From Acidithiobacillus caldus ATCC 51756 (GTDB lineage: Bacteria > Pseudomonadota > Gammaproteobacteria > Acidithiobacillales > Acidithiobacillaceae): a stretch of 64,000 nucleotides of DNA. The stretch spans positions 1,618,125 through 1,682,124 of the forward strand of contig NZ_CP005986.1 of the NCBI RefSeq assembly GCF_000175575.2, read 5' to 3'. The translations under genes and the position numbers were made by a program. Below, piece by piece: positions 1-64,000 of the stretch. The first letter of the stretch is position 1, and the number at the start of each line of letters is the position of its first letter. The notes below the pieces were generated by a model, which worked only from the letters and a program-made list of their open reading frames with translations, did no database searches and was not told the DNA's origin.

Positions 1-44
1 ACGCCAAGACCGGTAAGGAACTAGCGCGATTCCGGACAGCATAG
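1..44 (+). CDS. C-terminal tail of [NiFe]-hydrogenase large subunit (partial)
   Basis: An open frame enters from the left edge and stops at 42-44, ending in AKTGKELARFRTA. [NiFe]-hydrogenase large subunits of the group 2a/uptake type carry a short C-terminal extension of this kind (D-A-K/R-T-G-x-E-L) after the last CxxC-H motif. A dedicated endopeptidase removes it after nickel insertion. A hydrogenase endopeptidase gene lies 0.8 kb downstream and the hyp operon follows, which supports the reading. Only 13 codons are visible and the catalytic part is outside the window, so this is a context-supported inference. Confidence 0.6.
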   Translation, partial: AKTGKELARFRTA

Positions 45-66
45 CGGTATCCTGTTCCGTCTTTAC

Positions 67-95
67 GCTCTTGACCCGCATAGCTGGTCAAGAGC
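67..95 (+). promoter_or_regulatory. perfect 10-bp stem-loop between hydrogenase tail and first accessory gene
   Basis: GCTCTTGACC (67-76) and its exact complement GGTCAAGAGC (86-95) flank a 9-nt loop. There is no T-run after it, so it is not a standard intrinsic terminator. Sitting between the structural gene end and the accessory genes, it may be an mRNA-processing or partial-attenuation hairpin that raises structural over accessory expression. The structure is seen; the role is inferred. Confidence 0.6.
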
Positions 96-124
96 GATCA
101 ACGGCAAAAAAAAGGACCGCGATC

Positions 125-445
125 ATGAAAGACAACTTTCAAAACGAGGAACGAATCCGAAGGGAAATAGCTCGGTTACTGAAATCTGGACTAAAAACAG
201 AAACGGCGCCGTTTCCAGAAGATAGCGTGGCGTTCGCTGCTATTCTGAGCCGTATTCGAGATGAAGCGGGCAATGATCTTGAAAAGAAACTAATCATAGG
301 TGGCTTTACGAATTATCCAGTAGGAGAGGATAGACAGCGCTGCCAAGAATGTATGTATTATCTAGTGCATCGACGGTGGTGCGATCTTCCGGAGTTGGAT
401 GTGCCAGTGGAGCCGGATTGGTGGTGCAGGTTGTGGCGGATCTGA
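125..445 (+). CDS. HiPIP-like small cysteine protein, copy 1
   Basis: A 106-residue protein. The ATG at 125 is preceded by AAGGA and is preferred over a TTG at 71 that lies inside the upstream stem-loop. The N-terminal ~60 residues are charged and helical. The C-terminal third carries four cysteines spaced C-x2-C-x9-C-x14-C, the last in a W-W-C-x-x-W context. High-potential iron-sulfur proteins use the same order (CxxC, C, then G-W-C-x-x-W) to bind a 4Fe-4S cluster. A role as electron carrier for the adjacent hydrogenase is inferred. It is a paralogue of the next gene, with identical cysteine spacing. No signal peptide is seen. Confidence 0.6.
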   Translation: MKDNFQNEERIRREIARLLKSGLKTETAPFPEDSVAFAAILSRIRDEAGNDLEKKLIIGGFTNYPVGEDRQRCQECMYYLVHRRWCDLPELDVPVEPDWWCRLWRI

Positions 446-508
446 CGCGCGATCGAAGATTTGTCGGAGACGCGATGCTTGGTGTAAGTCTAAAAACTGG
501 AGACATTA

Positions 509-850
509 ATGAGCGATGAACCTATGCCTAATAGCGCAGAAGATAGTCGATTGCGGCAGGAAATAGGAGAGCTTCTGCACGCCGGCTTAACGACGGAAGT
601 TGAACCTCGGGCCTATGAATTTGAGTTGATTCAGAGAATTGTGGCAGAACTACAGGACCTGCCCCGATCCGATCTCAGAGGGAAACTTGTGAAAGCTGGA
701 TTTACCGCAGAGCCATATCGCGGTGACGAAGGGATAGAAGAGGCTTGTGAAACCTGTATGTATTACCTATCGCAAAGGCGATTTTGTCAGTTACCAGAAT
801 TAATGCTACCAGTTGAGCCGAACTGGTCCTGTCGCTTGTGGCGAATATGA
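509..850 (+). CDS. HiPIP-like small cysteine protein, copy 2
   Basis: A 113-residue paralogue of the preceding gene with the same layout: a helical N-terminal half, then C-x2-C-x9-C-x14-C and the shared ending CRLWRI. Both copies keep the CMYYL block after the first cysteine pair and a V-E-P-x-W segment before the last cysteine. Tandem retention suggests two related electron carriers or a heterodimer serving the hydrogenase. Its stop overlaps the start of the endopeptidase gene (ATGA), indicating translational coupling. The cofactor is inferred from cysteine pattern only. Confidence 0.6.
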   Translation: MSDEPMPNSAEDSRLRQEIGELLHAGLTTEVEPRAYEFELIQRIVAELQDLPRSDLRGKLVKAGFTAEPYRGDEGIEEACETCMYYLSQRRFCQLPELMLPVEPNWSCRLWRI

Positions 851-1347
851 AAAGACGTATGGTCATTGGTTGCGGTAATCTATTTCGGCGGGATGACGGG
901 ATTGGGATTCACGTCATAGAGCGACTACGTAAGGAGCAGGTTCCGAACGATGTCGAGCTCTTCGATGCTGGAACTTCCGGACTAGAGATCCTTTTCCAGG
1001 CTCGTGACTGTCATGAACTAATCATCATTGATGCATGCCGCAGCAAGAGCGAACCGGGTGCTGTATTCAAGGTGCCTGGGAGCGAGCTGCCGCTGTCTTA
1101 CACACCCACGCTTACCTTGCATGACTTTCGCTGGGATCATGCCTTGTACGCAGGTACGCGTCTATTCGGAGAGAACTTTCCGAAATCCGTCACTGCATTT
1201 CTCATAGAAGGAAGTGACTTTGGTTTCGGTGATAACCTCAGTAAGGAGGTTCGTCATGCGCTTCCTATAGTGGTCCAGCAGGTTTTAGCCTTTTTGGTAG
1301 CTCCTCAAGAGACTTGCAATGGAAGACTTGACCCAAGTGAAACTTGA
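847..1347 (+). CDS. hydrogenase maturation endopeptidase (HyaD/HupD family)
   Basis: This protease clips the C-terminal extension of the [NiFe]-hydrogenase large subunit after nickel insertion. The start MKRRMVIGCGNLFRRDDGIG carries the family's G-x-G-N-x-x-x-x-D-D-G-x-G motif, whose acidic residue is a nickel ligand. D-A-G-T-S-G-L and I-I-I-D-A follow, the other conserved blocks. Length, about 166 residues, is normal. ATG 847 overlaps the upstream stop as ATGA and is preferred over GTG 838. It probably acts on the subunit whose tail is seen at position 1. Confidence 0.9.
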   Translation: MKRRMVIGCGNLFRRDDGIGIHVIERLRKEQVPNDVELFDAGTSGLEILFQARDCHELIIIDACRSKSEPGAVFKVPGSELPLSYTPTLTLHDFRWDHALYAGTRLFGENFPKSVTAFLIEGSDFGFGDNLSKEVRHALPIVVQQVLAFLVAPQETCNGRLDPSET

Positions 1348-1675
1348 ACTGCCGCTTCGCCGGGGGTTCCTTCAAATCCCGTTCCAACCTCATCAACACT
1401 ACCTTGGGGGGTGTGAGGTAGTGGCTTTCCTTTGGTGTGACCCGTGGATTGAATGTATTCCGTTGCACAACGAGGCGGTGGGAGGATTCCTGTTGAAGGT
1501 GTGCAACCGAGACGGGGACCGGGCGGTAGATCTTCGTGGCTTTCTCCGCGAATGCATGCTCGATGACTCTGTTGATCAGATATTGTCTTTTTCTTGGAAC
1601 GCCAATCACGTCGCGTGGCGAACGCGATGGATTTCCGGAACCAAGCGATCGCCGGGCCCGGCGGACAAAAGATAG
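1319..1675 (+). CDS. hypothetical protein in hydrogenase operon
   Basis: A 118-residue soluble protein whose ATG lies 29 bp inside the end of the endopeptidase gene, a coupling style seen throughout this operon. Visible features are several tryptophans and a D-L-R-G-F-L-R-E-C segment, but no metal-binding motif or membrane segment. The family was not recognised. Position and strand suggest a hydrogenase accessory protein. Confidence 0.55.
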   Translation: MEDLTQVKLELPLRRGFLQIPFQPHQHYLGGCEVVAFLWCDPWIECIPLHNEAVGGFLLKVCNRDGDRAVDLRGFLRECMLDDSVDQILSFSWNANHVAWRTRWISGTKRSPGPADKR

Positions 1676-1765
1676 TTTTCACTATATGCAACCCTAGTTG
1701 ACACGCGACTTTTCTTCGAGTAACCTTTTACTGAGGGCTTTGTTTTTCAGGACCGGGCGTTACTC

Positions 1766-2758
1766 ATGGGGTGCAACATGCCGGAAACACGAGCAACTAC
1801 GGACTTCAACTCTGCAATTCGAATAGCGCGGGATCCCCGGATTCCTGCTGGGGAGCGTGCAGAGATGCTGATGGAGATTGCGCTTGGTCTGCAGCGGAGG
1901 CCCCACGAACCTACCGATCTGGCCTATGCAAATGATCTTTACAATGAAGCTTTGCAGATCTGTCCGAAGGATGACCGGCTTCTTTATGGCCGCCTTCTGG
2001 CCGGCCAGGGCAGCGCGTTAATGGCTATACCAGAAGGTCATGAACTTTTGCAGCAGGCTCTGGAGCGATTCCAGTCGGCAGAGGTGACGCTGCGGGATCT
2101 GGCGACACCGGAGGAACTTGCTGAATTGGAGATGAATATAGGCTTGGTTTTGCAGACCTTGGCGGTGGAAGGTAAAGCCCATTTTGCAGATGCTGTTCGT
2201 CGCTATCATAGCGCACTTAAGATATTTACTGCGGAAAATCATCCCCGAGAATTTGCGATTATTCAGAACAACATAGCAACCGCTTATCTGTCGATGACCA
2301 TGGGAGAAGAGGCGGGTAAAATGCGCGAGGCGCTTGCTGTGCAAGCCTACGAAGCGGCTCTCAAAGTCCTTCGATTGGAAGACCATCCTAACGAATATGC
2401 TATGCTACAGAATAATCTAGGCAATGCGTTGCAGTATGCGAGCAGCTCCCACCCTGTAGAGAATAATCTCCGAGCGGTGCAGTGCTATGAAGAGGCGCTC
2501 AAGGTGCGTACTGCCACCGATCGTCCACTGGAATATGCAAATACGATAAGCAATCTAGCAAATGCGTTAAGTAATTTACCCGACGATTCTGAACGACCAG
2601 AACTTGGACAGTCGAAAAATCTTGACCGAGCCCGGTACCTCTATGCTGAGGCGGAAGCGATATTTCGAGAGCACGGTGAAGTAGCTAAAGCTCGGCTGGT
2701 AGCCGAAACGCTCCAAGAGATCCGAGAGTATATGTTTGGCGCAGACCGTGTACACTAA
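1766..2758 (+). CDS. tetratricopeptide-repeat protein
   Basis: A 330-residue protein built from helical repeats of TPR type: units such as A-x-x-x-Y-x-x-A-L-K-V and Q-N-N-L-G-N-A recur from about residue 60 to 290. ATG 1766 is used; a second ATG lies at 1778. Hydrogenase operons of the group 2a and 1h types commonly carry a TPR gene next to NifU/Rieske and NHL genes, as here. A scaffolding role for assembly or for a partner electron carrier is inferred. The domain type is clear; the function is not. Confidence 0.8.
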   Translation: MGCNMPETRATTDFNSAIRIARDPRIPAGERAEMLMEIALGLQRRPHEPTDLAYANDLYNEALQICPKDDRLLYGRLLAGQGSALMAIPEGHELLQQALERFQSAEVTLRDLATPEELAELEMNIGLVLQTLAVEGKAHFADAVRRYHSALKIFTAENHPREFAIIQNNIATAYLSMTMGEEAGKMREALAVQAYEAALKVLRLEDHPNEYAMLQNNLGNALQYASSSHPVENNLRAVQCYEEALKVRTATDRPLEYANTISNLANALSNLPDDSERPELGQSKNLDRARYLYAEAEAIFREHGEVAKARLVAETLQEIREYMFGADRVH

Positions 2759-2777
2759 GTGAAAGGAGAGTGTCTCT

Positions 2778-2993
2778 ATGTTTATATATCCCTTGAGTTT
2801 TTCCGGAATGACCATAGCCTGGATCATGGTTGGCACACTTTTGGGCATGGTTGCGGGCGCTGTATCGGGAATGGTAATTGGGGGAAAAGCCTTGGGAGAT
2901 TATAAACTAGCAGCAATGATGGGCAGCATGTACTCCACTATGCCCGTGTTACCTGGGATAGTAATCGGCGTTATCGTTTTGGCCATCTGTTAA
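2778..2993 (+). CDS. small two-helix membrane protein
   Basis: A 71-residue protein, almost entirely hydrophobic, with two predicted transmembrane helices joined by a short G-K-A-L-G-D-Y-K loop. GGAG lies 8-10 nt before the ATG. It may anchor or assist the hydrogenase at the membrane together with the next small membrane protein. The family was not recognised; the role is inferred from context. Confidence 0.6.
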   Translation: MFIYPLSFSGMTIAWIMVGTLLGMVAGAVSGMVIGGKALGDYKLAAMMGSMYSTMPVLPGIVIGVIVLAIC

Positions 2994-3020
2994 ATCATCT
3001 GATTGCCGGAGATCGCAAAA

Positions 3021-3245
3021 ATGTGGGATATGGTTTGGAATTCTGCGGGATTATTCCTTAGGGGAAAACTGTTTAAGGATACGCGGAAGGTCTTGTTGCT
3101 ACTGCTGGCCAATATCGTCCTTGCCGCGATTCTGACCGTAGCGGTCTATGTGGCTACCAGCTCGTTTGCTTTGGCATGCATTATCGCAGGAGTCATATCC
3201 GGGGCACTGCAGCCGTTGTTGTTCGCTAAACTGAAGTACGCTTAG
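3021..3245 (+). CDS. small two-helix membrane protein
   Basis: A 74-residue protein with two hydrophobic helices (about residues 22-45 and 48-68) and a basic segment in front. The ATG at 3021 has GGAG nine bases upstream and is preferred over the TTG at 3003. It ends one base before the NifU-Rieske gene. It pairs with the preceding small membrane gene and probably helps membrane attachment of the hydrogenase electron path. Not recognised as a named family. Confidence 0.55.
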   Translation: MWDMVWNSAGLFLRGKLFKDTRKVLLLLLANIVLAAILTVAVYVATSSFALACIIAGVISGALQPLLFAKLKYA

Positions 3246-3246
3246 T

Positions 3247-4182
3247 ATGGATGCGCGGCCTCAAAATGCCAACACGTCGCTGTCTGAACCATCCGGACAA
3301 GCCCGGGTCGGTGAGATGATCGATTGCCGAGATCTTGACGTAGATCTGGCTCAGATTGGTAGCCTCGAAAAGGTACTGGATGGGTGGGATGAAACCCAGA
3401 AGCGCACTGTGAACGCGTTGCTGAACGCGTGGGAGGATGTCTACCGAGAGGCCTTTCGAAGACTAATTCGTAGCCTTCGTGAAAATCCTGAGACGTTGGT
3501 CGTGCTACGGGGCGCAGCGCAGGATCCATATCTTTATGCCGTGTTGCGTAGCCTTGGTCTAGTTAAAGCTTCCTTGCAGGAACGTATTGAATCAGCGCTG
3601 GATGGTGTGCGGCCAAGTCTCGAAGGGCATGGTGGTAACGTGGAATTGGTGGAAGTGCGCCCTCCAGATACCGTCGTCTTGCGGCTGCTGGGCTCTTGTC
3701 ACGGTTGCCCGTCCTCTTCACTTACCCTCAGCGAAGGTGTGGAGCGGGCGATTCGAGAAGCCTGTCCAGAGATTGTTCATATTGAAACAGCCAACCAAAA
3801 TATCACCAAGACAGCGGAACCCTCCTCCGGCATACAATACATTAGTCCCTTCGCGATCACTGGTCGACATCGCTGGGTTTCTCTCTTTCCGCTAAGCGAT
3901 CTGCCCGTCCGCCAGACGATTTCTCGCGAATTTGGTCGAGAATCCCTAATTTTCTGGAGAAATAAACAAGACGTGGTGCGTTGTTACCGTAATGCTTGCG
4001 GACATCTAGGATTGCCGTTAGATGGTGGCGATGTTAATCGCGACGGAGTGCTTACCTGCCCGGCCCATGGCTTCCGCTTCCACTTGGATAGCGGGGAGTG
4101 TTTGACGGTACCCGAGATCCAACTTGATGTTCGCGCAGTGCGTGTGCTGAACGGAATGGTTCAGGTGCGGAAGGAGGATTAG
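3247..4182 (+). CDS. NifU C-terminal domain fused to Rieske [2Fe-2S] domain
   Basis: A 311-residue two-domain protein. Residues ~110-185 form a NifU C-terminal (Nfu-type) Fe-S scaffold with G-G-N-V-E-L and the conserved C-H-G-C pair. Residues ~210-305 form a Rieske ferredoxin domain with C-G-H and, 17 residues on, C-P-A-H, the two Cys and two His ligands of a [2Fe-2S] cluster. Similar fusions occur in uptake-hydrogenase operons. The protein could deliver or carry electrons between the hydrogenase and its acceptor. Both domain calls rest on visible ligands; the partner is inferred. Confidence 0.85.
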   Translation: MDARPQNANTSLSEPSGQARVGEMIDCRDLDVDLAQIGSLEKVLDGWDETQKRTVNALLNAWEDVYREAFRRLIRSLRENPETLVVLRGAAQDPYLYAVLRSLGLVKASLQERIESALDGVRPSLEGHGGNVELVEVRPPDTVVLRLLGSCHGCPSSSLTLSEGVERAIREACPEIVHIETANQNITKTAEPSSGIQYISPFAITGRHRWVSLFPLSDLPVRQTISREFGRESLIFWRNKQDVVRCYRNACGHLGLPLDGGDVNRDGVLTCPAHGFRFHLDSGECLTVPEIQLDVRAVRVLNGMVQVRKED

Positions 4183-4184
4183 GT

Positions 4185-5381
4185 ATGGAGCAGTTCGTAT
4201 CCTTGCGCCAGAAACACATATCTGCACGGTCAGGAGGTCGTGCCGCAAGCGCGGCTTTTTTGCTCTCGAGTGGTGCGCGAGTTATTCTCGGTGAACAAAT
4301 GCAGCCGAAGGGTGTTGTAGGTGCTGTTGTGCCTAGTCGGGAAACCCTCTTTGGGCCCAGAGGTGCGGCTGTCACAGCGGACGGCGCTCTTTGGGTATGC
4401 GATACAGGTCATCATCGCCTCTTGGGTTGGAATGCGTGCCCGAAGGTAGATGGACAGGGTGCCGATCATATAATTGGACACGCCGATTTTTCTTCGGAAG
4501 GGCGTAATGGGCACAGTGATGTAGGTGTGACTACACTTAATGTCCCCACGGGTATAGTCGGTATTGGACAGGGCTTGGCGGTAGCCGACGCTTGGAACCA
4601 TCGTGTTTTGATCTGGCGAGAAGCACCGCGCAGAACCCAGCAACCGGCTGATTTGGTCCTGGGGCAAGCCGATTTTTCGGGATCAGAGATAAATCGTGGG
4701 AATAATCATCCTTCTGCGAATACCTTGTTCTGGCCATACGGGGTGCACTGGGATGGCGAACGCCTTTACGTCGCGGACACCGGGAATCGACGGGTGCTTT
4801 GGTGGGACGGATTGCCCGTTAGAAACGGCCAGGCTGCAGACGGTGTGCTCGGCCAGCGTGACTTTGTTTGCCGCGACGAGAACGCCGGTGGTGCTCCCTC
4901 CGCTATGAGTATGCGGTGGCCGCACGCAGTCACGCGACTCGGTTCATATTTAGCTGTCGCTGACGCTGGTGACAATCGTGTTCTGATTTGGTCCCACCTA
5001 CCTGCTACCAATGGACAGTCCGCGGATTTTGTTCTCGGACAGCGCGACGCTACAGCGGATGCGCATAATCAGGGGGAGTACTATCCAACCGCATCCAGCT
5101 TCAATATGCCCTACGGAATCAGCGCCTTCGCTGATCTTCTGGTTGTGGCGGATACTGCGAATAGTCGCCTATTAGGTTGGCGCGTGGATGAGATAGCAGA
5201 AGGAGCTCCGGCATCGGTATTGGCTGCTCAACCAGATTTTGGTAGCAAAGGTGATAATCGTTGGGGGACCCCCCAGCGCGATAGTTTATGTTGGCCCTAC
5301 GGTATTCAGGCTGCAGGCTCCACTCTTATTGTGGCCGATTCCGGTAACAACCGAGTACTGCTTTGGGATCGACTAGCATGA
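4185..5381 (+). CDS. NHL-repeat beta-propeller protein
   Basis: A 398-residue protein with about six repeats of NHL type: V-A-D-T-G-N-R-R-V-L-x-W, V-A-D-A-W-N-H-R-V-L-I-W and similar units, each preceded by G-Q-x-D-F. The fold is expected to be a beta-propeller used for protein contacts. No signal peptide is evident. NHL genes accompany NifU/Rieske and TPR genes in this kind of hydrogenase operon. It follows the Rieske fusion with a 2-bp gap and its stop overlaps hypF as ATGA. The exact role is not known to me. Confidence 0.85.
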   Translation: MEQFVSLRQKHISARSGGRAASAAFLLSSGARVILGEQMQPKGVVGAVVPSRETLFGPRGAAVTADGALWVCDTGHHRLLGWNACPKVDGQGADHIIGHADFSSEGRNGHSDVGVTTLNVPTGIVGIGQGLAVADAWNHRVLIWREAPRRTQQPADLVLGQADFSGSEINRGNNHPSANTLFWPYGVHWDGERLYVADTGNRRVLWWDGLPVRNGQAADGVLGQRDFVCRDENAGGAPSAMSMRWPHAVTRLGSYLAVADAGDNRVLIWSHLPATNGQSADFVLGQRDATADAHNQGEYYPTASSFNMPYGISAFADLLVVADTANSRLLGWRVDEIAEGAPASVLAAQPDFGSKGDNRWGTPQRDSLCWPYGIQAAGSTLIVADSGNNRVLLWDRLA

Positions 5382-7789
5382 ATACCGTATTTGCTGATGA
5401 GCCGCATGGTGAGTGCATCCGTGTGCGTGGTCTGGTGCAGGGGGTGGGATTTCGTCCTACCGTCTGGCGCTTGGCGCAGGAGCTAGCTCTTACTGGAGAG
5501 ATCCTTAACGACAGCGAGGGGGTCCTTATTCGAATCTGGGGTGAAGCAGAAGATCTGAAACGTTTCCTGCCGTCCTTGTTGGAATCTCTCCCACCTCTTG
5601 CACGCATAGACAAACTCGAATGCTCTGACTGGGTGGTTGGAAAACCGCCAGACTCTTTTCGGATTATAGCAAGTGAACGTGGAGCTATCCATACTGGTGT
5701 ATTACCGGATGCGGCGAGTTGCGACGATTGCGTGCGCGAGACTTTGGATCCTTTCAACCGGCGCTATCGGTATCCCTTTACTAACTGTACCCACTGTGGT
5801 CCTCGGTTTTCTATTCTTCGTAAGATCCCCTATGATCGTGCGAACACATCTATGGCGCAATTCCCTCTGTGCGAGGATTGTCGATCTGAATATGAAAACC
5901 CTGACGATCGGCGCTTCCATGCTCAGCCTACTGCTTGTCATGTTTGCGGACCCAAAGCAAGATTGCGCCGCCAAGATGGTTCGCCTTTCAGTCTGGATCG
6001 CTTTACGTCCCTTGACGATATAGACGCCGCCGCAAATCTCCTCCGCACTGGTGAGATCGTGCTTATCAAAGGGATTGGCGGTTTTCATCTGGCTTGTGAT
6101 GCAGCGAACGCAAGTGCTGTAAACAGATTGCGTGAACGCAAAGGTCGTCCGCATAAACCTCTGGCGTTGATGGCTCGGGATATTGAAGTCATCGCGCGTT
6201 ACGCCGAGGTTGGCGAGTTAGATAGACGGGCTCTGCTCTCTAAAGAGGCCCCTATAGTTCTACTCAAAAGACGAGAGCCGTTATCGCTCCCCGACAGTGT
6301 TGCTCCTGGGATGTGTCGGCTAGGGTTCATGTTGCCGTACACACCGTTGCACCACCTCCTGTTACGCCGCTGGGAGCGTCCCATTGTCTTAACCAGCGGC
6401 AATCTGACGGATGCGCCCCAAATCACAGATGAAGTTGAGGCCATCGAGGCGTTGGACGGTATTGCAGATTGGATATTGTCTCACGACCGGACGATCGTAA
6501 ACCGAGTAGACGATTCAGTCGCAGTCGTCGCCGCAGGTGAGTTGCGTCTCCTGCGCCGCGCACGCGGATACGCTCCCGCCCCCTTGTCCCTACCGGAAGG
6601 TTTTTCCGGACTGCCGCAGATCTTGGCGCTCGGATCTGAGCTCAAGAACACTTTTTGTTTGATAAAGGACGACCAAGCCATTCTTTCACAACACATGGGT
6701 GACCTCGCCGATGTTCGGGTATGGGAGGAATACCAAATCCAATTGGCTCGCTATAGGGATCTCTTTGCTCATGAACCCGAGCGAATTGCTATTGATGCAC
6801 ATCCCGGCTATCACGCTAGCCAGTTGGGTCAGAAGATATCTGAGGAATTGGGCTTACCCTTGGATCAAATCCAGCATCACCACGCTCATGCGGCAGCCGT
6901 CTTAGGTGAACGAGCTATTCCCATTGATCATCCACTAATTCTCACCGTGGCTCTGGATGGTCTGGGTTATGGTCTGGACGGCGCTTTATGGGGAGGAGAG
7001 TTGTTTCTAGCTAATTACCATCGTTGTCAACGTATAGGTCGTCTGCTTCCGAGTGCTCTACTTGGTGGTGAGCAGGCCATGCGTGAACCATGGCGCAACA
7101 CTTTGGCTCAGATCTTTTTGAGTATCGGATTAAAGAACTTTATCGAGGAATTCCCTGATCTTGCGATTACCGATTGGTTGAAGAAACAGCCGCTTGCCGT
7201 CTACGAGCACATGTGGCGGCAAGGAACCCGAGCGCCAAGTTGTAGCTCCATGGGACGGCTTTTCGATGCGGTTGCGGCAGCCTGCTCGTTAGCTCCAGAG
7301 CGTCTTAGCTTTGAAGGGCAGGCAGCCATGCTTTTGGAGGCAGCTATCGCCCCGGGGATGATAGAGAAAATCGACGACGGAGCATACCTATTACCGGTTG
7401 TGACCGATGGGGGGCTCTTAGGCCTTGATCCCCGCCCATTATGGCAGCCGTTACTTAGTGATCTTCGCCGAGGTCTCGAGTTATCCGAGATATCTGCGCG
7501 CTTTCACGTAGGCCTAGCGCGGTCGTTGTATTCCTGGATAGAGGAGGGCTTTCAGCGTGCGAACCCAGACAGTCGAAAAATTGTGCTATGCGGTGGAGTA
7601 TTTCAGAACGTAACGCTCTTGGAGCTCCTGCAGACCCAGTTGCAAGACAGTGGTTTTGAGGTCCTGGCTTCCGCTCGGCTGCCCGCCAATGATGGCGGAC
7701 TTTCTTTCGGCCAGGCATTGGTCAGCGCTGCCCGCGCTTTATCTGATAAGCGCGCCCAAACAGAAAGGAGAACGCCATCATGTGTTTAG
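5378..7789 (+). CDS. hypF: carbamoyltransferase HypF
   Basis: HypF makes the thiocarbamate on HypE that becomes the cyanide ligands of the [NiFe] site, using carbamoyl phosphate and ATP. It has an acylphosphatase domain (residues ~10-95, V-Q-G-V-G-F-R), two zinc fingers C-D-D-C..C-T-H-C and C-E-D-C..C-H-V-C, a YrdC-like domain (~205-390) and a Kae1-like carbamoyl-transfer domain with H-H-H-A-H. The length, ~803 residues, is typical. ATG 5378 overlaps the NHL stop (ATGA) and is preferred over TTG 5363. It overlaps hypC by 10 bp. GC is lower than in hypE-B. Confidence 0.95.
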   Translation: MNTVFADEPHGECIRVRGLVQGVGFRPTVWRLAQELALTGEILNDSEGVLIRIWGEAEDLKRFLPSLLESLPPLARIDKLECSDWVVGKPPDSFRIIASERGAIHTGVLPDAASCDDCVRETLDPFNRRYRYPFTNCTHCGPRFSILRKIPYDRANTSMAQFPLCEDCRSEYENPDDRRFHAQPTACHVCGPKARLRRQDGSPFSLDRFTSLDDIDAAANLLRTGEIVLIKGIGGFHLACDAANASAVNRLRERKGRPHKPLALMARDIEVIARYAEVGELDRRALLSKEAPIVLLKRREPLSLPDSVAPGMCRLGFMLPYTPLHHLLLRRWERPIVLTSGNLTDAPQITDEVEAIEALDGIADWILSHDRTIVNRVDDSVAVVAAGELRLLRRARGYAPAPLSLPEGFSGLPQILALGSELKNTFCLIKDDQAILSQHMGDLADVRVWEEYQIQLARYRDLFAHEPERIAIDAHPGYHASQLGQKISEELGLPLDQIQHHHAHAAAVLGERAIPIDHPLILTVALDGLGYGLDGALWGGELFLANYHRCQRIGRLLPSALLGGEQAMREPWRNTLAQIFLSIGLKNFIEEFPDLAITDWLKKQPLAVYEHMWRQGTRAPSCSSMGRLFDAVAAACSLAPERLSFEGQAAMLLEAAIAPGMIEKIDDGAYLLPVVTDGGLLGLDPRPLWQPLLSDLRRGLELSEISARFHVGLARSLYSWIEEGFQRANPDSRKIVLCGGVFQNVTLLELLQTQLQDSGFEVLASARLPANDGGLSFGQALVSAARALSDKRAQTERRTPSCV

Positions 7790-8073
7790 GTATCCCTGGA
7801 AGAATTACCCGTATCGTCAGTACACATGAGAAACGAGCCGAGGTAGATATCAATGGTGTGCGACGTGAAGTAAATGTGGCTTGTATTGTCGATCACGATC
7901 ATCCGCTGGAAAGCTGTATAGACGAGTGGGTCCTCGTCCATGTCGGTTTTGCGATGAGCCGGATCAGTGAGGAAGAGGCTCGTTTGACCCTGGAAGTATT
8001 AACCGAACTTGGAGAGGCCCAAATAGAGATGGATCGTATACGAGACAGTCAATCGGTGGGATTGGCGAGGTAG
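7780..8073 (+). CDS. hypC: hydrogenase assembly chaperone HypC
   Basis: A 97-residue protein starting MCLGIPGRI, whose Cys2 binds the Fe(CN)2CO unit shuttled from HypD to the large-subunit precursor. The conserved A-E-V-D and V-L-V-H-V-G-F-A blocks are present. It overlaps the end of hypF by 10 bp, with an AGAAAGGAG ribosome site inside hypF. Length and motifs are normal for the family. Confidence 0.95.
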   Translation: MCLGIPGRITRIVSTHEKRAEVDINGVRREVNVACIVDHDHPLESCIDEWVLVHVGFAMSRISEEEARLTLEVLTELGEAQIEMDRIRDSQSVGLAR

Positions 8074-8082
8074 AATGATCGC

Positions 8083-8766
8083 ATGAACCAGGATGAGCCC
8101 ATCCGCGGCCTATATCCCTTCCTATATGGAAATAAAAAAGATCCAGTGCGGGAACGTGAAGCTTTGCTTGCGTCGGTTTCTCATAAGGTAGAGGAGAGTA
8201 TCACAATCAAGCAGAAGTTTTTCGATCAATACGGGTCCGAACTGGTCGTAATGGCCGAAGCGTTGGCTGGAGTGTTCGCACAAGGCGGAGTTCTTTTCAC
8301 TATGGGTAATGGCGGATCTTCCTGCGATGCGGATCATTTGGCCGTAGAGTTTATGCATCCCATAACCACGGGTAGGCCAGCCTTGCGGGCCCATAGCCTG
8401 ACCGTCGACCAAAGTATGCTTACGGCCGTAGGTAATGACATCGGATTTGCTCACGTATTTCTTCGCCAGCTTTCTGCGTTAGGCCAGACTAAAGATGCCA
8501 TTTTTGGATTTTCGACTAGTGGCAATTCAAAAAACCTGATAGTCGCTTATCAGAAAGCGCGGGATCTGGGTATGCGTACTTTTGGTCTGGCTGGAATGGA
8601 GGGCGGAGCGATGCGCGAAAGCCGCTTGGTGGACCACCTTTTGGTTGTTCCATCGGATAGTGTGCACCGGATCCAAGAGAGTCATGTGACGGCATACCAT
8701 ATTTTGTGGGATCTAGTACATACCCTGTTGGCGGATCATCGCGGAAAACTAGATAAGGAGATATGA
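8083..8766 (+). CDS. SIS-domain phosphosugar isomerase, GmhA-like, in the hyp operon
   Basis: A 227-residue SIS-fold protein resembling sedoheptulose-7-phosphate isomerase: M-G-N-G-G-S-S-C-D-A-D-H (about residue 75) and F-S-T-S-G-N-S-K-N (about 145) form the phosphosugar site. An extra ~45 residues precede the core. It sits between hypC and hypD and overlaps hypD as ATGA. SIS/GmhA-like genes occur in some hydrogenase operons, but their role in maturation is unclear. Either it is a lipopolysaccharide heptose enzyme caught in the operon or it has a dedicated hydrogenase role; the tight coupling favours the latter. Confidence 0.85.
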   Translation: MNQDEPIRGLYPFLYGNKKDPVREREALLASVSHKVEESITIKQKFFDQYGSELVVMAEALAGVFAQGGVLFTMGNGGSSCDADHLAVEFMHPITTGRPALRAHSLTVDQSMLTAVGNDIGFAHVFLRQLSALGQTKDAIFGFSTSGNSKNLIVAYQKARDLGMRTFGLAGMEGGAMRESRLVDHLLVVPSDSVHRIQESHVTAYHILWDLVHTLLADHRGKLDKEI

Positions 8767-9914
8767 ACATGCGCTATGTCGACGAGTTTCGGGACCCGAA
8801 AAAAGCATCCATTCTTGTGGAAGACATCCATCGTCTCGTTCAGCATGTTCCCCAAGCACGAAACAGGCCGCTACAACTCATGGAATTTTGTGGTGGACAC
8901 ACGCATACTATTTTTAAATATGGCATAGAACAAATGTTGCCGGAATCCGTGGAATTGGTACATGGGCCGGGTTGCCCGGTCTGCGTGCTGCCCATGGGAC
9001 GGGTAGATGACTGTGTGGCCATTGCCGAGTGTCCGGGGGTGATATTCACCACCTTTGGCGACGCCATGCGGGTTCCCGGCTCGCGCAAGAGCCTGCTGCA
9101 GGCCAAGGCCACGGGCGCTGATGTGCGGATGGTCTATTCGCCGCTGGATGCGCTGGCCATCGCCAGAGATAACCCGGACCGGGAAGTGGTGTTTTTCGGT
9201 CTCGGTTTTGAAACGACCATGCCGGCGACGGCGCTGACCATTCTCGCCGCAGAACGCCAGCGGGTGGCCAATTTTTCCGTATTCTGCAATCACATCACGA
9301 CGCTGCCCACCATCAAGGCCATTCTCGACTCCTCCGATATGGAGCTGGACGGCTTCCTGGGCCCCGGCCATGTCAGCATGGTGATCGGTACCCACCCCTA
9401 TCACTTTATCGCCGGACATTACCATAAACCCGTGGTGATCGCCGGGTTCGAGCCTCTGGATATTCTGCAGTCCCTGTGGATGCTGCTGAAACAACTGGCC
9501 GAGCGGCGCTGCGTGGTGGAAAACCAGTACGCGCGGATCGTTCCCGAAGCCGGTAATATCCAGGCGCTCGACGCGATCCAGCAGGTGTTCGAGATTCGCG
9601 AGTACTTCGAGTGGCGGGGGCTCGGTTCCATCGATCACTCCGGGGTCAGGATCCGCGATTGCTTTGCAGGCTACGACGCTGAGCGCCGCTTTGCCGTACC
9701 CAATCTGTCCATTGCTGACCCCAAGGCGTGTCAGTGTGGAGAGGTGCTCAAAGGGGTTATAAAACCCTGGGAGTGCAAAGTCTTTGGTAGAGCCTGCACG
9801 CCCGAAACGCCGCTGGGCTCTTTGATGGTTTCCTCGGAAGGGGCGTGTGCCGCCTATTTCAATTACGGAAAAATATCGGCAGAGATCCCCGCTGCCACAG
9901 AGGAGGTGTTCTGA
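8763..9914 (+). CDS. hypD: hydrogenase maturation protein HypD
   Basis: HypD holds the iron on which CN and CO ligands are assembled with HypC and HypE. A 383-residue protein with the family blocks F-C-G-G-H-T-H, H-G-P-G-C-P-V-C, G-F-E-T-T and the C-terminal cysteine set C-Q-C-G, W-E-C-x-V-F-G-x-A-C-T-P-E-T-P-L-G that binds a 4Fe-4S cluster. The ATG at 8763 overlaps the upstream stop; a second ATG at 8769 is possible. The first ~200 bp are AT-rich like the genes before it, the rest GC-rich like hypE, A and B, suggesting a recombination joint within the gene. Confidence 0.95.
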   Translation: MNMRYVDEFRDPKKASILVEDIHRLVQHVPQARNRPLQLMEFCGGHTHTIFKYGIEQMLPESVELVHGPGCPVCVLPMGRVDDCVAIAECPGVIFTTFGDAMRVPGSRKSLLQAKATGADVRMVYSPLDALAIARDNPDREVVFFGLGFETTMPATALTILAAERQRVANFSVFCNHITTLPTIKAILDSSDMELDGFLGPGHVSMVIGTHPYHFIAGHYHKPVVIAGFEPLDILQSLWMLLKQLAERRCVVENQYARIVPEAGNIQALDAIQQVFEIREYFEWRGLGSIDHSGVRIRDCFAGYDAERRFAVPNLSIADPKACQCGEVLKGVIKPWECKVFGRACTPETPLGSLMVSSEGACAAYFNYGKISAEIPAATEEVF

Positions 9915-10972
9915 TGGCTGCAAATCCGCAACCTCGCGTCAAAAGACCCCATGGTGATGCAGTCAACCTTTCCCATGGCAGTGGTGGCAAAGCCATGCGG
10001 GATCTGATCGAAGGATTGATTCTGCCCGCCCTGGGCGCCTCCAGCACCACGCCGCTGGAGGATCAGGCCCGCATCGATGTGCCGGAAATCGTCGGGAACG
10101 GTGGCCGGATCGCCTTTACCACGGATTCCTACGTCGTCGATCCTCTCAGCTTTCCGGGCGGCGACATCGGCACCTTGGCCATCAACGGTACCGTAAACGA
10201 TCTGGCGGTGGGCGGCGCACGGCCCACCGTGCTGAGTTGCTCCCTGATCCTGGAAGAGGGGCTGCCCTTCGCCATTCTGGAGAAGATGATGTGCAGCATG
10301 GCGCGAGCGGCACAGGCCGCAGGGGTTAGGATCGTCACGGGGGATACTAAGGTGGTACCGCGGGGCAGCGCGGACAAGCTGTTCATCAACACCGCCGGCA
10401 TTGGAATTATCCCGAAGGACGTCAATCTGGAGATTGCCCGGATCCGACCGGGTGACCAACTGCTGTTGAACGGCCACCTCGGGGATCATGGCGCCGCCAT
10501 TTTGAAGGCGCGCGGTGATCTGGCGCTGGACGCCGATGTGCAGAGCGATTGCCAGCCGTTGCATAGGATTATCGCCGCACTGCTAGCGGCGGCACCGGGT
10601 ACCCGCTGCATCCGCGATGTGACCCGTGGCGGGCTGGCTACGGTACTCAACGAGTTTGCCCAGGGGGCGGGCGTGGGTATGCGCATCGTGGAGGATAGTA
10701 TTCCGGTCCGTCCCGCGGTTAGAGGCATCTGCGAAGTGCTGGGCCTGGATCCCCTTTATCTGGCCAACGAAGGTAAACTCCTTGCGGTGGTGCCTGCGGA
10801 AGAGGCCGGGGCTGCCCTGGAGGCACTGCGAGCTTGCCCGGAAGGCACCAATGCCGAGATTATCGGCGAGGTGCTTCCGAACCCGCCGGGAAGGGTCGTT
10901 CTGAGCAGTCATTTCGGCGGTGAGCGCATCGTCGATATGCTGGTGGGCGAACAGTTGCCGCGAATCTGTTAG
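9914..10972 (+). CDS. hypE: hydrogenase maturation protein HypE
   Basis: HypE accepts the carbamoyl group on its C-terminal cysteine and dehydrates it to thiocyanate, the source of CN ligands. The 352-residue sequence has the PurM-like ATP-binding blocks (H-G-S-G-G-K near the start, V-N-D-L-A-V-G-G, T-G-D-T-K-V-V) and ends in the diagnostic P-R-I-C. The start at 9914 overlaps the hypD stop (TGATG); a longer frame from 9845 adds 23 unconserved residues. Confidence 0.95.
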   Translation: MAANPQPRVKRPHGDAVNLSHGSGGKAMRDLIEGLILPALGASSTTPLEDQARIDVPEIVGNGGRIAFTTDSYVVDPLSFPGGDIGTLAINGTVNDLAVGGARPTVLSCSLILEEGLPFAILEKMMCSMARAAQAAGVRIVTGDTKVVPRGSADKLFINTAGIGIIPKDVNLEIARIRPGDQLLLNGHLGDHGAAILKARGDLALDADVQSDCQPLHRIIAALLAAAPGTRCIRDVTRGGLATVLNEFAQGAGVGMRIVEDSIPVRPAVRGICEVLGLDPLYLANEGKLLAVVPAEEAGAALEALRACPEGTNAEIIGEVLPNPPGRVVLSSHFGGERIVDMLVGEQLPRIC

Positions 10973-10985
10973 GTGAGGGACGGCG

Positions 10986-11315
10986 ATGCACGAGCTCGGG
11001 ATCACCCGCAATATTGTCTCCATCTGCAGTGAGCAGGCCCATGGTCGCAAGGTGACCAGGGTACGGCTGGAAGTGGGGTTGTTATCGGGGGTGGTGCCGG
11101 ACGCCATCCGCTTCTGCTTCGACGTGTGCAGCCAGGGCACGCCGCTGGAGGGCGCCGACCTTGAGGTATTGGAGATTCCCGGTGAGGGTGAATGCCGGTC
11201 CTGTGGCAAACGTGTCCCTCTCCGGCAGGTATTCGAGCATTGTCCGTGTGGCGCGGGCGACCTGATCTGCGTGGCCGGCAAGGAACTCAACATCAAGGAT
11301 ATGGAGGTGCAGTGA
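10986..11315 (+). CDS. hypA: hydrogenase nickel-insertion protein HypA
   Basis: A 109-residue nickel/zinc metallochaperone that, with HypB, loads nickel into the large subunit. It begins M-H-E-L-G-I-T with the nickel-binding M-H-E, and has the zinc site C-R-S-C-G and C-P-C-G. The second zinc half is C-x-C rather than the usual C-x-x-C, a minor departure. It ends TGATG, overlapping hypB by one base. GTGAGGGACGGCG lies before the ATG. Confidence 0.92.
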   Translation: MHELGITRNIVSICSEQAHGRKVTRVRLEVGLLSGVVPDAIRFCFDVCSQGTPLEGADLEVLEIPGEGECRSCGKRVPLRQVFEHCPCGAGDLICVAGKELNIKDMEVQ

Positions 11316-12211
11316 TGTGTAAAACCTGTGGATGCTCCGATGGAGCACAAACGCGGATAACGCACCTGGATGTTTCGGGAGTTGCGGTTGTCGATACCTC
11401 GGGATCATCGGGCGATGTGCTCGGATATGCCCATGAGCACCGGTATGGCGACGAAGCGGAGCATAACCATGGTGTGCATTCGCATGCCCATGGCGGCGCG
11501 GGCTCCCATCTCAACGCCCACCCCCATGTACCGGGGGACGGGGATGCCCACGTGGTATCCCTGGAGGCGCGGATTCTAGATAAGAATGATCGCCTTGCAG
11601 AACGCAATCGCGGCTGGCTGGCAGGACGTGGCGTGTTTGCCCTGAATCTCATGAGTTCACCGGGAGCCGGGAAGACGACCCTGCTGGAAAAGACTCTGGG
11701 GGAACTCGCGGACGAGTTCCCCCTGGCAGTGGTGGAGGGTGATCAGGAAACTTTCCACGATGCGGAACGCATACGCAAGGCGGGTTGTAACGTCGTGCAG
11801 ATCAATACCGGCCAGGGCTGTCATCTGGAGGCGGATATGGTGGCGCAGGGACTGCAGGAAATCGACCCGGCCGCCGGCTCCATCGTCTTCATCGAGAACG
11901 TGGGAAACCTGGTATGCCCGGCCCTCTTTGATCTCGGTGAGGCGGCACGGGTGGTTATCCTCGCGGTCACTGAGGGCGAAGACAAGCCAGCAAAGTACCC
12001 CCACATGTTTCACGGCGCCGACCTGATTCTGATCAACAAGATTGATCTGTTGCCCTACCTCTCCTTCGATCTGGAACGTTGCCTCGGTTACTTGCACGAA
12101 GTCGCGCATCATGCCGAGGTGCTGCAGATCTCCGCCGCCACGGGAGCGGGTCTGGAGCCCTGGTTTTCCTGGTTGCGCGCGCATCGTGAAAAAGCGTTGG
12201 CGGGTTCCTGA
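11315..12211 (+). CDS. hypB: hydrogenase nickel-incorporation GTPase HypB
   Basis: A 298-residue SIMIBI-class GTPase that drives nickel transfer from HypA. It has an N-terminal C-K-T-C-G-C nickel site, a histidine-rich stretch (residues ~35-75) of the nickel-storing type, P-loop S-S-P-G-A-G-K-T-T (~115), and N-K-I-D-L base recognition. The start at 11315 overlaps the hypA stop; a longer frame from 11192 is just read-through into hypA. It is the last gene of the hyp operon. Confidence 0.95.
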   Translation: MCKTCGCSDGAQTRITHLDVSGVAVVDTSGSSGDVLGYAHEHRYGDEAEHNHGVHSHAHGGAGSHLNAHPHVPGDGDAHVVSLEARILDKNDRLAERNRGWLAGRGVFALNLMSSPGAGKTTLLEKTLGELADEFPLAVVEGDQETFHDAERIRKAGCNVVQINTGQGCHLEADMVAQGLQEIDPAAGSIVFIENVGNLVCPALFDLGEAARVVILAVTEGEDKPAKYPHMFHGADLILINKIDLLPYLSFDLERCLGYLHEVAHHAEVLQISAATGAGLEPWFSWLRAHREKALAGS

Positions 12212-12236
12212 GCCACCTTGTGTCCAGGAGGCGGTC

Positions 12237-12359
12237 ATGCTCGCGGACGCCCGTCAGACGTTGCACAACACACTTCAGCTCGTTGATTTGTCCAGATTGT
12301 CCATCTCCAGCGTGGGGCCGATCTTCAGCGTGACGGCGGCAGAGTCGGCCATGGTCTAG
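12237..12359 (+). pseudogene. N-terminal fragment of an APC-family amino-acid permease
   Basis: A 40-codon frame ending at TAG 12357. Its segment V-D-L-S-R-L-S-I-S-S-V-G-P-I-F-S-V-T-A-A closely parallels F-D-L-G-T-L-S-V-S-S-V-A-P-I-F-S-V-A-A-A at the start of the intact permease 400 bp downstream. It stops before the first transmembrane helix is complete. This is a remnant of a second copy or of a partial duplication, left between hypB and the intact gene. The ~275 bp between them hold nothing else I can support. Confidence 0.7.
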
Positions 12360-12636
12360 GCAGTGGGCAAAACCTTAATGTGGAAAAACTGCAGAACGCT
12401 GGGCACACTTACCCTGCAGACCTCACCAGAGGCTTGCAAAGAGAAGAGAGAGATCGACCATAGACCCGCAGAAGCCAAGCACCGCCCGGTTATGGTGCCT
12501 CTAACGACTGGCAACGCCGATGGTCAGGATCATTTTTCATCATCAAGGGTGGGGCTGCAATACCCATGACTGTTAGATAGATTCAATCTTAAAGCGAGCG
12601 GCATCACACAACGCGTGTTCATTTGGAGAGTTGACC

Positions 12637-14061
12637 ATGAGTAGTTTGCACCGTTTTTTTCAACTTTTCGACTTGGGAACCTTGTCCGTGTCGAGTGTCG
12701 CTCCTATATTCAGCGTCGCCGCCGCTGGTTCGGTGATGGCCCAAGCTGCAGGTGCTGCAGTTCCGCTCGCCATTGTTTTGATTGCCATCCCATTCATTCT
12801 CTGCTCCTGGATCTTCCTGTCCCTGAATCAGCATTTCCCGAATGCCGGCGCCTCATACCACTGGTCGAGGCGCATTATTGGTATCGATTTCTCCAATTTC
12901 CAGGCCTGGATCATCATCCTCGCCTACTTTTGGTCCATACCTCCCATTCTCATACCCGCTGCTCAATTTACCTACAGGGCCTTAGGCATTCCTCATCCTG
13001 GTAATCTGCTGCAGATCCTGGGTGCCATATTCTGGGCAGTATTTGCTCTGATTGTGCTCTTGTTTGGAGCGCGAATGACGGCCCGCGTGACGCAAATCTT
13101 TCTGGTGATAGAAGTCCTGTCGGTGGGGTTCATGGCCGTGATCGGCTACGCGCATTGGGGACCAGCTGCCGTCGGTGCCGCAGACTTCTCATTCAGTCAC
13201 CTCAATTGGGGAGGGATTATCGTCTGTATGGTAGTAGCGGCTACCATAGTAGATGGCTGGGAAATAGACTCCTATGCCTCTGAAGAAGCAAAAAAGCCAC
13301 GCATTACCCCTGGCTGGGGAGGGATCATCGGTGCGGTGTCCGTAGTGGCGTACTACCTGCTGATCTGGCCCTTGCTCCTGCATCAGCTTCCCCTGGATAG
13401 GCTGTCCACTACGTCGGACACCTTGAGCCTCTGGGCCGGCACGGTTGCTCCGGGATTGCTTCCATACTTCCGCATTGCCATCATCTGCTCGACGGCTGGG
13501 AGTCTCTGGCTCACGACCTTCATCCTGTCCCGCGCTTTGTATGCCATGGGGCGGGATGGCGTCATGCCCAATTGGATGGCAGGCTTGAACAGATTTGGGG
13601 TTCCTCGTTGGCCAGTAGTGCTGCCAATGGGGCTCTCCATGATCGTTGTGGCGCTGCAGATGTTCTTCCCCAGTACACGCGATCTGTTTAGTTTGGTGCT
13701 CAGTGCCGCAGGTTTCTTTCTGGTCGGAGAATTCTTGTTGGATGGCATCAATATGCTCGTGTTCCTCATCCGCAAACATGATGCCGTCCATCGCCAAGTG
13801 AAAGCACATCATCATCTTGGTCTGTTTGTCGCGGCTGTGTGCGTCGTAACAAGCCTGACGGCAGTAGAAGTCTTGTTTTTGATATGCGGTCCAAAATATG
13901 TTGCCGCAGGCATTGACCAGACCGTTCTCATCCTGCTTGCCTTGGGCGTAGTCTATGTGCTTTGGCTGAAGTGGCGCGGAAAAGCAAGATCGACACACTG
14001 CTTTACTCCAGAAGAGCTGGATAACATAGCGGCTGTTGGCCCCGCTTTGGTAAGGGAGTAA
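12637..14061 (+). CDS. APC-superfamily amino acid permease
   Basis: A 474-residue integral membrane protein with about 12 predicted helices. The N-terminal S-S-V-A-P-I-F-S-V is the glycine/serine-type substrate-binding stretch of amino acid-polyamine-organocation carriers, and A-S-Y-H-W-S-R is the conserved A-S-Y-x-W block. Start ATG 12637 has GGAG 9 bases upstream; TTG 12631 is less likely. It probably imports amino acids or amines by proton symport; the substrate cannot be told. It is monocistronic after the hyp operon. Confidence 0.85.
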   Translation: MSSLHRFFQLFDLGTLSVSSVAPIFSVAAAGSVMAQAAGAAVPLAIVLIAIPFILCSWIFLSLNQHFPNAGASYHWSRRIIGIDFSNFQAWIIILAYFWSIPPILIPAAQFTYRALGIPHPGNLLQILGAIFWAVFALIVLLFGARMTARVTQIFLVIEVLSVGFMAVIGYAHWGPAAVGAADFSFSHLNWGGIIVCMVVAATIVDGWEIDSYASEEAKKPRITPGWGGIIGAVSVVAYYLLIWPLLLHQLPLDRLSTTSDTLSLWAGTVAPGLLPYFRIAIICSTAGSLWLTTFILSRALYAMGRDGVMPNWMAGLNRFGVPRWPVVLPMGLSMIVVALQMFFPSTRDLFSLVLSAAGFFLVGEFLLDGINMLVFLIRKHDAVHRQVKAHHHLGLFVAAVCVVTSLTAVEVLFLICGPKYVAAGIDQTVLILLALGVVYVLWLKWRGKARSTHCFTPEELDNIAAVGPALVRE

Positions 14062-14144
14062 CTCCTTGTCTGATAGGAATAATATTGGCCAAGTGACTTG
14101 GCCTTGCAGCGCCACCGACGTCCTGGTCTCTTTACGATAGATCT

Positions 14145-14561
14145 ATGCCGCACACGAAACTGCACGAGCAGGCTTTGCTTGTTAAGCGTAATGCCTTGGG
14201 CAATGTGGAGATTGGAGAAAAGCCTACCTGTAAATGTGCAGGTAATGGCCAACTGATATTGGTACCAGAGCTCACCAAGCCGGACTCGTGTCTGGTCTGG
14301 TCACTCGGTGTATGTCTGACTGAGTTCACCGCGCGATTTATGCGCCGTCGCCAGTATCCGCCTTCGTGTTCTGCGCTTTTGCGATGGATAGTGGATTATG
14401 GCCCTCGTTGCCATATTGTCAGTATAGATGTGCAGTTAGTGCTGACAGTTTCATTATCTGATGCAGATCGCAATACCTTGCGCCTTATGCTGGAGCAATG
14501 CCCAATTCATAAGGCTATCCATGATAATGTACAGTTAGGAATAGAAATAACCACGTGCTGA
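14145..14561 (+). CDS. OsmC/Ohr-family protein
   Basis: A 138-residue protein. The C-terminal half follows the OsmC pattern: a cysteine in W-S-L-G-V-C-L-T-E-F (about residue 64) and a second in L-E-Q-C-P-I-H-K-A-I (about 122), the peroxidatic and resolving positions, then a closing N-V-Q-L-G-I-E-I strand. OsmC/Ohr proteins detoxify organic hydroperoxides or act on other thiol chemistry. The N-terminal part is short and less typical. It converges with, and overlaps, the broken Mrr-like frame on the other strand. Confidence 0.6.
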   Translation: MPHTKLHEQALLVKRNALGNVEIGEKPTCKCAGNGQLILVPELTKPDSCLVWSLGVCLTEFTARFMRRRQYPPSCSALLRWIVDYGPRCHIVSIDVQLVLTVSLSDADRNTLRLMLEQCPIHKAIHDNVQLGIEITTC

Positions 14562-14970
14562 TCCAGCTACTCTTGCATCCGTGGTTCGATTTATGAGCAT
14601 GTGCCGTCTGGATTGGTCCCTTGTACCGCTTGCACTGGATGCCGCGCCAGCGATTGTCCATGAACACCTTGCCGTCCAAACCACCATCGCCGCTATAGCG
14701 GCGGTTGCGCTCCACGATCCAGCCCTTTTTCTGGAAAGCATCCAAGACCAATTCCTCGAACACCAAGGGATCGAGTGTACGCAGGTACGCCATGCGCCGG
14801 GCGAAGGTTTCTCCAGCATCGGCACCGACGATCTCGGCTAGGCTACACTCCCGACGCCGGGCCGCATCCTGGCGTTTGCGATGACTGCGGCTGCGCCGGG
14901 ACTGGATGCGCGACACCCAGGCCCGGCCACGGGCAAGAATACCGTTCAGCACGACCGCTGTGGCCCGCAT
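14515..14970 (-). pseudogene. Mrr-type restriction endonuclease domain, 3'-truncated
   Basis: The minus-strand frame reads a basic helical lead-in, then L-D-P-L-V-F-E-E-L-V, G-D-G-G-L-D-G and I-Q-C-K-R-Y-K-G. These are the E..., D and Q-x-K catalytic blocks of the Mrr/PD-(D/E)xK nuclease family, which cut modified DNA. The frame then runs into unrelated sequence and ends inside the convergent OsmC-like gene, so the last ~60 residues of the domain are missing. It overlaps the preceding small frame by 25 bp in another phase. Probably inactive. Confidence 0.6.
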
Positions 14971-15152
14971 GACCGTTTCTGCCGACGCTCTGTTTCCAGC
15001 AAATGAACCGCATCCCGCAGAGCAGCGCGCAGTTCGTCCAACATTCCCGGATACAGCCGTGGATCGGGGCAATCCTGGTGGGACAGGCTGCGCCAATAGC
15101 TCAGTAGGCGCTGTTGCTGAGACGCTGACGATGGGGATGATAAAGCGTCCAT
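14946..15152 (-). CDS. small helical protein of the HTH/Mrr gene set
   Basis: A 68-residue minus-strand frame, rich in leucine, arginine and glutamine (R-L-L-S-Y-W-R-S-L, L-D-E-L-R-A-A-L-R-D-A-V-H-L-L-E). It overlaps the upstream HTH frame by 52 bp and the downstream Mrr-like frame by 25 bp. Either it is a separate short gene in a nested operon or it belonged to one longer protein later broken by frameshifts. The composition looks coding, but the arrangement is uncertain. Confidence 0.35.
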   Translation of the reverse strand: MDALSSPSSASQQQRLLSYWRSLSHQDCPDPRLYPGMLDELRAALRDAVHLLETERRQKRSCGPQRSC

Positions 15153-15312
15153 TGATGCCCCTCTCGAATGAGTTCAATGACCCGAGCATGCCCACGGACG
15201 TGATGCAGCTCCCGGAAATACATGGAACAGGCCCAGACATCCGGCTTGCTCGTGGGACGGCAGTGCTGAATGCGCGACCGCTCCAACGCTTTGTAGATGA
15301 ACGTCCGGGCGC
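15101..15312 (-). pseudogene. helix-turn-helix fragment, 5' end removed by the IS5 element
   Basis: The frame F-I-Y-K-A-L-E-R... M-Y-F-R-E-L-H-H-V-R-G-H-A-R-V-I-E-L-I-R-E-G resembles HTH_39-type winged helix domains (a variant of L-G-I..A-R-I-S-E-L-R-R-x-G). It enters directly from the IS5-like element end, so the 5' part of the gene is missing or lies beyond the insertion. It precedes the Mrr-like nuclease fragment in the same direction, suggesting a dismantled nuclease operon. Confidence 0.45.
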
Positions 15313-16535
15313 CTCGAAAAACCCCATCGCGCCTGTGTTTTTGATAGAATATCGGGCAGTCAGATGGCATTGGGGTAGACGGGATGATTGCGCGACGGGC
15401 GGCGGTGAACAACGATCTTCTGGCAGACGAGATCCATGTCCAAAAGGCGAATGCCATCGGTGACCCCTTGCAGAAGATCGAGGCGGTGGTCGACTTCTCT
15501 GCTTTGGCACAGGCGGTAGAAAAGATCGCTCCCCGTCCGGAGCAGCCCAAAGGTGGGCGTCCTCCCTATCCTACCGAGGTGATGGTTCGGGTCTTGGTGG
15601 TCAAGCGCCTGCATGGCCTCTCTGACGAGCAGACGGAGTTTCAGCTCTTGGATCGGCGCAGTTTCCGGCGTTTCTGTGGCCTGGAGCACTCCCGCAACAT
15701 CCCCGATCGCACGACCATCTGGAGCTTTGAAAACCGGATCGGGGTAGATGGGGTTACGGCTCTATTCAACGATCTGGACCGACAGATTCGTGCCCATGGG
15801 CTGGAGGCTCGTGCGGGACAGATCGTGGATGCCACTCTGGTACCGGCACCCAAGCAGCATTTCACGAAAGAGGAGAAGACGCTGCTAGAACAAGACGCGG
15901 TCCCTGCGGACTGGAAGCCCACCAAGCGGCGGCAGAAGGACGTAGATGCCAGCTGGACCAAAAAGCACGGCAAATCGCACCACGGCTACAAATTCACCGT
16001 GAGCGTGGATCGCAAGCACAAGTTCGTTCGGACCTGGATTGCCGATACCGCCAAGGTCCATGATTCCCAGCACTTGGAAGCAGCGCTCGACGAGTGGAAT
16101 ACCAGTGCCGAGATCTATGCCGACAAAGGGTATGTTGGGGCCGAACGAGAGGAACGCCTTCGGGAGCAAGGCTATCGCCCGCAGATCCAGCGCAAGGCAA
16201 AGCCCGGCAAGCCTCTCTCGGCCTGTCAGGAGCGGCGGAACCAGCGCATTGCCAAGGTGCGGGCGCGGGTGGAACATGTCTTTGCTGCCATCACCCAGTG
16301 GGGCGGGAAGAAAATCCGCACCATCGGTCAGGCCCGCGCCACCTTCGCCATGGGCATGATGGTCATTGTCTACAACATGCGTCGTTTGGCCTTTTTGGGG
16401 GCGTAGTCTGTCCGAGCGGCAGGAAATAGGGCTAAAAAGCCCACAATAGAGGGAAATATCAGCTCAAAACCGACGGATTTGAGCCAGAGAGAGCTTCGCC
16501 GTGCCAGTCGGTTGTGTTTTTGGGGGTTAATCGAG
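15313..16535 (+). mobile_element. IS5-family insertion sequence, approximate ends
   Basis: One transposase gene is flanked by short inverted ends: CTCGAAAAACCCC (15313-15325) and, inverted, CTCGATTAACCCC (16523-16535), with 11 of 13 positions matching. A hairpin GGGCT-aaaa-AGCCC (16429-16442) lies after the transposase stop. No clear target duplication was found, so the exact ends are tentative. It sits at the 5' edge of the HTH fragment. Confidence 0.6.
15384..16406 (+). CDS. IS5-family transposase
   Basis: A 340-residue DDE transposase. The N-terminal DUF772 region (residues ~25-110) has G-R-P-P-Y-P-T-E-V-M-V-R and R-S-F-R-R-F-C-G-L. The catalytic blocks are I-V-D-A-T-L-V (first Asp), Y-A-D-K-G-Y-V-G-A (second Asp) and R-x-x-x-E in R-A-R-V-E-H-V-F. 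Length and order are normal and the frame is intact, so the element is probably active. Confidence 0.92.
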   Translation: MIARRAAVNNDLLADEIHVQKANAIGDPLQKIEAVVDFSALAQAVEKIAPRPEQPKGGRPPYPTEVMVRVLVVKRLHGLSDEQTEFQLLDRRSFRRFCGLEHSRNIPDRTTIWSFENRIGVDGVTALFNDLDRQIRAHGLEARAGQIVDATLVPAPKQHFTKEEKTLLEQDAVPADWKPTKRRQKDVDASWTKKHGKSHHGYKFTVSVDRKHKFVRTWIADTAKVHDSQHLEAALDEWNTSAEIYADKGYVGAEREERLREQGYRPQIQRKAKPGKPLSACQERRNQRIAKVRARVEHVFAAITQWGGKKIRTIGQARATFAMGMMVIVYNMRRLAFLGA

Positions 16536-16641
16536 CTTCCCGTTGTTTCCCCTATTACACATGAACATGGATAGGTTGGAACGATTGATTATGGTTAATC
16601 ATCCATGATGCCGGTCTTTATATTTATTCTAGGGCTGAGAA

Positions 16642-17712
16642 ATGCACACTAACGGAGATGAGATCGTGAGATATCTGGAAGATGCAATTTCCGACCTGAG
16701 TAGGCTGCCCTACCGAATATACAGCCCAACAGATATCAATGGAATCATGTCTGCCGTTGGCGCTAAACTGGAGCTTTATTTCAAGGCAGTCATTTTCCCA
16801 AAGGAACCTCCAAGGCACGCTTTCGTGCATTTCATTGGCTGCCTTTCTGGCCAAGCCAGTCAGCAAGACATCGGTGCTCTTCATGATTTTAGAAAAACCT
16901 ACAATTCTGCCAAGCATGATCCTGCATTTGAGATTCCGCTACTAGAGGCGCAGAAGAAATTGCATTCTGTCAAGGATGCTCTTGTGCGAATCAGTGATCT
17001 TTCACTTGGTTTGACAAAACAGCCTCACGCATCTTCCACTAAGCGAGTATATTGGTTAGCAGCTTGGGACCATTATATCGGAGGTGACACAGAGATTCAC
17101 ATTATGGTGCCTTCAATATCTAAGTGCTTCATGGGGCCTCTCGGATTTGACATGATCTACATTGAGGGATCAAAATGGGACGAGGCAAAGTCTGCTTTAG
17201 CAGGCGCTGGGCATCTAGATAACTGGGAGGGTCATATACCCGAGTCATATGTCTCTGCGTGGGAGAGCGAGGGAGAGTTTTTGTCGGCGAACATATTCGA
17301 AGGTGAATACCGAGATTTAATTACCAGTTTGGGGAAATTCGAAAAGAGACAAGATCTGATTTATGGTCTGAATAGAGCTGATAGTGCACAATACGTCTTC
17401 ATAGCCTGTTTAATGGCATTGGCTGATATTTCGGCCTCATTGGTAGAACCGGGGGATATGGATTCAGAGGTGGTTCAACAAGTCACCTCGACATATTCAC
17501 TCCCTGCGACAGCCCTCGGCTTGACTAAGATTGCGAGAGATTTGGTGGCAATGTTACGGAAGGCAGCGTGGTCAGATTTGACTCCTCTCATTGGTCCCTT
17601 GTGGGCAACAAGCGACGAGTTCTTGCAACTAGCATCTGCTGCAATTGTAAGATCCGATACCCTGCCGGTAATGGTTGATTCAAACCGCCGTCTAATCGCC
17701 AGACATAATTAA
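16642..17712 (+). CDS. hypothetical protein with HEPN-like N-terminal region
   Basis: A 356-residue AT-rich gene. Residues ~35-110 (K-L-E-L-Y-F-K-A..., then L-H-D-F-R-K-T-Y-N-S-A-K-H-D) look like an all-helical HEPN-type module with an R..N..KH signature. HEPN domains are often RNases in defence and toxin systems. The rest is unrecognised. It begins ~100 bp after the IS5 element and ends 9 bp before the next gene, with which it probably forms an operon. The HEPN assignment is inference by pattern. Confidence 0.6.
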   Translation: MHTNGDEIVRYLEDAISDLSRLPYRIYSPTDINGIMSAVGAKLELYFKAVIFPKEPPRHAFVHFIGCLSGQASQQDIGALHDFRKTYNSAKHDPAFEIPLLEAQKKLHSVKDALVRISDLSLGLTKQPHASSTKRVYWLAAWDHYIGGDTEIHIMVPSISKCFMGPLGFDMIYIEGSKWDEAKSALAGAGHLDNWEGHIPESYVSAWESEGEFLSANIFEGEYRDLITSLGKFEKRQDLIYGLNRADSAQYVFIACLMALADISASLVEPGDMDSEVVQQVTSTYSLPATALGLTKIARDLVAMLRKAAWSDLTPLIGPLWATSDEFLQLASAAIVRSDTLPVMVDSNRRLIARHN

Positions 17713-17721
17713 ATCTTTAAA

Positions 17722-18372
17722 GTGCATGAACTAATTGCTATGGATGAATTGCCAAACAGGAAACTAAAGATCATGCCCTTAAAGGGATTGCGTCAACTGA
17801 TTTCTTTCGGTGCACTCCTTCTCGCTCTAGCCCATATCGTTTGGCCGCAACTAACTATTGATTCAGTGACGCTTGCTCTCATCGTTATTGCCATCCTTCC
17901 TTGGCTCGCACCGCTGGTTAAGTCACTTGAGTTACCGGGTGGTTGGAAGATTGAATTTCATGAACTTCTGAAAGCAGCATCGCGTGCAGAATCGGCTGGA
18001 TTACTAGCAGTCACACCATCGGAAAAGGAAGCCATATACTCTTTTCAATCTATTGCTACTCGTGACCCAAATTTAGCGCTTGCAGGGTTGCGCATTGAAA
18101 TCGAAAAGCGTCTTTCTTCGCTGGCTGAAATGTACGGTTTAAAGTCAAGTCGCGCAATGGGGGTAGGACAGGCTCTTCGAGCACTTGCGCGGGCCAAAAT
18201 TCTAACCGCCGAGGAAAGGTCAGTTCTATCTGATATGGTGAATATTCTTAACGCGGCGGTTCATGGCGCAGAGGTTGATTCGCGTGCTTCTGCATGGGCA
18301 ATTGATGTAGGTCCTCGCCTTCTCACCTCGCTCGACGAGCGTATTTCAGAAGGTAAATCGCGATCAGTTTAA
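17722..18372 (+). CDS. membrane-anchored protein with DUF4145/HEPN-like domain
   Basis: A 216-residue protein, GTG start at 17722 (an ATG at 17740 is possible). Two adjacent hydrophobic helices (~28-45, 50-70) are followed by a cytosolic helical domain with L-R-I-E-I-E-K-R-L, L-T-A-E-E-R-S-V-L and N-A-A-V-H-G, the pattern of DUF4145/HEPN-like domains. It is paired 9 bp after another HEPN-like gene and is low in GC, which suggests a transferred two-gene defence or toxin module. Function not known. Confidence 0.6.
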   Translation: MHELIAMDELPNRKLKIMPLKGLRQLISFGALLLALAHIVWPQLTIDSVTLALIVIAILPWLAPLVKSLELPGGWKIEFHELLKAASRAESAGLLAVTPSEKEAIYSFQSIATRDPNLALAGLRIEIEKRLSSLAEMYGLKSSRAMGVGQALRALARAKILTAEERSVLSDMVNILNAAVHGAEVDSRASAWAIDVGPRLLTSLDERISEGKSRSV

Positions 18373-18538
18373 TAGCAAACTTATGGCTATCTCAGGGCTA
18401 ACAATGACCTGAAATCGTGACATGCCAAACGATGCTGTTGAAATACGCCGATGACTGATTTGGTTCGGATGATGTCATTTTCTTTCTTCTGCTGAATGTC
18501 TGCAATCAGTCTGTTTGCGACCATCGCGCCCCTCCCGA

Positions 18539-20722
18539 CTACCGCATCCATTCCCACAACTTTGACCACCGCCGTCGCCCGGACCCATTCCGGGCGGCCA
18601 TGGCCACGGCTTTCTTCTGCCCCAGGAGCACGACCAGGGCCTTGCCCCGCGTCACCGCCGTGTAGAGCAGATTGCGCTGCAGCATGGGGTAATGCTGCGT
18701 GCTCATGGGGATCACCACGGCAGGGTACTCCGAACCTTGGCTTTTGTGAACGGTGATCGCATAGGCGGGCTGGAGCAGGTCCAATTCGCCAAATCCATAG
18801 CTGACGATCCGACCTTCGAAATCTACGGTCAGGGCGCCCTCCTCGATATCCACGTCCTGCACAGTGCCAATGTCACCGTTGAATACCTCCTTCTCGTAGT
18901 CGTTCTGGATCTGCATGACCTTGTCCCTTGGTGCGAAGCGACGGCCAAACTTTTCGACAACGGGCGTGCTGTCGCCGTTGAGGGCAGATTGCAGCGCATC
19001 GTTGAGCGCCCGAGCTCCGAGTGCACCGCGATTCATGGGGCACAGCACCTGGATGTCCTGCACGGGGTCTAGGCCGAAGCGGCAAGGGATATGGGTGGTG
19101 ACCAGCTTGACGAGCTTGTCGGAGGCCTCGGCTGGATCGTCCGCGGCGATGAAGTAGAAATCGCTCTGCCCCTCCGGCTTGCTCAGGTCCGGTATGTAGC
19201 CGGCGTTGATCCGATGGGCTGCCTGGATAATTCGGCTTTGCGCGGCCTGGCGAAAGACTTCCGTCAGATGGACCTCGGGGATGGTTTTGGCCGCAATGAG
19301 ATCGGCGAGTACTTGACCAGGCCCCACCGAAGGCAATTGATCGGGGTCACCGACCATCAAGAGCCCTGCGCTTCGGGGTAGAGCCCTGAGGATGGCGTGC
19401 ATCAGCGGTACGTCGATCATGGAGCATTCGTCCAGAACCAGCAGATCGATATCGAGGGGATAATCCTCCTTACGCTTGAATCCCCCTCCCTGGGGATTGA
19501 TCTCCAGGAGCCGGTGGATCGTCTTGGCTTCTTTGCCGGTGGTTTCGCTCATGCGCTTGGCTGCACGCCCAGTCGGTGCGGCCAGGGCAATGCGCAGTCG
19601 CTTGGCGTCGAGAATATGCAGGATGGCATTGACGAGGGTAGTCTTTCCCACCCCAGGGCCACCGGTAATGAGGGCCACCTTTTCCCGGAGTACCATGCGG
19701 ATGGCGGATTGCTGGCTCTCCGCGAGCGCAATGCCCAAACGATTTTGCACCCAACCAATAGCCGCATCCGCGGCAATACCTGCCCAGGGGGCCGAACCGG
19801 TACGGAGTTGGTGCAGGAGCTCGGCTATCCCCTGCTCGTTCCGGTACAGCGAAGCGAGAAAAACGCATTCCGCGTCCTGCACCCGATCGGCGACGATTGC
19901 CCCATCCAGCAATTCTTCCTGAATGGCGCTTTCGATGGCCGTCGTCGAGACTTCCAATAGCTTTTCGGCAAGTGGAATGAGTGCTTCCCGGGGCAATCCG
20001 CAGTGGCCCTCATCCCGCGCCTCCATCAGGGCATAGGAAATGCCCGCCCGGACCCGTATCGGGGCATCGCGTTCGATGCCCATTTTTCTGGCAATCTCGT
20101 CAGCCGTTCGGAATCCAATTCCGTGAATATCCCGGGCCAGCCGATAGGGATTTTCGGTCATGACCCGCACCGCATCGGTGCCATAGGTCTTGAAGATGCG
20201 GACCGCCCGAGCGGTACCCACCCCGTGGGTATGCAGAAAGAGCATGATCTCGCGAATGACCTTTTGGTCCGCCCAGGCGCTGACCATACGCTCCCGGCGG
20301 ATGGGGCCGATGCCCTCTACCTCGGCCAACCGCTCTGGCTGCTCTTCGATGACGGTGAAGACCTGGTCGCCAAAGGCTCTTACCAGTTTTTTGGCGTAGA
20401 CCGGGCCAATTCCGCGGATCATGCCCGAACCCAGATACTTCTCGATCCCCTCCAGGCTGGTCGGCGCAGAGGTTTTCAGAAAGGCCGCTTTGAATTGCTG
20501 GCCATGGTCCCGATCGGTGACCCAGATGCCCGAGGCGGTGATCCATTCCCCTGCGGTGACCGCAGCGGCATGCCCGACCACCGTGACCAGTTCCCGATGG
20601 CCGCGGGCTTTGACCCGCAGTACGCAGAATCCATTACCCTCGTTGTGGAAGGTGACCCGCTCGATCAATCCACCGAGCAATTCATGGGGAGCATCCGTTT
20701 GCGGAGCGCGCGGCTTGGTCAC
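18539..20722 (-). CDS. recD2: RecD2-type ATP-dependent DNA helicase
   Basis: A ~727-residue superfamily 1B helicase moving 5'-3', involved in recombination and DNA damage tolerance. The N-terminal region includes the tandem helix-hairpin-helix segment of RecD2 (G-I-G-P-V-Y-A-K-K, G-I-G-P-I-R-R-E-R). The helicase core has G-G-P-G-V-G-K-T-T (Walker A), D-E-C-S-M (Walker B), G-D-P-D-Q-L-P-S-V-G and A-I-T-V-H-K-S-Q-G-S-E near the C-terminus. The GTG at 20722 overlaps the upstream stop (GTGA); an ATG at 20773 would extend into the upstream gene. No recB or recC is seen nearby. Confidence 0.9.
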   Translation of the reverse strand: MTKPRAPQTDAPHELLGGLIERVTFHNEGNGFCVLRVKARGHRELVTVVGHAAAVTAGEWITASGIWVTDRDHGQQFKAAFLKTSAPTSLEGIEKYLGSGMIRGIGPVYAKKLVRAFGDQVFTVIEEQPERLAEVEGIGPIRRERMVSAWADQKVIREIMLFLHTHGVGTARAVRIFKTYGTDAVRVMTENPYRLARDIHGIGFRTADEIARKMGIERDAPIRVRAGISYALMEARDEGHCGLPREALIPLAEKLLEVSTTAIESAIQEELLDGAIVADRVQDAECVFLASLYRNEQGIAELLHQLRTGSAPWAGIAADAAIGWVQNRLGIALAESQQSAIRMVLREKVALITGGPGVGKTTLVNAILHILDAKRLRIALAAPTGRAAKRMSETTGKEAKTIHRLLEINPQGGGFKRKEDYPLDIDLLVLDECSMIDVPLMHAILRALPRSAGLLMVGDPDQLPSVGPGQVLADLIAAKTIPEVHLTEVFRQAAQSRIIQAAHRINAGYIPDLSKPEGQSDFYFIAADDPAEASDKLVKLVTTHIPCRFGLDPVQDIQVLCPMNRGALGARALNDALQSALNGDSTPVVEKFGRRFAPRDKVMQIQNDYEKEVFNGDIGTVQDVDIEEGALTVDFEGRIVSYGFGELDLLQPAYAITVHKSQGSEYPAVVIPMSTQHYPMLQRNLLYTAVTRGKALVVLLGQKKAVAMAARNGSGRRRWSKLWEWMR

Positions 20723-21114
20723 TCGCTTTCCGGAGACTCCCGGCCCCTGTGCCAATCCTCGATGGCGGCACATACCCGATCATCGAAGGCCTCGACCGGC
20801 GCTTTCTGGATCCAGCCCTTTATCCGCTCTACCCGCTCGGTCTGCCGAAACCGCAGGGCGATACTCTGAAACAGGGGATCTTCCTCCACATAGCAGTCGG
20901 GTTGCTCAGCCGTTTTACGGAACGACCAGCGCTTTTTTCGTCCCGCGAGCTGGCAGTACACCCGCTTGGCATCGATGGCTATCACCTCTGCCATCTCCAG
21001 AGCACAAACTCGGTTCCCGTAGGGCGTATGGCGGACGCGGCAAAAGCGATCCCCCGGCTCGGCGTCCTGGAAATCCAGAAACCGGTAGTGCGCGTTGCCC
21101 TGCGTGCGGAGCAT
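20719..21114 (-). CDS. hypothetical protein upstream of recD2
   Basis: A 131-residue basic, aromatic-rich soluble protein whose stop overlaps the recD2 GTG start by 3 bases, so the two are translationally coupled. It includes C-A-L-E-M-A-E-V-I-A-I-D and a helical end. The family was not recognised. Coupling suggests a role with RecD2, but nothing in the sequence shows which. Confidence 0.6.
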   Translation of the reverse strand: MLRTQGNAHYRFLDFQDAEPGDRFCRVRHTPYGNRVCALEMAEVIAIDAKRVYCQLAGRKKRWSFRKTAEQPDCYVEEDPLFQSIALRFRQTERVERIKGWIQKAPVEAFDDRVCAAIEDWHRGRESPESE

Positions 21115-21140
21115 ATCGCTCTTGTGACCTGACGGATTCT

Positions 21141-21181
21141 ACCAAAGACCACATTCTCCTCTGGGAACCGTGGTCTTTGGT
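21141..21181. terminator. perfect 12-bp inverted repeat, probable terminator
   Basis: ACCAAAGACCAC (21141-21152) and GTGGTCTTTGGT (21170-21181) form a 12-bp perfect stem with a 17-nt loop. It lies between the end of the lipoprotein gene and the hypothetical-recD2 unit, both on the minus strand. There is no T-run, so it could be a terminator or a protein site. Confidence 0.5.
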
Positions 21182-21203
21182 GGTGGATTTCCGCGGAGCC
21201 GGC

Positions 21204-21536
21204 TCAGTCGGCGTCTTTCTTGGATGCCGAATGCGCGCTGCTCGTGGCGGAGGTGGCCTTCGCCGACGTGGTGGCCGCTGCGGACTTGGTGGCCTGGGCC
21301 GCCGACTCGGTGACCGCCGTGGAGGTGGTCTTGGCAGCGCTCTTGACCGCTTTGGCACTGCTGGTCGTCTTCGATACCGCCGCCGATGCGGTACTGCTCG
21401 TGGAACTCGTGGTCGGTGTGCTCTCTTTCTTGGCACAACCCGCCAAGGCGATCACGCCCAGAGCGACAAACGCAGCGCGTAGGGCATAGGCCCCAGGGTT
21501 GTGTTTCCGATCGTCGGCTCGATGAGAAATGAACAT
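21204..21536 (-). CDS. small Ala/Ser/Thr-rich lipoprotein
   Basis: A 110-residue protein. Residues ~15-33 form a lipoprotein signal peptide ending in L-A-G-C. The mature part is almost wholly alanine, serine, threonine and lysine with A-K-S-A and T-S-T-A-V repeats, ending K-K-D-A-D. The ATG at 21536 follows a clear AAGGAGA site; the longer frame from 21608 adds nothing conserved. It is probably an outer- or inner-membrane-anchored, disordered envelope protein. The specific function is unknown. Confidence 0.65.
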   Translation of the reverse strand: MFISHRADDRKHNPGAYALRAAFVALGVIALAGCAKKESTPTTSSTSSTASAAVSKTTSSAKAVKSAAKTTSTAVTESAAQATKSAAATTSAKATSATSSAHSASKKDAD

Positions 21537-21608
21537 AGCTGTGTCTCCTTCGTGATTTGGGGAAATGGGCAAACCGGCGTCTGCCGCGTTAAGCCTACCC
21601 AAGAACAA

Positions 21609-22045
21609 CCCCCGGGGGAAGCAAGGAGGATACCCTGAGGCCCGTTAGGCCATCCAAAAACGCATAAAGAAGGCCAGCAAAACGGCTGGCCGAGTCGTCC
21701 ATACAACGTGCAAGGTAAGAGACTACACCAACCCGCAATGGTTCCGCAGCCGTCATCGGGATAAGGACTCCAAGCGCTTGGTACACGTCCAGCACCGAAT
21801 TTTGGATGACTCCGGGTTACCCGTCAGGTTTCGGCGACCACCGAATCCATCGCACCTGGAAATCGCTCCTGCGGAATCTACTTCTGCCAACGCGAGCGGC
21901 TCGACGCTATCGACTCGGGTAGAACCCCTCACTGTCTTTGCTCGTGCAACACCAACCCACTGCCAAAGGGGATGAACGCATACATCCGGTTGTGATCAAT
22001 CCCGATCTCACGGTAGTATCCGAAGGCGGTTATCGGAGTGTTTGC
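21609..22045. other. intergenic region before the desaturase
   Basis: About 440 bp between the lipoprotein and desaturase genes. It contains a short stem GGCCAGC/GCTGGCC (21672-21691). I see no convincing coding frame. The desaturase start is uncertain (TTG 21938 to GTG 22046), so part of this may be coding. Confidence 0.4.
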
Positions 22046-23059
22046 GTGTCCGTCAAGTCGAAGGTGCTGTTTCCCGATTCGCTCTATGCGAAGGATCCTG
22101 CCCGCTGGCGTTTTGCCCTACTGCGCGACGCGGTAGGCTTCGTGGTTTTCTGGATACTGGCCTGCTGGCTGCCCTTTCCGTGGAGCCTATTGGCCGGGGT
22201 TCTGTGCGGTGGCGCCATTGCCGCACTTTTCGTGCTCGGCCACGACGCTGCCCACGGCACGTATTCTACAGACGCACACAGAAATGCACGGGTAGCGCAG
22301 CTGCTGCTCCTCCCCTCCTTGACGCCCGTGCCATTGTGGAAGCTGGGGCACAATCGTATTCACCATGGACTCACCGGCTTGCCAGCAGACTGGATCTGGC
22401 ATCCAGCCTCGCCGGCAGACTACAAAAACATGAATCCCGTAGAAAGGGGCTGGTACCGGGTCTGCCGAAGTCCTTGGGGTTTTTGGTTGTACTACACCGT
22501 CGAAGTGTGGTGGCGCGGAATGGCATGGTACAGCATCCGGAATCGAGAGCACCGGAACGGATGGATTCCCGTACTGCTCTTCCTGGTTGCCTGGTTTTGG
22601 CTCTCGGCGATGGTGGGAGGGCTGTCCGGAGTCGCGACGGGACTTGTACTCCCGCTGCTGGTCTTTCAGGAAACCATAGGCTTTGTGGTGTTCGTCAATC
22701 ACACGCATCCCCGGGTCGGTTTCCATGCGTCCCGAACCGGATGGAACGCAGCGGAGGTTCAACTGCGGGACAGCACGACTTACAAAAGCAGGTTTTTCGG
22801 GTTTTGGCTGCACAACATCCTCTACCACGTACCTCACCACGTGGATACGCGGATTCCCTGGTTCGCCCTGCCAGAGGCACTCGATATCCTCGCGCAAGCG
22901 TTTCCCCATCTGATTATCGAAAGGGAATCGCCTGTCCGGTCCGCCTTTCGCTATGCCAGAGCCTGTTTCTTGTACGACTTTGATCGAAAACTGTGGATTC
23001 CCCGGTCGCCATCCCAGTGGCGTACGCCAGAACGACCGCCAGAGGGAAACCCGGTGTAG
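22046..23059 (+). CDS. membrane fatty acid desaturase
   Basis: A ~337-residue di-iron membrane desaturase that introduces a double bond into acyl chains. The three histidine boxes are visible: H-D-A-A-H, H-N-R-I-H-H and H-V-P-H-H, with hydrophobic helix pairs between them. The start is uncertain; GTG 22046 opens the conserved part, while a TTG at 21938 gives 373 residues. The next gene downstream is a TetR regulator on the same strand, a common pairing for lipid-modifying enzymes. Confidence 0.85.
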   Translation: MSVKSKVLFPDSLYAKDPARWRFALLRDAVGFVVFWILACWLPFPWSLLAGVLCGGAIAALFVLGHDAAHGTYSTDAHRNARVAQLLLLPSLTPVPLWKLGHNRIHHGLTGLPADWIWHPASPADYKNMNPVERGWYRVCRSPWGFWLYYTVEVWWRGMAWYSIRNREHRNGWIPVLLFLVAWFWLSAMVGGLSGVATGLVLPLLVFQETIGFVVFVNHTHPRVGFHASRTGWNAAEVQLRDSTTYKSRFFGFWLHNILYHVPHHVDTRIPWFALPEALDILAQAFPHLIIERESPVRSAFRYARACFLYDFDRKLWIPRSPSQWRTPERPPEGNPV

Positions 23060-23178
23060 TTCACGGGGCGGCAGCCGTCGCTGCTCGTGTTTTGCGCGGT
23101 CGCGGTCTCCACATCTGTCGCGCGCTGGGTACCACGGTTGGATCGATCGGAGCGGCCTCTCATAACCAGGATAGGGTC

Positions 23179-23805
23179 ATGCGCGCAGAACGGAACGGTA
23201 CCAGCTTGGGCGACGGCGGTCGCAAAATCCTCGAGGCAGCCGAAGGGCTTTTTGCCGATCGCGGTTTCGAAGCGGTTTCCATGCAGGCCATCGCGCACGC
23301 GGCGGGGGTATGTAAAGCGAACATCTATCACTATTTCCCCGACAAAAATGCCCTGTATCTGGCGGTACTCCGCTCGGCCAGCGAGAACCTGCGCGCGCTC
23401 TTGCAGGAGGCGATGGAGACAAACGGCAGCGTTCCGGAGATTTTGCACCAGTTCGCCCGCGGTCACCTGCAAGCCCTGCTGGATCGACCCCGATGGGTCC
23501 GGCTGGTGTGGCGGGAAATCCTCGAAAAGGGCGCACCCCGCTCCAGGGAACTCGCGGAACAGGGATTTGGCGAACTGTTTGGAACCCTGGTACGGCTCAT
23601 CGAGCGGGGACAGCGTTGCGGTGAACTGCGCAGCGGGTTTGATCCGGCCCTCGCAGCAACCCTGCTCATCGCGGGTAACGTATTTTTCTTCCAACACCAG
23701 GACGTCCTGCGACACTATCCGGCCGTGACCTGTGTCGATGCACCGGAGACCTTTGCTCGTGCCCTGGTAAATCTACTCCTGCTTGGGATCGGCTCATCCC
23801 CTTGA
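23179..23805 (+). CDS. TetR/AcrR-family transcriptional regulator
   Basis: A ~208-residue regulator. The N-terminal HTH reads I-L-E-A-A-E-G-L-F-A-D-R-G-F-E-A-V-S-M-Q-A-I-A-H-A-A-G-V, followed by the typical I-Y-H-Y-F-P-D-K segment. The C-terminal part is the ligand/dimer domain. ATG 23179 gives normal length; the longer frame from 22993 reads through the desaturase end. It probably controls the upstream desaturase and/or the convergent patatin gene. Confidence 0.88.
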   Translation: MRAERNGTSLGDGGRKILEAAEGLFADRGFEAVSMQAIAHAAGVCKANIYHYFPDKNALYLAVLRSASENLRALLQEAMETNGSVPEILHQFARGHLQALLDRPRWVRLVWREILEKGAPRSRELAEQGFGELFGTLVRLIERGQRCGELRSGFDPALAATLLIAGNVFFFQHQDVLRHYPAVTCVDAPETFARALVNLLLLGIGSSP

Positions 23806-23846
23806 TTTCGGGCAGACCGGGTCTGTGCCATGCCACAACTTGCCGC

Positions 23847-24737
23847 TCAACCGGTATCCACTCCGGCAATGGCGCGCAGCGTATCGGCGTGAGCCATCGT
23901 GTAAGCCCGCGCGGTCTCGACCAGCGTACTCGACCGAGCGTACCCGAAGCACCCAGGATCCTCGGCGATGGGATCGAGACAAAGCGCCGGAGGGGTCTCG
24001 CGCAATCGCGATTCGGAGAGCTCCCAGATGCTTATTTCGTTGGCGAAGCGCCCTACCCAGAACCAGGACCAGGGGGAGCGAAAACGCCAGGACCGTGCCA
24101 AAAAACGGCGTTTGCTGGGAGGAACCTGCACGCGAACGGCCACGATGGGCCAAGGAAAACGCTCCTGTGCGACGTCAACCGGGACAGGGTCCACCACCGC
24201 GGCATCGACCACGTAGCGCCGACTTTGCAACCGATACGGCGCGAGCAAGGTCGGCATGGAGATACTCGCGCGCACCGCAGGCCAAACCATACCCCGATCG
24301 ATGACGATGCGCTCCCCCGTTCGCAGATCGGTGGCTACCGCGAGAAAGGGCAAGCGCAGGTTTTCGAACGCAGCGTGCGCAAAAAGCTCCTCCAACAGGG
24401 CACGAATACCCCAGTTGCCGAGCAAACCACCACCCCAGGGGAAAGGGAAAAAGACCCGCGCGCGGTATGCGCGCACCGTGTCGGGCAGTCGCTCATGCAG
24501 CTCGTCGGCGCTCCACCCCGCGGCATACAATCCGCCAATGAGCGCGCCAATGGAGGCTCCCACCACAGCGCGTACCGGAATCCTGAGCTCGTCCAAAGCC
24601 TGCAACACACCAATATGGGCGAGCCCTCGCGCACCACCGGCACCGAGAACAAGGGCGATGCCGGCCGGAGGGAAAACGGGTGGAGCCGTTTGTCTTACGG
24701 ACGAATGCTCGGGATCTGGAAGGAGGTGGGGAGACAC
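23847..24737 (-). CDS. patatin-like phospholipase
   Basis: A ~296-residue acyl hydrolase. It has G-A-G-G-A-R-G-L-A-H-I-G (oxyanion hole), G-A-S-I-G (nucleophile serine) and the aspartate block V-D-A-A-V (D-A rather than the usual D-G). A hydrophobic C-terminal region with a helix near W-S-W-F-W-V follows. The true start is unclear: GTG 24737 is chosen, TTG 24767 is possible, and the open frame extends to 24965 into the divergent MFS gene. Its neighbours are a desaturase and TetR, suggesting membrane-lipid remodelling. Confidence 0.75.
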   Translation of the reverse strand: MSPHLLPDPEHSSVRQTAPPVFPPAGIALVLGAGGARGLAHIGVLQALDELRIPVRAVVGASIGALIGGLYAAGWSADELHERLPDTVRAYRARVFFPFPWGGGLLGNWGIRALLEELFAHAAFENLRLPFLAVATDLRTGERIVIDRGMVWPAVRASISMPTLLAPYRLQSRRYVVDAAVVDPVPVDVAQERFPWPIVAVRVQVPPSKRRFLARSWRFRSPWSWFWVGRFANEISIWELSESRLRETPPALCLDPIAEDPGCFGYARSSTLVETARAYTMAHADTLRAIAGVDTG

Positions 24738-24901
24738 CGGACCGCTCCGTTGCCGTCTGTCTGCAAGGGAATTGGAGCTATACTGCCCGGAATGGTTCAG
24801 CCAATCCCCTCCAAAAACGGTGTTGCGCGGCTTCGCGGGCTCGGGTATGGCTTCGATGATTCCGGCACTATGGACGCCTTCGTAGACTGGAGGACATCGC
24901 A

Positions 24902-26254
24902 GTGATATCCCGGCTGGTCGACCTACACCAAAAACGCCAGGGTCCCCAACCCATTCGGCGCGCACTGTGGTCTGCGATGTTGGGCATGGGGCTGGACGGG
25001 TACGATCTCAGCATCATGGCCGTGGCCTTATTGTCTCTAACCCCAAGTTGGGGCCTCTCGCCCTGGGAAACGGGCGTGGTGATGGCCATGCCCTTACTGG
25101 GCTCTTTCTTTGGGGCGCTGCTGGGTGGCGCTGTCATCGATCGATGGGGTCGCCGCCGGCTGTTGCTGCCCAACGTGGTACTCTACGCGCTCGGCGCGGG
25201 TTTGAGCGCCATCAGTCCGAATCTGCTAGTGCTCAGTGTCGCGAGGTTCATCGTCGGCTTGGGTATTGGTCTGGACTATCCCCTGGTATCCACGCTCGTA
25301 GCCGAATATCGGCGAACCGCCGACCGCGGCCAGGGATTTGTGTGGATCAACCTTGCCTGGGAGTCGGGCGCACTCCTGTCGAGTCTGGTCGGTTGGTGGT
25401 TCTTCGATTTCGGTCCCGACGCGTGGCGGTGGATGCTGGGGAGTGCGGTAATTCCCGCTGTGCTGTTGCTGCAGGTGCGTCGCAAACTGCCCGAATCGCC
25501 CCGCTGGCTGGCACGACACGCGCGGCTTGAGGCGGCAGATCGTGCCTTACGGCTTTTGCGCCCAGAATGGCAACACTCCGAGAGGATGACCGCCCTAGGG
25601 CTTTATGCCGGTCAATGTCGGCATTGGTCGGATCTCTTGCGCAAGCAATGGCACCGACGGCTTTTTCTCGGGGTGCTCCCGTGGTTCTTTCTGGATGTCG
25701 TCGGCCTGGGTGTGGCGCTGTACTTCCCCACCGTGTTGCGATCCGAGGGTCTTGCGACGACCGATGCCCAGGCGGCCGTGATCAACGCGATATTCATTGG
25801 CTTGAGCATGGCCGGGATGGCACTCATTCTTCCACGAATCGATCGTGTGGGGAGGGTCCGGCTCCAGTGGATGGGCTTTTTTGCTATGGCGTTTGGCTTG
25901 ATCACCCTTTCCCTCGCCCTGTTGTCCCATCGGAGTTGGGCGGTTTTCCTGGGAGCCGGGGTGTACTGTCTCGGTATCGGCATGGGACCTGGCGTGACCG
26001 TATTTGCCTTAGCCGTTGAGCTGTTTCCGACGGATTTACGCGGTAGCGCCTCGGGACTGGCGGCGGCTGTTGCCCGGATAGGCGCCTTGCTATCGGCCGT
26101 GGGCTTTCCGCTCATGGAGGCTGGCATCACCATTCCTGGTGTGCTCGCGATTCTGGCGGTATGCGCCATTGCAGCAGCATGGGTGACCTGGCACTACCAA
26201 CTCGAGACCAAGGGGCTGAGTCTGGAGTACCTGGAAACCAGCACGAAGCCCTGA
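24902..26254 (+). CDS. MFS transporter, sugar/metabolite porter type
   Basis: A 450-residue transporter with 12 predicted helices. The GTG start at 24902 follows GGAGG. Signature blocks: G-x-x-x-D-R-W-G-R-R between helices 2 and 3, R-F-I-V-G-L-G-I-G-L-D-Y-P in helix 4, P-E-S-P-R-W-L after helix 6, and a charged D-R-V-G-R-V-R repeat. D-G-Y-D in helix 1 is typical of metabolite:proton symporters. The substrate cannot be told. It is divergent from the patatin gene. Confidence 0.85.
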   Translation: MISRLVDLHQKRQGPQPIRRALWSAMLGMGLDGYDLSIMAVALLSLTPSWGLSPWETGVVMAMPLLGSFFGALLGGAVIDRWGRRRLLLPNVVLYALGAGLSAISPNLLVLSVARFIVGLGIGLDYPLVSTLVAEYRRTADRGQGFVWINLAWESGALLSSLVGWWFFDFGPDAWRWMLGSAVIPAVLLLQVRRKLPESPRWLARHARLEAADRALRLLRPEWQHSERMTALGLYAGQCRHWSDLLRKQWHRRLFLGVLPWFFLDVVGLGVALYFPTVLRSEGLATTDAQAAVINAIFIGLSMAGMALILPRIDRVGRVRLQWMGFFAMAFGLITLSLALLSHRSWAVFLGAGVYCLGIGMGPGVTVFALAVELFPTDLRGSASGLAAAVARIGALLSAVGFPLMEAGITIPGVLAILAVCAIAAAWVTWHYQLETKGLSLEYLETSTKP

Positions 26255-26479
26255 CCTATGGTTCGACTGGAAGGCGGCCCAATGGTATGGGCACACCCGA
26301 ACTCTAAAAAGACGTCTAAGCCAGGAAGGGTGCAGAAAAGCCGCAGCTGGAGCCCTGTGCTGGGGGATTTTCTCCGGGGTTTGCTTGTCAACGGCGGGTA
26401 CGCAGCGGAAGCAGTCATTCCACTCTGTCGTAAGACGTTTCCATTGGTGCAGGTGAATCAACAATAAGGAGGACTTTGG

Positions 26480-27325
26480 ATGTTTCATCTGCTTGTGGCA
26501 TATAGCGGTTGGCCTCATGGTGGTGGGTCTATCTCAAATCGTCGGATCTACATTAAATCTGACGAGGAGTCCGGACAGCTTGTCCTGAACGAAGGCGGAC
26601 GGCTTGATGCCACAAAGGTCAGCAGATTCCCTGCACTCCTCATGACCGAAGTAGGCGGCGATGGTCCGCAATTAGCTCGTGTCGTCTATATAACCTCCGT
26701 TGTGCAGGGACCAACAGAAACCGCTATCCAATACGTCGCCGAAAACGGCATCAAACCAATACCGAACGAGGACATCGAAAGCTTTGCTTCACAGCTCGGC
26801 ATTAGCAGGAACGCCCTCACACATACGCATTGGGAAGTAAAGCAAGCAGACCTCTTCAAGTTCTTGTTAATGAATCAGCAAAAGGCTGAACCAACCTCTC
26901 AAGTCTTTAGTCTTGAGGCCATACATCAGCCTCAGCCAAGTCTCGTTTCAATAATGATGCCATTTGCAGCGGAGTTCGATCCAGTTTACGCAGCAATACA
27001 GTCAGCGGTAAACTCCCTTGGACTCAAGCCAATGCGCGCAGACAATTTCTGGGAACATCACTACGTAATACAAGACATTGTGAACCTGATCGCCAGAGCG
27101 CGAGTTGTGATATGTGATCTTTCAAGCAGAAATCCCAACGTGTTCTATGAGGCTGGCATTGCGCATGCACTTGGAAAGGAAGTAATACTGATTGCGCAGT
27201 CTCAAGATGATGTGCCATTTGACCTTAGGCACATTCGTTATGTTAAATATCTCAACAATGCGCAAGGACTTTCGGTGCTATCTGATGCCATCGCGTCGAG
27301 GATACAAACGGTTATCGGCCAGTAG
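26480..27325 (+). CDS. two-domain protein with C-terminal TIR/deoxyribosyltransferase-like nucleotide-binding domain
   Basis: A 281-residue protein after a good AAGGAGG site. The C-terminal ~125 residues contain M-M-P-F, V-Y-x-A-I, R-A-D-N-F, A-R-V-V-I-C-D-L-S-S-R-N-P-N-V-F-Y-E-A-G-I-A-H and P-F-D-L-R-H. This is the pattern of nucleoside deoxyribosyltransferase/TIR-like domains with a catalytic glutamate, which in defence systems act on NAD or nucleotides. The N-terminal ~150 residues are a separate unrecognised domain, possibly a sensor. It is AT-rich, isolated, flanked by IS material and followed by an attC-like site. A defence effector is an inference. Confidence 0.7.
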   Translation: MFHLLVAYSGWPHGGGSISNRRIYIKSDEESGQLVLNEGGRLDATKVSRFPALLMTEVGGDGPQLARVVYITSVVQGPTETAIQYVAENGIKPIPNEDIESFASQLGISRNALTHTHWEVKQADLFKFLLMNQQKAEPTSQVFSLEAIHQPQPSLVSIMMPFAAEFDPVYAAIQSAVNSLGLKPMRADNFWEHHYVIQDIVNLIARARVVICDLSSRNPNVFYEAGIAHALGKEVILIAQSQDDVPFDLRHIRYVKYLNNAQGLSVLSDAIASRIQTVIGQ

Positions 27326-27597
27326 AAAACGTGCGAATGCGCATAACAACGCGCCATAGGAGCCACGGCCCTAACGGGCCGCAACCTGATCTCAAATTTT
27401 AAATGCTAATGAATGCCAATCAGCGCTAACACTTCATCAACTATCCGCACAAAATACTGATCATCTATCCGATGGCCTGTCGACATGGCAACCCATTGAC
27501 GCGATATCGGAAATACTAAGCACAGGTAATCGATTAACTTGGTCAATCATGCTACTGATTTCATCCACAAACTGTTCAATATGGACCGCTATTTGAC
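27326..27597. other. intergenic region after the TIR-like gene
   Basis: About 270 bp with no confident gene. A minus-strand stretch can be read as protein-like pieces in two phases (a helical I-A-V-H-I-E-Q-F-V-D-E-I piece, then D-D-Q-Y-F-V-R-I-V-D-E-V-L-A-L ending at 27415), suggesting a small frameshifted gene. CGCATAAC at 27340 resembles half of an attC core. Confidence 0.3.
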
Positions 27598-27671
27598 AGG
27601 CTAACGTGCGAGCTCTAGCCGCAAGTGAGCGAAGCCCCGCCGGAGCTTGTCCGCTGGAGCGTTGGTTAGGC
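27598..27671 (+). repeat. attC-like recombination site (candidate)
   Basis: GGCTAAC (27599-27605) and GTTAGGC (27665-27671) are near-complementary core boxes of the R-Y-Y-Y-A-A-C / G-T-T-R-R-R-Y type. Between them GCTCTAGCCGCAAG (27612-27625) pairs imperfectly with CTTGTCCGCTGGAGC (27646-27660). Integron attC sites have this imperfectly palindromic form and follow the cassette gene. No integron integrase is visible in the window. Confidence 0.4.
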
Positions 27672-27774
27672 CTCAATTCGCTCATGAAAGCTGCATCGCA
27701 CAGTTCGCCTTGATAGCGGCTGTGATGTCAGGGCGCTCTGGAGTGATGACTTCGTTGAAAATGTCTTGGATAAA

Positions 27775-28751
27775 CATGCCTGTTAACCTTTCTCAGCAAC
27801 AAGCCGGACCGGGATATGTTCCATACAGGCATTGAGCAACCTCAGGGGCAGTTCTGGCTCCCAGAAACGGCGATTGAAGCGATAGACAAACTCGTTCAGA
27901 TATTCCTGCAGATATTTGCCGGATACCCCATGGAATGTGCCCAAAAGAAAGGCCTTGAGGTTACCAATGGCGATGTGTACCCACGGCAACCACTCGTCCA
28001 CCTGATGCGGTTTGGTCACGCGCCCCTCATGCTCTTGGCTCTCTCCGAGAACTCGCAGCGCTATTAAGCCGTCGGTGCGGGTAGGTTGCTTGGGGCGCAA
28101 GCGTCGCCGCGCGAATTCGCGAATCCGGTCGGCAGAGACCGAAGGCGTCGTCTCGATGGCAATAAAGCCCGCCTTCTTGCCCCGGTTTTCCACGGCAACC
28201 AAGATCGGTGTTTTGCCTTCGGCCCCTCGACCGCTCTTCCCCCCAGACCGGCGTCCACCGACAAAGGCATCGTCCAACTCTACCAGCCCTTCCAAGCGAT
28301 ACAGACTGTCGCGATCGCCCATGGCGCGGCGCATGCGGCGCAACATCCGGTGAGCCGTGATCCAGGAGACCCCAATCTGCTTCGACAGCCGCAGGGCGGA
28401 CAATCCGCCCTTGTCGCTCGCCATCAAATAGATGGCCAGGAACCATTGCACCAGGGGCACATTGGACGAATGAAAAATTGTGCCGGCCGTCACCGAGGTC
28501 TGATGGCGACAGTGCCCGCACTGAAAGAGTTTTCGTCCGGCGATCCAGTATCCGCGGTCATGGCCGCATTTCGGACATCGAAACCCCTCGGGCCAGCGCT
28601 TTTGTTTCAGCGCCTCCAAGCAGGCCTCTTCCGTGCCAAACCGCGCTTGCCACTGCAAGAGGTTCGTCGCTTCAGCTTTCATCTCAGACCTCCTTTCTCT
28701 ATGCCTCACAGAGAGTTAGAGCTTGATTGCTGAGAATGATTCAGAGGCATG
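27775..28751 (-). mobile_element. IS1595-family insertion sequence, copy 1
   Basis: A 977-bp element repeated at 43909-44885. The outer ends are inverted: CATGCCTGTTAACC... at the left and, reversed, CATGCCTCTGAATC... at the right, both running into TTCTCAGCAA. It carries one transposase gene. No 8-bp target duplication was found (left TGGATAAA, right CCGCGTAG). Confidence 0.9.
27783..28682 (-). CDS. IS1595-family transposase, copy 1
   Basis: A 299-residue transposase of the ISXO2-like class. An N-terminal zinc ribbon (C-P-K-C-G-H..C-G-H-C, residues ~35-60) is followed by an HTH (S-A-L-R-L-S-K-Q-I-G-V-S) and the catalytic region with E-L-D-D-A-F-V-G-G, V-E-N-R-G and the late N-R-R-F. ATG 28682 follows AAAGGAGG; a start at 28709 adds nine residues. 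It is identical in translation to copy 2. Confidence 0.92.
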   Translation of the reverse strand: MKAEATNLLQWQARFGTEEACLEALKQKRWPEGFRCPKCGHDRGYWIAGRKLFQCGHCRHQTSVTAGTIFHSSNVPLVQWFLAIYLMASDKGGLSALRLSKQIGVSWITAHRMLRRMRRAMGDRDSLYRLEGLVELDDAFVGGRRSGGKSGRGAEGKTPILVAVENRGKKAGFIAIETTPSVSADRIREFARRRLRPKQPTRTDGLIALRVLGESQEHEGRVTKPHQVDEWLPWVHIAIGNLKAFLLGTFHGVSGKYLQEYLNEFVYRFNRRFWEPELPLRLLNACMEHIPVRLVAEKG

Positions 28752-29036
28752 CCGCGTAGAATGCTCTTCCGTTGGAAGAAGGCCTTCCAGGAGGGTGGCG
28801 GCAATCCGGCGGCACGGACGGCAAAATCCTCGGCCCCCATGCGAAAGAGAAGGCCCCGAACTGAGCCTCGCTCGTGGCTGAGATAAGACGGGCTGCGTAG
28901 GCTGTATCCTAACCTGGGCAAGGAGAAGCTTCACGTGTCGTGCTGTAAGCAGTTGCTACGCGGCGTTCTTTAGTGACATCTAAGAGCCGCTTCGCCCAGA
29001 AAAATCACTGCTGGAGTCGATCGCGCCCGCGATCGG
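28752..29036. other. region between IS1595 copy 1 and the PII gene
   Basis: A minus-strand open stretch (G-L-L-F-R-M-G-A-E-D-F-A-V-R-A-A-G-L) runs into the IS end and may be a gene cut by IS1595. I do not recognise it. A palindrome CGATCGCG-cc-CGCGATCG (29018-29035) lies just after the PII stop and may terminate that operon, though a T-run comes only ~15 nt later. Confidence 0.35.
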
Positions 29037-29381
29037 TCAGGCTTCAGCGTCCGAGTCAATCGTTCTTACGACGATAGGAGCCCGTACCATGGGGCTTATC
29101 CACAACTTTCCATCCCCTTCAATGCCGGTTCGGGCATGCGTCAAGACCACAGCAATCGCCTGGGGCACCAGCTTCTGCGGCATCACGACATCCAGCCGGA
29201 CCTTCGGATGACTCTTCGACTGGTACCAAACCCCACTGGGCAGTGTCGAGAACCCCTGCTGCCGGCCGACTCCCTCGACATCGCTCAGGGTGATCCCGCT
29301 TACCCCCAATTCCACCAGGGCATCGCAGAGGGGGTCCAGCCGATACATCCGAAGCACGACGGTCAGTTGCTGGTATGCCAT
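29037..29381 (-). CDS. PII-family signal protein (GlnB/GlnK type)
   Basis: A 114-residue PII trimer protein that senses ATP/ADP and 2-oxoglutarate. G-R-Q-x-G opens the T-loop (residues ~39-55). The tyrosine equivalent to E. coli Tyr51 is kept (Tyr53), while Tyr46 is replaced by proline. The B-loop reads T-G-I-E-G-D-G-K-L-W-I-S-P. ATG 29381 gives normal length and lies 19 bases inside the upstream amidotransferase gene. Clustering with an amt remnant suggests control of ammonium transport. Confidence 0.88.
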   Translation of the reverse strand: MAYQQLTVVLRMYRLDPLCDALVELGVSGITLSDVEGVGRQQGFSTLPSGVWYQSKSHPKVRLDVVMPQKLVPQAIAVVLTHARTGIEGDGKLWISPMVRAPIVVRTIDSDAEA

Positions 29382-30118
29382 GGCGATGCCTCCGGTGTAT
29401 CGCAACGCATCCGCACAGAACGCAACCACGGCCCGAAAAGCTGCTGCCGCACCTGCGGCAAAGCAGCCAGAGGGGTTGCCGATAGACGAGATATTTCTTC
29501 GGGCGTTTGGATCTTTCCGGAATCTGCTGGCGGTGTCCCCATAAGAAGCAGCCAGCGCTCGAGAAGCTCAGGGGTCAGTTCGGCGTGTGCCTGTATCGCA
29601 AGCACATGCTCGCCCACGGCAAAGGCTTGGCAGTCCGTATGCGCACTGGTGAGCAAGGGCGTCGCGGTGAAGGGGCAGGCGCATTGATCCTCGTGCCAGT
29701 GGAACAGGAAAAACTCCGGAGGAAGCTGTGTCACGGCCGGGTGCTGCCTTCCCGATGGACGGACACGCACCGGCCACCAGCCGATTTCAGGACCATTGGG
29801 ATGCCGGTGTACCGGCGCGCCGCAGACCTGCGCGATCAATTGTGCGCCGAGGCAGATGCCCAGGGTTGGCAACCCCGCATCGATGGCTTCCGCGAGGCAA
29901 CGCCGCTCCAGGTTCAACCACGGGTAGTTCCCCTCATCGTGCACACTCATCGGTCCACCGAGGCTGATGACACCGCCAAAGCCGCGCAGCGAAGAAGGCA
30001 GGGGTTCCTCGAGATCCAAACGGCGCACCTGTACCGGGATACGTTCGGCAATGAGCATCTCCCGAAGGGCACCGAGGTCCTCGTCTGGATGGTGTTGTAC
30101 GACCAGTAGGGGTTTCAT
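29363..30118 (-). CDS. class I glutamine amidotransferase
   Basis: A 251-residue type 1 GATase resembling GMP-synthase-like stand-alone amidotransferases. The nucleophile is in G-I-C-L-G-A-Q-L (about residue 91), with catalytic H-x-E in I-Q-A-H-A-E-L. F-H-W-H-E-D is also typical. It lies between a membrane protein gene and the PII gene on the same strand and overlaps PII by 19 bp. It would release ammonia from glutamine; the acceptor substrate is unknown. Confidence 0.85.
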   Translation of the reverse strand: MKPLLVVQHHPDEDLGALREMLIAERIPVQVRRLDLEEPLPSSLRGFGGVISLGGPMSVHDEGNYPWLNLERRCLAEAIDAGLPTLGICLGAQLIAQVCGAPVHRHPNGPEIGWWPVRVRPSGRQHPAVTQLPPEFFLFHWHEDQCACPFTATPLLTSAHTDCQAFAVGEHVLAIQAHAELTPELLERWLLLMGTPPADSGKIQTPEEISRLSATPLAALPQVRQQLFGPWLRSVRMRCDTPEASPWHTSN

Positions 30119-30155
30119 CGATCATGCCCGTAATGCGGTGGCGGTTTTTGCGCGT

Positions 30156-30692
30156 TCAAGAAGGCGACCACGACCGATAGGCGGTCGCACGGCGCAACCA
30201 TCGGCAGTAGACTCGAGCCGCGCCGTGCTGCGCCGTAAAATCGGGGACGATATTCCGAGCCCAGTCGTACGCAAGGCATTCAAATTGGGGGGCATATCGT
30301 CGCAGAGCGAGTACCTGCCAGAGAGCACCCCAAAAACACCCCGTTGCCAGTCCCGCATCCAAGAGGCGAGCGCACCCACCCCACTGGGCATACAGCAGAA
30401 CCATATCCAGCGCCGCGCTCAGGGAAAAACCCAAGACCGCCCATCGCCAGCGCCGACTACGCTCGCGAATACTTGCAAAACCGAGGCTCACGGCGACCAG
30501 AACCGGTACGAGTTCCGGCCGATCGCGCAGCAACACGGGCGATACCAGCACGCGATTGGTAACGGGCTCGTGCACAGCTCCCTGACTGTCCGCAAGACTA
30601 CTGACGCGAACGGTAGCTCTACTTTTGGTTATCGAGGCGACCGTCTTTTCCAGAACCGAATCGCGCCGATAAAGGTCTTTCCACTGTGCCAC
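30156..30692 (-). CDS. hypothetical membrane protein between amt and the GATase gene
   Basis: A 178-residue frame with two or three hydrophobic segments (L-V-P-V-L-V-A-V-S-L-G-F, W-A-V-L-G-F-S-L-S-A-A-L-D-M-V-L-L-Y) and a polar C-terminal region. It fits the gap between the amt remnant and GATase on the same strand, which supports it being coding. The family was not recognised and the start is uncertain. Confidence 0.4.
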   Translation of the reverse strand: MAQWKDLYRRDSVLEKTVASITKSRATVRVSSLADSQGAVHEPVTNRVLVSPVLLRDRPELVPVLVAVSLGFASIRERSRRWRWAVLGFSLSAALDMVLLYAQWGGCARLLDAGLATGCFWGALWQVLALRRYAPQFECLAYDWARNIVPDFTAQHGAARVYCRWLRRATAYRSWSPS

Positions 30693-30795
30693 GACTGCAA
30701 CTCCTTGGGGGCCAATGCCCCCTCCGCTTCGTCAATTCAATTCGTCATAGGGTCTGCGCGTTCCGATCCCCCGCGGGGACCGGAACGCTATCGCA

Positions 30796-31445
30796 TCAGT
30801 CGCCCAGCACCGGTTGCCGTTCACCCTCTCCGAAGAAGGCATAAGCTTCTTCTCCGTGAACCGCATCGTCACCGATGAGCAGGGTTTCTTCGTCCATACG
30901 CAAGGGAACGACGAGACTGATCACCTTGAGAATCACGTAGGTCATGACGAGGTTCAGGGCAATGATGAACGCGGCACCGATCAATTGGAGCCATACCTGG
31001 TGCCAGTTTCCGTCGATACCCCCACCCGGATTGCTCAGACCATAGGCTACACACCCCGCCTTGGTGGCTAGAACACCAGTCAAGACTCCTCCAAGCAATC
31101 CGGCCACCGCGTGGGTATGAAAGACGCCCAAGGTGTCGTCCACCTTACGAAAGAACGACAGCCGTTTGCCCAGGATGTTCATGGTGAACCAGGGGATGAT
31201 GCCCGTGGCGAGGCCGATGGCGATGGCGCCGAAGCCGTCGACGACGCCAGCCGCCGGGGTGATCCCCACCAAACCCGTGATCATGCCCTGGACCGCTCCG
31301 ATGACCGAGGGTTTCTTGAAGTAGAGGATATCCATGGCGGTCCAGGTCAGCACACTCATGGCGGTGGTGATATTGGTGTTGAGCACGGCTGCACCGGCAT
31401 CGCGACTGGCCGCATAGGGATCCCCGCCATTGAAGCCGTTCCAAC
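30796..31445 (-). pseudogene. amt: ammonium transporter, 3' half only, cut by IS66 copy A
   Basis: About 216 codons remain, reading from the IS66 end: N-G-F-N-G-G-D-P-Y-A-A-S, then T-W-T-A-M-D-I-L-Y-F-K-K-P-S-V-I-G-A-V-Q-G and the second twin-histidine helix H-T-H-A-V-A-G-L-L-G-G. These are diagnostic Amt/MEP sequences. A full Amt has ~400-430 residues, so the N-terminal half, including the Phe gate and first pore histidine, is missing. The missing half is not on the other side of IS66-A, so it has been deleted. The rest of the operon continues downstream. Confidence 0.9.
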
Positions 31446-31484
31446 GTAACCGTCCAAACTAGACCGCTATTGTCCCAAGCGAGG

Positions 31485-31802
31485 TTATCTGAGTCGTTTT
31501 TTATCGGCGGTCGGCTGGTGGGGTTGGGTGGGTCTGGCGTCCTTTACCGGTGAGAGCAGATGGGGTGGGACATTCCAGCTCTGGCGGTTGTCGGTGACCA
31601 CGGTGACGGTCTTGCGGTTATACTTGACCACCGTGCCCATCAAGCGTCCCCCCTGGTGGGCAAAGCTGACGCGCTGACCGGGATGGAAGCGCATCATCTC
31701 CAGGTGCGCCTGCATCGACTCGAGCATTTTCAGGCGCGCCACCACGCGCTGGTTGAGTTCCAGCAGTTCCTCGAAGCTCAGGCCGTCAATGTCCATGGGC
31801 AT
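31485..31802 (-). CDS. fourth (accessory) ORF of IS66, copy A
   Basis: A ~105-residue protein whose start lies inside the end of tnpC. A helical N-terminal part (F-E-E-L-L-E-L-N-Q-R-V-V-A-R-L) is followed by a small beta-rich segment with G-Q-R-V-S-F and G-T-V-V-K-Y-N-R-K-T-V-T-V, resembling an SH3/KOW-like fold. It is present intact in both IS66 copies. Its role in transposition is unknown. The start may be 31802 or 31796. Confidence 0.65.
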   Translation of the reverse strand: MPMDIDGLSFEELLELNQRVVARLKMLESMQAHLEMMRFHPGQRVSFAHQGGRLMGTVVKYNRKTVTVVTDNRQSWNVPPHLLSPVKDARPTQPHQPTADKKRLR

Positions 31803-33357
31803 GGTCGAGATCCGAGCGCAGCGGGTTGTTGGCAAAGCGGTCTTTCCAGACCCGTGGGGTCAGTGCTTCCACATCTCGGGCCGGGTGCAGGGCGACCCGT
31901 TGCAGGACATCCACCAGGTAGGTGTAGGGATCGACGTGATGTAGTCGGCAGGTGGTCAGCAGGCTCTGGATGATGCCAACGTGCCTTGCCCCCACCTCGC
32001 TCCAGCAGAACAGCCAGTTCTTGCGCCCCATCGGGATGACCCGCAGGGCCCGCTCCAGATGATTGGTATCGATGGGCACCTCGGGATCGTTCAGGTAGAC
32101 CTTGAGCTGAGCCTGGTGATTCTCGGCATAGACCAAGGCCTTGGCCAAAGGATCGCTGTTGAGCAGATCCATGCGTTGGCGTTGCTGGTGACACCAGCTG
32201 AAGAAAGCCTCGGCCATCGGGCCGGCATGGCGGCTGCGGTAGTCGCGCTTCGGTTCGCCTTCGAGTCCCTGTTCTCGAATCTGCTGTTCGACCCGGTACA
32301 GTGCGCCGATCCGGGTGAGGGCCTCCTGCGCCGCCGGGTCCTGGTCCTTGGCCCGCTCAAAGTAGCGCCGGGTGTGTGCCCAACACTGGGCCCGAGTCAC
32401 CTGTGGTCGGGATTTGGCATAGCGGTCGTAGGCCGCATAACCATCACTGAGCAGCACGCCGGCAAAGCCCGCGAGCTGTTGCTCCACGTGGGCGCTGCCA
32501 CGGCTCGTCGACCAGGTAAAGCACAACTCGTCGTCCTCTCCATGGATCGGCCAGTACCAGGTGGCCTGCAGCTGACCCGGCTTCTTGCGCCCCGCCTTGA
32601 TCGGCGTCTCGTCCATCGCCAGCACACGGCTCTGCAGGATGTGCCGCCACTGAGCATCGTAGATGGGGCGCAGGAGCTCAATGGCCCGTTGGGTGTAGTT
32701 CGTCAGCGTACTGCGACTCAGGGTGATACCGGCGTCCTGGAGTCGCTGGTGTTGACGATAGAGCGGGAGGTGGTAGCAGAATTTGTCCACCAGGATGCCG
32801 GCCAGCAGGCTGACATCGGCGAGGCTACCCGCGAACACCGCGGCAGGGGCCGGCACTTCCCGCAGGCTGGAGGAGGCCTTGTGCCGCCATACCGGGCGGC
32901 GGTACTCGAGCACCACGTAGCTGCCGGGACGCTGGGCCAGACGGCGGGTGATCTGGTAATCGATCACCTCGTACTGATCGGCATCGGGGCCATGGAACTC
33001 GGGCGCGGAGAGTTCGATCACCTCGACGGGGACATCGGGGCCGAAGCGCAGACCGGCATCGGTCACATCGTCGGCGTTGCGCTGCTTTGGCTTGCGCCGC
33101 CGATAGCTGATCTCTTCGGTGGGCGTAGGATCGGCCGCCGGTGGGGCATCGCCCAGCAGAGTGCTGAGATCGAGCTGATTGGGATGTTCGAGGATCCGCT
33201 TCTCGGACTTGCGCCCGAACAGCTGCCGCTTGAACCAGTCGAGTTGCTGTTTGAGCGAGGCGATTTCGGCGCGAAGGGCCTGGATGACCGCGGTCGGATC
33301 TCCCCCAGGGGAGAAGGTATTTTTTGCTGTGCAGTCCGACAGTTGCATGCACGGCAT
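31786..33357 (-). CDS. tnpC: IS66 transposase TnpC, copy A
   Basis: A 523-residue DDE transposase. The N-terminal helical region (A-E-I-A-S-L-K-Q-Q-L) precedes F-G-R-K-S-E-K, the IS66 zinc-ribbon/HTH region and the catalytic core with L-A-M-D-E-T-P-I-K, S-D-G-Y-A-A-Y-D-R and the late N-H-L-E-R-A-L-R. It starts at TAATG overlapping tnpB. Length is normal and the frame intact. Translation is the same as copy B. Confidence 0.95.
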   Translation of the reverse strand: MPCMQLSDCTAKNTFSPGGDPTAVIQALRAEIASLKQQLDWFKRQLFGRKSEKRILEHPNQLDLSTLLGDAPPAADPTPTEEISYRRRKPKQRNADDVTDAGLRFGPDVPVEVIELSAPEFHGPDADQYEVIDYQITRRLAQRPGSYVVLEYRRPVWRHKASSSLREVPAPAAVFAGSLADVSLLAGILVDKFCYHLPLYRQHQRLQDAGITLSRSTLTNYTQRAIELLRPIYDAQWRHILQSRVLAMDETPIKAGRKKPGQLQATWYWPIHGEDDELCFTWSTSRGSAHVEQQLAGFAGVLLSDGYAAYDRYAKSRPQVTRAQCWAHTRRYFERAKDQDPAAQEALTRIGALYRVEQQIREQGLEGEPKRDYRSRHAGPMAEAFFSWCHQQRQRMDLLNSDPLAKALVYAENHQAQLKVYLNDPEVPIDTNHLERALRVIPMGRKNWLFCWSEVGARHVGIIQSLLTTCRLHHVDPYTYLVDVLQRVALHPARDVEALTPRVWKDRFANNPLRSDLDHAHGH

Positions 33358-33737
33358 TATACCTTTTCGGGTCTCCCGAGGCTATGATTTCTGCATTTTT
33401 CGAAGCGTTTGAAGCGGCGCAGCGAGGACAGATCGATGCCTTCGATGATCAGCTTCAGCTCCGTCCAGCTCAGCATCCGCCTGTCACCGCCCTGGCCATC
33501 CACATAAAAGCGGCCCGCTTCCAGGCGCTTGCTCCACAGGCAGTAACCGCCCTGCTCGAAGTACAGCACCTTGAGCTGCGTGCGCCTGCGGTTGATGAAC
33601 ACGAACAATTGGCCGCTGGCCGGATCCTCGGCTAACTTCTGTCGCACCAGGGCGCTGAGCCCATCGAAGGACTTGCGCAGGTCCGCAGGCGGCGTATACA
33701 GCCATACCCGGAGGACGGCCGACCCGGGGACCAGCAT
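33357..33737 (-). CDS. tnpB: IS66 accessory protein TnpB, copy A
   Basis: A 126-residue IS66 Orf2-type protein with D-L-R-K-S-F-D-G-L, Q-L-F-V-F-I-N-R-R-R-T-Q-L-K-V-L and G-G-Y-C-L-W-S-K-R-L-E-A-G-R-F. It differs from copy B at two residues (a Gln for Arg in the G-G-D-R-R region and a Cys for Gly near the end). ATG 33737 lies two bases after the tnpA stop. Confidence 0.93.
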   Translation of the reverse strand: MLVPGSAVLRVWLYTPPADLRKSFDGLSALVRQKLAEDPASGQLFVFINRRRTQLKVLYFEQGGYCLWSKRLEAGRFYVDGQGGDRRMLSWTELKLIIEGIDLSSLRRFKRFEKCRNHSLGRPEKV

Positions 33738-33739
33738 GG

Positions 33740-34036
33740 TCAGCCTTGGCGTAGCCGCAGACACACCCCATTGCCCAGATCGAGCTCGATGTGCCAGCCA
33801 CGCGCTGGCTCAGAGACCTCGGGTGCCAGCTCGAGCCAATCGTTCAATGAGCCGCCTCGGGCACTGGCGGGATCCTCGGCTAAGCCTGCACTATCGGCCC
33901 GCAGCTTGCGCTTCCAATAACCAAAGGTCGCCACGGCTACACCGGCTTGGGCACAGAATGCTCTTTGCGTCAGGCCGCTGACCCCTTGTTCGTCGATCAG
34001 TCGTTGCCAGTCGGCCCTGCTGTACCGCTGCTTCAT
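33740..34036 (-). CDS. tnpA: IS66 accessory protein TnpA, copy A
   Basis: A 98-residue IS66 Orf1-type protein with an HTH: S-G-L-T-Q-R-A-F-C-A-Q-A-G-V-A-V-A-T-F-G-Y-W-K-R-K-L. It probably binds the element ends or regulates transposition. It is the first gene of the IS66 operon and is identical in translation to copy B. Confidence 0.93.
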   Translation of the reverse strand: MKQRYSRADWQRLIDEQGVSGLTQRAFCAQAGVAVATFGYWKRKLRADSAGLAEDPASARGGSLNDWLELAPEVSEPARGWHIELDLGNGVCLRLRQG

Positions 34037-34329
34037 ATCGCGCTCCTGTATGTAAATGCAGGAACAGGTTATGGCGCGCAGGTCAGGCCGGGAAGTACGG
34101 TGCGGTTTGAACGGTTACATGGGGCGTACGTTCAAAACCCTTCTTGATGATATCGGAGCGCATAAAAACCTCGTCAAGGTGATGGATCAAATGGCGGTGG
34201 CGGGCAGCCGCCGACGCGCAGGGCCGCTGCAAGATGGGAGTATAAGCCCCGAGCCGGTTCAGGCCAAACGGGGGCCCGCGTTCTGATCCCTGTCGAACTT
34301 TTTGAGGTGCTTGCGCTGACGACGGAACA

Positions 34330-34485
34330 CGCCTGCCTTCGCCGACAGCTTTCCGCATCGAGCTCCGGGACGATGGACCGATGGACAAGCCGATCTATCA
34401 CTGCCACAGTCATGACCTCCTCCTCCCGGAAGACCTGCTCCCAGGCCGAGAATGGTTGACTGGCGGTAATGGCCAAGCTCTGCGG
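34330..34485 (-). pseudogene. istB fragment (IS21-family helper ATPase, C-terminal end)
   Basis: The minus-strand frame L-A-I-T-A-S-Q-P-F-S-A-W-E-Q-V-F, then M-T-V-A-V-I-D-R-L-V-H-R and E-S-C-R-R-R is the conserved C-terminal end of IstB (canonical I-T-A-N-Q-P-F-S-x-W). The Walker motifs and istA are absent. The sequence from 34119 to 34329 holds nothing I can name. It marks an earlier IS21 insertion at the edge of the CS2-hydrolase module. Confidence 0.7.
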
Positions 34486-34499
34486 AACGACAATTTGAA

Positions 34500-36110
34500 T
34501 TAGGTCAGAGGCTCCCGAGAATCATCGAGTCGATATTCTTGCAAATTGATACCGAGCAATTTAACCTTTTGATAAATTGCACGTGGTGTAACCCCAAACT
34601 CAAGCGCCACATCGCTCACTCGACCATTATAACGACGTAGGCTTTCGTGCAGCAGTCGAGATTCCGCAATATCCCCTTTCTGACGCCTTAGCGCACGAAG
34701 CGAACAACAATCGCTCATGGTTTGCGGGGCTTCCTGTTCAATCACAGTGTCAATGATTTCTCCTGTATTCAACAAAAAAGCCCGCTCTAGTAAGTTTTCC
34801 ATTTCACGCACATTTCCCGGCCAATCATATGCGAATATTTGCTTCCAGGCGCGAGAAGATAATATTCTAATGGGATGATGATGTTTTTCGGATAACCGTC
34901 TAAGAATATGATCAACCAAAGCGGACATATCATCGGGTCTCATACGCAACGGTGGCAAATGAATATGTACGACATTTAGCCGATAATACAGGTCCCTACG
35001 GAATTTTCCATTTCGCACAAGCAAATCCAAATTTTCATTTGTTGCTACAATGATACGTACATCAACCTTTAAAGGTTCTTCTCCACCAACTCGTTCGAAC
35101 TCTCCTTCCTGAACAACCCTCAACAGTTTAACTTGAGCCGCGATAGGTAAGGAGTTGATTTCATCGAGAAACAATGTACCACCATTTGCGCGTTCAAAAA
35201 AACCATGTCGAACCTGATAGGCATTAGTAAATGCCCCGCGCTCGTGGCCAAACAGTTCGGTCTCAATGAGACTTTCGGGAATGGCGCCGCAGTTGATCGC
35301 GATAAAGGGTTTTTCGCTTCTGTCACTTAATGCATGTATAGCTCGAGCAATAATCTCTTTACCTGTGCCTGTTTCACCAGAAATTACAGCACTAGCGGTA
35401 GTCGGCGCAACAATTTCGACGGTCCGGAATGCTGCACGCATAGCTGTAGATTGAGCAATGATACGCGCCCTAGCCCTTTGTTGGGACGCTCTGTTAGACA
35501 GATTATTAGTGCACCTAGTACTAACCAAAGCCTGTTGTATCTGATCATCTGTACTTGCTAGCGATGAATAGACTTGACCATTTTTTATTTGATATTCATC
35601 CCCAGGTTGTTCGTGAGCGACGGCGGGATCCGTGTAAACCAATACTTCGCATACGCCATCGTTAGCTGCGATGCGTTTTCGCAACTCAACTTTGGCATAG
35701 CCGAAACTACGTGCCGCAATAGCTCCAAAAACGCTGGAAGTCATCCGACACAATTCCGGCGCCTCACGCACCGCCTCTCCAAATGGACAGCGATGATTGA
35801 TCACACGCACACAGGGAGCACCGCTTGATGTACTAGAAAATTCTCCCCCAATCTGGTTTTTTATATCCACAATCAGGCTCGCATATTGTTCTTGATTGAG
35901 TGGCATATCCTGCGGCAAGGAACGTTCGGCACGAGCTGCAGTTTCCAAGCAACTCGCAGCAGCCAATCCCATGCGCTCAATGTAGCGCACCCTATCATGT
36001 TCCTGGCTACAGCCAAACTGGCCGGCCACCTTAATGCTTTGTACGATGAATGCTTGCAAGAAGGAAAGTGGGTTTAATTGTCCTAACATAGGATAACCAG
36101 ATTTTGACAT
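34500..36110 (-). CDS. sigma-54-dependent transcriptional activator of the CS2-hydrolase module
   Basis: A 536-residue bacterial enhancer-binding protein. The N-terminal sensor region (residues ~1-200) has a cysteine-rich block with C100, C108, C121 and C154 (V-I-N-H-R-C-P-F-G and L-C-R-M), like methanogen-output-domain-type sensors, and may bind a metal, Fe-S cluster or small ligand. The AAA+ domain has Walker A G-E-T-G-T-G-K-E (244-251) and the sigma-54 contact loop G-A-F-T-N-A (292-297, usually G-A-F-T-G-A). A Fis-type HTH ends the protein. AGGAG precedes the ATG. It most likely activates the sigma-54 promoter at 37142-37157. Confidence 0.88.
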   Translation of the reverse strand: MSKSGYPMLGQLNPLSFLQAFIVQSIKVAGQFGCSQEHDRVRYIERMGLAAASCLETAARAERSLPQDMPLNQEQYASLIVDIKNQIGGEFSSTSSGAPCVRVINHRCPFGEAVREAPELCRMTSSVFGAIAARSFGYAKVELRKRIAANDGVCEVLVYTDPAVAHEQPGDEYQIKNGQVYSSLASTDDQIQQALVSTRCTNNLSNRASQQRARARIIAQSTAMRAAFRTVEIVAPTTASAVISGETGTGKEIIARAIHALSDRSEKPFIAINCGAIPESLIETELFGHERGAFTNAYQVRHGFFERANGGTLFLDEINSLPIAAQVKLLRVVQEGEFERVGGEEPLKVDVRIIVATNENLDLLVRNGKFRRDLYYRLNVVHIHLPPLRMRPDDMSALVDHILRRLSEKHHHPIRILSSRAWKQIFAYDWPGNVREMENLLERAFLLNTGEIIDTVIEQEAPQTMSDCCSLRALRRQKGDIAESRLLHESLRRYNGRVSDVALEFGVTPRAIYQKVKLLGINLQEYRLDDSREPLT

Positions 36111-36173
36111 CAGCGACTCCTATAGCAATCCTTTTTATTATTATAGCACATTTATTGATTCCATAAGGCCCAT

Positions 36174-36416
36174 TCACTTGGGGCCATGCACATGTGCCCG
36201 GCCGGCAGCACATGCTGGACACGGACCAGTTTTGGTCTTAATGGATCGTACAGCAAGCTCACGCCCCCGGCTCATACTCCCGTGCACCGCTGGTGCGCCC
36301 AAAAGTCGAACAGCACGCTCATGGCAATTAGGACAATCCGGACTGGGGGCATCATACGGCTGCATGGCTTCAAGCCGATAGCCGCAGCTCGGGCACTGAA
36401 AATCATATGTAGGCAT
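36174..36416 (-). CDS. FmdB-family zinc-ribbon protein
   Basis: An 80-residue protein that begins M-P-T-Y-D-F-Q-C-P-S-C-G-Y and has a second C-P-N-C, the FmdB/CxxC_CxxC_SSSS zinc ribbon. A C-terminal C-P-A-C-A-A-G adds another cysteine pair. Members sit next to amidase, formamidase and carbon-compound operons and are thought to be regulatory or metal-handling. It lies 60 bp after the CS2-hydrolase-like gene and 63 bp before the sigma-54 activator, on the same strand, so it is probably co-transcribed. Confidence 0.85.
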   Translation of the reverse strand: MPTYDFQCPSCGYRLEAMQPYDAPSPDCPNCHERAVRLLGAPAVHGSMSRGRELAVRSIKTKTGPCPACAAGRAHVHGPK

Positions 36417-36476
36417 TGGATATAACTCCTATTGTGAGAATTGAAGCGTGCGCTATCTGCAACCGATGGCATGAGG

Positions 36477-37076
36477 CTATTTAGCGCCCATGGCCTTGTT
36501 GGTATTAACCTTTTCTCCTATCCTGATGTGAGGCGGACGCAAATGCCCTGTTTCAACCTCCCAAATCCAGCCACTAACCGTTACATGTTTGGGAATCAGC
36601 GGGTGGTTACGGACATACTCCACCTGCCGAGCGCAGGTTTCGTCGACGTCGCTGTACATTTTTATCCACTTGCCAAAAGCACCGGCCTTAATAGTTAACT
36701 CTGGCAAGTCAGGATCGAGTTGGATATTATCCAAGTCAATGCCTTTATCCTTCAAGGCCTTCACAATCGTATCCGTGTGAGCCGACATCATACCGCATTC
36801 GGTATGGTTGATGATTACAATTTCTTCTGTGCCAAAGAAGTTGCAGGTAAGCATGGCTGAGCGAATGGCATCATCGGTGATAAGTCCACCTGCGTTCCTG
36901 AACACATGTGCATCACCCTGATCTCCACGAATGCCGAGTGCTTCGTCCACTGGTAGGCGTTCGTCCATGCAAGCACATACCCAGAGCCGCCGGTTGTTGG
37001 GAATACCCATCTGGCGCCGTAAAGCCCATCGCTTATGACCTTCAAAATCGCTCTCAAGTTGTTGTTTCAAACTCAT
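36477..37076 (-). CDS. beta-carbonic anhydrase family protein of the CS2/COS hydrolase branch
   Basis: A 199-residue zinc enzyme. Zn ligands are C36 (C-M-D-E-R), H91 and C94 (H-T-E-C-G-M), with the D38/R40 dyad. Several blocks match, from memory, the Acidianus CS2 hydrolase more than ordinary carbonic anhydrases: G-I-P-N-N-R-R-L-W-V, R-N-A-G-G-x-x-T-D-D-A-I-R-S-A, N-F-F-G-T-x-E-I, Q-L-D-P-x-L-P, R-N-H-P-L-I-P-K and E-V-E-T. Such enzymes convert CS2 and COS to H2S and CO2 and do not hydrate CO2. Acidithiobacillus thiooxidans strains have homologues. A sigma-54 promoter lies upstream and AAGGAG precedes the ATG. A plain carbonic anhydrase is the alternative. Confidence 0.85.
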   Translation of the reverse strand: MSLKQQLESDFEGHKRWALRRQMGIPNNRRLWVCACMDERLPVDEALGIRGDQGDAHVFRNAGGLITDDAIRSAMLTCNFFGTEEIVIINHTECGMMSAHTDTIVKALKDKGIDLDNIQLDPDLPELTIKAGAFGKWIKMYSDVDETCARQVEYVRNHPLIPKHVTVSGWIWEVETGHLRPPHIRIGEKVNTNKAMGAK

Positions 37077-37141
37077 GGTATCTCTCCTTTCTCTCTACTG
37101 GAAACATCCTACCGGACAATTGCAGATAGCGCCCATATCTC

Positions 37142-37157
37142 AGCAAAATGCGTGCCC
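37142..37157 (-). promoter_or_regulatory. sigma-54 (-24/-12) promoter of the CS2-hydrolase-like gene
   Basis: The minus strand reads GGGCACGCATTTTGCT. The GGCACG and TTGCT boxes match the sigma-54 consensus TGGCACG-N4-TTGCW, except T to G at its first base, with the required GG-N10-GC spacing. Transcription would start near 37131, leaving a ~55-nt leader before ATG 37076. A sigma-54 activator gene lies in the same cluster. Confidence 0.85.
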
Positions 37158-37192
37158 ACAATAATAACAAATAGAAACAGCATGTTGTATCG

Positions 37193-37213
37193 TTCAATGA
37201 ATTGACTATTGAA
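37193..37213. promoter_or_regulatory. candidate activator site TTCAAT-N9-ATTGAA
   Basis: An inverted repeat 60-80 bp upstream of the predicted sigma-54 start. Enhancer-binding proteins usually bind dyads at such distances. The surrounding DNA is AT-rich, which suits looping but also makes chance dyads likelier. Confidence 0.35.
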
Positions 37214-37278
37214 GTCACACTTCTAAACAATATTATTTGTTCTACTGAATAGTTTTTATAATCATTGAGTTATATGAG

Positions 37279-37293
37279 TGAAGCGATGCTTCA
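37279..37293. promoter_or_regulatory. candidate activator site TGAAGC-GAT-GCTTCA
   Basis: A perfect 6-bp dyad with a 3-bp spacer, about 150 bp upstream of the predicted sigma-54 transcription start, within the usual range for upstream activator sequences. The 170 bp beyond it up to IS66 copy B hold no gene I can support. Confidence 0.4.
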
Positions 37294-37546
37294 TACGATT
37301 TGCATGCCTGGTTCTTGATGGTCTTGGCACCGGAAGGATCGCCACATATTGGTCTTCGATCTCTCTCGCCACTTTGGATTGCGGCTTGCAGGGCAAGGAG
37401 GCGGCACCGGTCGCCGACACCGCTTGCATGGCACCACAACAACGTTATAAGGGTCTAATCAACCGTAACCGTTCAAACCGCACCGTACTTCCCGGCCTGA
37501 CCTGCGCGCCATAACCTGTTCCTGCATTTACATACAGGAGCGCGAT

Positions 37547-37843
37547 ATGAAGCAGCGGTACAGCAGGGCCGACTGGCAACGACTGATCGACGAACAAGGG
37601 GTCAGCGGCCTGACGCAAAGAGCATTCTGTGCCCAAGCCGGTGTAGCCGTGGCGACCTTTGGTTATTGGAAGCGCAAGCTGCGGGCCGATAGTGCAGGCT
37701 TAGCCGAGGATCCCGCCAGTGCCCGAGGCGGCTCATTGAACGATTGGCTCGAGCTGGCACCCGAGGTCTCTGAGCCAGCGCGTGGCTGGCACATCGAGCT
37801 CGATCTGGGCAATGGGGTGTGTCTGCGGCTACGCCAAGGCTGA
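37547..37843 (+). CDS. tnpA: IS66 accessory protein TnpA, copy B
   Basis: A 98-residue HTH protein with the same translation as copy A: an HTH around S-G-L-T-Q-R-A-F-C-A-Q-A-G-V and a basic W-K-R-K-L segment. An AGGAGC site lies before the ATG. First gene of the intact IS66 operon. Confidence 0.93.
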   Translation: MKQRYSRADWQRLIDEQGVSGLTQRAFCAQAGVAVATFGYWKRKLRADSAGLAEDPASARGGSLNDWLELAPEVSEPARGWHIELDLGNGVCLRLRQG

Positions 37844-37845
37844 CC

Positions 37846-38226
37846 ATGCTGGTCCCCGGGTCGGCCGTCCTCCGGGTATGGCTGTATACGCCGCCTGCGG
37901 ACCTGCGCAAGTCCTTCGATGGGCTCAGCGCCCTGGTGCGACAGAAGTTAGCCGAGGATCCGGCCAGCGGCCAATTGTTCGTGTTCATCAACCGCAGGCG
38001 CACGCAGCTCAAGGTGCTGTACTTCGAGCAGGGCGGTTACTGCCTGTGGAGCAAGCGCCTGGAAGCGGGCCGCTTTTATGTGGATGGCCGGGGCGGTGAC
38101 AGGCGGATGCTGAGCTGGACGGAGCTGAAGCTGATCATCGAAGGCATCGATCTGTCCTCGCTGCGCCGCTTCAAACGCTTCGAAAAAGGCAGAAATCATA
38201 GCCTCGGGAGACCCGAAAAGGTATAA
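37846..38226 (+). CDS. tnpB: IS66 accessory protein TnpB, copy B
   Basis: A 126-residue IS66 Orf2-type protein beginning M-L-V-P-G-S-A-V-L-R-V-W, with D-L-R-K-S-F-D-G-L and F-V-F-I-N-R-R-R. The two residue differences from copy A (Arg for Gln, Gly for Cys) are the only ones I noticed between the elements' proteins. The stop overlaps tnpC as TAATG. Confidence 0.93.
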   Translation: MLVPGSAVLRVWLYTPPADLRKSFDGLSALVRQKLAEDPASGQLFVFINRRRTQLKVLYFEQGGYCLWSKRLEAGRFYVDGRGGDRRMLSWTELKLIIEGIDLSSLRRFKRFEKGRNHSLGRPEKV

Positions 38227-39797
38227 TGCCGTGCATGCAACTGTCGGACTGCACAGCAAAAAATACCTTCTCCCCTGGGGGAGATCCGACCGCGGTCATC
38301 CAGGCCCTTCGCGCCGAAATCGCCTCGCTCAAACAGCAACTCGACTGGTTCAAGCGGCAGCTGTTCGGGCGCAAGTCCGAGAAGCGGATCCTCGAACATC
38401 CCAATCAGCTCGATCTCAGCACTCTGCTGGGCGATGCCCCACCGGCGGCCGATCCTACGCCCACCGAAGAGATCAGCTATCGGCGGCGCAAGCCAAAGCA
38501 GCGCAACGCCGACGATGTGACCGATGCCGGTCTGCGCTTCGGCCCCGATGTCCCCGTCGAGGTGATCGAACTCTCCGCGCCCGAGTTCCATGGCCCCGAT
38601 GCCGATCAGTACGAGGTGATCGATTACCAGATCACCCGCCGTCTGGCCCAGCGTCCCGGCAGCTACGTGGTGCTCGAGTACCGCCGCCCGGTATGGCGGC
38701 ACAAGGCCTCCTCCAGCCTGCGGGAAGTGCCGGCCCCTGCCGCGGTGTTCGCGGGTAGCCTCGCCGATGTCAGCCTGCTGGCCGGCATCCTGGTGGACAA
38801 ATTCTGCTACCACCTCCCGCTCTATCGTCAACACCAGCGACTCCAGGACGCCGGTATCACCCTGAGTCGCAGTACGCTGACGAACTACACCCAACGGGCC
38901 ATTGAGCTCCTGCGCCCCATCTACGATGCTCAGTGGCGGCACATCCTGCAGAGCCGTGTGCTGGCGATGGACGAGACGCCGATCAAGGCGGGGCGCAAGA
39001 AGCCGGGTCAGCTGCAGGCCACCTGGTACTGGCCGATCCATGGAGAGGACGACGAGTTGTGCTTTACCTGGTCGACGAGCCGTGGCAGCGCCCACGTGGA
39101 GCAACAGCTCGCGGGCTTTGCCGGCGTGCTGCTCAGTGATGGTTATGCGGCCTACGACCGCTATGCCAAATCCCGACCACAGGTGACTCGGGCCCAGTGT
39201 TGGGCACACACCCGGCGCTACTTTGAGCGGGCCAAGGACCAGGACCCGGCGGCGCAGGAGGCCCTCACCCGGATCGGCGCACTGTACCGGGTCGAACAGC
39301 AGATTCGAGAACAGGGACTCGAAGGCGAACCGAAGCGCGACTACCGCAGCCGCCATGCCGGCCCGATGGCCGAGGCTTTCTTCAGCTGGTGTCACCAGCA
39401 ACGCCAACGCATGGATCTGCTCAACAGCGATCCTTTGGCCAAGGCCTTGGTCTATGCCGAGAATCACCAGGCTCAGCTCAAGGTCTACCTGAACGATCCC
39501 GAGGTGCCCATCGATACCAATCATCTGGAGCGGGCCCTGCGGGTCATCCCGATGGGGCGCAAGAACTGGCTGTTCTGCTGGAGCGAGGTGGGGGCAAGGC
39601 ACGTTGGCATCATCCAGAGCCTGCTGACCACCTGCCGACTACATCACGTCGATCCCTACACCTACCTGGTGGATGTCCTGCAACGGGTCGCCCTGCACCC
39701 GGCCCGAGATGTGGAAGCACTGACCCCACGGGTCTGGAAAGACCGCTTTGCCAACAACCCGCTGCGCTCGGATCTCGACCATGCCCATGGACATTGA
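38226..39797 (+). CDS. tnpC: IS66 transposase TnpC, copy B
   Basis: A 523-residue DDE transposase identical in translation to copy A, with M-D-E-T-P-I-K, S-D-G-Y-A-A-Y and N-H-L-E-R-A-L-R catalytic-region blocks and a C-terminal P-Y-T-Y-L-V-D-V-L. It is intact. Given the target duplication around the element, it is probably functional. Confidence 0.95.
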   Translation: MPCMQLSDCTAKNTFSPGGDPTAVIQALRAEIASLKQQLDWFKRQLFGRKSEKRILEHPNQLDLSTLLGDAPPAADPTPTEEISYRRRKPKQRNADDVTDAGLRFGPDVPVEVIELSAPEFHGPDADQYEVIDYQITRRLAQRPGSYVVLEYRRPVWRHKASSSLREVPAPAAVFAGSLADVSLLAGILVDKFCYHLPLYRQHQRLQDAGITLSRSTLTNYTQRAIELLRPIYDAQWRHILQSRVLAMDETPIKAGRKKPGQLQATWYWPIHGEDDELCFTWSTSRGSAHVEQQLAGFAGVLLSDGYAAYDRYAKSRPQVTRAQCWAHTRRYFERAKDQDPAAQEALTRIGALYRVEQQIREQGLEGEPKRDYRSRHAGPMAEAFFSWCHQQRQRMDLLNSDPLAKALVYAENHQAQLKVYLNDPEVPIDTNHLERALRVIPMGRKNWLFCWSEVGARHVGIIQSLLTTCRLHHVDPYTYLVDVLQRVALHPARDVEALTPRVWKDRFANNPLRSDLDHAHGH

Positions 39798-40098
39798 CGG
39801 CCTGAGCTTCGAGGAACTGCTGGAACTCAACCAGCGCGTGGTGGCGCGCCTGAAAATGCTCGAGTCGATGCAGGCGCACCTGGAGATGATGCGCTTCCAT
39901 CCCGGTCAGCGCGTCAGCTTTGCCCACCAGGGGGGACGCTTGATGGGCACGGTGGTCAAGTATAACCGCAAGACCGTCACCGTGGTCACCGACAACCGCC
40001 AGAGCTGGAATGTCCCACCCCATCTGCTCTCACCGGTAAAGGACGCCAGACCCACCCAACCCCACCAGCCGACCGCCGATAAAAAACGACTCAGATAA
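39781..40098 (+). CDS. fourth (accessory) ORF of IS66, copy B
   Basis: A ~105-residue protein overlapping the end of tnpC. Starts at 39781 and 39787 are both ATG. A helical front with L-E-L-N-Q-R-V-V-A-R-L precedes a beta-rich G-Q-R-V-S-F..G-T-V-V-K-Y block. It ends 39 bp before the right IS end, so it belongs to the element and is kept intact in both copies. Confidence 0.65.
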   Translation: MPMDIDGLSFEELLELNQRVVARLKMLESMQAHLEMMRFHPGQRVSFAHQGGRLMGTVVKYNRKTVTVVTDNRQSWNVPPHLLSPVKDARPTQPHQPTADKKRLR

Positions 40099-40189
40099 CC
40101 TCGCTTGGGACAATAGCGGTCTAGTTTGGACGGTTACAATCAACCCACCTTTCTGAATTTTTCGTCTGCGCCGCCCCGAGACGGATTCA

Positions 40190-40400
40190 GCGGCGACAAC
40201 TATCCGGCAAGGGGAACGCCTTCTGTGGCCATGCCTTTGTCTTCCGTAATCGACGAGCAGTCCGGCTCAAACTGCTGCTCTGGGACGGTCTTGGCTTCTA
40301 GCTGCTCTATCGCCAACTGGTTCAGGTTTTTGCCCTGGCCGAAGGCGGTGGCGGGGCCCGTCGAGTTGTCGGCGGCGCAGTGGGCGATGCTGGTGGAGGG
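40190..40400 (+). pseudogene. decayed tnpB of a different IS66-family element
   Basis: The plus strand reads H-A-F-V-F-R-N-R-R-A-V-R-L-K-L-L-L-W-D-G-L-G-F, then a stop, then L-L-Y-R-Q-L-V-Q and, after a frameshift, P-W-P. This is the IS66 Orf2 pattern (F-V-F-R-N-R-R..K-L-L-x-W-D-G-x-G-F). It is too diverged to come from copies A/B and marks an older IS66 insertion. Confidence 0.7.
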
Positions 40401-40527
40401 CGGCCGTGGACACCGCTGCCAGCCCTCGAAAAATGCGCGCCGAAGATACCCTGATGGTTTGTATCGGTCTTCTCGGTTCTGATAAATACTGAGACGCTCC
40501 CTGGAGGGAGGTCAAGATCGGCAAATA

Positions 40528-40995
40528 CTATGGGCTGGTCTGCAGGAGGGGACGAACCAGGATCTCCTCCGCCAAGACATTGTCTGGCTGGGCGAAGCTG
40601 TAGACGAGGGCTTGGGCCACATCTTCCGGATGAAGCGCGTCCAGGGACCTGCGCCGTTCGCGCATCGCTTCCGCTGGGACATTGTTACCCCATTCGGTCC
40701 ATACTGCGCCGGGCTCGATCAGCGCCACGCGGATGCCCTCTGCGGCAAGCTCTTTGCGCAGGGCATCGTGAAAACCGACCACGGCAAACTTTGTGGCGTT
40801 ATAAACCGACCATCCGGCAATGCCATAGCGGCCACCGCCGCTGGATACCGTGGAAATCACGGCGCCGGGGCGTCCCCTGAGCCAGGGGATCGCGGCATGG
40901 GTGCAATGCAGTATTCCGTAGAGATTGGCGTCGATGGTGCGCTGCCATTCCTCTGCCTTGCTCACGGCAAAATGAATTACCGCAGACCCATCCAC
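40528..40995 (-). pseudogene. short-chain dehydrogenase/reductase, N-terminal part missing
   Basis: The last ~155 residues of an SDR: V-S-S (catalytic Ser region), Y-N-A-T-K (Tyr-x-x-x-Lys), I-E-P-G-A-V-W-T and a normal C-terminal end. The nucleotide-binding Rossmann start (T-G-x-x-x-G-x-G) and ~90 residues are missing. The frame begins right after the aldo/keto reductase stop, so the 5' part was lost by deletion. Probably non-functional. Confidence 0.8.
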
Positions 40996-41035
40996 GGTCG
41001 CCTATCACCCGGACGCTACCCCGGATGTCGCCCTC

Positions 41036-42046
41036 TCACTCATCGCTGTTCTGTCTGCTTACCATCCATTGCGGGTAGAGAGGGGCCGGGGCGGTTATTG
41101 CCGATAGGCGCGCCACATCTTCTCCGGTCAATCGGACCTGAACGGCCCCGAGATTGTCTTTCAATTGTTCCATTCTTTTTGCCCCGATGATCACGGAGCT
41201 GATTCCCGACTGGGCGAGGAGCCAGGCGATGGCTACCTGGGGAATGGTCGCACCGATCTTCTGGGCGATGGACTCGGCGGCTTCAACGGCGTCATAGCCA
41301 TGCACCTGGTCGATGGGCGGGAAATCAAAGTCCTTCCGTCTGCCGTCCGCAGGCGCGGATGTATCCCGACGATACTTGCCGGTGAGAAAGCCGCCGGACA
41401 GAGGCGACCAAGGGAGGACTCCAAGACCCTGCTCGCGACACAGGGGGAGCAGTTCGTGTTCCAGATCTCGTCCGACCAGAGAGTAGTAGGCCTGCAAGGA
41501 GGAGAAACCCGTCCATTGGCCGGCATCCGCTAACGCCTGCGCCCGGGCGATGTGTCGAGCCGGCCAGTTGGAGCAGCCCGCATAGAGCACTTTGCCGCTG
41601 CGCACCAGGTCATCGAGGGCACGCAGCGTTTCGTCCATGGGTGTATGGCAATCCCAGCCATGGACCTGGTAGAGATCGATACGGTCCGTGCCCAGGCGGC
41701 GCAGGCTGGCATGGCAGGCCGTCATGATGTGCTTGCGGGAAAGGCCGGTTCCATTGGGGTCCACATCACTCATGCTGCCGCGCACCTTGGTGGCGATGAC
41801 GGCGGCGTCTCTCTCTATCCCTATGTTTTTCAGTGCTTTTCCCAGAATCTCTTCGGACTCTCCACGGGAATAAATGTCCGCGGTATCGAAGAAATTGATG
41901 CCTGATTCCCAGGCGCGGCGCACGATCTCGTCGGCCTCCTTCTGGGCAACCGTTGCGATATGGTAAAAATCGGAGCCGAAGGTCATGGTTCCTAAGCAAA
42001 GAGTGGAGACCTTCATACCGGTACGGCCGAGTTGACGATATTCCAT
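41036..42046 (-). CDS. aldo/keto reductase
   Basis: A 336-residue NADPH-dependent (beta/alpha)8-barrel reductase of the YajO/AKR-YghZ-like group. It starts M-E-Y-R-Q-L-G-R-T-G-M-K-V-S-T-L-C-L-G-T-M. The catalytic set is D-T-A-D-I-Y-S-R-G-x-S-E (Asp, Tyr), a Lys in I-A-T-K-V-R and a His in Y-Q-V-H-G-W-D. ATG 42046 is preferred over 42106. It would reduce aldehydes or ketones. An SDR remnant follows on the same strand. Confidence 0.9.
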   Translation of the reverse strand: MEYRQLGRTGMKVSTLCLGTMTFGSDFYHIATVAQKEADEIVRRAWESGINFFDTADIYSRGESEEILGKALKNIGIERDAAVIATKVRGSMSDVDPNGTGLSRKHIMTACHASLRRLGTDRIDLYQVHGWDCHTPMDETLRALDDLVRSGKVLYAGCSNWPARHIARAQALADAGQWTGFSSLQAYYSLVGRDLEHELLPLCREQGLGVLPWSPLSGGFLTGKYRRDTSAPADGRRKDFDFPPIDQVHGYDAVEAAESIAQKIGATIPQVAIAWLLAQSGISSVIIGAKRMEQLKDNLGAVQVRLTGEDVARLSAITAPAPLYPQWMVSRQNSDE

Positions 42047-42236
42047 AGGTTCACCTCGCGAATGGAAAGCTACGAACTTTGGGGCAGGCAGAGGAAGTAA
42101 TCTCATCCTCCACTACCAGAGATTGGCGATATCCCCGGCACTTGTGCCATGAGGGTCACGCAGATATCCGGTGATCGTAGTGAGTGAATGTAGATTTAAG
42201 CGATGCTACCTTTGCTTTGTGAATCCTCCTTGCAAG

Positions 42237-42256
42237 CATACCAACCGATCGGTATG
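42237..42256. promoter_or_regulatory. dyad CATACC-N8-GGTATG, TetR-type operator candidate
   Basis: CATACCAACCGATCGGTATG has 6-bp perfect outer arms around an ACCGATCGGT core palindrome. This is the size and form of TetR-family operators. It lies ~190 bp upstream of the aldo/keto reductase start, with an AAGGAGG just inside it on the minus strand. No TetR gene is adjacent. The rest of 42107-42394 holds nothing I can support. Confidence 0.45.
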
Positions 42257-42394
42257 AAAACAATGATGACAATGGGGTGGCGGCCCTGACCGGCAAATCC
42301 TTGGCTCCCGTCGCAAGCGACTGCAAAACAGGCAAATCACCCGCCACGGCGAGCATGCGTCTGCGAAGAGATCAGGAATACCGGCTTGCCTTCC

Positions 42395-43735
42395 CTAGCC
42401 CTGCCGCAACCAGCGATACACCGTCCGTTCACTCACCCCCATGGCATCGGCGACCAGACGCCGGTTCCCGCCGAAGCGCTGCAGGAGCGCCGGAAGGGCC
42501 GCTGGACCGGGACGCCCATGGGTAGGACCGGTAGGGCATCGGACCGCGGCGATCGGAACCGAAGGGGTCGATCGCCCATCCTCCAAGTCCAGATCGAGGT
42601 CCTCCACGAGGATAACGGGCCCAGCCGCCAAGGCTGCGGCCTTTTGCAGGATGTTGCGCAACTCCCGCACGTTGCCGGGGAAATCATAGGCACAGAGCCG
42701 GATCTCCGCCTCCCGCGACAATTCCCAGCGCCCGCCCCAACTGGCCCCGATCCGCTGCAGGAGCACCCGGGCAATCCCCGGAATATCCTCCCGGCGTTCC
42801 CGCAGCGGCGGCAACGAGACGGTGATGGCGGCCAAGCGATAATAGAGATCCGCCCGGAAGCTCCGCGCCGCCACCATCTCGCGCAAATCGCGGTTGGTGG
42901 CCGCCACCACCCGCACATCGGCATGGAGGGTTTCGGCGCCCCCCAGGCGGCGGAAGGATCCGCTTTCCAGCACGCGCAAGAACTTGGCCTGCATCGCCAG
43001 GGGCAGTTCGCCAATCTCATCCAGAAAGAGCGTCCCGCCATCGGCTGTTTCAAAGAGGCCCCGCTTGCGCCCCAGACAGCCCGTAAAGGCCCCCCGCTCA
43101 TGGCCCAGGATCTCGCTTTCGAACAGGGTATCGGGTAAAGAGGTGCAATCGACCGTAATGAAAGGCCCCCTCTGCCGCGCCGAAAAGTGGTGGATGGCAC
43201 TGGCCGCCAATTCCTTGCCTACCCCGCTTTCCCCATGCAGCAAAATGCTGGCCTCCGTACGCGCCGCCATTTCGATATGGTGGAGGCAACGCAGAAAGGC
43301 CGGTGAACGCCCAACCATCTGCATCTCGCCGCAAGTAATCACTTCGTCCTGATCCACCAGACGGATAATCTCCTCCCCCAGATAGCGCTGTCCCGCCATG
43401 CCCATGATGGCGTGGCCGCGGATGCGCACATGCTCGGCACGGTTGCTGGGATCAAAATGGACATGGCGCACCTCATGTGCCTGCCCCGTGCTGAACACCG
43501 CCTGATGCGGGCAGTCTTCCCCGCGCTGGTGGCAGGGCATTGGTGAATGATGGGAAATCTCATGGCAGTGCCGCCCGACGATATCCGCCGCAAGCACCCC
43601 ATAGGCTTCCTGGTAGGCATGATTGGCGGCCACGATCCGATAATGCTCATCGATGAGCACCATGGGATTCTCATGCATGTCCAGCACGCTGGAAATCTGT
43701 AATCCATCCGTTGTCGTGTCCGTCATGGTATCCAT
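42395..43735 (-). CDS. PAS-containing sigma-54-dependent transcriptional activator
   Basis: A 446-residue enhancer-binding protein. Residues ~15-125 form a PAS sensor with C-H-E-I-S-H-H...P-C-H-Q-R-G-E-D-C-P-H, a Cys/His-rich insert that could bind a metal or Fe-S cluster. The AAA+ domain has G-E-S-G-V-G-K-E (168-175) and G-A-F-T-G-C (215-220) in place of G-A-F-T-G-A. A Fis-type HTH ends the protein (V-A-D-A-M-G-V-S-E-R-T-V-Y-R-W-L). Tandem palindromes upstream may be its own sites. Its target operon is not evident. Confidence 0.88.
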   Translation of the reverse strand: MDTMTDTTTDGLQISSVLDMHENPMVLIDEHYRIVAANHAYQEAYGVLAADIVGRHCHEISHHSPMPCHQRGEDCPHQAVFSTGQAHEVRHVHFDPSNRAEHVRIRGHAIMGMAGQRYLGEEIIRLVDQDEVITCGEMQMVGRSPAFLRCLHHIEMAARTEASILLHGESGVGKELAASAIHHFSARQRGPFITVDCTSLPDTLFESEILGHERGAFTGCLGRKRGLFETADGGTLFLDEIGELPLAMQAKFLRVLESGSFRRLGGAETLHADVRVVAATNRDLREMVAARSFRADLYYRLAAITVSLPPLRERREDIPGIARVLLQRIGASWGGRWELSREAEIRLCAYDFPGNVRELRNILQKAAALAAGPVILVEDLDLDLEDGRSTPSVPIAAVRCPTGPTHGRPGPAALPALLQRFGGNRRLVADAMGVSERTVYRWLRQG

Positions 43736-43818
43736 TTTTCCGTACTCCTGAAAAAATCGCTACGCCCTGTCTCAGATACGCCTTCCTGCCATGGAACCCA
43801 CCCGATAGCGATCTGCCA

Positions 43819-43871
43819 TGTCATGACAATAATGGAGGACTTCTGTCATGACAAGAGAAAATGTCAGGTCA
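43819..43871. promoter_or_regulatory. two perfect TGTCATGACA palindromes plus one imperfect copy
   Basis: TGTCATGACA occurs at 43819-43828 and 43844-43853, 25 bp apart, followed by TGTCAGGTCA at 43862-43871. They lie 85-135 bp upstream of the PAS/sigma-54 activator gene and 40-90 bp from IS1595 copy 2. Repeated dyads of this form are typical activator-binding sites. No -24/-12 promoter was found on the activator side. Confidence 0.65.
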
Positions 43872-43908
43872 TAAATCACTATAATATTATTAACTAATTA
43901 ACTAATTA

Positions 43909-44885
43909 CATGCCTGTTAACCTTTCTCAGCAACAAGCCGGACCGGGATATGTTCCATACAGGCATTGAGCAACCTCAGGGGCAGTTCTGGCTCCCAGAA
44001 ACGGCGATTGAAGCGATAGACAAACTCGTTCAGATATTCCTGCAGATATTTGCCGGATACCCCATGGAATGTGCCCAAAAGAAAGGCCTTGAGGTTACCA
44101 ATGGCGATGTGTACCCACGGCAACCACTCGTCCACCTGATGCGGTTTGGTCACGCGCCCCTCATGCTCTTGGCTCTCTCCGAGAACTCGCAGCGCTATTA
44201 AGCCGTCGGTGCGGGTAGGTTGCTTGGGGCGCAAGCGTCGCCGCGCGAATTCGCGAATCCGGTCGGCAGAGACCGAAGGCGTCGTCTCGATGGCAATAAA
44301 GCCCGCCTTCTTGCCCCGGTTTTCCACGGCAACCAAGATCGGTGTTTTGCCTTCGGCCCCTCGACCGCTCTTCCCCCCAGACCGGCGTCCACCGACAAAG
44401 GCATCGTCCAACTCTACCAGCCCTTCCAAGCGATACAGACTGTCGCGATCGCCCATGGCGCGGCGCATGCGGCGCAACATCCGGTGAGCCGTGATCCAGG
44501 AGACCCCAATCTGCTTCGACAGCCGCAGGGCGGACAATCCGCCCTTGTCGCTCGCCATCAAATAGATGGCCAGGAACCATTGCACCAGGGGCACATTGGA
44601 CGAATGAAAAATTGTGCCGGCCGTCACCGAGGTCTGATGGCGACAGTGCCCGCACTGAAAGAGTTTTCGTCCGGCGATCCAGTATCCGCGGTCATGGCCG
44701 CATTTCGGACATCGAAACCCCTCGGGCCAGCGCTTTTGTTTCAGCGCCTCCAAGCAGGCCTCTTCCGTGCCAAACCGCGCTTGCCACTGCAAGAGGTTCG
44801 TCGCTTCAGCTTTCATCTCAGACCTCCTTTCTCTATGCCTCACAGAGAGTTAGAGCTTGATTGCTGAGAATGATTCAGAGGCATG
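43909..44885 (-). mobile_element. IS1595-family insertion sequence, copy 2
   Basis: A 977-bp element that appears identical to copy 1, with ends CATGCC.. and ..GGCATG. Flanks differ (left TAATTA.., right TCAAGTAT) and no target duplication was seen. It separates the palindrome cluster from whatever once lay to its right. Confidence 0.9.
43917..44816 (-). CDS. IS1595-family transposase, copy 2
   Basis: A 299-residue ISXO2-like transposase with the same translation as copy 1: zinc ribbon C-P-K-C-G..C-G-H-C, HTH and E-L-D-D-A-F-V-G-G catalytic block. ATG 44816 follows AAAGGAGG. Intact. Confidence 0.92.
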   Translation of the reverse strand: MKAEATNLLQWQARFGTEEACLEALKQKRWPEGFRCPKCGHDRGYWIAGRKLFQCGHCRHQTSVTAGTIFHSSNVPLVQWFLAIYLMASDKGGLSALRLSKQIGVSWITAHRMLRRMRRAMGDRDSLYRLEGLVELDDAFVGGRRSGGKSGRGAEGKTPILVAVENRGKKAGFIAIETTPSVSADRIREFARRRLRPKQPTRTDGLIALRVLGESQEHEGRVTKPHQVDEWLPWVHIAIGNLKAFLLGTFHGVSGKYLQEYLNEFVYRFNRRFWEPELPLRLLNACMEHIPVRLVAEKG

Positions 44886-45098
44886 TCAAGTATTGATAGT
44901 TTAGATGGAAAGCTAAGGTTTTATTTGTTTCCAAAAAATACACAACGTCCATATCCATTGCCAAAATTTATCGTTCTGTGCTCAGTATTAAACTCAGAGA
45001 AAATTCGAACAAATGATGCTATAAAAAGGCTGACTCTTGAACACGTGAAAGACCCATATTACAGAAAGTGGCTCGATATGCAGTACAACATTAATTAA
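44883..45098 (+). CDS. short AT-rich ORF at the IS1595 edge
   Basis: A 71-codon frame whose ATG lies in the IS1595 terminal repeat, so the natural 5' end may have been replaced. It reads F-Y-L-F-P-K-N-T-Q-R-P-Y-P-L-P-K-F and ends K-W-L-D-M-Q-Y-N-I-N. Low GC. Not recognised; it may be the end of a truncated gene. Confidence 0.3.
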   Translation: MSSIDSLDGKLRFYLFPKNTQRPYPLPKFIVLCSVLNSEKIRTNDAIKRLTLEHVKDPYYRKWLDMQYNIN

Positions 45099-45465
45099 TG
45101 GTCGTCTAACGAAAATATGCACCCGGAAGCAAAAGGTGGAGCTCGTTTCTCGCTCTGCAGTTTCCTTTTGTTGAATGCGAGACGTTCAGTTTCCAAGGTG
45201 AATGAGCACAAGTTGCTGTTGTTGCATTAATCAGACGAGGGAGCGTTCCAATCAGTCGCGGAAGGTATCTGGAGATATGGAATTTAGGTCATCGATTATC
45301 CTACATAAAAAAAAGCATTGAAATCGATGAGTCTACTTGTATCCAAACGATGATTGGGTGTCAGATTATACAGGCTCGCTATATCAAAGAGCCAATATTT
45401 GTCGGGCACGGAGGACCCTGCCTGGACATCTGCTCCCGCTGCATCACTGCCCGTTCCACATTGAA
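45099..45465. other. AT-rich intergenic region
   Basis: About 370 bp between the IS-edge ORF and the DUF2442 gene. I see no gene, RNA or clear repeat in it. Confidence 0.4.
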
Positions 45466-45915
45466 TCATGCGGCCTCGTGCTGCAAGGATTCGTAGCCGA
45501 TGCAGGCAAGCCAAACCGTCTTCGTTATGGGTCGGGCGCCACTTTTGTAGTAGGCAATCATGCGCCGGGTCATGCCAATCGCCTGAGCGGCCTGACTCAG
45601 GCTGAGTCGGTTACGCTCCATCCATGCGGTGAAGTCCTCGCGCGTGGGCAAGCCTGCCTGCTGACGTCCCAGGCTGTAGAGGAGATCTGCTCCCAGGTCC
45701 AGGCCGCCGGGCCAACTCAGTCCATCTCCCCAATCATCAATCTGCGCCTGCGCGAAAATCGCGGGATCGTGGAGGGCGATAAAGGGGTCTCCCTCCCGTT
45801 TTGGACCGATGGTACTGCGCAAATCCGTCACAAAGGTCTCTCCGGTGGACCATTCGATGGTAGTCTGGAATGGCCCGGTGATCTCGGCCTTGCGAATCTG
45901 TGGTGCATGGTTCAT
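45466..45915 (-). CDS. DUF2442-domain protein with C-terminal HTH
   Basis: A 149-residue protein. The N-terminal ~75 residues match DUF2442 in form (V-x-x-A-x-x-x-x-x-x-x-L-x-I-x-W-S-T-G-E, D-L-R). The C-terminal part is an HTH (S-L-S-Q-A-A-Q-A-I-G-M-T-R-R-M-I-A-Y-Y-K-S-G) of Xre type. It overlaps the DUF4160 gene (ATGA). DUF4160-DUF2442 pairs are common and predicted to be toxin-antitoxin modules, with this HTH protein the likely antitoxin. Confidence 0.8.
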   Translation of the reverse strand: MNHAPQIRKAEITGPFQTTIEWSTGETFVTDLRSTIGPKREGDPFIALHDPAIFAQAQIDDWGDGLSWPGGLDLGADLLYSLGRQQAGLPTREDFTAWMERNRLSLSQAAQAIGMTRRMIAYYKSGARPITKTVWLACIGYESLQHEAA

Positions 45916-46148
45916 GGGTTCAGCCTCCGATATTCCGCCAGCAACGTCTCCCGACGCGCCTCTATCCAGGCGCGCACAGCTACCAATCGTTTCTGGGGTG
46001 TCACAAAGCCCGAGAGTAACTGCCCGGTTTCGATGGCCAAGGACACCCGCGACCCATCCCGGAATTGGACGTGGACGTGCGGCAATGGATGAGGCTCTCG
46101 TCCGTTGATGCGCACGCGCCAGTCGTCCACCGGGGGATAGGTTGTCAT
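45912..46148 (-). CDS. DUF4160-domain protein
   Basis: A 78-residue protein with the DUF4160 signature H-P-L-P-H-V-H-V-Q-F-R-D-G-S (H-x-P-H-x-H) and a closing W-I-E-A-R-R-E-T-L-L-A-E-Y-R. ATG 46148 (M-T-T-Y-P-P-V-D-D-W) is preferred over 46175. It is translationally coupled to the DUF2442-HTH gene and is the probable toxin-side partner of a putative TA pair. Confidence 0.8.
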   Translation of the reverse strand: MTTYPPVDDWRVRINGREPHPLPHVHVQFRDGSRVSLAIETGQLLSGFVTPQKRLVAVRAWIEARRETLLAEYRRLNP

Positions 46149-46196
46149 GGGGTTAGAGTAGAGCATATATTGCACTATCTCAAGGAATGGTTCTGT

Positions 46197-46826
46197 CTAC
46201 ACCTCCATTTGTTCCGCGATCTCCAGGGTGTCGTCCACCTCAATGCCTAAGTACCGAACCGTACTCTCGAGTTTGGTGTGTCCCAACAAGAGCTGAACGG
46301 CCCGAAGATTCTTGGTGCGTTTGTAGATCAGTGTGGCCTTGGTGCGCCGCAGAGTGTGGGTACCATACTCGGCAGGATCCAGTCCGACGGACCGTGCCCA
46401 TCGCTCCACGATCCGGGCATACTGTCGCGTCGACAGGTGTGGTGAGTTGTGCTTTCTGCTGGGGAAGAGGTAATCGTTTTGTCGCAGGACTGCCTTTTCG
46501 ATCCAGGCGGCTACCGCCAGTCGGGTGGGTTCGGTGATTTCGAACTGGACGGAGCGCTGCGTCTTGCGCTGGAGGACTATCGCACGGTGTAAAATGCTTT
46601 GTCCGTGAGCAACATCACTGACGCGTAGGGCCACCAGATCGCAGCCACGCAGTTTGCTGTCGATGGCGAGATCAAACAGGGCGAGGTCGCGGATTCGGGA
46701 CGCCAGTTGCAGGCGGATGCGGATGGCTCAGACCTCCTGCAACTTGAAAGGGCGTTTTTGGCCGACGATCTTGCCCTTGTTCCAGGGTATGGAGGATGAT
46801 GAGGTTGAACGGTTTCTGGCTTGCAT
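46197..46826 (-). pseudogene. small tyrosine recombinase with an in-frame stop
   Basis: Reading from ATG 46826: P-W-N-K-G-K-I-V-G-Q-K-R-P-F-K, then a TGA at 46730-46728 where related proteins have Trp (x-I-R-I-R-L-Q-L). It continues in frame through D-L-A-L-F-D-L-A-I-D-S-K-L-R-G-C-D-L-V to the catalytic H-T-L-R-R-T-K-A, L-L-G-H-T-K-L-E-S-T-V-R-Y-L-G. The C-terminal 145 residues could be made from an internal start at 46634. Without the stop, the protein would have 209 residues. Confidence 0.8.
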
Positions 46827-47012
46827 GACACAATCTCCCGTGTGAGGCGAGGTAGAGGGTCATTCTCTCATCACCGCCCGAAAGGGCGGTATCCAGACTG
46901 GAAGCGGATCTTGAGCGAGGCAATCTATGTGATCTCCTCTCGACCGAAATGTTGCTATTTTTAACTGTTATGGTTACCTTCAAGTATCTATATTTCAATG
47001 GAGGCAAAGTCA

Positions 47013-47291
47013 ATGGGCGAGACTGAACTTGAGAAAAGAATTGACGAACAATTTCAAGAGTGGTTTCAGCTCCTGAACAAATCCTCTATAACAATTGGCT
47101 TTCTTTCCGCCATTGCGGCGTTAAGCGTTGAATCTGTACCCTTACTTATCCTCTCGTTCGTTGCCTGGATGTCGTTCATTCTCTATAATAAAAATGAAGC
47201 ATTCCCAAATATTCTGAGAATTCTAAGAAAAATTGATAACGGGCAAAATAGTGTTGTCACAAATATCAGAACTAAATATGAAAAAAACTGA
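47013..47291 (+). CDS. small membrane protein, unknown
   Basis: A 92-residue AT-rich gene; ATG 47013 has GGAGG eight bases upstream. A charged helix (E-T-E-L-E-K-R-I-D-E-Q) precedes two hydrophobic helices separated by S-V-E-S-V, and a basic tail follows. Not recognised. Overlapping its end, an ATG at 47277 opens a 45-codon frame of doubtful value. Confidence 0.5.
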   Translation: MGETELEKRIDEQFQEWFQLLNKSSITIGFLSAIAALSVESVPLLILSFVAWMSFILYNKNEAFPNILRILRKIDNGQNSVVTNIRTKYEKN

Positions 47292-47415
47292 CGCTACACG
47301 CCTCGTATTTTCACAACTGGCTTTACTGGGGTATGGTGCTTGTGTACGTACTTGGTATAATTGTGTTGCTTTCTTGTCCGTCTGTTTTAGTGTGGCACTA
47401 AATGGGCGCAGTTAA

Positions 47416-47754
47416 ATTGGGCGCAGCGGAGGTTGGAGTGATGCGTGGAGCCAGAGTAGAGACCCAAGCGATGTTCAGGTAAATATTGCCGTAGCAACGG
47501 ATGCCCTAGGATCATCGGCGGTTCGCGGAATAGCCGGCAAAAGACAAAAAAGTTAAGAAACACTCATGGGAAACCTGTTTTGTGGAATACCTTTAGGATC
47601 TGAGGATTGCGCTAGATGTTTAGAATCGCCCCTGACAAACCAATAACCTATTTAACTAATTGGGTATGATGCCTTATTTGTGGAAAATCCGTCTTAGTAC
47701 TTCCTCTCCTTTTCGGCATTTCCTGGGAGTCTTGTATAGGTAAAACCAGAGAGT
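47416..47754. other. intergenic region
   Basis: About 340 bp with a short direct repeat (TGGGCGCAG at ~47403 and ~47419). No convincing gene or RNA. Confidence 0.4.
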
Positions 47755-47763
47755 GTGGCAACC

Positions 47764-48495
47764 ATGGGAACAAACATGAATTTTTCTTACACAAATAGGG
47801 CCATGTTAGAACAATTTGACGCATCCTGTATTCAGTATGGAAAATCTGTTCGCATCCTTACAGTTGATTGTCCAGCGCTAAGACTATTATATGATGCCCT
47901 CACAGCCAAGTCTTTTTCTGAGCAAGAGGTGTCACGCGTGATTGCCTTGGCGATGGAAATTAAGTTGTCACTTTTGCACACACATTATGACCTTACAACT
48001 CTTGCTGGCATTGAAAATGAAAACATTGTACCAGAATTAAAAAAAGTGGCTTATATGCCGCTGAAGGATCACGTATCATTTGCACTAGCGCTTCGAAGAT
48101 CACGCACCGCGTTTGCTCTCGTCACCAGGATTCGCTCATTATGGGATAAATTATTCATATACGTAGTGATGACTAATGAGTCCCATGATATTCTGCATGA
48201 TCTCGATAATGCAAAAAGCAAAAGACGCTTCTTTTTTAAAAGGTATAAGTTCGGCGTAGCCAATTTGCTGCCAGATGAACTTCATGAGGCCAATAATGAT
48301 ATTAAGATATTGGACGAGAAATATCGCACACCGGAATTGCATGGTTATGGTTCAATCCGGGGATGGGTTTTCGACACGCCTGCTGAATGGGGGACTCCTT
48401 ACGTAAGTGGCATTATGGCACATTGGAATATGGTGTCAAAATTCGCCTGGAAAATCTTTGAAGATGTTAGCACTATAAAATCATCATTTGACTGA
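47764..48495 (+). CDS. hypothetical AT-rich protein, possibly HEPN-like
   Basis: A ~243-residue gene; GTG 47755, ATG 47764 and ATG 47776 are possible starts. The central segment R-T-A-F-A-L-V-T-R-I-R-S-L-W-D-K-L-F-I-Y resembles helical HEPN-like proteins, but no R-x4-6-H motif is clear. The C-terminal part has W-G-T-P-Y-V-S-G. It is isolated among IS and integrase remains and low in GC, so probably acquired. Function unknown. Confidence 0.55.
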   Translation: MGTNMNFSYTNRAMLEQFDASCIQYGKSVRILTVDCPALRLLYDALTAKSFSEQEVSRVIALAMEIKLSLLHTHYDLTTLAGIENENIVPELKKVAYMPLKDHVSFALALRRSRTAFALVTRIRSLWDKLFIYVVMTNESHDILHDLDNAKSKRRFFFKRYKFGVANLLPDELHEANNDIKILDEKYRTPELHGYGSIRGWVFDTPAEWGTPYVSGIMAHWNMVSKFAWKIFEDVSTIKSSFD

Positions 48496-48823
48496 CCAAT
48501 CGATTGGCATGTAATTCGGGCGTTTGGTCATCTATAATGAAAGCTCATCTATATTGTTTTTCGGTTTCATCACCTAACTACACAGGGCATCATTTTATAA
48601 TACGGTATATACTTAAATAGAAATTCTGCTACCCACTCATGCAGTAGCCCGGTGATGCTTCATGAATCGCGTAGTCTCAATGACCGCTTCCGCTGCTCAC
48701 CAGCCATCGACTTAACCGACAGATGAGCGTGACTTATCAGACTGCTCAATCTACGACGGCGTCCTGACGATTCGGGGGAGCCCCTTCGGTTGGATCCTCC
48801 TGCCCGACGCGATCGTTCCGATG
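48496..48823. other. intergenic region downstream of the integrase
   Basis: About 330 bp between the AT-rich gene and the stop of the large integrase. Nothing recognised. No tRNA gene or obvious att duplication was seen here. Confidence 0.4.
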
Positions 48824-50584
48824 TCACGTAGCTCTTCGCTGGGGAGCGGCGCTTTGATCTGGGATATAAGGCTCCGGACGCGGGACGGTAAAAGGAAGCC
48901 GGATTTTGGAAATCTCCGTCTGCAGCACTTCCAGGGAATAGCCCTCGCCGTATCGATCCCCCACCGATCCTGATGCGTGACCGGTGAGCTGGTGGTGCAC
49001 GTCGCTGACGATTCCGGCATTCCGGCATAAGTCTTTGAAAGTATGCCGCAGGGAATGAAACACCACGGTTCGCGGAAAGCCCAGACGCTCGTGGACGTAC
49101 CGGTTGAACCATCGGCCGATCATTTCACTATCTGTATGCAAGGCTCCGCGACTGCGCAGCAGGGGCCAGAGCCGGGAATGCCCAGCCGCCTGGATGGCCT
49201 CGACATAGTCCAGGAATCCATGTTCGATCAGCTGCGGATGCAGGGGCACCGAGCGTAAGCTCTCGCTGTTTTTCGCACGGCGAATACGAAAATGGGGTAC
49301 CGGCTCCCGCTGTACGTCGTCTACCGTGAGGCGTCCCAGCTCGTCGAGCCGCGCACCTGTGAAAAGCCCCAGTAGGGGAATCCAGACCCTGGCGTAATAC
49401 CCTCCCCCTCCGTTGCCTTTGCTCTGCGCAAACAGACCCTCCGCCGAGAACAGTGTCTGCAACTGGGCCAAGGAAAAGGGCTCTCGGCCCGATTCCGACT
49501 GTACGCCAATCTTCAGAGCAAGGCGCTTGTAATCGAAACCGGTGAACGGATTGCTCGGCAGAAGCTCGTCTTTAACCGCCACCGAAAACAGCGCTCCCAT
49601 CAAGGTGCCTTTCTTTTCGAGGGTCTTGCCGCTATTGCCGCGACTATCTCGCTCGTGCCGGAGCCAAGCCGTGACATCTTGCTTGGACATGTCAGCAGGC
49701 AGCTTGCCCCGCAAAAACTGGGACAGAGACTGTACTAGGGTCTGCATCTCCCGGACCGTGCGGGGATGGCGGGGACAATCCCGGATCCAATACTCCAACA
49801 GCTCCTGCCAGCCGAAAGTCGGCTTGCCCTTTACCGCAATCTCCGGCACGGGGGGCGTCGGCACCTCTTCTCCCTTCTGGCGCCGCTTTAGATCTCGGGA
49901 CACGGCCCGGAAGGCGGCGGCAAATGGTTCATAGCCCTCTCCTAAGCGCCAGAAAGAGGTATCCCGGCCGGTAGCCAAGTGTAGGTGTTGGGCAATATAG
50001 GGTCTCAAGGCTTTTAGCAGGGCAACGTCCCCGACCAACCCCGCCGGCGGGAGCTTACCCACGAAAAAGGGATTCTCCCGCGGCATTAGCCAGCGCTCAT
50101 CCGTGTCTTTTCCGTCCGAGTCCGGGGCCAGGAGCGAGGCGACCAGCTCCCGATATTCCTGCTCGTCCTGCTGCAGGATCGTCGCATACATGAGTTGCGC
50201 AGCTTTTTCGATTTCTTCCGCAGAAAATGTTGGACGGGGTATTGGGCGGGCAACCTCGAGGATTTTCGCCTGCTGATCCGGCGGCAACTCATCAAAGATG
50301 TCTTTGAGAATCACTCCCTGCGGCTGACCCTGTTTCTCCAGCGCTGGAGCGACGATCCTTTCCCAGGCTGCCTTTTTAGCCGCGAGGAATTCGTCGACCT
50401 CCACCGCCACCCGCCGGGCTAGGCGCTCGGCTTCCTGGCGGTTGCCGGTGCCGAGGGAAAAGCGCAGATAGCCATTGGTGCCGACCTTTCTTGGGCCGGA
50501 GGCCAATGGGATTTCCTTACCGCGGAGGGAGTCCGGGAGCTTGCGAGAAAAGTGGTACAGCGACCCGCGACGGATAATGTACAT
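48824..50584 (-). CDS. large phage-type tyrosine recombinase (DUF6538 N-terminus)
   Basis: A 586-residue site-specific integrase. The N-terminal M-Y-I-I-R-R-G-S-L-Y-H-F-S-R-K-L-P is a DUF6538 segment common in such integrases, then a long linker and an SAM-like core-binding domain (~300-390). The catalytic domain has T-G-A-R-L-D-E-L (Arg), H-S-L-R-H-T-F (His-x-x-Arg), L-T-G-H-A-S-G-S-V (His) and R-Y-G-E-G-Y (Tyr). The ATG at 50584 is preferred over 50638. No phage or conjugation genes accompany it, so it may mark a decayed island. Confidence 0.88.
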   Translation of the reverse strand: MYIIRRGSLYHFSRKLPDSLRGKEIPLASGPRKVGTNGYLRFSLGTGNRQEAERLARRVAVEVDEFLAAKKAAWERIVAPALEKQGQPQGVILKDIFDELPPDQQAKILEVARPIPRPTFSAEEIEKAAQLMYATILQQDEQEYRELVASLLAPDSDGKDTDERWLMPRENPFFVGKLPPAGLVGDVALLKALRPYIAQHLHLATGRDTSFWRLGEGYEPFAAAFRAVSRDLKRRQKGEEVPTPPVPEIAVKGKPTFGWQELLEYWIRDCPRHPRTVREMQTLVQSLSQFLRGKLPADMSKQDVTAWLRHERDSRGNSGKTLEKKGTLMGALFSVAVKDELLPSNPFTGFDYKRLALKIGVQSESGREPFSLAQLQTLFSAEGLFAQSKGNGGGGYYARVWIPLLGLFTGARLDELGRLTVDDVQREPVPHFRIRRAKNSESLRSVPLHPQLIEHGFLDYVEAIQAAGHSRLWPLLRSRGALHTDSEMIGRWFNRYVHERLGFPRTVVFHSLRHTFKDLCRNAGIVSDVHHQLTGHASGSVGDRYGEGYSLEVLQTEISKIRLPFTVPRPEPYIPDQSAAPQRRAT

Positions 50585-51139
50585 GGGGGTATCGACCTCA
50601 CTTTTAGCTACACGTCTAGCCACAGTGTTTAGTCGCAACCCATTGAAATGAAAATTCCTTTTTTAACTATCAGGAACTTACCTATCATTGGCGGAGAGGG
50701 TGGGACACTCCACAAATAATATTTGTTCATTGTTTAACAGCAAGTTACAAAGAACCCGTTTTGGCTTTTTGTACCACCTCGTTGTACCAGAAATCCGGTC
50801 CAACACCGAAACGGAGTATAGTGCCCTTACGGCAATCATTTCAACTTCTGCGCTAAGACCTTGCACCGAGCAGGGCAAAAGAGCCCTGCTCGCCACCCCA
50901 TTCCCCATGTTGTATCATTGGCTATATGCAAAATCTGGTTGGAAACCTATGGCCTCAGTGTCCAAAACCCTGACGATACTTGCTGCACCATGGGTTGGAA
51001 GATGTAATGTCTGTGAGGAATGTGTGCAGAAGCTTTCTGGTTGGAGTGAGATGGTATACAGTTTGTGAAACTTTTACCTGAACTCTCTCCGGTTAGATAC
51101 CTCCTGTAGAGTTTTTCTGCCGAAGGGCCGGTCCAGACT
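50585..51139. other. region upstream of the integrase, no supported gene
   Basis: About 555 bp. Frames here lack coding signs. A strong hairpin GAGCAGGGC-aaaaga-GCCCTGCTC lies at 50868-50891 without a T-run. An attachment site is expected near an integrase start but I could not identify one. Confidence 0.4.
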
Positions 51140-51299
51140 TATTCTGTTGAAAAACTCCCTTGAGCGGTTGTGGAGCAGTAATTATAAAAATTTCGGCCTC
51201 CTAGATCGCTCTAGGATCGACGATCGCCACCTGGATAAGGGGTCGATGACCCCTCGAAAGGCTCCCGAATTGGCAAATCCGGAGTTTTTCAACAGAATA
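51140..51299. repeat. 160-bp MITE-like element with 19-bp perfect terminal inverted repeats
   Basis: TATTCTGTTGAAAAACTCC (51140-51158) recurs exactly inverted at 51281-51299. Outside it, TCCAGAC / GACTGGA extend the symmetry imperfectly. The inside has no transposase. The CTGTTGAAAAACTC form resembles ends of IS4/IS5/IS1182-type elements, so this is either a MITE or an internally deleted IS. Confidence 0.7.
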
Positions 51300-51324
51300 G
51301 ACTGGAAGCGGACGTTCAGGGATG

Positions 51325-51479
51325 TCCACCTTGCCGCCGGCCTCGGGGGTGTGCCAGTAGTGGCTGCCCCGGTCGGTGTAGAGAGAGGAAAACAGCCCCC
51401 GCTGCCCGTCCTGTAGGGGGAGGCATCCATTACATCTCGTCCTATCCGCGCTTCGCCGCCTGCAAAAGCTCCCCCACAT
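51325..51479 (-). pseudogene. transposase fragment (integrase-core type)
   Basis: The minus frame G-L-F-S-S-L-Y-T-D-R-G-S-H-Y-W-H-T-P-E-A-G-G-K-V-D is a DDE-transposase piece of the ISNCY/IS481-like kind around the second Asp. It is cut off next to the MITE-like element and lacks all other domains. Nothing further is supported from 51480 to 51687. Confidence 0.65.
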
Positions 51480-51687
51480 CGTTGCCGGGTCCTTCCGTCA
51501 TCCCCGGTGTCTCTACGCCATCAGTTAATGGCTTTACTTTCTATAAAATTAGTAAAGTGGGATCTGTCCGGCATGCCTCGTGCTCCGACCGATGACCGAT
51601 AGGAGAAGGGGCGGCTGGTGATGGCCTCTCGCCGGGACTCTGGAAATGCCAGTCGGGTGTACCAGATCCACCAGTTGTAGACTAACC

Positions 51688-52002
51688 CTACCGCGCGTGC
51701 AGAGAGTCGGCAACGCGCCAGATCCCGGGTGGTGTACCCGCCCCAACCTCATTGATTCTCCTGATTAGCAGGATGACGGCGTTGAAGGCAACACCAAATA
51801 CAGGGAAGAACGCACTAATCAGATTTTGTTTTTTAAGAGCGGTGACAATCACTCCACCAACAACAACTTTCACAAAGAGAAGCAATAGTAGTAAATATAA
51901 AATATACTTAAAAATGAAAAATATATGATTACTCCGACCGCCGGAGTGATGCTGAAAAACAAAAGATACTTTATTACCTTCGCTGTGGCTTTTGACATTC
52001 AT
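51688..52002 (-). CDS. small membrane protein after the MFS gene
   Basis: A ~104-residue frame. ATG 52002 has AAAGGGA upstream. Two hydrophobic helices (I-F-K-Y-I-L-Y-L-L-L-L-L-L-F-V and A-F-F-P-V-F-G-V-A-F-N-A-V-I-L-L-I) are preceded by a polar lead. It starts 11 bp after the MFS stop on the same strand. Not recognised. Confidence 0.45.
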   Translation of the reverse strand: MNVKSHSEGNKVSFVFQHHSGGRSNHIFFIFKYILYLLLLLLFVKVVVGGVIVTALKKQNLISAFFPVFGVAFNAVILLIRRINEVGAGTPPGIWRVADSLHAR

Positions 52003-52012
52003 TTTTCCCTTT

Positions 52013-53278
52013 TTATTTGTAGATTTCTTTTTCAGAGATTTTTTTTCGGTTGCCGTAAAGAAATATGCCCAGGGCTGTGACCATGACGCCGGCGATGATC
52101 GCAAACGCGCTGCGATAACCAATCCATGCGATAAAAACCCCCGAAATTAATGGGCCACAGGCATGTCCCGCATCCCATATGCTACCGAATACGCCCATGG
52201 CCGCACCGAAATCCCGGCACCTGACGAGATCTCCTAGCATCGCCGTCGTCGCCGGTGTCACCATGGCCGTGCCTAACCCAAATAACGTGCTTAGGCCGAG
52301 TAATGGCAGGAACTGCCCCATATGAGGGATTGTTGCCAGCACCGTTGCACACAGGCCGATCCCAGCGACGATAAAAGGCCCCCTCCCAACGCGGTCAGAG
52401 GCCATTCCAAAGACCGGGCGGAAGAGAATCGACGCTATCCCCTGAGCGCCAAATAAGAAGCCGATGTTCAGGATAGGGATATGCTGATCCAGCGCATACA
52501 GCGGTAGATACGCCTGCAGCGTACCTACGCCGAAATAGAGGGCGGCTTCTATCAGGCCCACCAGACGAATAGCCGGATCGCCGATGATCTGACGTACACC
52601 TTGGGCGGCTACGCGGAGGACTTCACCGGTAGACCACCGACCATCATGAACCAGCGCATCCCGTGGAAAAGGCAGGATCGTCAGAAGCGCAAGAAGGCCA
52701 ATGCCTCCCGAGACGACAAAGGCCGCGGCAAAACCCAAATGAGCGAGTGCAGCAGCGCCAATTACCGGTCCCAATACGACCCCGGCATTTTCGGCTGCCC
52801 CATAAAGACCGAGCCTGCGCCCACGCTGCGCCGGAAAGGACTTGGCTACCTGCGCCGATGCGGCGGGGGCGTAGAGCGCCGTGGATAGACCATGGAAAAA
52901 GCGAACGGCCAGCAATTGCGGCCAAACCCACACCAGCAGATACAAAAACGGCCCGACTGCGGTCACCATCATTCCGGCCAGCATCAACCGCCGAAAACCA
53001 AATTGATCCGCCAGACTACCTGCAGGCAGCTTGATAAAGATCCCGGTGATGGTCACCGCCGCGACCAATAGGCCGATGACCGCCGTTGGCGCCCCCAGAT
53101 GCCGGGCATAGAGGGAGGTCAGGGGACTGCGGATCATTTCGTAGCTTAGTCGCCCCCCAAAGCCCGCGCCGCACAAGAGCGGGAACCACCATGATGGGCC
53201 ATCCGCCAGAGGCGGCATGCGCGCGCCCTCTGACCTGCCGCCATCATCGGCCATAGGCGCACCTGGAAAAGCGATCAT
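52013..53278 (-). CDS. MFS transporter
   Basis: A ~421-residue transporter with 12 predicted helices, YfcJ/drug-efflux-like. Motif A appears as G-S-L-A-D-Q-F-G-F-R-R between helices 2 and 3 and again as G-M-A-S-D-R-V-G-R-G in the second half. The start is uncertain: ATG 53278 or 53254 fit; the open frame extends to 53404. The substrate is unknown. Confidence 0.8.
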   Translation of the reverse strand: MIAFPGAPMADDGGRSEGARMPPLADGPSWWFPLLCGAGFGGRLSYEMIRSPLTSLYARHLGAPTAVIGLLVAAVTITGIFIKLPAGSLADQFGFRRLMLAGMMVTAVGPFLYLLVWVWPQLLAVRFFHGLSTALYAPAASAQVAKSFPAQRGRRLGLYGAAENAGVVLGPVIGAAALAHLGFAAAFVVSGGIGLLALLTILPFPRDALVHDGRWSTGEVLRVAAQGVRQIIGDPAIRLVGLIEAALYFGVGTLQAYLPLYALDQHIPILNIGFLFGAQGIASILFRPVFGMASDRVGRGPFIVAGIGLCATVLATIPHMGQFLPLLGLSTLFGLGTAMVTPATTAMLGDLVRCRDFGAAMGVFGSIWDAGHACGPLISGVFIAWIGYRSAFAIIAGVMVTALGIFLYGNRKKISEKEIYK

Positions 53279-53682
53279 GCCTTGCCTGCGGCATAGAGGG
53301 TTTTCGCGGAAACTTCCGGTTGCCACCATAGCGGTATCTTTCGGCCCGTCCTTTGCCCATCGCCGACGAACCAGATGACATCCAGAATATCCCATTCGCG
53401 GCAAGACACCCGATAAGTGCTGACCAAGATGCTGCGTGGGCTAACGAGCTGACAGTTGAATGGGCGTTCCGGTAGCACATGCGCGGAAGCATTGGGACAG
53501 ATCCGCAGATGTACGCTATGTCCCACATATTCCTATGCCTTCCGCAATACATGCAGAGCTAGGGCATCGACCGATTGCTTGAGTGCCACGTCTTCGCCTC
53601 CCTCCCGATACAAAGGAACAGTTCGGAGCACCAAGGCTACCCACGGAGCAGCTCCAGACCGTTGGCATCTTCAACCACCTGG
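53279..53682. other. intergenic region between the MFS and pyrophosphatase genes
   Basis: About 400 bp, partly open in several frames, none with recognisable protein features. The first ~125 bp could be leader or 5' coding of the MFS gene. Confidence 0.35.
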
Positions 53683-54216
53683 TCAGGCATGCGTGGCATT
53701 GGCCCGCGCCAGATCAGCCAGGATCATGGTGCGCGCATCTTCCGTACCCTGCCAGCCTTGCAACCTTACCCATTTGCCCTGTTCCAACTCTTTGTGATGT
53801 TCAAAGAAATGGAAAATCTCGTCGCGTAGATAGCTGGGTAGGTCACCGATATCCTCTATATGATCATATCCACCAGCCACCTCGTGGTAAGGAACGGCGA
53901 TAATCTTGCAATCCGTACCATGCTCATCCTCCATAAACAGAACGCCGATGGGGCGCGTGCACATGATGGCGCCTGCCTGTACCGGCTGGGGGGATACCAC
54001 CAAAATATCGGTAGGGTCCCCATCTGTAGAAAGCGTATGGGGGATAAAGCCATAATTCGCCGGGTAGTGCATGGCGGTAAAAAGGAAGCGATCCACCACA
54101 ATCACTCCAGAGGATTTGTCGAGCTCATATTTGACGCTCGAACCCTGTGGAACCTCGATCACGGCGTTGACGTCAGCCGGCACATGCCGGCCAGTTGCTA
54201 TATTTTTCAGATTCAT
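53683..54216 (-). CDS. ppa: inorganic pyrophosphatase (family I)
   Basis: A 177-residue soluble Mg-dependent pyrophosphatase that removes PPi from biosynthesis. It has I-E-V-P-Q-G-S-x-x-K-Y-E, Y-P-A-N-Y-G-F-I-P and D-G-D-P-T-D-I-L-V, which supply the catalytic acidic residues, and a normal C-terminal K-W-V. An AAGGTGAATC site precedes the ATG. It stands alone next to the Hyf-like region. Confidence 0.95.
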   Translation of the reverse strand: MNLKNIATGRHVPADVNAVIEVPQGSSVKYELDKSSGVIVVDRFLFTAMHYPANYGFIPHTLSTDGDPTDILVVSPQPVQAGAIMCTRPIGVLFMEDEHGTDCKIIAVPYHEVAGGYDHIEDIGDLPSYLRDEIFHFFEHHKELEQGKWVRLQGWQGTEDARTMILADLARANATHA

Positions 54217-54404
54217 GATTCACCTTTCTGGATAAATGAAACCCGTATGCTTCGGCCGATTCCGGCTGACGCGAGGGCCGGTTAAAGGTCACCCCACTGG
54301 GGTTCGGCCAAGCGGAAGCCGTCGTCCTGGTATTGATAGCGCCGCTCCCATGGCCGAGGCGTGAGTTCCGATCGTGTCTGTTTCACCGCCGGCACCTGAT
54401 GCAG

Positions 54405-54734
54405 CGCTTCAGAAAGCCCACCGCGACCATATCCCCCATGAAGGCAAAAAAGAGGGGTAGGCAGTCAGCGCCGGAATCAGCAGCACCACAAACATCGGCA
54501 TGACAAAAGCGACAATCGGCGCGAAACGGAATACCCAGGTAGACTCTTCGGAAATGGCTTCATCCTTGCCGAATAGCTTTCAGATATCCCGGTAGGTCTG
54601 CCAGATGCAGGGTCCGCGTTTGCCCTGAATGATTTCTTCCAGGCGATGCAAAACGCCTTCGACCAAGGGCGCAAAATCAGCAAAAAAGCGACCTGCGCGA
54701 GGTTTAACGCGAAATGCGTCCACAGGGCTGTCAT
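54405..54734 (-). pseudogene. HyfC/NuoH-like N-terminal fragment, frameshifted
   Basis: From ATG 54734: M-T-A-L-W-T-H-F-A-L-N, then after a frameshift F-A-P-L-V-E-G-V-L-H-R-L-E-E-I-I-Q-G-K-R-G-P, Y-R-D-I, a TGA, K-L-F-G-K-D-E and, after another shift, P-L-F-F-A-F-M-G-D-M-V-A-V-G-F. This is the N-terminal part of a hydrogenase-4 membrane subunit (I-Q-x-R-x-G-P and Y-x-D-L-x-K-L). It is cut after the third helix and joined to an unrelated tail ending at 54282. A HyfC gene lies at the right edge of the window. Confidence 0.75.
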
Positions 54735-54750
54735 GGGTGCCGCCTGCAGA

Positions 54751-55275
54751 TCATGAGAAACCCACCTTGTAGCCCAGCACCGCCAGCACATCGCCAATGC
54801 CCATCAGTCCCAGCGCCCATTTCCAGCGTGCGCCTTGTACCCAGTAACCGAGCACCAGACCCACCGCCATCAGGGTGAGATTGGCAGCAAAAAGTGGCAG
54901 ATAAATCCACTGCGGAAAGAGTACGGCCAGCGTCAGCGGTATCGCCGCGCCGCCGAAACTGCTGGTGGTGGCGAGGCTCGCCATAAACCAGGAATTACGC
55001 AGGGTTTGCAAGCCCAGATCGCTTTTTTGCAGGGCGTGCGCGGAAGCCATATTCAGCTGCTTCGCCATCCTGACCAGATCGCTGCGTAGTCCCGCATATT
55101 CCGCCATCCATAAGGGCAAAAAGCCCGATGCCGAGGTGATGATGCCAATGCGAAAGGCCTGCCAGACATCGATACCACCGGTCATCATCTTCTGGCTGGC
55201 CAGCACCAGCGCCGTGCAGGTTCCGTCGGCGAGACCGAGCACTATGGGGAATATCTCCCGACGAGTGATATTCAT
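54751..55275 (-). CDS. VIT1/CCC1-like membrane protein
   Basis: A 174-residue membrane protein with about five helices. E-I-F-P-I-V-L-G-L-A-D-G-T-C-T-A-L-V-L and M-A-E-Y-A-G-L-R resemble the G-L-x-D-G and E-Y helices of VIT/CCC1 iron-manganese transporters. Its ATG overlaps the DUF211 stop (ATGA). VIT-like and DUF211 genes occur as pairs in archaea and some bacteria. Divalent-metal transport is inferred. Confidence 0.6.
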   Translation of the reverse strand: MNITRREIFPIVLGLADGTCTALVLASQKMMTGGIDVWQAFRIGIITSASGFLPLWMAEYAGLRSDLVRMAKQLNMASAHALQKSDLGLQTLRNSWFMASLATTSSFGGAAIPLTLAVLFPQWIYLPLFAANLTLMAVGLVLGYWVQGARWKWALGLMGIGDVLAVLGYKVGFS

Positions 55276-55559
55276 TTGCTGGCCCGTCGCCGGTAATCGA
55301 CCATGCGATCACCGACGACAATTTCCTCGACACCATGCACGGCAGCACCACTTTTTTCGATGGCCGCAAGCAGACCGGCGTAATCGATATTGTCACCTTC
55401 CACATTGATCAGTGTGCCGACCGTTTCCTGATCGACTTCTTCCACCGAAATATTAAAACCCTCCACACCGCTGACTTTTTCGATAGCGGCGGCAATATCG
55501 AACAAACTGGGCTGAGCAAAAGCCTTATCGACATCCAGTACAAGCCTTCTGATACGCAT
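55272..55559 (-). CDS. DUF211 protein
   Basis: A 95-residue ferredoxin-fold protein of the DUF211 family: M-R-I-R-R-L-V-L-D-V, V-E-G-F-N-I-S-V-E-E-V-D, I-E-G-D-N-I-D-Y (as V-E-G-D-N-I-D-Y) and S-I-D-E-like V-E-E-I-V-V-G. DUF211 proteins form large oligomers of unknown function. Coupled to the VIT-like gene. Confidence 0.8.
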   Translation of the reverse strand: MRIRRLVLDVDKAFAQPSLFDIAAAIEKVSGVEGFNISVEEVDQETVGTLINVEGDNIDYAGLLAAIEKSGAAVHGVEEIVVGDRMVDYRRRASK

Positions 55560-55581
55560 TTATAAAGTGCTCCCTGTGATT

Positions 55582-55851
55582 CTAATTTAGCTGTCCCATG
55601 CGAACGGCACGTACCGCCCACTCGATATCTTCGACAATATTTTCAGGTTCACAAGGTGCCCGATAATGACCAATCAACAGGCAGGGTCCAGCAAAGCCTG
55701 GGCCGGACAGTACGGAATCCTTCAAAGGCACAACATGGGCTGATCCGTTGTGGCATATCCACAGCGCTACGCCGATACGCGGGTATTCACCGATTTTACG
55801 GACGACGCGCTCTGCCAGTGCATCCACTGACTGTTTAAGTCGAATGACCAT
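55582..55851 (-). CDS. hypothetical protein
   Basis: An 89-residue protein with start ATG 55851 (M-V-I-R-L-K-Q-S-V-D). It overlaps the preceding zinc ribbon-HEAT gene by 17 bp. Visible blocks are R-V-V-R-K-I-G-E-Y-P and P-C-L-L-I-G-H-Y-R. No known family recognised. It belongs to the run of small coupled genes after crcB. Confidence 0.6.
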   Translation of the reverse strand: MVIRLKQSVDALAERVVRKIGEYPRIGVALWICHNGSAHVVPLKDSVLSGPGFAGPCLLIGHYRAPCEPENIVEDIEWAVRAVRMGQLN

Positions 55852-56245
55852 AGTGATCTGCTCCCTTCTTTGCCAGCAGTTCTCCTGCAGCAACACGTAT
55901 TGCATGGGCTTCATGTTGCTGTAATTGCCGTAAGGCAGCGGTTTTCTCGGCGCCGTCCGGTAATTTTGCGATGGCGGCGACTATCGCCATCCCCTGCACG
56001 ACATCAATCGGCCAGCCCATAGCGCATTCCGCCAGTGGCCCTGCGGCAGCTTCCCGTCCATGATTCTGTAGGCTGAGAATAGCTCCCATCCGTACTTCGG
56101 AATGGGGATTTTTCAGCGCCCAGATTAAGCGGTCGTAATATGGCGTGTGGCGTTCCCAGTCCTCAATATCCCGCCCACAGGCCGGACAAACGATCGCACC
56201 AATGGGAATCTCCGCATAACAGAGTGGGCAGTAATGATGGTTCAT
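55835..56245 (-). CDS. zinc-ribbon protein with HEAT-like repeats
   Basis: A 136-residue protein. An N-terminal zinc ribbon C-P-L-C..C-P-A-C-G is followed by helical HEAT/PBS-lyase-like repeats (H-S-E-V-R-M-G-A-I-L-S-L; A-I-R-V-A-A-G-E-L-L). ATG 56245 overlaps the DUF190 stop. A protein-contact role is inferred; the partner is unknown. Confidence 0.65.
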   Translation of the reverse strand: MNHHYCPLCYAEIPIGAIVCPACGRDIEDWERHTPYYDRLIWALKNPHSEVRMGAILSLQNHGREAAAGPLAECAMGWPIDVVQGMAIVAAIAKLPDGAEKTAALRQLQQHEAHAIRVAAGELLAKKGADHYGHST

Positions 56246-56559
56246 TCGCAACCGCAATCGGCTTCCCAGCGCAGAATGTGGCCCGGTGGCACCAATTCCC
56301 GCAGGTGCGGCATTACCGCATCCACGGTCTCCGGTTCGTCAAAAAATTCCAGTACCAGCGGCAAATGCACATTGAGGCGCAGAACATCGTCGGCATGCAC
56401 TACCCCTTTGCTACCAAAGCCCGCGATACCGCGAAAGGCGGTAACGCCATGGACCTTGTATTGGTCGTGAAGCATGCGGAAGATCTCCTCCATGAGATTG
56501 TGCCCGCCATGCTTGTCACCTTCCTTAATATAAACGCGTACTACGGATACGGTCGTCAT
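56242..56559 (-). CDS. DUF190 protein
   Basis: A 105-residue PII-like-fold protein of family DUF190: V-R-V-Y-I-K-E-G-D-K-H, L-M-E-E-I-F-R-M-L, V-F-R-G-I-A-G-F-G (as A-F-R-G-I-A-G-F-G-S-K-G). The start at 56559 lies 10 bp after the crcB stop; the longer frame from 56673 runs inside crcB. DUF190 genes often accompany crcB. Confidence 0.85.
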   Translation of the reverse strand: MTTVSVVRVYIKEGDKHGGHNLMEEIFRMLHDQYKVHGVTAFRGIAGFGSKGVVHADDVLRLNVHLPLVLEFFDEPETVDAVMPHLRELVPPGHILRWEADCGCE

Positions 56560-56569
56560 GATGCACCTC

Positions 56570-56947
56570 TCAGATACTGCGGGAAATCCAGGCCCCGGCA
56601 AAAGCGGCACCGACGCACAGAAACAGCGACGTGAACATATATAGCAGACCCTTGACCGCCTCGCCATTTTCAAAAAGCACCAAGGTTTCTAGGGAAAATG
56701 TCGAAAAAGTGGTGTAAGCACCCAGGCCGCCTGTGAGCATGCCCGTGCGCAATTCCGGACTCACAGAAATCCGTTCCAATGTCTCAAAAAACAGAAAACC
56801 CATGATAAAACAGCCCAGAACATTGATACTCAGGGTGGCCCAGGGGAAGTCGCGGCCGAATACCGTCTGCACCAGCAGGGTCTGTCCATAACGCGCCCAG
56901 GCGCCGAGTACGGCGAACAAGGCAATGAAGCCGAAAGTGGCGAACAT
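56570..56947 (-). CDS. crcB: fluoride channel CrcB/Fluc
   Basis: A 125-residue four-helix protein that forms a dual-topology dimeric fluoride channel. It has G-A-W-A-R-Y near the start, N-V-L-G-C-F, and the signature G-G-L-G-A-Y-T-T-F-S-T-F with its Phe box. It follows hyfB by 16 bp on the same strand. Fluoride export matters in acid, where HF enters cells. No fluoride riboswitch was seen in the short gap. Confidence 0.92.
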   Translation of the reverse strand: MFATFGFIALFAVLGAWARYGQTLLVQTVFGRDFPWATLSINVLGCFIMGFLFFETLERISVSPELRTGMLTGGLGAYTTFSTFSLETLVLFENGEAVKGLLYMFTSLFLCVGAAFAGAWISRSI

Positions 56948-56963
56948 CTCTACTCCTTATACA

Positions 56964-58925
56964 TTACAAATAAAAGACACTAGCAAAAATAACGATCAAC
57001 AATATTCCGATATAAGTGAGGTAGGCATTGAGTGAGCCATTCTGCAAAACCAGACCGATCCGGTCGCTGAGCTTCTGTACCAGGCGCACCGCCGGGCGAA
57101 ATAACCAGGGTCCGAAGACGGGCGCTTGACTGTAGTTAAACTGTAGAGTGTGCACGAAATATTCGCGTTCCGTATGCTGTTTTCGCGTGTTAGTGCCGGG
57201 TCGGTACACAAAGCTGTAAAACTCCCGCAACGCGTTGGAAAACGCCAGCGCGGTGATAGCGTTCTCCGCCGGTATACGGCGCAGGCCGTGACCCCATACC
57301 GGTACCCGGCGGCGACCGTGACGACGATGGCTCCAGCCGAGCAGACCCAAGGGAATCAGCGCCAGCAAGAGCCCCATGAGCAGCAGCAGGGGCGGCGAAA
57401 TGAAGGCGAAATGGGGCGTGAGTGGCACCAGAATCGGGCCACGCACCATGGCGGCTATCGTCGCGGGGTTTGCCGGCCAGTTGTCCCGGGCCAGCGCCGC
57501 CAATGTCCAGGGCAGCGCCACGGCATAAGCCAGCACCAGCAGTCCCAGGCCCAGAACCGGCCAGCGTCCCGTGACCTTGCCCGGATTTTCCTCACGCCCC
57601 AGCAGGCCGATGCCGAAGACTTTGACCATGGTCGCCAGGGCGATGGCCGCCGTCAGGGCCAGACCGGCACCCCCCAGCGCCAGGCTTACCTGCGCGGCCG
57701 AAGAGGTCAGATGGAAACCCTGAAAAATGGTCTGGAAGAGATACCATTCACTGGCAAAGCCCGCCATGGGTGGCATGGCGGCGAGGCTCATGGCCCCGAA
57801 CAGGGCGCCGATGCCCAGGGTCCAGGGAGCGAGAGCCAGTACCCGGCTCTGGGCGATCTGGTAGTTGCCCCGCACTGCGGCCACCCGATCGGCGCTGAGC
57901 ATCATCACTCCTTTGGCCAGGCTGTGACCGCCGAGGTGAATCAGACCTACCGTCCATGCCAGAGTCATCAGCATGATCAGGCCGTCGGCCCGGAAGAGGG
58001 AGGCGGCACCCAGAGCGACCACCGCCAGCCCCGCATTTTCCGCTGTGGAAAAGGCCAGCAGGCGCCGCCAGTCTTCCTGTTGAAAGGCGTAGAGAATGGC
58101 GAGGATGGCGGATATCGTCCCCAGGGCCACCAACAGAATGCCCACCCCAGTGGCGGCACTGACCGGCAGCCAGTCGAGCATGGCCCGTCCCAGGGCAAAA
58201 TACGCGACGTTCAGCACCATGCCGGAAAGCAGCGCCCCGGAGGCGCCGCTGCCACTCCCGTAAGCACCCGGATACCATTCATAAAAGGGTAGAATACCGA
58301 GTTTGGCGCCGAAGCCGATAATGAACAGTACCGCCACCCCGAAGGCCGCCCCGCCGTAAGTGGCCCAGCTCGCCGCCCAGCCCGTAAAGTCCGTATCCTG
58401 CGCACCGAGCAGGACCAGGCAGAGCAACAGTGCCACCGCACCGATTTCCAGCAGGGCCAGCATATAAAGACTGGCTTGCCCACCGCATTGGGTTTCCTGC
58501 AGGCCGTCGGCGAGGAGTATGACCGCCCCGCCAAAGCTCAGAAACTCCCAGGCAATCAGGAAAGAGATGCCTTCTTGCAGGCCGGCAACGCCCAGGCTGC
58601 CCAGCAGGGCGACGGCCGCACCCGCCATCCAGATGGCGGGTTTTTGGGCGCGGCTGGGAGAAAGAAAAGCCGCCAGCGCCGCCAGTCCACCCCAGAACAG
58701 TAACCAGGCCGCAGCGGGCTGTAACTGCCAGGTCACGGCAATATCGCCTAGCGACCACATCGCACCGGTCGCCGAACCACCCGGCAGACTGGCGGCGCTG
58801 CCGATGAGCGTGGCCAGCGTACCCAAAATCAGGATCAACCGCGCCAGCCAACCCTGCCGCAAGACACCGAGGGCGATAGTCAGCACAAAAAGGCTGGCGG
58901 CGACACAGAAACTATCCAGCACCAT
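56964..58925 (-). CDS. hyfB: hydrogenase-4-like membrane subunit HyfB (NuoL/antiporter type)
   Basis: A 653-residue membrane protein with about 15-16 helices, a member of the Mrp-antiporter/NuoL family. Features include E-F-L-S-F (glutamate of the proton path), G-F-G-A-K-L-G-I-L-P-F-Y-E-W (lysine helix) and S-T-A-E-N-A-G. ATG 58925 follows GGAGG and overlaps the small-subunit gene end by 14 bp. It would pump protons or sodium coupled to the electron-transfer arm. Last gene of the hyf run. Confidence 0.88.
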   Translation of the reverse strand: MVLDSFCVAASLFVLTIALGVLRQGWLARLILILGTLATLIGSAASLPGGSATGAMWSLGDIAVTWQLQPAAAWLLFWGGLAALAAFLSPSRAQKPAIWMAGAAVALLGSLGVAGLQEGISFLIAWEFLSFGGAVILLADGLQETQCGGQASLYMLALLEIGAVALLLCLVLLGAQDTDFTGWAASWATYGGAAFGVAVLFIIGFGAKLGILPFYEWYPGAYGSGSGASGALLSGMVLNVAYFALGRAMLDWLPVSAATGVGILLVALGTISAILAILYAFQQEDWRRLLAFSTAENAGLAVVALGAASLFRADGLIMLMTLAWTVGLIHLGGHSLAKGVMMLSADRVAAVRGNYQIAQSRVLALAPWTLGIGALFGAMSLAAMPPMAGFASEWYLFQTIFQGFHLTSSAAQVSLALGGAGLALTAAIALATMVKVFGIGLLGREENPGKVTGRWPVLGLGLLVLAYAVALPWTLAALARDNWPANPATIAAMVRGPILVPLTPHFAFISPPLLLLMGLLLALIPLGLLGWSHRRHGRRRVPVWGHGLRRIPAENAITALAFSNALREFYSFVYRPGTNTRKQHTEREYFVHTLQFNYSQAPVFGPWLFRPAVRLVQKLSDRIGLVLQNGSLNAYLTYIGILLIVIFASVFYL

Positions 58926-59706
58926 AACGTCCTCCCTGGACCCGTTGCGGCATCCGTTCCAGCAGCAGGAGCAGTGCGTGGATGAGCGCCGCCGGATTGG
59001 GCGGGCATCCGGGCAACCAGACATCTACCGGCAAAAGGGCGTTGAGTCCCGAGCCACCCGCGTAGCCGCCATCCATGGGCGCGCCGGAGACGGCGCAGGT
59101 GCCCGTCGCCAGCACCATGCGCGGTTCCGGCATGGCCTCCCAAGTGGCCAGCAGCGGTCCGTGCATGGGCGCTGTCACCGGACCCGTGACCATCAGCAAA
59201 TCGGCAAAGCGCGGCGAGGGCGTAAAGAAGATACCCAGGCGGTGCAGGTTATAAAAGGGATTGTCGAGGGCGCCGATCTCGGATTCGCAACCATTGCAGG
59301 AGCCCGCATCCACATGGCGGATGTGCAGGCTGCGGCGCAGGCTCCGCGCCACCCGCTTGCCCAGGTCCTGTCCTACGCGGCTGTCCAGCGCCTCTTTCCA
59401 GAGCAGATCTTCGCGCCGCCGCACGCCGAAAGCCCAGTCGTAAGAGCTGGTCATCGCCCCTTCGGGACAGTCTTCCACACAGCGCTGGCAGACGATGCAG
59501 CGTCCATAATCGACCTCCGCTTTCCCCGCGTTCACCTGGATAGCACCCGTAGGGCAAGCCGCTACACAGGCATCACAGCCCGTACGGCAGGCTGCGGGGC
59601 CCCAGCGCGGCATGCCCAGCACGCCATCCTGCCCGTCGGGACCGCGCTGCGGCCAGCGGGTGGCGGCTTTGCCTGCCTTCAATCCTGTCCAGGTCCATAC
59701 CGGCAT
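58912..59706 (-). CDS. HyfH-HyfI fusion: 2x[4Fe-4S] ferredoxin + small subunit
   Basis: A 264-residue fusion. Residues ~40-85 carry two 4Fe-4S motifs (C-R-T-G-C-D-A-C-V-A-A-C-P and C-I-V-C-Q-R-C-V-E-D-C-P), the HyfH/NuoI part. Residues ~130-260 are the small subunit (HyfI/NuoB) with C-N-G-C-E, T-G-T-C-A and P-G-C-P-P-N-P, ligands of one 4Fe-4S cluster. In E. coli these are separate genes. The gene sits between hyfG and hyfB and transfers electrons toward the large subunit. Confidence 0.88.
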   Translation of the reverse strand: MPVWTWTGLKAGKAATRWPQRGPDGQDGVLGMPRWGPAACRTGCDACVAACPTGAIQVNAGKAEVDYGRCIVCQRCVEDCPEGAMTSSYDWAFGVRRREDLLWKEALDSRVGQDLGKRVARSLRRSLHIRHVDAGSCNGCESEIGALDNPFYNLHRLGIFFTPSPRFADLLMVTGPVTAPMHGPLLATWEAMPEPRMVLATGTCAVSGAPMDGGYAGGSGLNALLPVDVWLPGCPPNPAALIHALLLLLERMPQRVQGGRYGAG

Positions 59707-59715
59707 TCTGTCCTC

Positions 59716-61209
59716 CTAACGGTCGCAACCGGCGATGGTGAGGCCGAAACTGGCCTCATTGATGGCGTAGTCCATCATGTTGGTACCATGCACCGTAAGC
59801 GGAAAGACTCGCCAGTTGGAAAATGAGGGTGATTTGATCTTCACCCGTTTGAGGCGGCCATCACGGATCCGCACGGAGTAATACAGAGAACCGCGCGGGG
59901 ACTCCGTCCAGCCCAGCCCTTCCTGCTCTCCATTCGGCACAGCGAATGGCGCACGTACCGGCCCCGCCTGGAGATGCCCGGAAGCCTGCACCAGCAAGGC
60001 GATGGCTTCACGTAAAGACTCGGCGCGGACTTCACTGCGGGCCATGGCATCGCCTTTCGCGCGCACCGGTACAGCAAAGCGCAGATGATGGTAGGCCGCG
60101 TAGGGATGGTCGCGGCGCAAGTCCCGGTCGAGGCCGGAGGCGCGCGCCACCGGCCCGGTCGCCCCCTGGTCGAAAGCGGCTTCTTTCGACAATATGCCGG
60201 TACCCATGAGGCGATCCAGATGGCTGGCGGTCTGCTGCAAACGCGTCAGATACGCTTCGCCCTCGTCGATGATGTTTTCCAGCGCGCTCGCCAGGTGCTC
60301 CGCGGGGAGGTCGCGGCGCAGCCCGCCCACAGTCAGCAGGCTGCGCAGGAAGCGCGATCCGGTCAGTTGTCCGGCCACCTGCTTCACCCGTTCTTCCAGC
60401 AGAAAACCCGTCGCCGAGCCCACTTTCAGCGTCGTCGTCTTGGCCAGCAGACCAAAATAGTGGAAGTGATTGTAGAGGCGCTCCAGTTCCGCGAGGATCA
60501 CCCGCAGCAGTTGGGCCCGTGGCGGCACTTCGATGCCCCAGGCCGCCTCCACCGCCTGACAATAGGTAAGGGCATGGCAAACGCTGCCGACGCCCGACAC
60601 CCGCTCCGCCAGAAAGACCGCGGCATCTGCCTGCTGGCCCACGAAACGCGCCTCCAGCCCACGATGTTTGAAAAAGAGCCGGGGATGGTAGTGGAGGATG
60701 GCCTCGCCGATGTAGGAATAATGGAATTCTCCCGTCTCCACCACATCGGCCCGTATTGGCCCCCAGTAGAGGTCCTGCACCTGATCGCCCTGTACTTCCG
60801 GCATGGTGGGGGGCATATATTCGCCGCTCAGGCGGCCCTCCGCCCCCGCCCGACCCAGGGGCGGGCGCGGCAGCGAAAAACCCTCGTGGATCACCAGTGG
60901 AAAGGGCTCGGGATGATCCGTAAACGTCAGACCACCCAGATCCTGCATCTCCCGCTCATACCAGCCGAGCAGAGGCACGATGGCCGCCAGCGACGGCAGC
61001 GTTTCCTCGCCACGGATCTCCAGCAGCAGGAAAGGCACGCGGTTGCCTTGACTGATCAGATAGCGCACCACGCATTGACCTTCTACCCAGTCGTGCCAGG
61101 CCATCTGAAAACGCATTCCCGCCGTGACGCAGTCCTGTGCCACCGCGGGTAAATCAGCGGCACGGAGCGGGCGCAACGCGCAATCGTTGTAAGTCGTGGC
61201 CGCACTCAT
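59716..61209 (-). CDS. hyfG: Hyf-like large subunit lacking nickel-binding cysteines
   Basis: A 497-residue fusion of a NuoC-like N-terminal region and a NuoD/[NiFe] large-subunit-like domain. Where hydrogenases have R-x-C-G-x-C, this has R-V-S-G-V-G-S-V-C-H (203-212). The C-terminal D-P-C-x-x-C is replaced by S-F-G-L-T-I-A-G-C-D-R (487-497). Without the four Cys ligands no Ni-Fe site can form, as in complex I and in energy-converting-hydrogenase-related (Ehr) complexes. ATG 61209 overlaps the hyfF stop (ATGA). The substrate is unknown. Confidence 0.88.
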   Translation of the reverse strand: MSAATTYNDCALRPLRAADLPAVAQDCVTAGMRFQMAWHDWVEGQCVVRYLISQGNRVPFLLLEIRGEETLPSLAAIVPLLGWYEREMQDLGGLTFTDHPEPFPLVIHEGFSLPRPPLGRAGAEGRLSGEYMPPTMPEVQGDQVQDLYWGPIRADVVETGEFHYSYIGEAILHYHPRLFFKHRGLEARFVGQQADAAVFLAERVSGVGSVCHALTYCQAVEAAWGIEVPPRAQLLRVILAELERLYNHFHYFGLLAKTTTLKVGSATGFLLEERVKQVAGQLTGSRFLRSLLTVGGLRRDLPAEHLASALENIIDEGEAYLTRLQQTASHLDRLMGTGILSKEAAFDQGATGPVARASGLDRDLRRDHPYAAYHHLRFAVPVRAKGDAMARSEVRAESLREAIALLVQASGHLQAGPVRAPFAVPNGEQEGLGWTESPRGSLYYSVRIRDGRLKRVKIKSPSFSNWRVFPLTVHGTNMMDYAINEASFGLTIAGCDR

Positions 61210-62666
61210 GGTTGCACCACAAAAGTGTGCTGAAAGAAAGTCCACAGCCCTTCCGGCCACCATAGGCCGAGCACCAGAATGGCCACAAAGGCCAGCCACA
61301 TGGGCAAGGTATTCCAGACGGACAGCTCCAGGGTCGGCTCCCCACCAGGCTCCGGTTCCGGCCCCCAGATCATGCGCCGGAAGTGATTCATGAAGGCGAC
61401 GAAAATAAGGATGAGCAATGTCGCCATCAACCACACCGCCCAAGGGTTGGGGCTCAATATGCCGCCACGCAGGATGGTGATTTCCGAGAGAAAAAGCCCG
61501 AAGGGCGGTGCCCCGGTAATGGCCACCGCGCCCAACAACCAGAGTGTGCCGCTGACCGGATAATAACGCAGCACCCGCCGCATGTTGCTCATGGATTTGG
61601 TGCCATAGGCGCGCATCATGTTGCCGGCGCCAAAGAACATCATGGGCTTGGTCAGGGAGTGGTTGATCATGTGATACATGGCCCCGGCGAAGGCCATGGG
61701 ACCGCCGAAACCAAAGCCGATGGCCAGCACACCCATGTGCTCCAGGGAGGAATAGGCCAGCATGCGCTTGGCTCCTTCCTGACGGACGATGAACAGTCCC
61801 GCCACCAGGAGGGAGATTACCCCCAGCACCAGCAAGGCCGTATGCCCCATCACGCCATAGCCGCCGCTATCGACGATGGACAGAAAGCGGTAAATGCCGA
61901 GCAGGGCGATGTTCAGCAGGGACCCGGAGAGCATGGCGGAAACGGGTGCCGGCCCTTCGCTGTGGGCGTCGGGCAACCAGGTGTGCATGGGCGCCAGACC
62001 CACCTTGGTGCCGAAACCCACCAGTACCAGCAGGAAGGCTAGAAAGAGCAGCGTCTCCGGCATCCGTGGTGCCACCGCCCGCAGGTTGCCCCAGGTCAGG
62101 GCGTAAGTCGGCCCCAGGGTGAAGGTCCCGCCCCAGTAGAAGAGAATGATGCCCAGCAGGGCCAGCGCCAGACCGGCAGACACCAGGATCAGATATTTCC
62201 ACGCCGCCTCGATACACTCCGCCTCACGCTCGAAGCCCACCAGAAAGGCGCTGACGATGGTGGTGAAGTCGATGGCAATCCAGAAAATGCCGGGATTGTT
62301 CATCAATGGCGCAATCAGCATGGTCAACGCAAAGCCGACCTGCAAGGCATAATATTTGTGGAGACGGGGCTTTTCCTCGGGAAGCAGACGCATATAGCCG
62401 ATGGCATAGAGAGACGCCAGCAGATAGACCAGCCCGACGCAGAACAGCACCCAGGCCCCCAGCGGCGTCAGCAGAATATAGCCTGCGCCGGTCACCAGCG
62501 CCTTGCCGGGCGCCGCCACCAGAATGGCCAGCGTAAGGCCAAAAACGGCCACCGATGACGTCAGATTCAGATACTCCGCCCAGTGCGGGCGGCGTATGGC
62601 CATAATCAGCACAATAGCTACCGCGGGGACAATCCACAGGGCAGCAATGAGCGCCGTAAAATCCAT
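61206..62666 (-). CDS. hyfF: hydrogenase-4-like membrane subunit HyfF (NuoM/N type)
   Basis: A 486-residue antiporter-like subunit with ~14 helices. Conserved features: G-F-G-T-K-V-G-L-A-P-M-H-T-W-L-P-D-A-H-S-E-G-P (lysine helix), Y-S-S-L-E-H-M-G and H-S-L-T-K. It would form one of two proton-pumping modules with HyfB. Overlaps hyfG by 4 bp. Confidence 0.9.
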   Translation of the reverse strand: MDFTALIAALWIVPAVAIVLIMAIRRPHWAEYLNLTSSVAVFGLTLAILVAAPGKALVTGAGYILLTPLGAWVLFCVGLVYLLASLYAIGYMRLLPEEKPRLHKYYALQVGFALTMLIAPLMNNPGIFWIAIDFTTIVSAFLVGFEREAECIEAAWKYLILVSAGLALALLGIILFYWGGTFTLGPTYALTWGNLRAVAPRMPETLLFLAFLLVLVGFGTKVGLAPMHTWLPDAHSEGPAPVSAMLSGSLLNIALLGIYRFLSIVDSGGYGVMGHTALLVLGVISLLVAGLFIVRQEGAKRMLAYSSLEHMGVLAIGFGFGGPMAFAGAMYHMINHSLTKPMMFFGAGNMMRAYGTKSMSNMRRVLRYYPVSGTLWLLGAVAITGAPPFGLFLSEITILRGGILSPNPWAVWLMATLLILIFVAFMNHFRRMIWGPEPEPGGEPTLELSVWNTLPMWLAFVAILVLGLWWPEGLWTFFQHTFVVQP

Positions 62667-62667
62667 C

Positions 62668-63348
62668 TCAGCCCACCAGTTTTTGCAGGCCGCGACTGCT
62701 GGTCGTCCCGGCGTGGGCCTGCAGGAGGCGCACCAGCATGCCGAAGGTCATGACAATGATCAGCAGATCGAAGATGATCACCAGTTCCATCAGGACCGGC
62801 ATACCGGGCACCAGAATCTGCGACCCCAGAAATATCCCGTTCTCGATCACCAGCAAGCCGAGGATGTGACTGATGGCCTCCGAGCGCAGGATCATCATCA
62901 AAAAGCCGATCAGCTTGAGGCTGAACATGCAGGTCAGGGCCAGCACCGCAATGTTGTCGGTCAGGTGCAGCGCCACCCCCAGTTGCCGTGCGACCTCGTA
63001 GGAGAAAATCACCAGTACCGCACCGAGGATCATGCTGGAGGAGGGCTTCAGCAATGGCGTAAATTCGCGCTGAACCCCCAAGCGATCGACCAGACGCAGC
63101 ACCAGATAGGGCAGCAGCGACCCGCGAAAAAGCGCCGTCAGGATGGCGATGACATAAAGCTCCGGGTAGTGCCCGTAATAACCGATGGATGCGGAAATCG
63201 CGGCAATGGTCCAGGACTCCGCGGCAAAGGCATAGACGTGATTCTTGAGCCAGTACGACGCCAGCATCACAAAAGACAGCACCAGCGCAATGATGGCCAG
63301 CAGACTGAAAAGAGAGGTGGCCAGGGGGCTCAGATGAAAGATCAGCAT
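62668..63348 (-). CDS. hyfE: hydrogenase-4-like membrane subunit HyfE (NuoK type)
   Basis: A 226-residue membrane protein with about six helices. The C-terminal half (I-L-G-L-L-V-I-E-N-G-I-F-L) has the N-G helix and glutamate characteristic of HyfE/NuoK-like subunits. Its stop is one base before the hyfF ATG. Length agrees with HyfE (~215-220). Confidence 0.88.
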   Translation of the reverse strand: MLIFHLSPLATSLFSLLAIIALVLSFVMLASYWLKNHVYAFAAESWTIAAISASIGYYGHYPELYVIAILTALFRGSLLPYLVLRLVDRLGVQREFTPLLKPSSSMILGAVLVIFSYEVARQLGVALHLTDNIAVLALTCMFSLKLIGFLMMILRSEAISHILGLLVIENGIFLGSQILVPGMPVLMELVIIFDLLIIVMTFGMLVRLLQAHAGTTSSRGLQKLVG

Positions 63349-63357
63349 CGCAGCCTC

Positions 63358-64000
63358 CTAGAGTTGGTCGGCCACAATGGCCAGCACCGCAAAGAGAAAA
63401 GACAGTGCCAGGGGCTCCTGATAACGGTAGAAGCGCAGCCGCGATTGCAGGGTATCCACTGCCACCATCGCCAGCCCCACCGCCCCGTACTTGGCCAGAA
63501 TAATCAGCATGGCCAACAGCACCGAGCCAAAACTTCCCGTAGCGGACAATCCCCACGGAAAGAAAAAGACGTTAAGGAAAATGGTGTAGAGCAAAAACTG
63601 CTTCATCCAGCTTGCCCATTTCAGCAGGGCCAGCAGCGGCCCGGAGTATTCCAGAATCCGCGCCTCGTCGATCATGTAGATCTCGTAGGGGATGGTGGAG
63701 TGGATGGGCAGGCGGTCGGTCTCCACGGTCAGCAGAATGAAAAAGGCGAAGATCAGGAAGATATGCGCCGGGCTCCAGTAGGCCACCGGATCTTGCGCCA
63801 GCAGGTGATTGGCGACGAAGGGCAGCATGGAGTGATCGAGAAAGGTGATGCCCACAAAGACCAGAATCAGGGTCGGCTCGGCGAGGATGGCGAGCATCAC
63901 CGCGCGGCTGGAACCCAGTCCGCCGAAGGGTTGCCCGGTATCCAGTCCGGCCAGCAGGATGAAAAAGCCGCCGAGGGTCAGGATGAGGCCGCCACCGAGA
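63358..64000 (-). CDS. hyfC: hydrogenase-4-like membrane subunit HyfC (NuoH type), partial
   Basis: The C-terminal ~214 codons of a NuoH-like subunit; the start is beyond the right edge. L-A-G-L-D-T-G-Q-P-F-G-G-L-G-S-S-R and I-H-S-T-I-P-Y-E-I-Y-M-I-D-E-A-R-I-L-E-Y-S-G-P are diagnostic of HyfC/HycD. It holds the heel of the membrane arm and contacts the electron-transfer subunits. It reads into hyfE with a 9-bp gap. A decayed N-terminal fragment of a similar gene is at 54405-54734. Confidence 0.88.
   Translation of the reverse strand, partial: LGGGLILTLGGFFILLAGLDTGQPFGGLGSSRAVMLAILAEPTLILVFVGITFLDHSMLPFVANHLLAQDPVAYWSPAHIFLIFAFFILLTVETDRLPIHSTIPYEIYMIDEARILEYSGPLLALLKWASWMKQFLLYTIFLNVFFFPWGLSATGSFGSVLLAMLIILAKYGAVGLAMVAVDTLQSRLRFYRYQEPLALSFLFAVLAIVADQL

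Follow-up and report, generated by a model that had tools for sequence, protein, structure and literature searches.

The product of a minus-strand gene of Acidithiobacillus caldus ATCC 51756 is, with near certainty, a carbon disulfide (CS2/COS) hydrolase, its substrate being assigned by homology. What seems new is the recent arrival of the gene along with a regulator, promoter and operators of its own, and an unusual change in that regulator which may lock it on. The gene lies in the window analysed here, a 64-kb stretch of the 2.78-Mb chromosome. We consider it highly probable that the best explanation as a whole combines a CS2/COS hydrolase, a zinc mechanism, a sigma54 switch and recent acquisition. 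The gene and its translation signal are as follows.

36477-37076, minus strand: CS2-hydrolase-type gene of the beta-carbonic anhydrase (CA) family, 199 aa, with the ATG at 37076 and the stop at 36477
37082-37089, minus strand: ribosome-binding site AAGGAGAG, graded good, read from the sequence and preceding the hydrolase start

The original prediction gave the right position and is corrected here to the minus strand, from 37076 to 36477; on the plus strand, stops interrupt the frame at 36477-37076. The zinc ligands C36, H91 and C94 and the D38/R40 dyad were all found at the residue numbers it had quoted, as were its four conserved strings, GIPNNRRLWV (24), NFFGT (79), QLDPDLP (119) and RNHPLIPK (156), and E39 and F80-F81 are also present. 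C36, D38, R40, H91 and C94 are invariant across 47 aligned homologues. Homologues with 57-99% identity occur in 80 loci elsewhere, and these, the Pfam Pro_CA match and the PDB match to the CS2 hydrolase 3TEN (E=7e-56) exclude chance for this observation. It had also been claimed that an automatic label would hide the likely substrate, and this holds: Pfam returns Pro_CA (E=1e-11) and no NCBIfam model reaches its cut-off for the window protein, so that an automatic pipeline would assign a generic label, and relatives with 51-60% identity in public plasmid records are labelled 'carbonic anhydrase'.

Enzymes of the CS2 hydrolase subclass form an octamer or hexadecamer in which the CA entrance is blocked and a narrow hydrophobic tunnel is present, and they act on CS2 and COS, not on CO2. 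Sequence, profile, tree and fold all place the window protein with the Acidianus CS2 hydrolase, in support of the subclass originally proposed, and none of the four gave the closer similarity to carbonic anhydrases that had been named as contrary to it. In a phmmer search against the PDB, the top match was the Acidianus enzyme 3TEN (192 bits, E=7e-56), while the best carbonic anhydrase reached 89 bits and the Thiobacillus COS hydrolase (COSase) 80 bits. A profile built from the 47 homologues widened this gap, with 246 bits for 3TEN and at most 120 for the others. As a control, the clade-D CA-like protein L095 from a sister species gave the reverse ranking: the nearest CAs reached 119-140 bits, while 3TEN scored 106. 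In a tree of 60 rows, the window protein and Acidianus 3TEN fell into one group (100/98), apart from the CAs and COSase and together with haloarchaeal, cyanobacterial, planctomycete, actinobacterial and proteobacterial relatives.

The predicted fold agrees with this placement. The AlphaFold monomer model (pLDDT 92.3) superposes on 3TEN, the 3TEO-type structure with which comparison had been proposed and the best PDB match, over residues 4-199 (192 residues, 1.9 A, Z 23.2, 47% identity), whereas the match to the nearest CAs and COSase ends at about residue 184 (Z 16.8-20.4); Foldseek TM scores were 0.87 for 3TEN and at most 0.63 for the others. Since the alignment with 3TEN spans almost the whole chain and that with the CAs and COSase only reaches about residue 184, both terminal arms are predicted to be present. 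In the Acidianus enzyme, as Smeulders reportedly described in 2011, these arms close off the normal CA entrance and form the tunnel. Furthermore, E39, F80, F81, R20, R21, A74, P122, R180 and P182 are common to the window protein and 3TEN, unlike the CAs; E39 gives CMDER where the CAs have CMDAR, and F80-F81 is replaced by LL or similar in 13 CA/COSase rows. A Phe-Phe motif is characteristic of CS2 hydrolase (PMC6382920). The Acidianus enzyme, at 47% identity, is the assayed CS2 hydrolase whose sequence was compared directly.

An ordinary beta-CA that supplies bicarbonate or CO2 would account for the Pfam Pro_CA match, and the window protein is the only Pro_CA protein in the genome, for which reason a residual CA role is conceivable. 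However, every similarity measure prefers the CS2 hydrolase and the control CA, L095, behaves oppositely. Moreover, the genome already encodes the carboxysomal CsoSCA (a search of it for an alpha-CA found none), and the gene is missing from most relatives, with a close copy (93-100%) in four of the 29 family genomes and only a distant CA in two others, a patchy distribution unlike that of a housekeeping CA. This reading is thus most improbable.

A second alternative is that the protein serves in practice as a COS hydrolase, with COS as the main natural substrate and CS2 as a laboratory substrate. CS2 hydrolases use CS2 and COS alike, which speaks for it. So does a report that clade D enzymes may bind COS with stronger affinity than CO2 (PMC8209446). 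Against it, neither the PDB search nor the tree grouped the window protein with the Thiobacillus COSase or placed it closest to 3VQJ, it carries FF where the COSase has LL, and a Thiobacillus genome has a COSase-like gene beside a CS2-hydrolase-type gene, an arrangement that suggests separate roles. We therefore regard this alternative as quite unlikely; score, tree and fold led us to reject both the ordinary CA and the COSase assignments. In that Thiobacillus genome (Thiobacillus sp. UBA2186, locus L080), the COSase-like gene at 6876-7379 contains an in-frame stop.

The CS2/COS hydrolase gene is the first of three genes on the same strand, in the order hydrolase, fmdB, sigma54 activator, with gaps of 60 and 63 bp.

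36174-36416, minus strand: FmdB-family zinc-ribbon protein, 80 aa, second gene (TIGR02605, 54.5 bits against a cut-off of 31.3; Zn_ribbon_8)
34500-36110, minus strand: sigma54-dependent activator, 536 aa (Sigma54_activat, PF00158, 234.8 bits; MetOD1, 42.2 bits)

A full-length relative of the activator occurs in 32 of the 80 related loci, most of which also have fmdB, and rpoN is present in the genome. Elsewhere, the neighbours include flavoproteins resembling sulfide:quinone or flavocytochrome-c sulfide dehydrogenase, TusA, DsrE, SoxYZ, TauE and NicO, and in Methylobacter a ZIP metal transporter adjoins the cluster; these are the partners expected of an H2S-yielding zinc enzyme, not of CO2 hydration. 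Within the island itself, no sulfide-oxidation gene adjoins the hydrolase gene. Many Nostoc, other cyanobacteria and planctomycetes (L015-L060) carry CS2-hydrolase-type genes of 57-63% identity that lack the activator and promoter. Our literature search found no paper linking a CS2 hydrolase with FmdB or sigma54, and none on the sensing of CS2/COS trace gases.

Upstream of the hydrolase gene lie a candidate sigma54 promoter and putative operators.

37142-37157, minus strand: -24/-12 sigma54 promoter GGGCACGCATTTTGCT, 65 bp before the ATG
37208-37226, no strand: probable operator copy 2, four mismatches, with 60 bp from its centre to the -24 element
37277-37295, no strand: operator copy 1, TATGAAGCATCGCTTCACT, with 129 bp from its centre to the -24 element

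The promoter is the sole -24/-12 match with at most one mismatch in the 64 kb, and since 0.77 such matches are expected by chance anywhere in the window, the evidence lies in its place and not in its existence. A -24/-12 site with at most two mismatches was found in the 200 bp preceding the hydrolase gene in 27 of the 32 activator-bearing loci and in 1 of the 48 others (Fisher 3e-15, kinship ignored). For the operator, all 4096 half-sites with spacers of 0-12 were scanned in 25 upstream regions, and the best palindrome was GTGAAG-N5-CTTCAC, with a mean of 2.56 mismatches versus 4.32 in shuffles, where the largest difference between two shuffles was 0.76; the best motif against the activator-less loci, TGTGAA-N7-TTCACA, overlaps it. 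The putative palindromic operator TGTGAAG-N5-CTTCACA thus goes with the activator-bearing loci, and the difference was kept after the loci that first suggested the motif were omitted (3.91 versus 5.55 mismatches, p 8e-9, kinship ignored). Copy 1 is the only match in the window with at most two mismatches (0.16 expected), the 60-bp spacing of copy 2 is seen also in L002-L004, and operator-to-promoter distances of 59-61 and 129-132 recur at other loci, a placement that, as far as the sequence tells, is the layout of sigma54 activator enhancer sites. Helical phasing of these distances seemed strong when all loci were counted (R 0.63, period 10.2) and was discarded, because it did not survive the grouping of related loci into distance classes (p 0.66).

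The activator combines an N-terminal V4R/MetOD1-type sensor with an AAA+ domain, and its sensor model (pLDDT 79.7) resembles TRAPP/V4R-fold proteins; the modelled architecture is that of a regulator detecting a small molecule, and our guess is that the natural inducer is CS2, COS or a product. The GAFTGA loop of such activators contacts sigma54. At residues 292-297 the window activator has GAFTNA instead, a variant that, among the relatives compared, it shares only with A. sulfuriphilus (L001), while nearly all others with a readable loop have GAFTGA; our literature search found no mention of GAFTNA. In NorR, asparagine or aspartate at the second glycine of GAFTGA yields an active, fully constitutive protein (PMC2941729), and because the asparagine is at the same position here, a locked-on activator is predicted. 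The window activator may thus be permanently on, an analogy that may fail since NorR has a different sensor. Possibly, and we put this forward tentatively, the operon is a dedicated CS2/COS regulon in which the V4R-type activator works on TGTGAAG-N5-CTTCACA, and the GAFTNA allele in the horizontally spread copy uncouples it from the inducer to give a constitutive CS2 hydrolase.

The segment that carries the cluster is bordered by insertion sequences.

31446-34118, minus strand: left IS66-family element (tnpA/tnpB/tnpC), with no target duplication (GTTCCAAC / ATGGGGCG)
34119-34163, minus strand: ilvD stub MRSDIIKKGFERTPH, the 15-codon 5' end of a second ilvD, cut by the left IS66
37465-40137, plus strand: right IS66 element, inverted, differing from the left copy by 2 mismatches over 2673 bp

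Positions 34119-37274 (3.2 kb) are 98.6% identical to A. sulfuriphilus CJ-2, a member of another genus, while rpoN, our yardstick of divergence, is only 74% identical between the two genomes (the RecD2 helicase has no match in A. sulfuriphilus). This contrast in identity shows that the segment was transferred recently, from one genus to the other or to both out of a common source. The G+C content is 0.49 in the island and 0.57 in the window. At one end the match runs out in the ilvD stub, whereas ilvD is intact at the matching place in A. sulfuriphilus, which points to a donor with the cluster beside ilvD; the window genome has its own ilvD elsewhere. At the other end, the shared sequence breaks off 3 bp before operator copy 1, for which reason this copy may be missing in A. 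sulfuriphilus, whose contig begins shortly before. Between the activator and the ilvD stub, 34164-34500 is common to both genomes and is presumably a decayed IS21 istB fragment.

The inverted, nearly identical IS66 copies on both sides of the segment would fit a composite transposon that brought the operon in. However, the right copy is bracketed by its own 8-bp duplication AATCAACC (37457-37464 and 40138-40145), the outer flanks differ (GTTCCAAC on the left and AATCAACC on the right), and the stretch common with A. sulfuriphilus ends in the ilvD stub cut by IS66, so that the left IS66 would have come after the transferred segment or during its trimming. A single outer target duplication was not found, and we thus rejected the composite transposon, an unlikely vehicle, on its flanks. 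Several observations concern the surroundings of these elements. The 3' half of an ammonium transporter gene (30796-31386) adjoins the left IS66, with internal stops in the genome-wide match and three intact copies elsewhere, and is probably the remnant of a deletion beside the IS. A second sigma54 activator (42395-43735) lies just outside the right IS66, near an aldo/keto reductase gene (41036-42106) and an SDR-like gene (40528-40995). The ORFs at 27783-28709 and 43917-44843 are of equal length (308 aa), the second being an IS1595-type transposase.

With regard to mechanism, zinc on C36/H91/C94 and the D38/R40 dyad would activate water, as in other enzymes of this type, and the activated water would attack CS2 and then COS to give H2S and CO2, after which the cell would oxidise the H2S. 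Both terminal arms and the Phe-Phe motif would give form to the oligomer and to a hydrophobic path leading to the metal, favouring CS2 and COS over CO2. Transcription would start from the sigma54 promoter under the control of the activator, whose gene lies two genes downstream; this protein, with its predicted V4R sensor like those of phenol regulators, would attach to the palindromic operators. The entire segment is a recent acquisition. CS2 hydrolases clear toxic CS2 and COS and supply H2S to sulfur oxidisers, and such bacteria serve in industrial air cleaning. Automatic annotation conceals these enzymes under the name of carbonic anhydrase. Genuine CS2 hydrolases could be sought in sequence data by the conserved promoter, operator and activator, which might also lead to a CS2/COS biosensor and allow the sensing of these trace gases to be tested directly. 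What is fresh and testable here is the regulatory package and the GAFTNA allele.

Among known systems, the window protein is most readily compared with the CS2 hydrolase of Acidianus sp. A1-3 (PDB 3TEN/3TEO, EC 3.13.1.5), with which it shares the full-length fold, both predicted arms, the zinc site, the D/R dyad, E39, the Phe-Phe motif and the clade. It differs from this enzyme, at 47% identity, in W17, P42 and other positions, has two extra residues before G54 and lacks a five-residue insertion (VKSPD region) in the C-terminal half. With the COS hydrolase of Thiobacillus thioparus THI115 (PDB 3VQJ/3VRK) it has in common the clade D beta-CA fold and zinc site, but bit score (80 vs 192), LL in place of FF and a separate clade set the two apart. 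Within Acidithiobacillus, the abstract of Smeulders et al. 2013 is said to describe PD and TPAGGG insertions and a longer tail in S1p, with octamers only for the S1p type and an octamer/hexadecamer for G8. The window protein is without the insertions that a sub-group of its relatives carries after residues 25 and 50; as such insertions mark S1p by the description in that abstract, it is expected to belong to the G8 (octamer/hexadecamer) type. It resembles the A. thiooxidans G8 and S1p enzymes in host group and reported enzyme type, and for these two a passage of PMC8209446 gives negligible or no CO2 hydration. The enzyme type is thus already known in Acidithiobacillus and acid-loving sulfur bacteria, to which the window protein adds a member, and the novelty of the enzyme is modest because its kind is known in the host group. 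As for the activator, it is like the V4R-type phenol regulators MopR, PoxR and DmpR in predicted sensor fold (Z 11.6-12.2 to their phenol-sensing domains), AAA+ domain and a -24/-12 promoter before a catabolic gene, and unlike them in sensor sequence (about 10% identity), in its own conserved cysteines C108, C121 and C154, invariant among the relatives aligned, and in GAFTNA in place of GAFTGA.

Follow-up and report, generated by a model that had tools for sequence, protein, structure and literature searches.

A fluoride-riboswitch-linked, nickel-free Hyf-type complex of Acidithiobacillus caldus as a candidate Ehr-like ion pump

The closest described systems to the complex analysed here are the Hyc and Hyf complexes of Escherichia coli, respiratory complex I and the energy-converting hydrogenase-related (Ehr) complexes (PMC6349859; Sulfobacillus, PMC4378227; Nitrospira, PMC10284858). 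In the portions of the three Ehr papers available to us, these complexes have group-4-like and antiporter-like subunits, lack the [NiFe] ligand motifs and have no established function, and fluoride is not mentioned in connection with them. "Formate hydrogen lyase" genes behind the crcB motif, the fluoride riboswitch, were noted in 2010 in the paper first describing the motif (PMC2864571), and a 2024 review takes the riboswitch-linked "formate hydrogenlyase" at face value (PMC11139923). According to the same review, pyrophosphatase belongs to a type of enzyme that is sensitive to fluoride and frequently accompanies fluoride riboswitches, and antiporters come next after fluoride exporters among the riboswitch-controlled genes. 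The genome paper of A. caldus placed a hyfBCEFG cluster, hup/hyp genes and a beta-carbonic anhydrase gene on a genomic island, and guessed that the enzyme encoded by the cluster evolves H2 to balance pH and CO2 (PMC3826726).

We analysed a window of 64,000 nucleotides of A. caldus ATCC 51756 (NZ_CP005986.1, positions 1,618,125 to 1,682,124). A hyf operon and a presumed fluoride gene set lie on its minus strand in the order listed below; positions beyond the window end are given as their equivalents in window numbering.

64354-64417 (equivalent; G000:C1:1682478-1682541), minus: fluoride riboswitch RF01734, 52.9 bits against a cut-off of 34
63358..64000, extending beyond the window to the equivalent of 64299, minus: hyfC, NuoH-like membrane subunit at the head of the operon (Pfam NADHdh)
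62668..63348, minus: hyfE, NuoK-like membrane subunit (NCBIfam hydrogenase 4 membrane subunit, below cut-off)
61206..62666, minus: hyfF, antiporter-like subunit with conserved K221 and E395 (Pfam Proton_antipo_M; NCBIfam hydrogenase 4 subunit F)
59716..61209, minus: hyfG, large subunit without [NiFe] ligands, 497 amino acids, with the motifs ERVSGVG and FGLTIAGCDR
58912..59706, minus: HyfH-like two-[4Fe-4S] ferredoxin domain fused to a HyfI/NuoB-like small subunit (Pfam Fer4, Oxidored_q6)
56964..58925, minus: hyfB, antiporter-like subunit (NCBIfam hydrogenase 4 subunit B); start likely at 58925, inside a longer ORF reaching 59024
56570..56947, minus: crcB, Fluc fluoride channel (TIGR00494 above cut-off; Pfam CRCB)
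56242..56559, minus: DUF190 protein (Pfam DUF190); start picked by homologue length
55835-56257, minus: small HEAT/zinc-ribbon gene, role not assigned
55582-55914, minus: small gene without assignment
55272-55559, minus: small DUF211 gene, role not assigned
54370..54734, minus: frameshifted remnant of a second hyfC, the leading gene of the F2 complex described below (tblastn)
53683..54216, minus: inorganic pyrophosphatase (Pfam PF00719)
52013..53404, minus: MFS transporter, end of the presumed fluoride gene set (Pfam MFS_1)

The window also contains hypF and hypD at 5-12 kb, along with genes of HypE-like and HypB-like type, as well as a carbonic anhydrase gene at 36477-37076, and thus appears to be the island of the genome paper. 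Similar phage-type integrase genes flank the operon region (window 48824-50638; L006:6608-8041 and 8844-9028), and tRNA genes lie on the far side, the layout that a mobile island would be expected to have.

HyfG comprises a NuoC-like and a NuoD/hydrogenase-large-subunit domain (Pfam). Its predicted structure (mean pLDDT of 86) was closest to E. coli HycE (Z of 42.0), and Foldseek and VIA returned the expected HycE/NuoCD fold and nothing else. However, the four cysteines that bind nickel in E. coli HycE (C241, C244, C531 and C534) align with S, G, T and G in HyfG, in agreement with the original prediction that both cysteine motifs had been lost. None of the 81 HyfG homologues carried a cysteine at any of these positions, which were occupied by S (81/81), G/D/A, T/S and G (81/81), whereas five of five true hydrogenases showed the full CCCC set. 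A sequencing error hiding cysteines, the refutation foreseen at the outset, is thereby ruled out. Since the HyfG family is conserved at ~54-93% identity over three phyla, the ligand loss is not due to chance. The HyfG C-terminus (...AGCDR) coincides with the point where mature HycE ends after tail cleavage, and only 3 residues follow the last ligand position, compared to 35 in HycE; there is thus no tail for a HycI-type maturation protease. We consider the missing nickel site well supported.

The quinone site of complex I is not retained either. HyfG has V and G in place of the quinone-site His and Tyr of NuoD. The loss of both the [NiFe] site and this pair leaves HyfG without a recognised electron-acceptor site, and a search of the neighbouring gene clusters turned up no conserved gene for a redox partner beside the operon; both points speak against the redox-driven pump discussed below. 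Four basic residues (R153, K181, K262 and K276) were invariant in the HyfG proteins of the clade and missing from true hydrogenases. They may form an anion site that is worth testing, although they prove nothing.

The rest of the complex is intact, as originally predicted: HyfC, HyfE, HyfF, HyfB and the fused HyfH/HyfI-type Fe-S protein are all present. In contrast to the lost nickel site, the 12 Fe-S cysteines of the fused protein were invariant in all 79 aligned sequences, indicating an intact Fe-S relay. Lys, Glu and His residues were conserved in HyfB, HyfF, HyfC and HyfE, and those of HyfB (E160, K241 and E426, in ORF numbering) and HyfF (K221 and E395) include the residues whose aligned counterparts are the key Lys and Glu in the antiporter subunits of complex I. 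The sequence features of an ion-translocating pump, membrane Lys/Glu plus an Fe-S relay, are therefore in place. Compared to complex I, with which it shares the fold of NuoCD and the membrane subunits, the complex differs in the replaced quinone-site residues and in having no NuoE, NuoF or NuoG in the operon.

The most informative element lies outside the window. An RF01734 aptamer was found ~55 bp upstream of the hyfC start, in the 5' leader, and 354 bp past the window end; for this reason an Rfam search of the window alone gave no match, and the riboswitch and its control were missed originally. With nine Rfam hits, mostly of close relatives, as the basis of a covariance model, we found a riboswitch directly 5' of hyfC in 65 of 66 homologous loci with sufficient upstream DNA. 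The sole exception, L061, had no clear riboswitch; the match at 4256-4332 was very weak, at 14.3 bits. Because the model came mostly from close relatives, distant loci were rechecked with the Rfam model itself, and eight of eight were positive at the same place before hyfC (Thiomonas, Dyella, Mesorhizobium, an Acidobacteriaceae bacterium, Nitrobacter, Fulvimonas, a Rhizobiales bacterium and Ancylobacter). Among 40 relatives, RF01734 lay ~3.2 kb upstream of hyfG in all 16 Acidithiobacillaceae genomes with an orthologue (76-100% identity, window genome included), and none was seen near the ~30%-identity paralogues, with coordinates compared by eye in both cases. Likewise by eye, no riboswitch was seen near 64 other Hyf-type loci, true hydrogenases and nickel-free ones, in 299 Pseudomonadota genomes; where a genome had both, they were far apart (closest, ~58 kb). 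The window's own genome was the only one of the 299 with a fluoride-type gene, indicating that the clade is uncommon. The prediction that fluoride controls the hyfC operon is well supported by this conserved arrangement.

The surrounding genes resemble other fluoride-riboswitch gene sets, with crcB, pyrophosphatase and enolase nearby. crcB adjoined the hyf operon in 47 of 82 loci and the DUF190 gene in 42 of 82. In several phyla, genes for dynamin-like GTPases, as judged by eye from sequence, recurred next to the hyf operon, crcB and enolase (L039, L045, L048, L062, L065 and L084). Some loci were dense fluoride islands with at least four riboswitches in <18 kb (L085, L076, L030, L077 and L079), which control not only enolase and crcB but also uncharacterised genes. 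At the second fluoride riboswitch of the A. caldus genome (L093, G000:C1:2010502-2010563), a transposase-like gene stands between the riboswitch and a second crcB and DUF190 pair.

The 81 homologues came from Proteobacteria, Acidobacteria and Actinobacteria. In a FastTree tree, the 44 fluoride-type sequences grouped together as a single, long-branched clade (support 0.74), and a second nickel-free group (F2) lay next to it. In other Acidithiobacillaceae the F2 complex is intact, ~9.6 kb downstream of the first (L095, L096 and L097 are F2-related loci), and in L013, L015, L016 and L017 it stands behind its own fluoride riboswitch. Just a frameshifted hyfC piece is left in the window, matching residues 1-127 of the L013 gene at 65% identity in two frames (tblastn). 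A third nickel-free group includes the core hyf cluster of the same genome (L007:3109-11463; G000:C1 about 1440100-1448460), adjoined by a CbbO-like gene and a LysR regulator. The core cluster has also lost the nickel ligands but is only ~31% identical, has a short HyfI without the ferredoxin domain and has no riboswitch. A transposase gene (L007:6564-7622) interrupts its hyfE, and the cluster may therefore be broken in this strain. Across the tree, the full ligand set was confined to true hydrogenases; outside them, a single cysteine was seen in L103 alone.

These results speak against the annotation and the guess of the genome paper (PMC3826726), by which the complex would be a formate hydrogenlyase or group 4 [NiFe] hydrogenase that balances pH and CO2. 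The complex does share the subunit set B, C, E, F, G, H and I and the HyfG fold with E. coli Hyc/Hyf, HycE is the closest fold, and hyp genes and a carbonic anhydrase share the island. However, E. coli Hyc/Hyf has four nickel ligands, the C-terminal tail, HyfA, HycI and FdhF, all of which are absent here. FdhF, HycI and HypB were found in none of 80 loci by tblastn, a search that covered the loci themselves, and a distant FdhF partner might lie elsewhere in the genome; in three true hydrogenase loci used as a control, HycI was found in three and FdhF in two. A true formate hydrogenlyase was rejected on this basis. A CO2/pH role through the carbonic anhydrase was also rejected, since >15 kb separate that gene from the operon and it is the other Hyf copy that is linked to carbon fixation. 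Taken together, we regard a hydrogenase as extremely improbable, and the earlier objection to a hydrogenase-4 annotation was justified.

Group-4-type subunits, lost nickel ligands, an intact Fe-S relay and antiporter-like subunits place the complex as Ehr-like, as had been proposed, an assignment based on shared features. That reading was right about the class but incomplete, as fluoride-riboswitch control and crcB linkage were absent from it; nor did it mention the strand, the fusion to a ferredoxin domain or the DUF190 gene. The complex would be a fluoride-specific branch, differing from the described Ehr complexes in its fluoride riboswitch, crcB and the ferredoxin domain fused to the small subunit.

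How might such a complex act against fluoride? HF has a pKa of about 3.2. At low pH it would cross the membrane and release H+ and F- inside, and CrcB would let F- out; since HF enters and F- leaves through CrcB, the cycle would import protons, and repeated entry and exit would amount to a proton leak. Fluoride would switch on the hyf complex, electrons would enter via the fused ferredoxin-like domain, and their flow would drive the export of H+ (or another cation) through HyfB, HyfF, HyfE and HyfC. Fluoride entry as a weak acid is indeed described as lowering internal pH (PMC11139923). We lean, with slightly better than even confidence, towards an Ehr/complex-I-like ion pump that is nickel-free, inducible by fluoride and directed against the entry of protons and fluoride as HF. 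About half of the loci, however, have no crcB adjoining the operon. Mesorhizobium and Nitrobacter are examples of hosts that are not known to be acidophiles, which also counts against the pump. The redox-driven ion pump of an acidophile in the original prediction remains plausible, but its setting has to be widened, as the complex occurs in three phyla and is not limited to a single genus or phylum.

Pumping might also proceed without redox chemistry: under fluoride stress the membrane arm would act as an Mrp-like cation/H+ antiporter that swaps cations for protons, leaving the hydrophilic arm only a structural or regulatory part. The conserved Lys and Glu of the antiporter-like subunits, a HyfG that keeps no known acceptor site and the frequency of Na+/H+ antiporters among fluoride-riboswitch genes (PMC11139923) are consistent with such a silent arm, but the invariant Fe-S cysteines point to selection for electron transfer, and we consider it unlikely. 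More doubtful still is a general-energy Ehr complex whose induction along with the fluoride genes is incidental; such a complex might, for instance, resist fluoride and stand in for a respiratory step that is inhibited. Related nickel-free Hyf complexes without riboswitches are widespread, and the fluoride-inhibited enzymes enolase and pyrophosphatase are neighbours; however, the riboswitch link of the fluoride-type clade is specific and nearly universal.

The clade-specific basic residues of HyfG bear on two further readings. In one, the old active-site pocket binds an anion and the complex transports fluoride or HF directly, or is gated by fluoride. The strict fluoride control predicted from the riboswitch would suit this role, but membrane subunits of cation/proton type and a CrcB that already exports F- make it improbable. 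In the other, to which we give equally little credence, the former active site was rebuilt around the Arg and Lys residues, and electron flow through an Fe-S redox machine directly drives, or is gated by, fluoride/HF transport, which would be a new functional class in the complex I superfamily.

Fluoride control is the decisive new fact about the nickel-free hyf operon, and together with the crcB linkage it gives the complex a physiological setting. A literature search, with most subscription papers outside its coverage and thus weak evidence of novelty, found no paper tying a nickel-free Hyf complex to fluoride. The sources that we found on fluoride riboswitches treat the formate hydrogenlyase genes as real, whereas the riboswitch-controlled enzyme of the fluoride-type clade is no hydrogenlyase; with no catalytic site and no neighbouring formate dehydrogenase, the published explanation of a shift to fermentation does not fit this clade. 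Two open questions meet here, namely the function of Ehr complexes and the reason why fluoride riboswitches control "formate hydrogenlyase". The A. caldus cluster formerly read as an H2-evolving enzyme receives a corrected annotation, and one branch of the Ehr complexes gains a testable trigger, fluoride, and a testable role, ion balance under HF stress.
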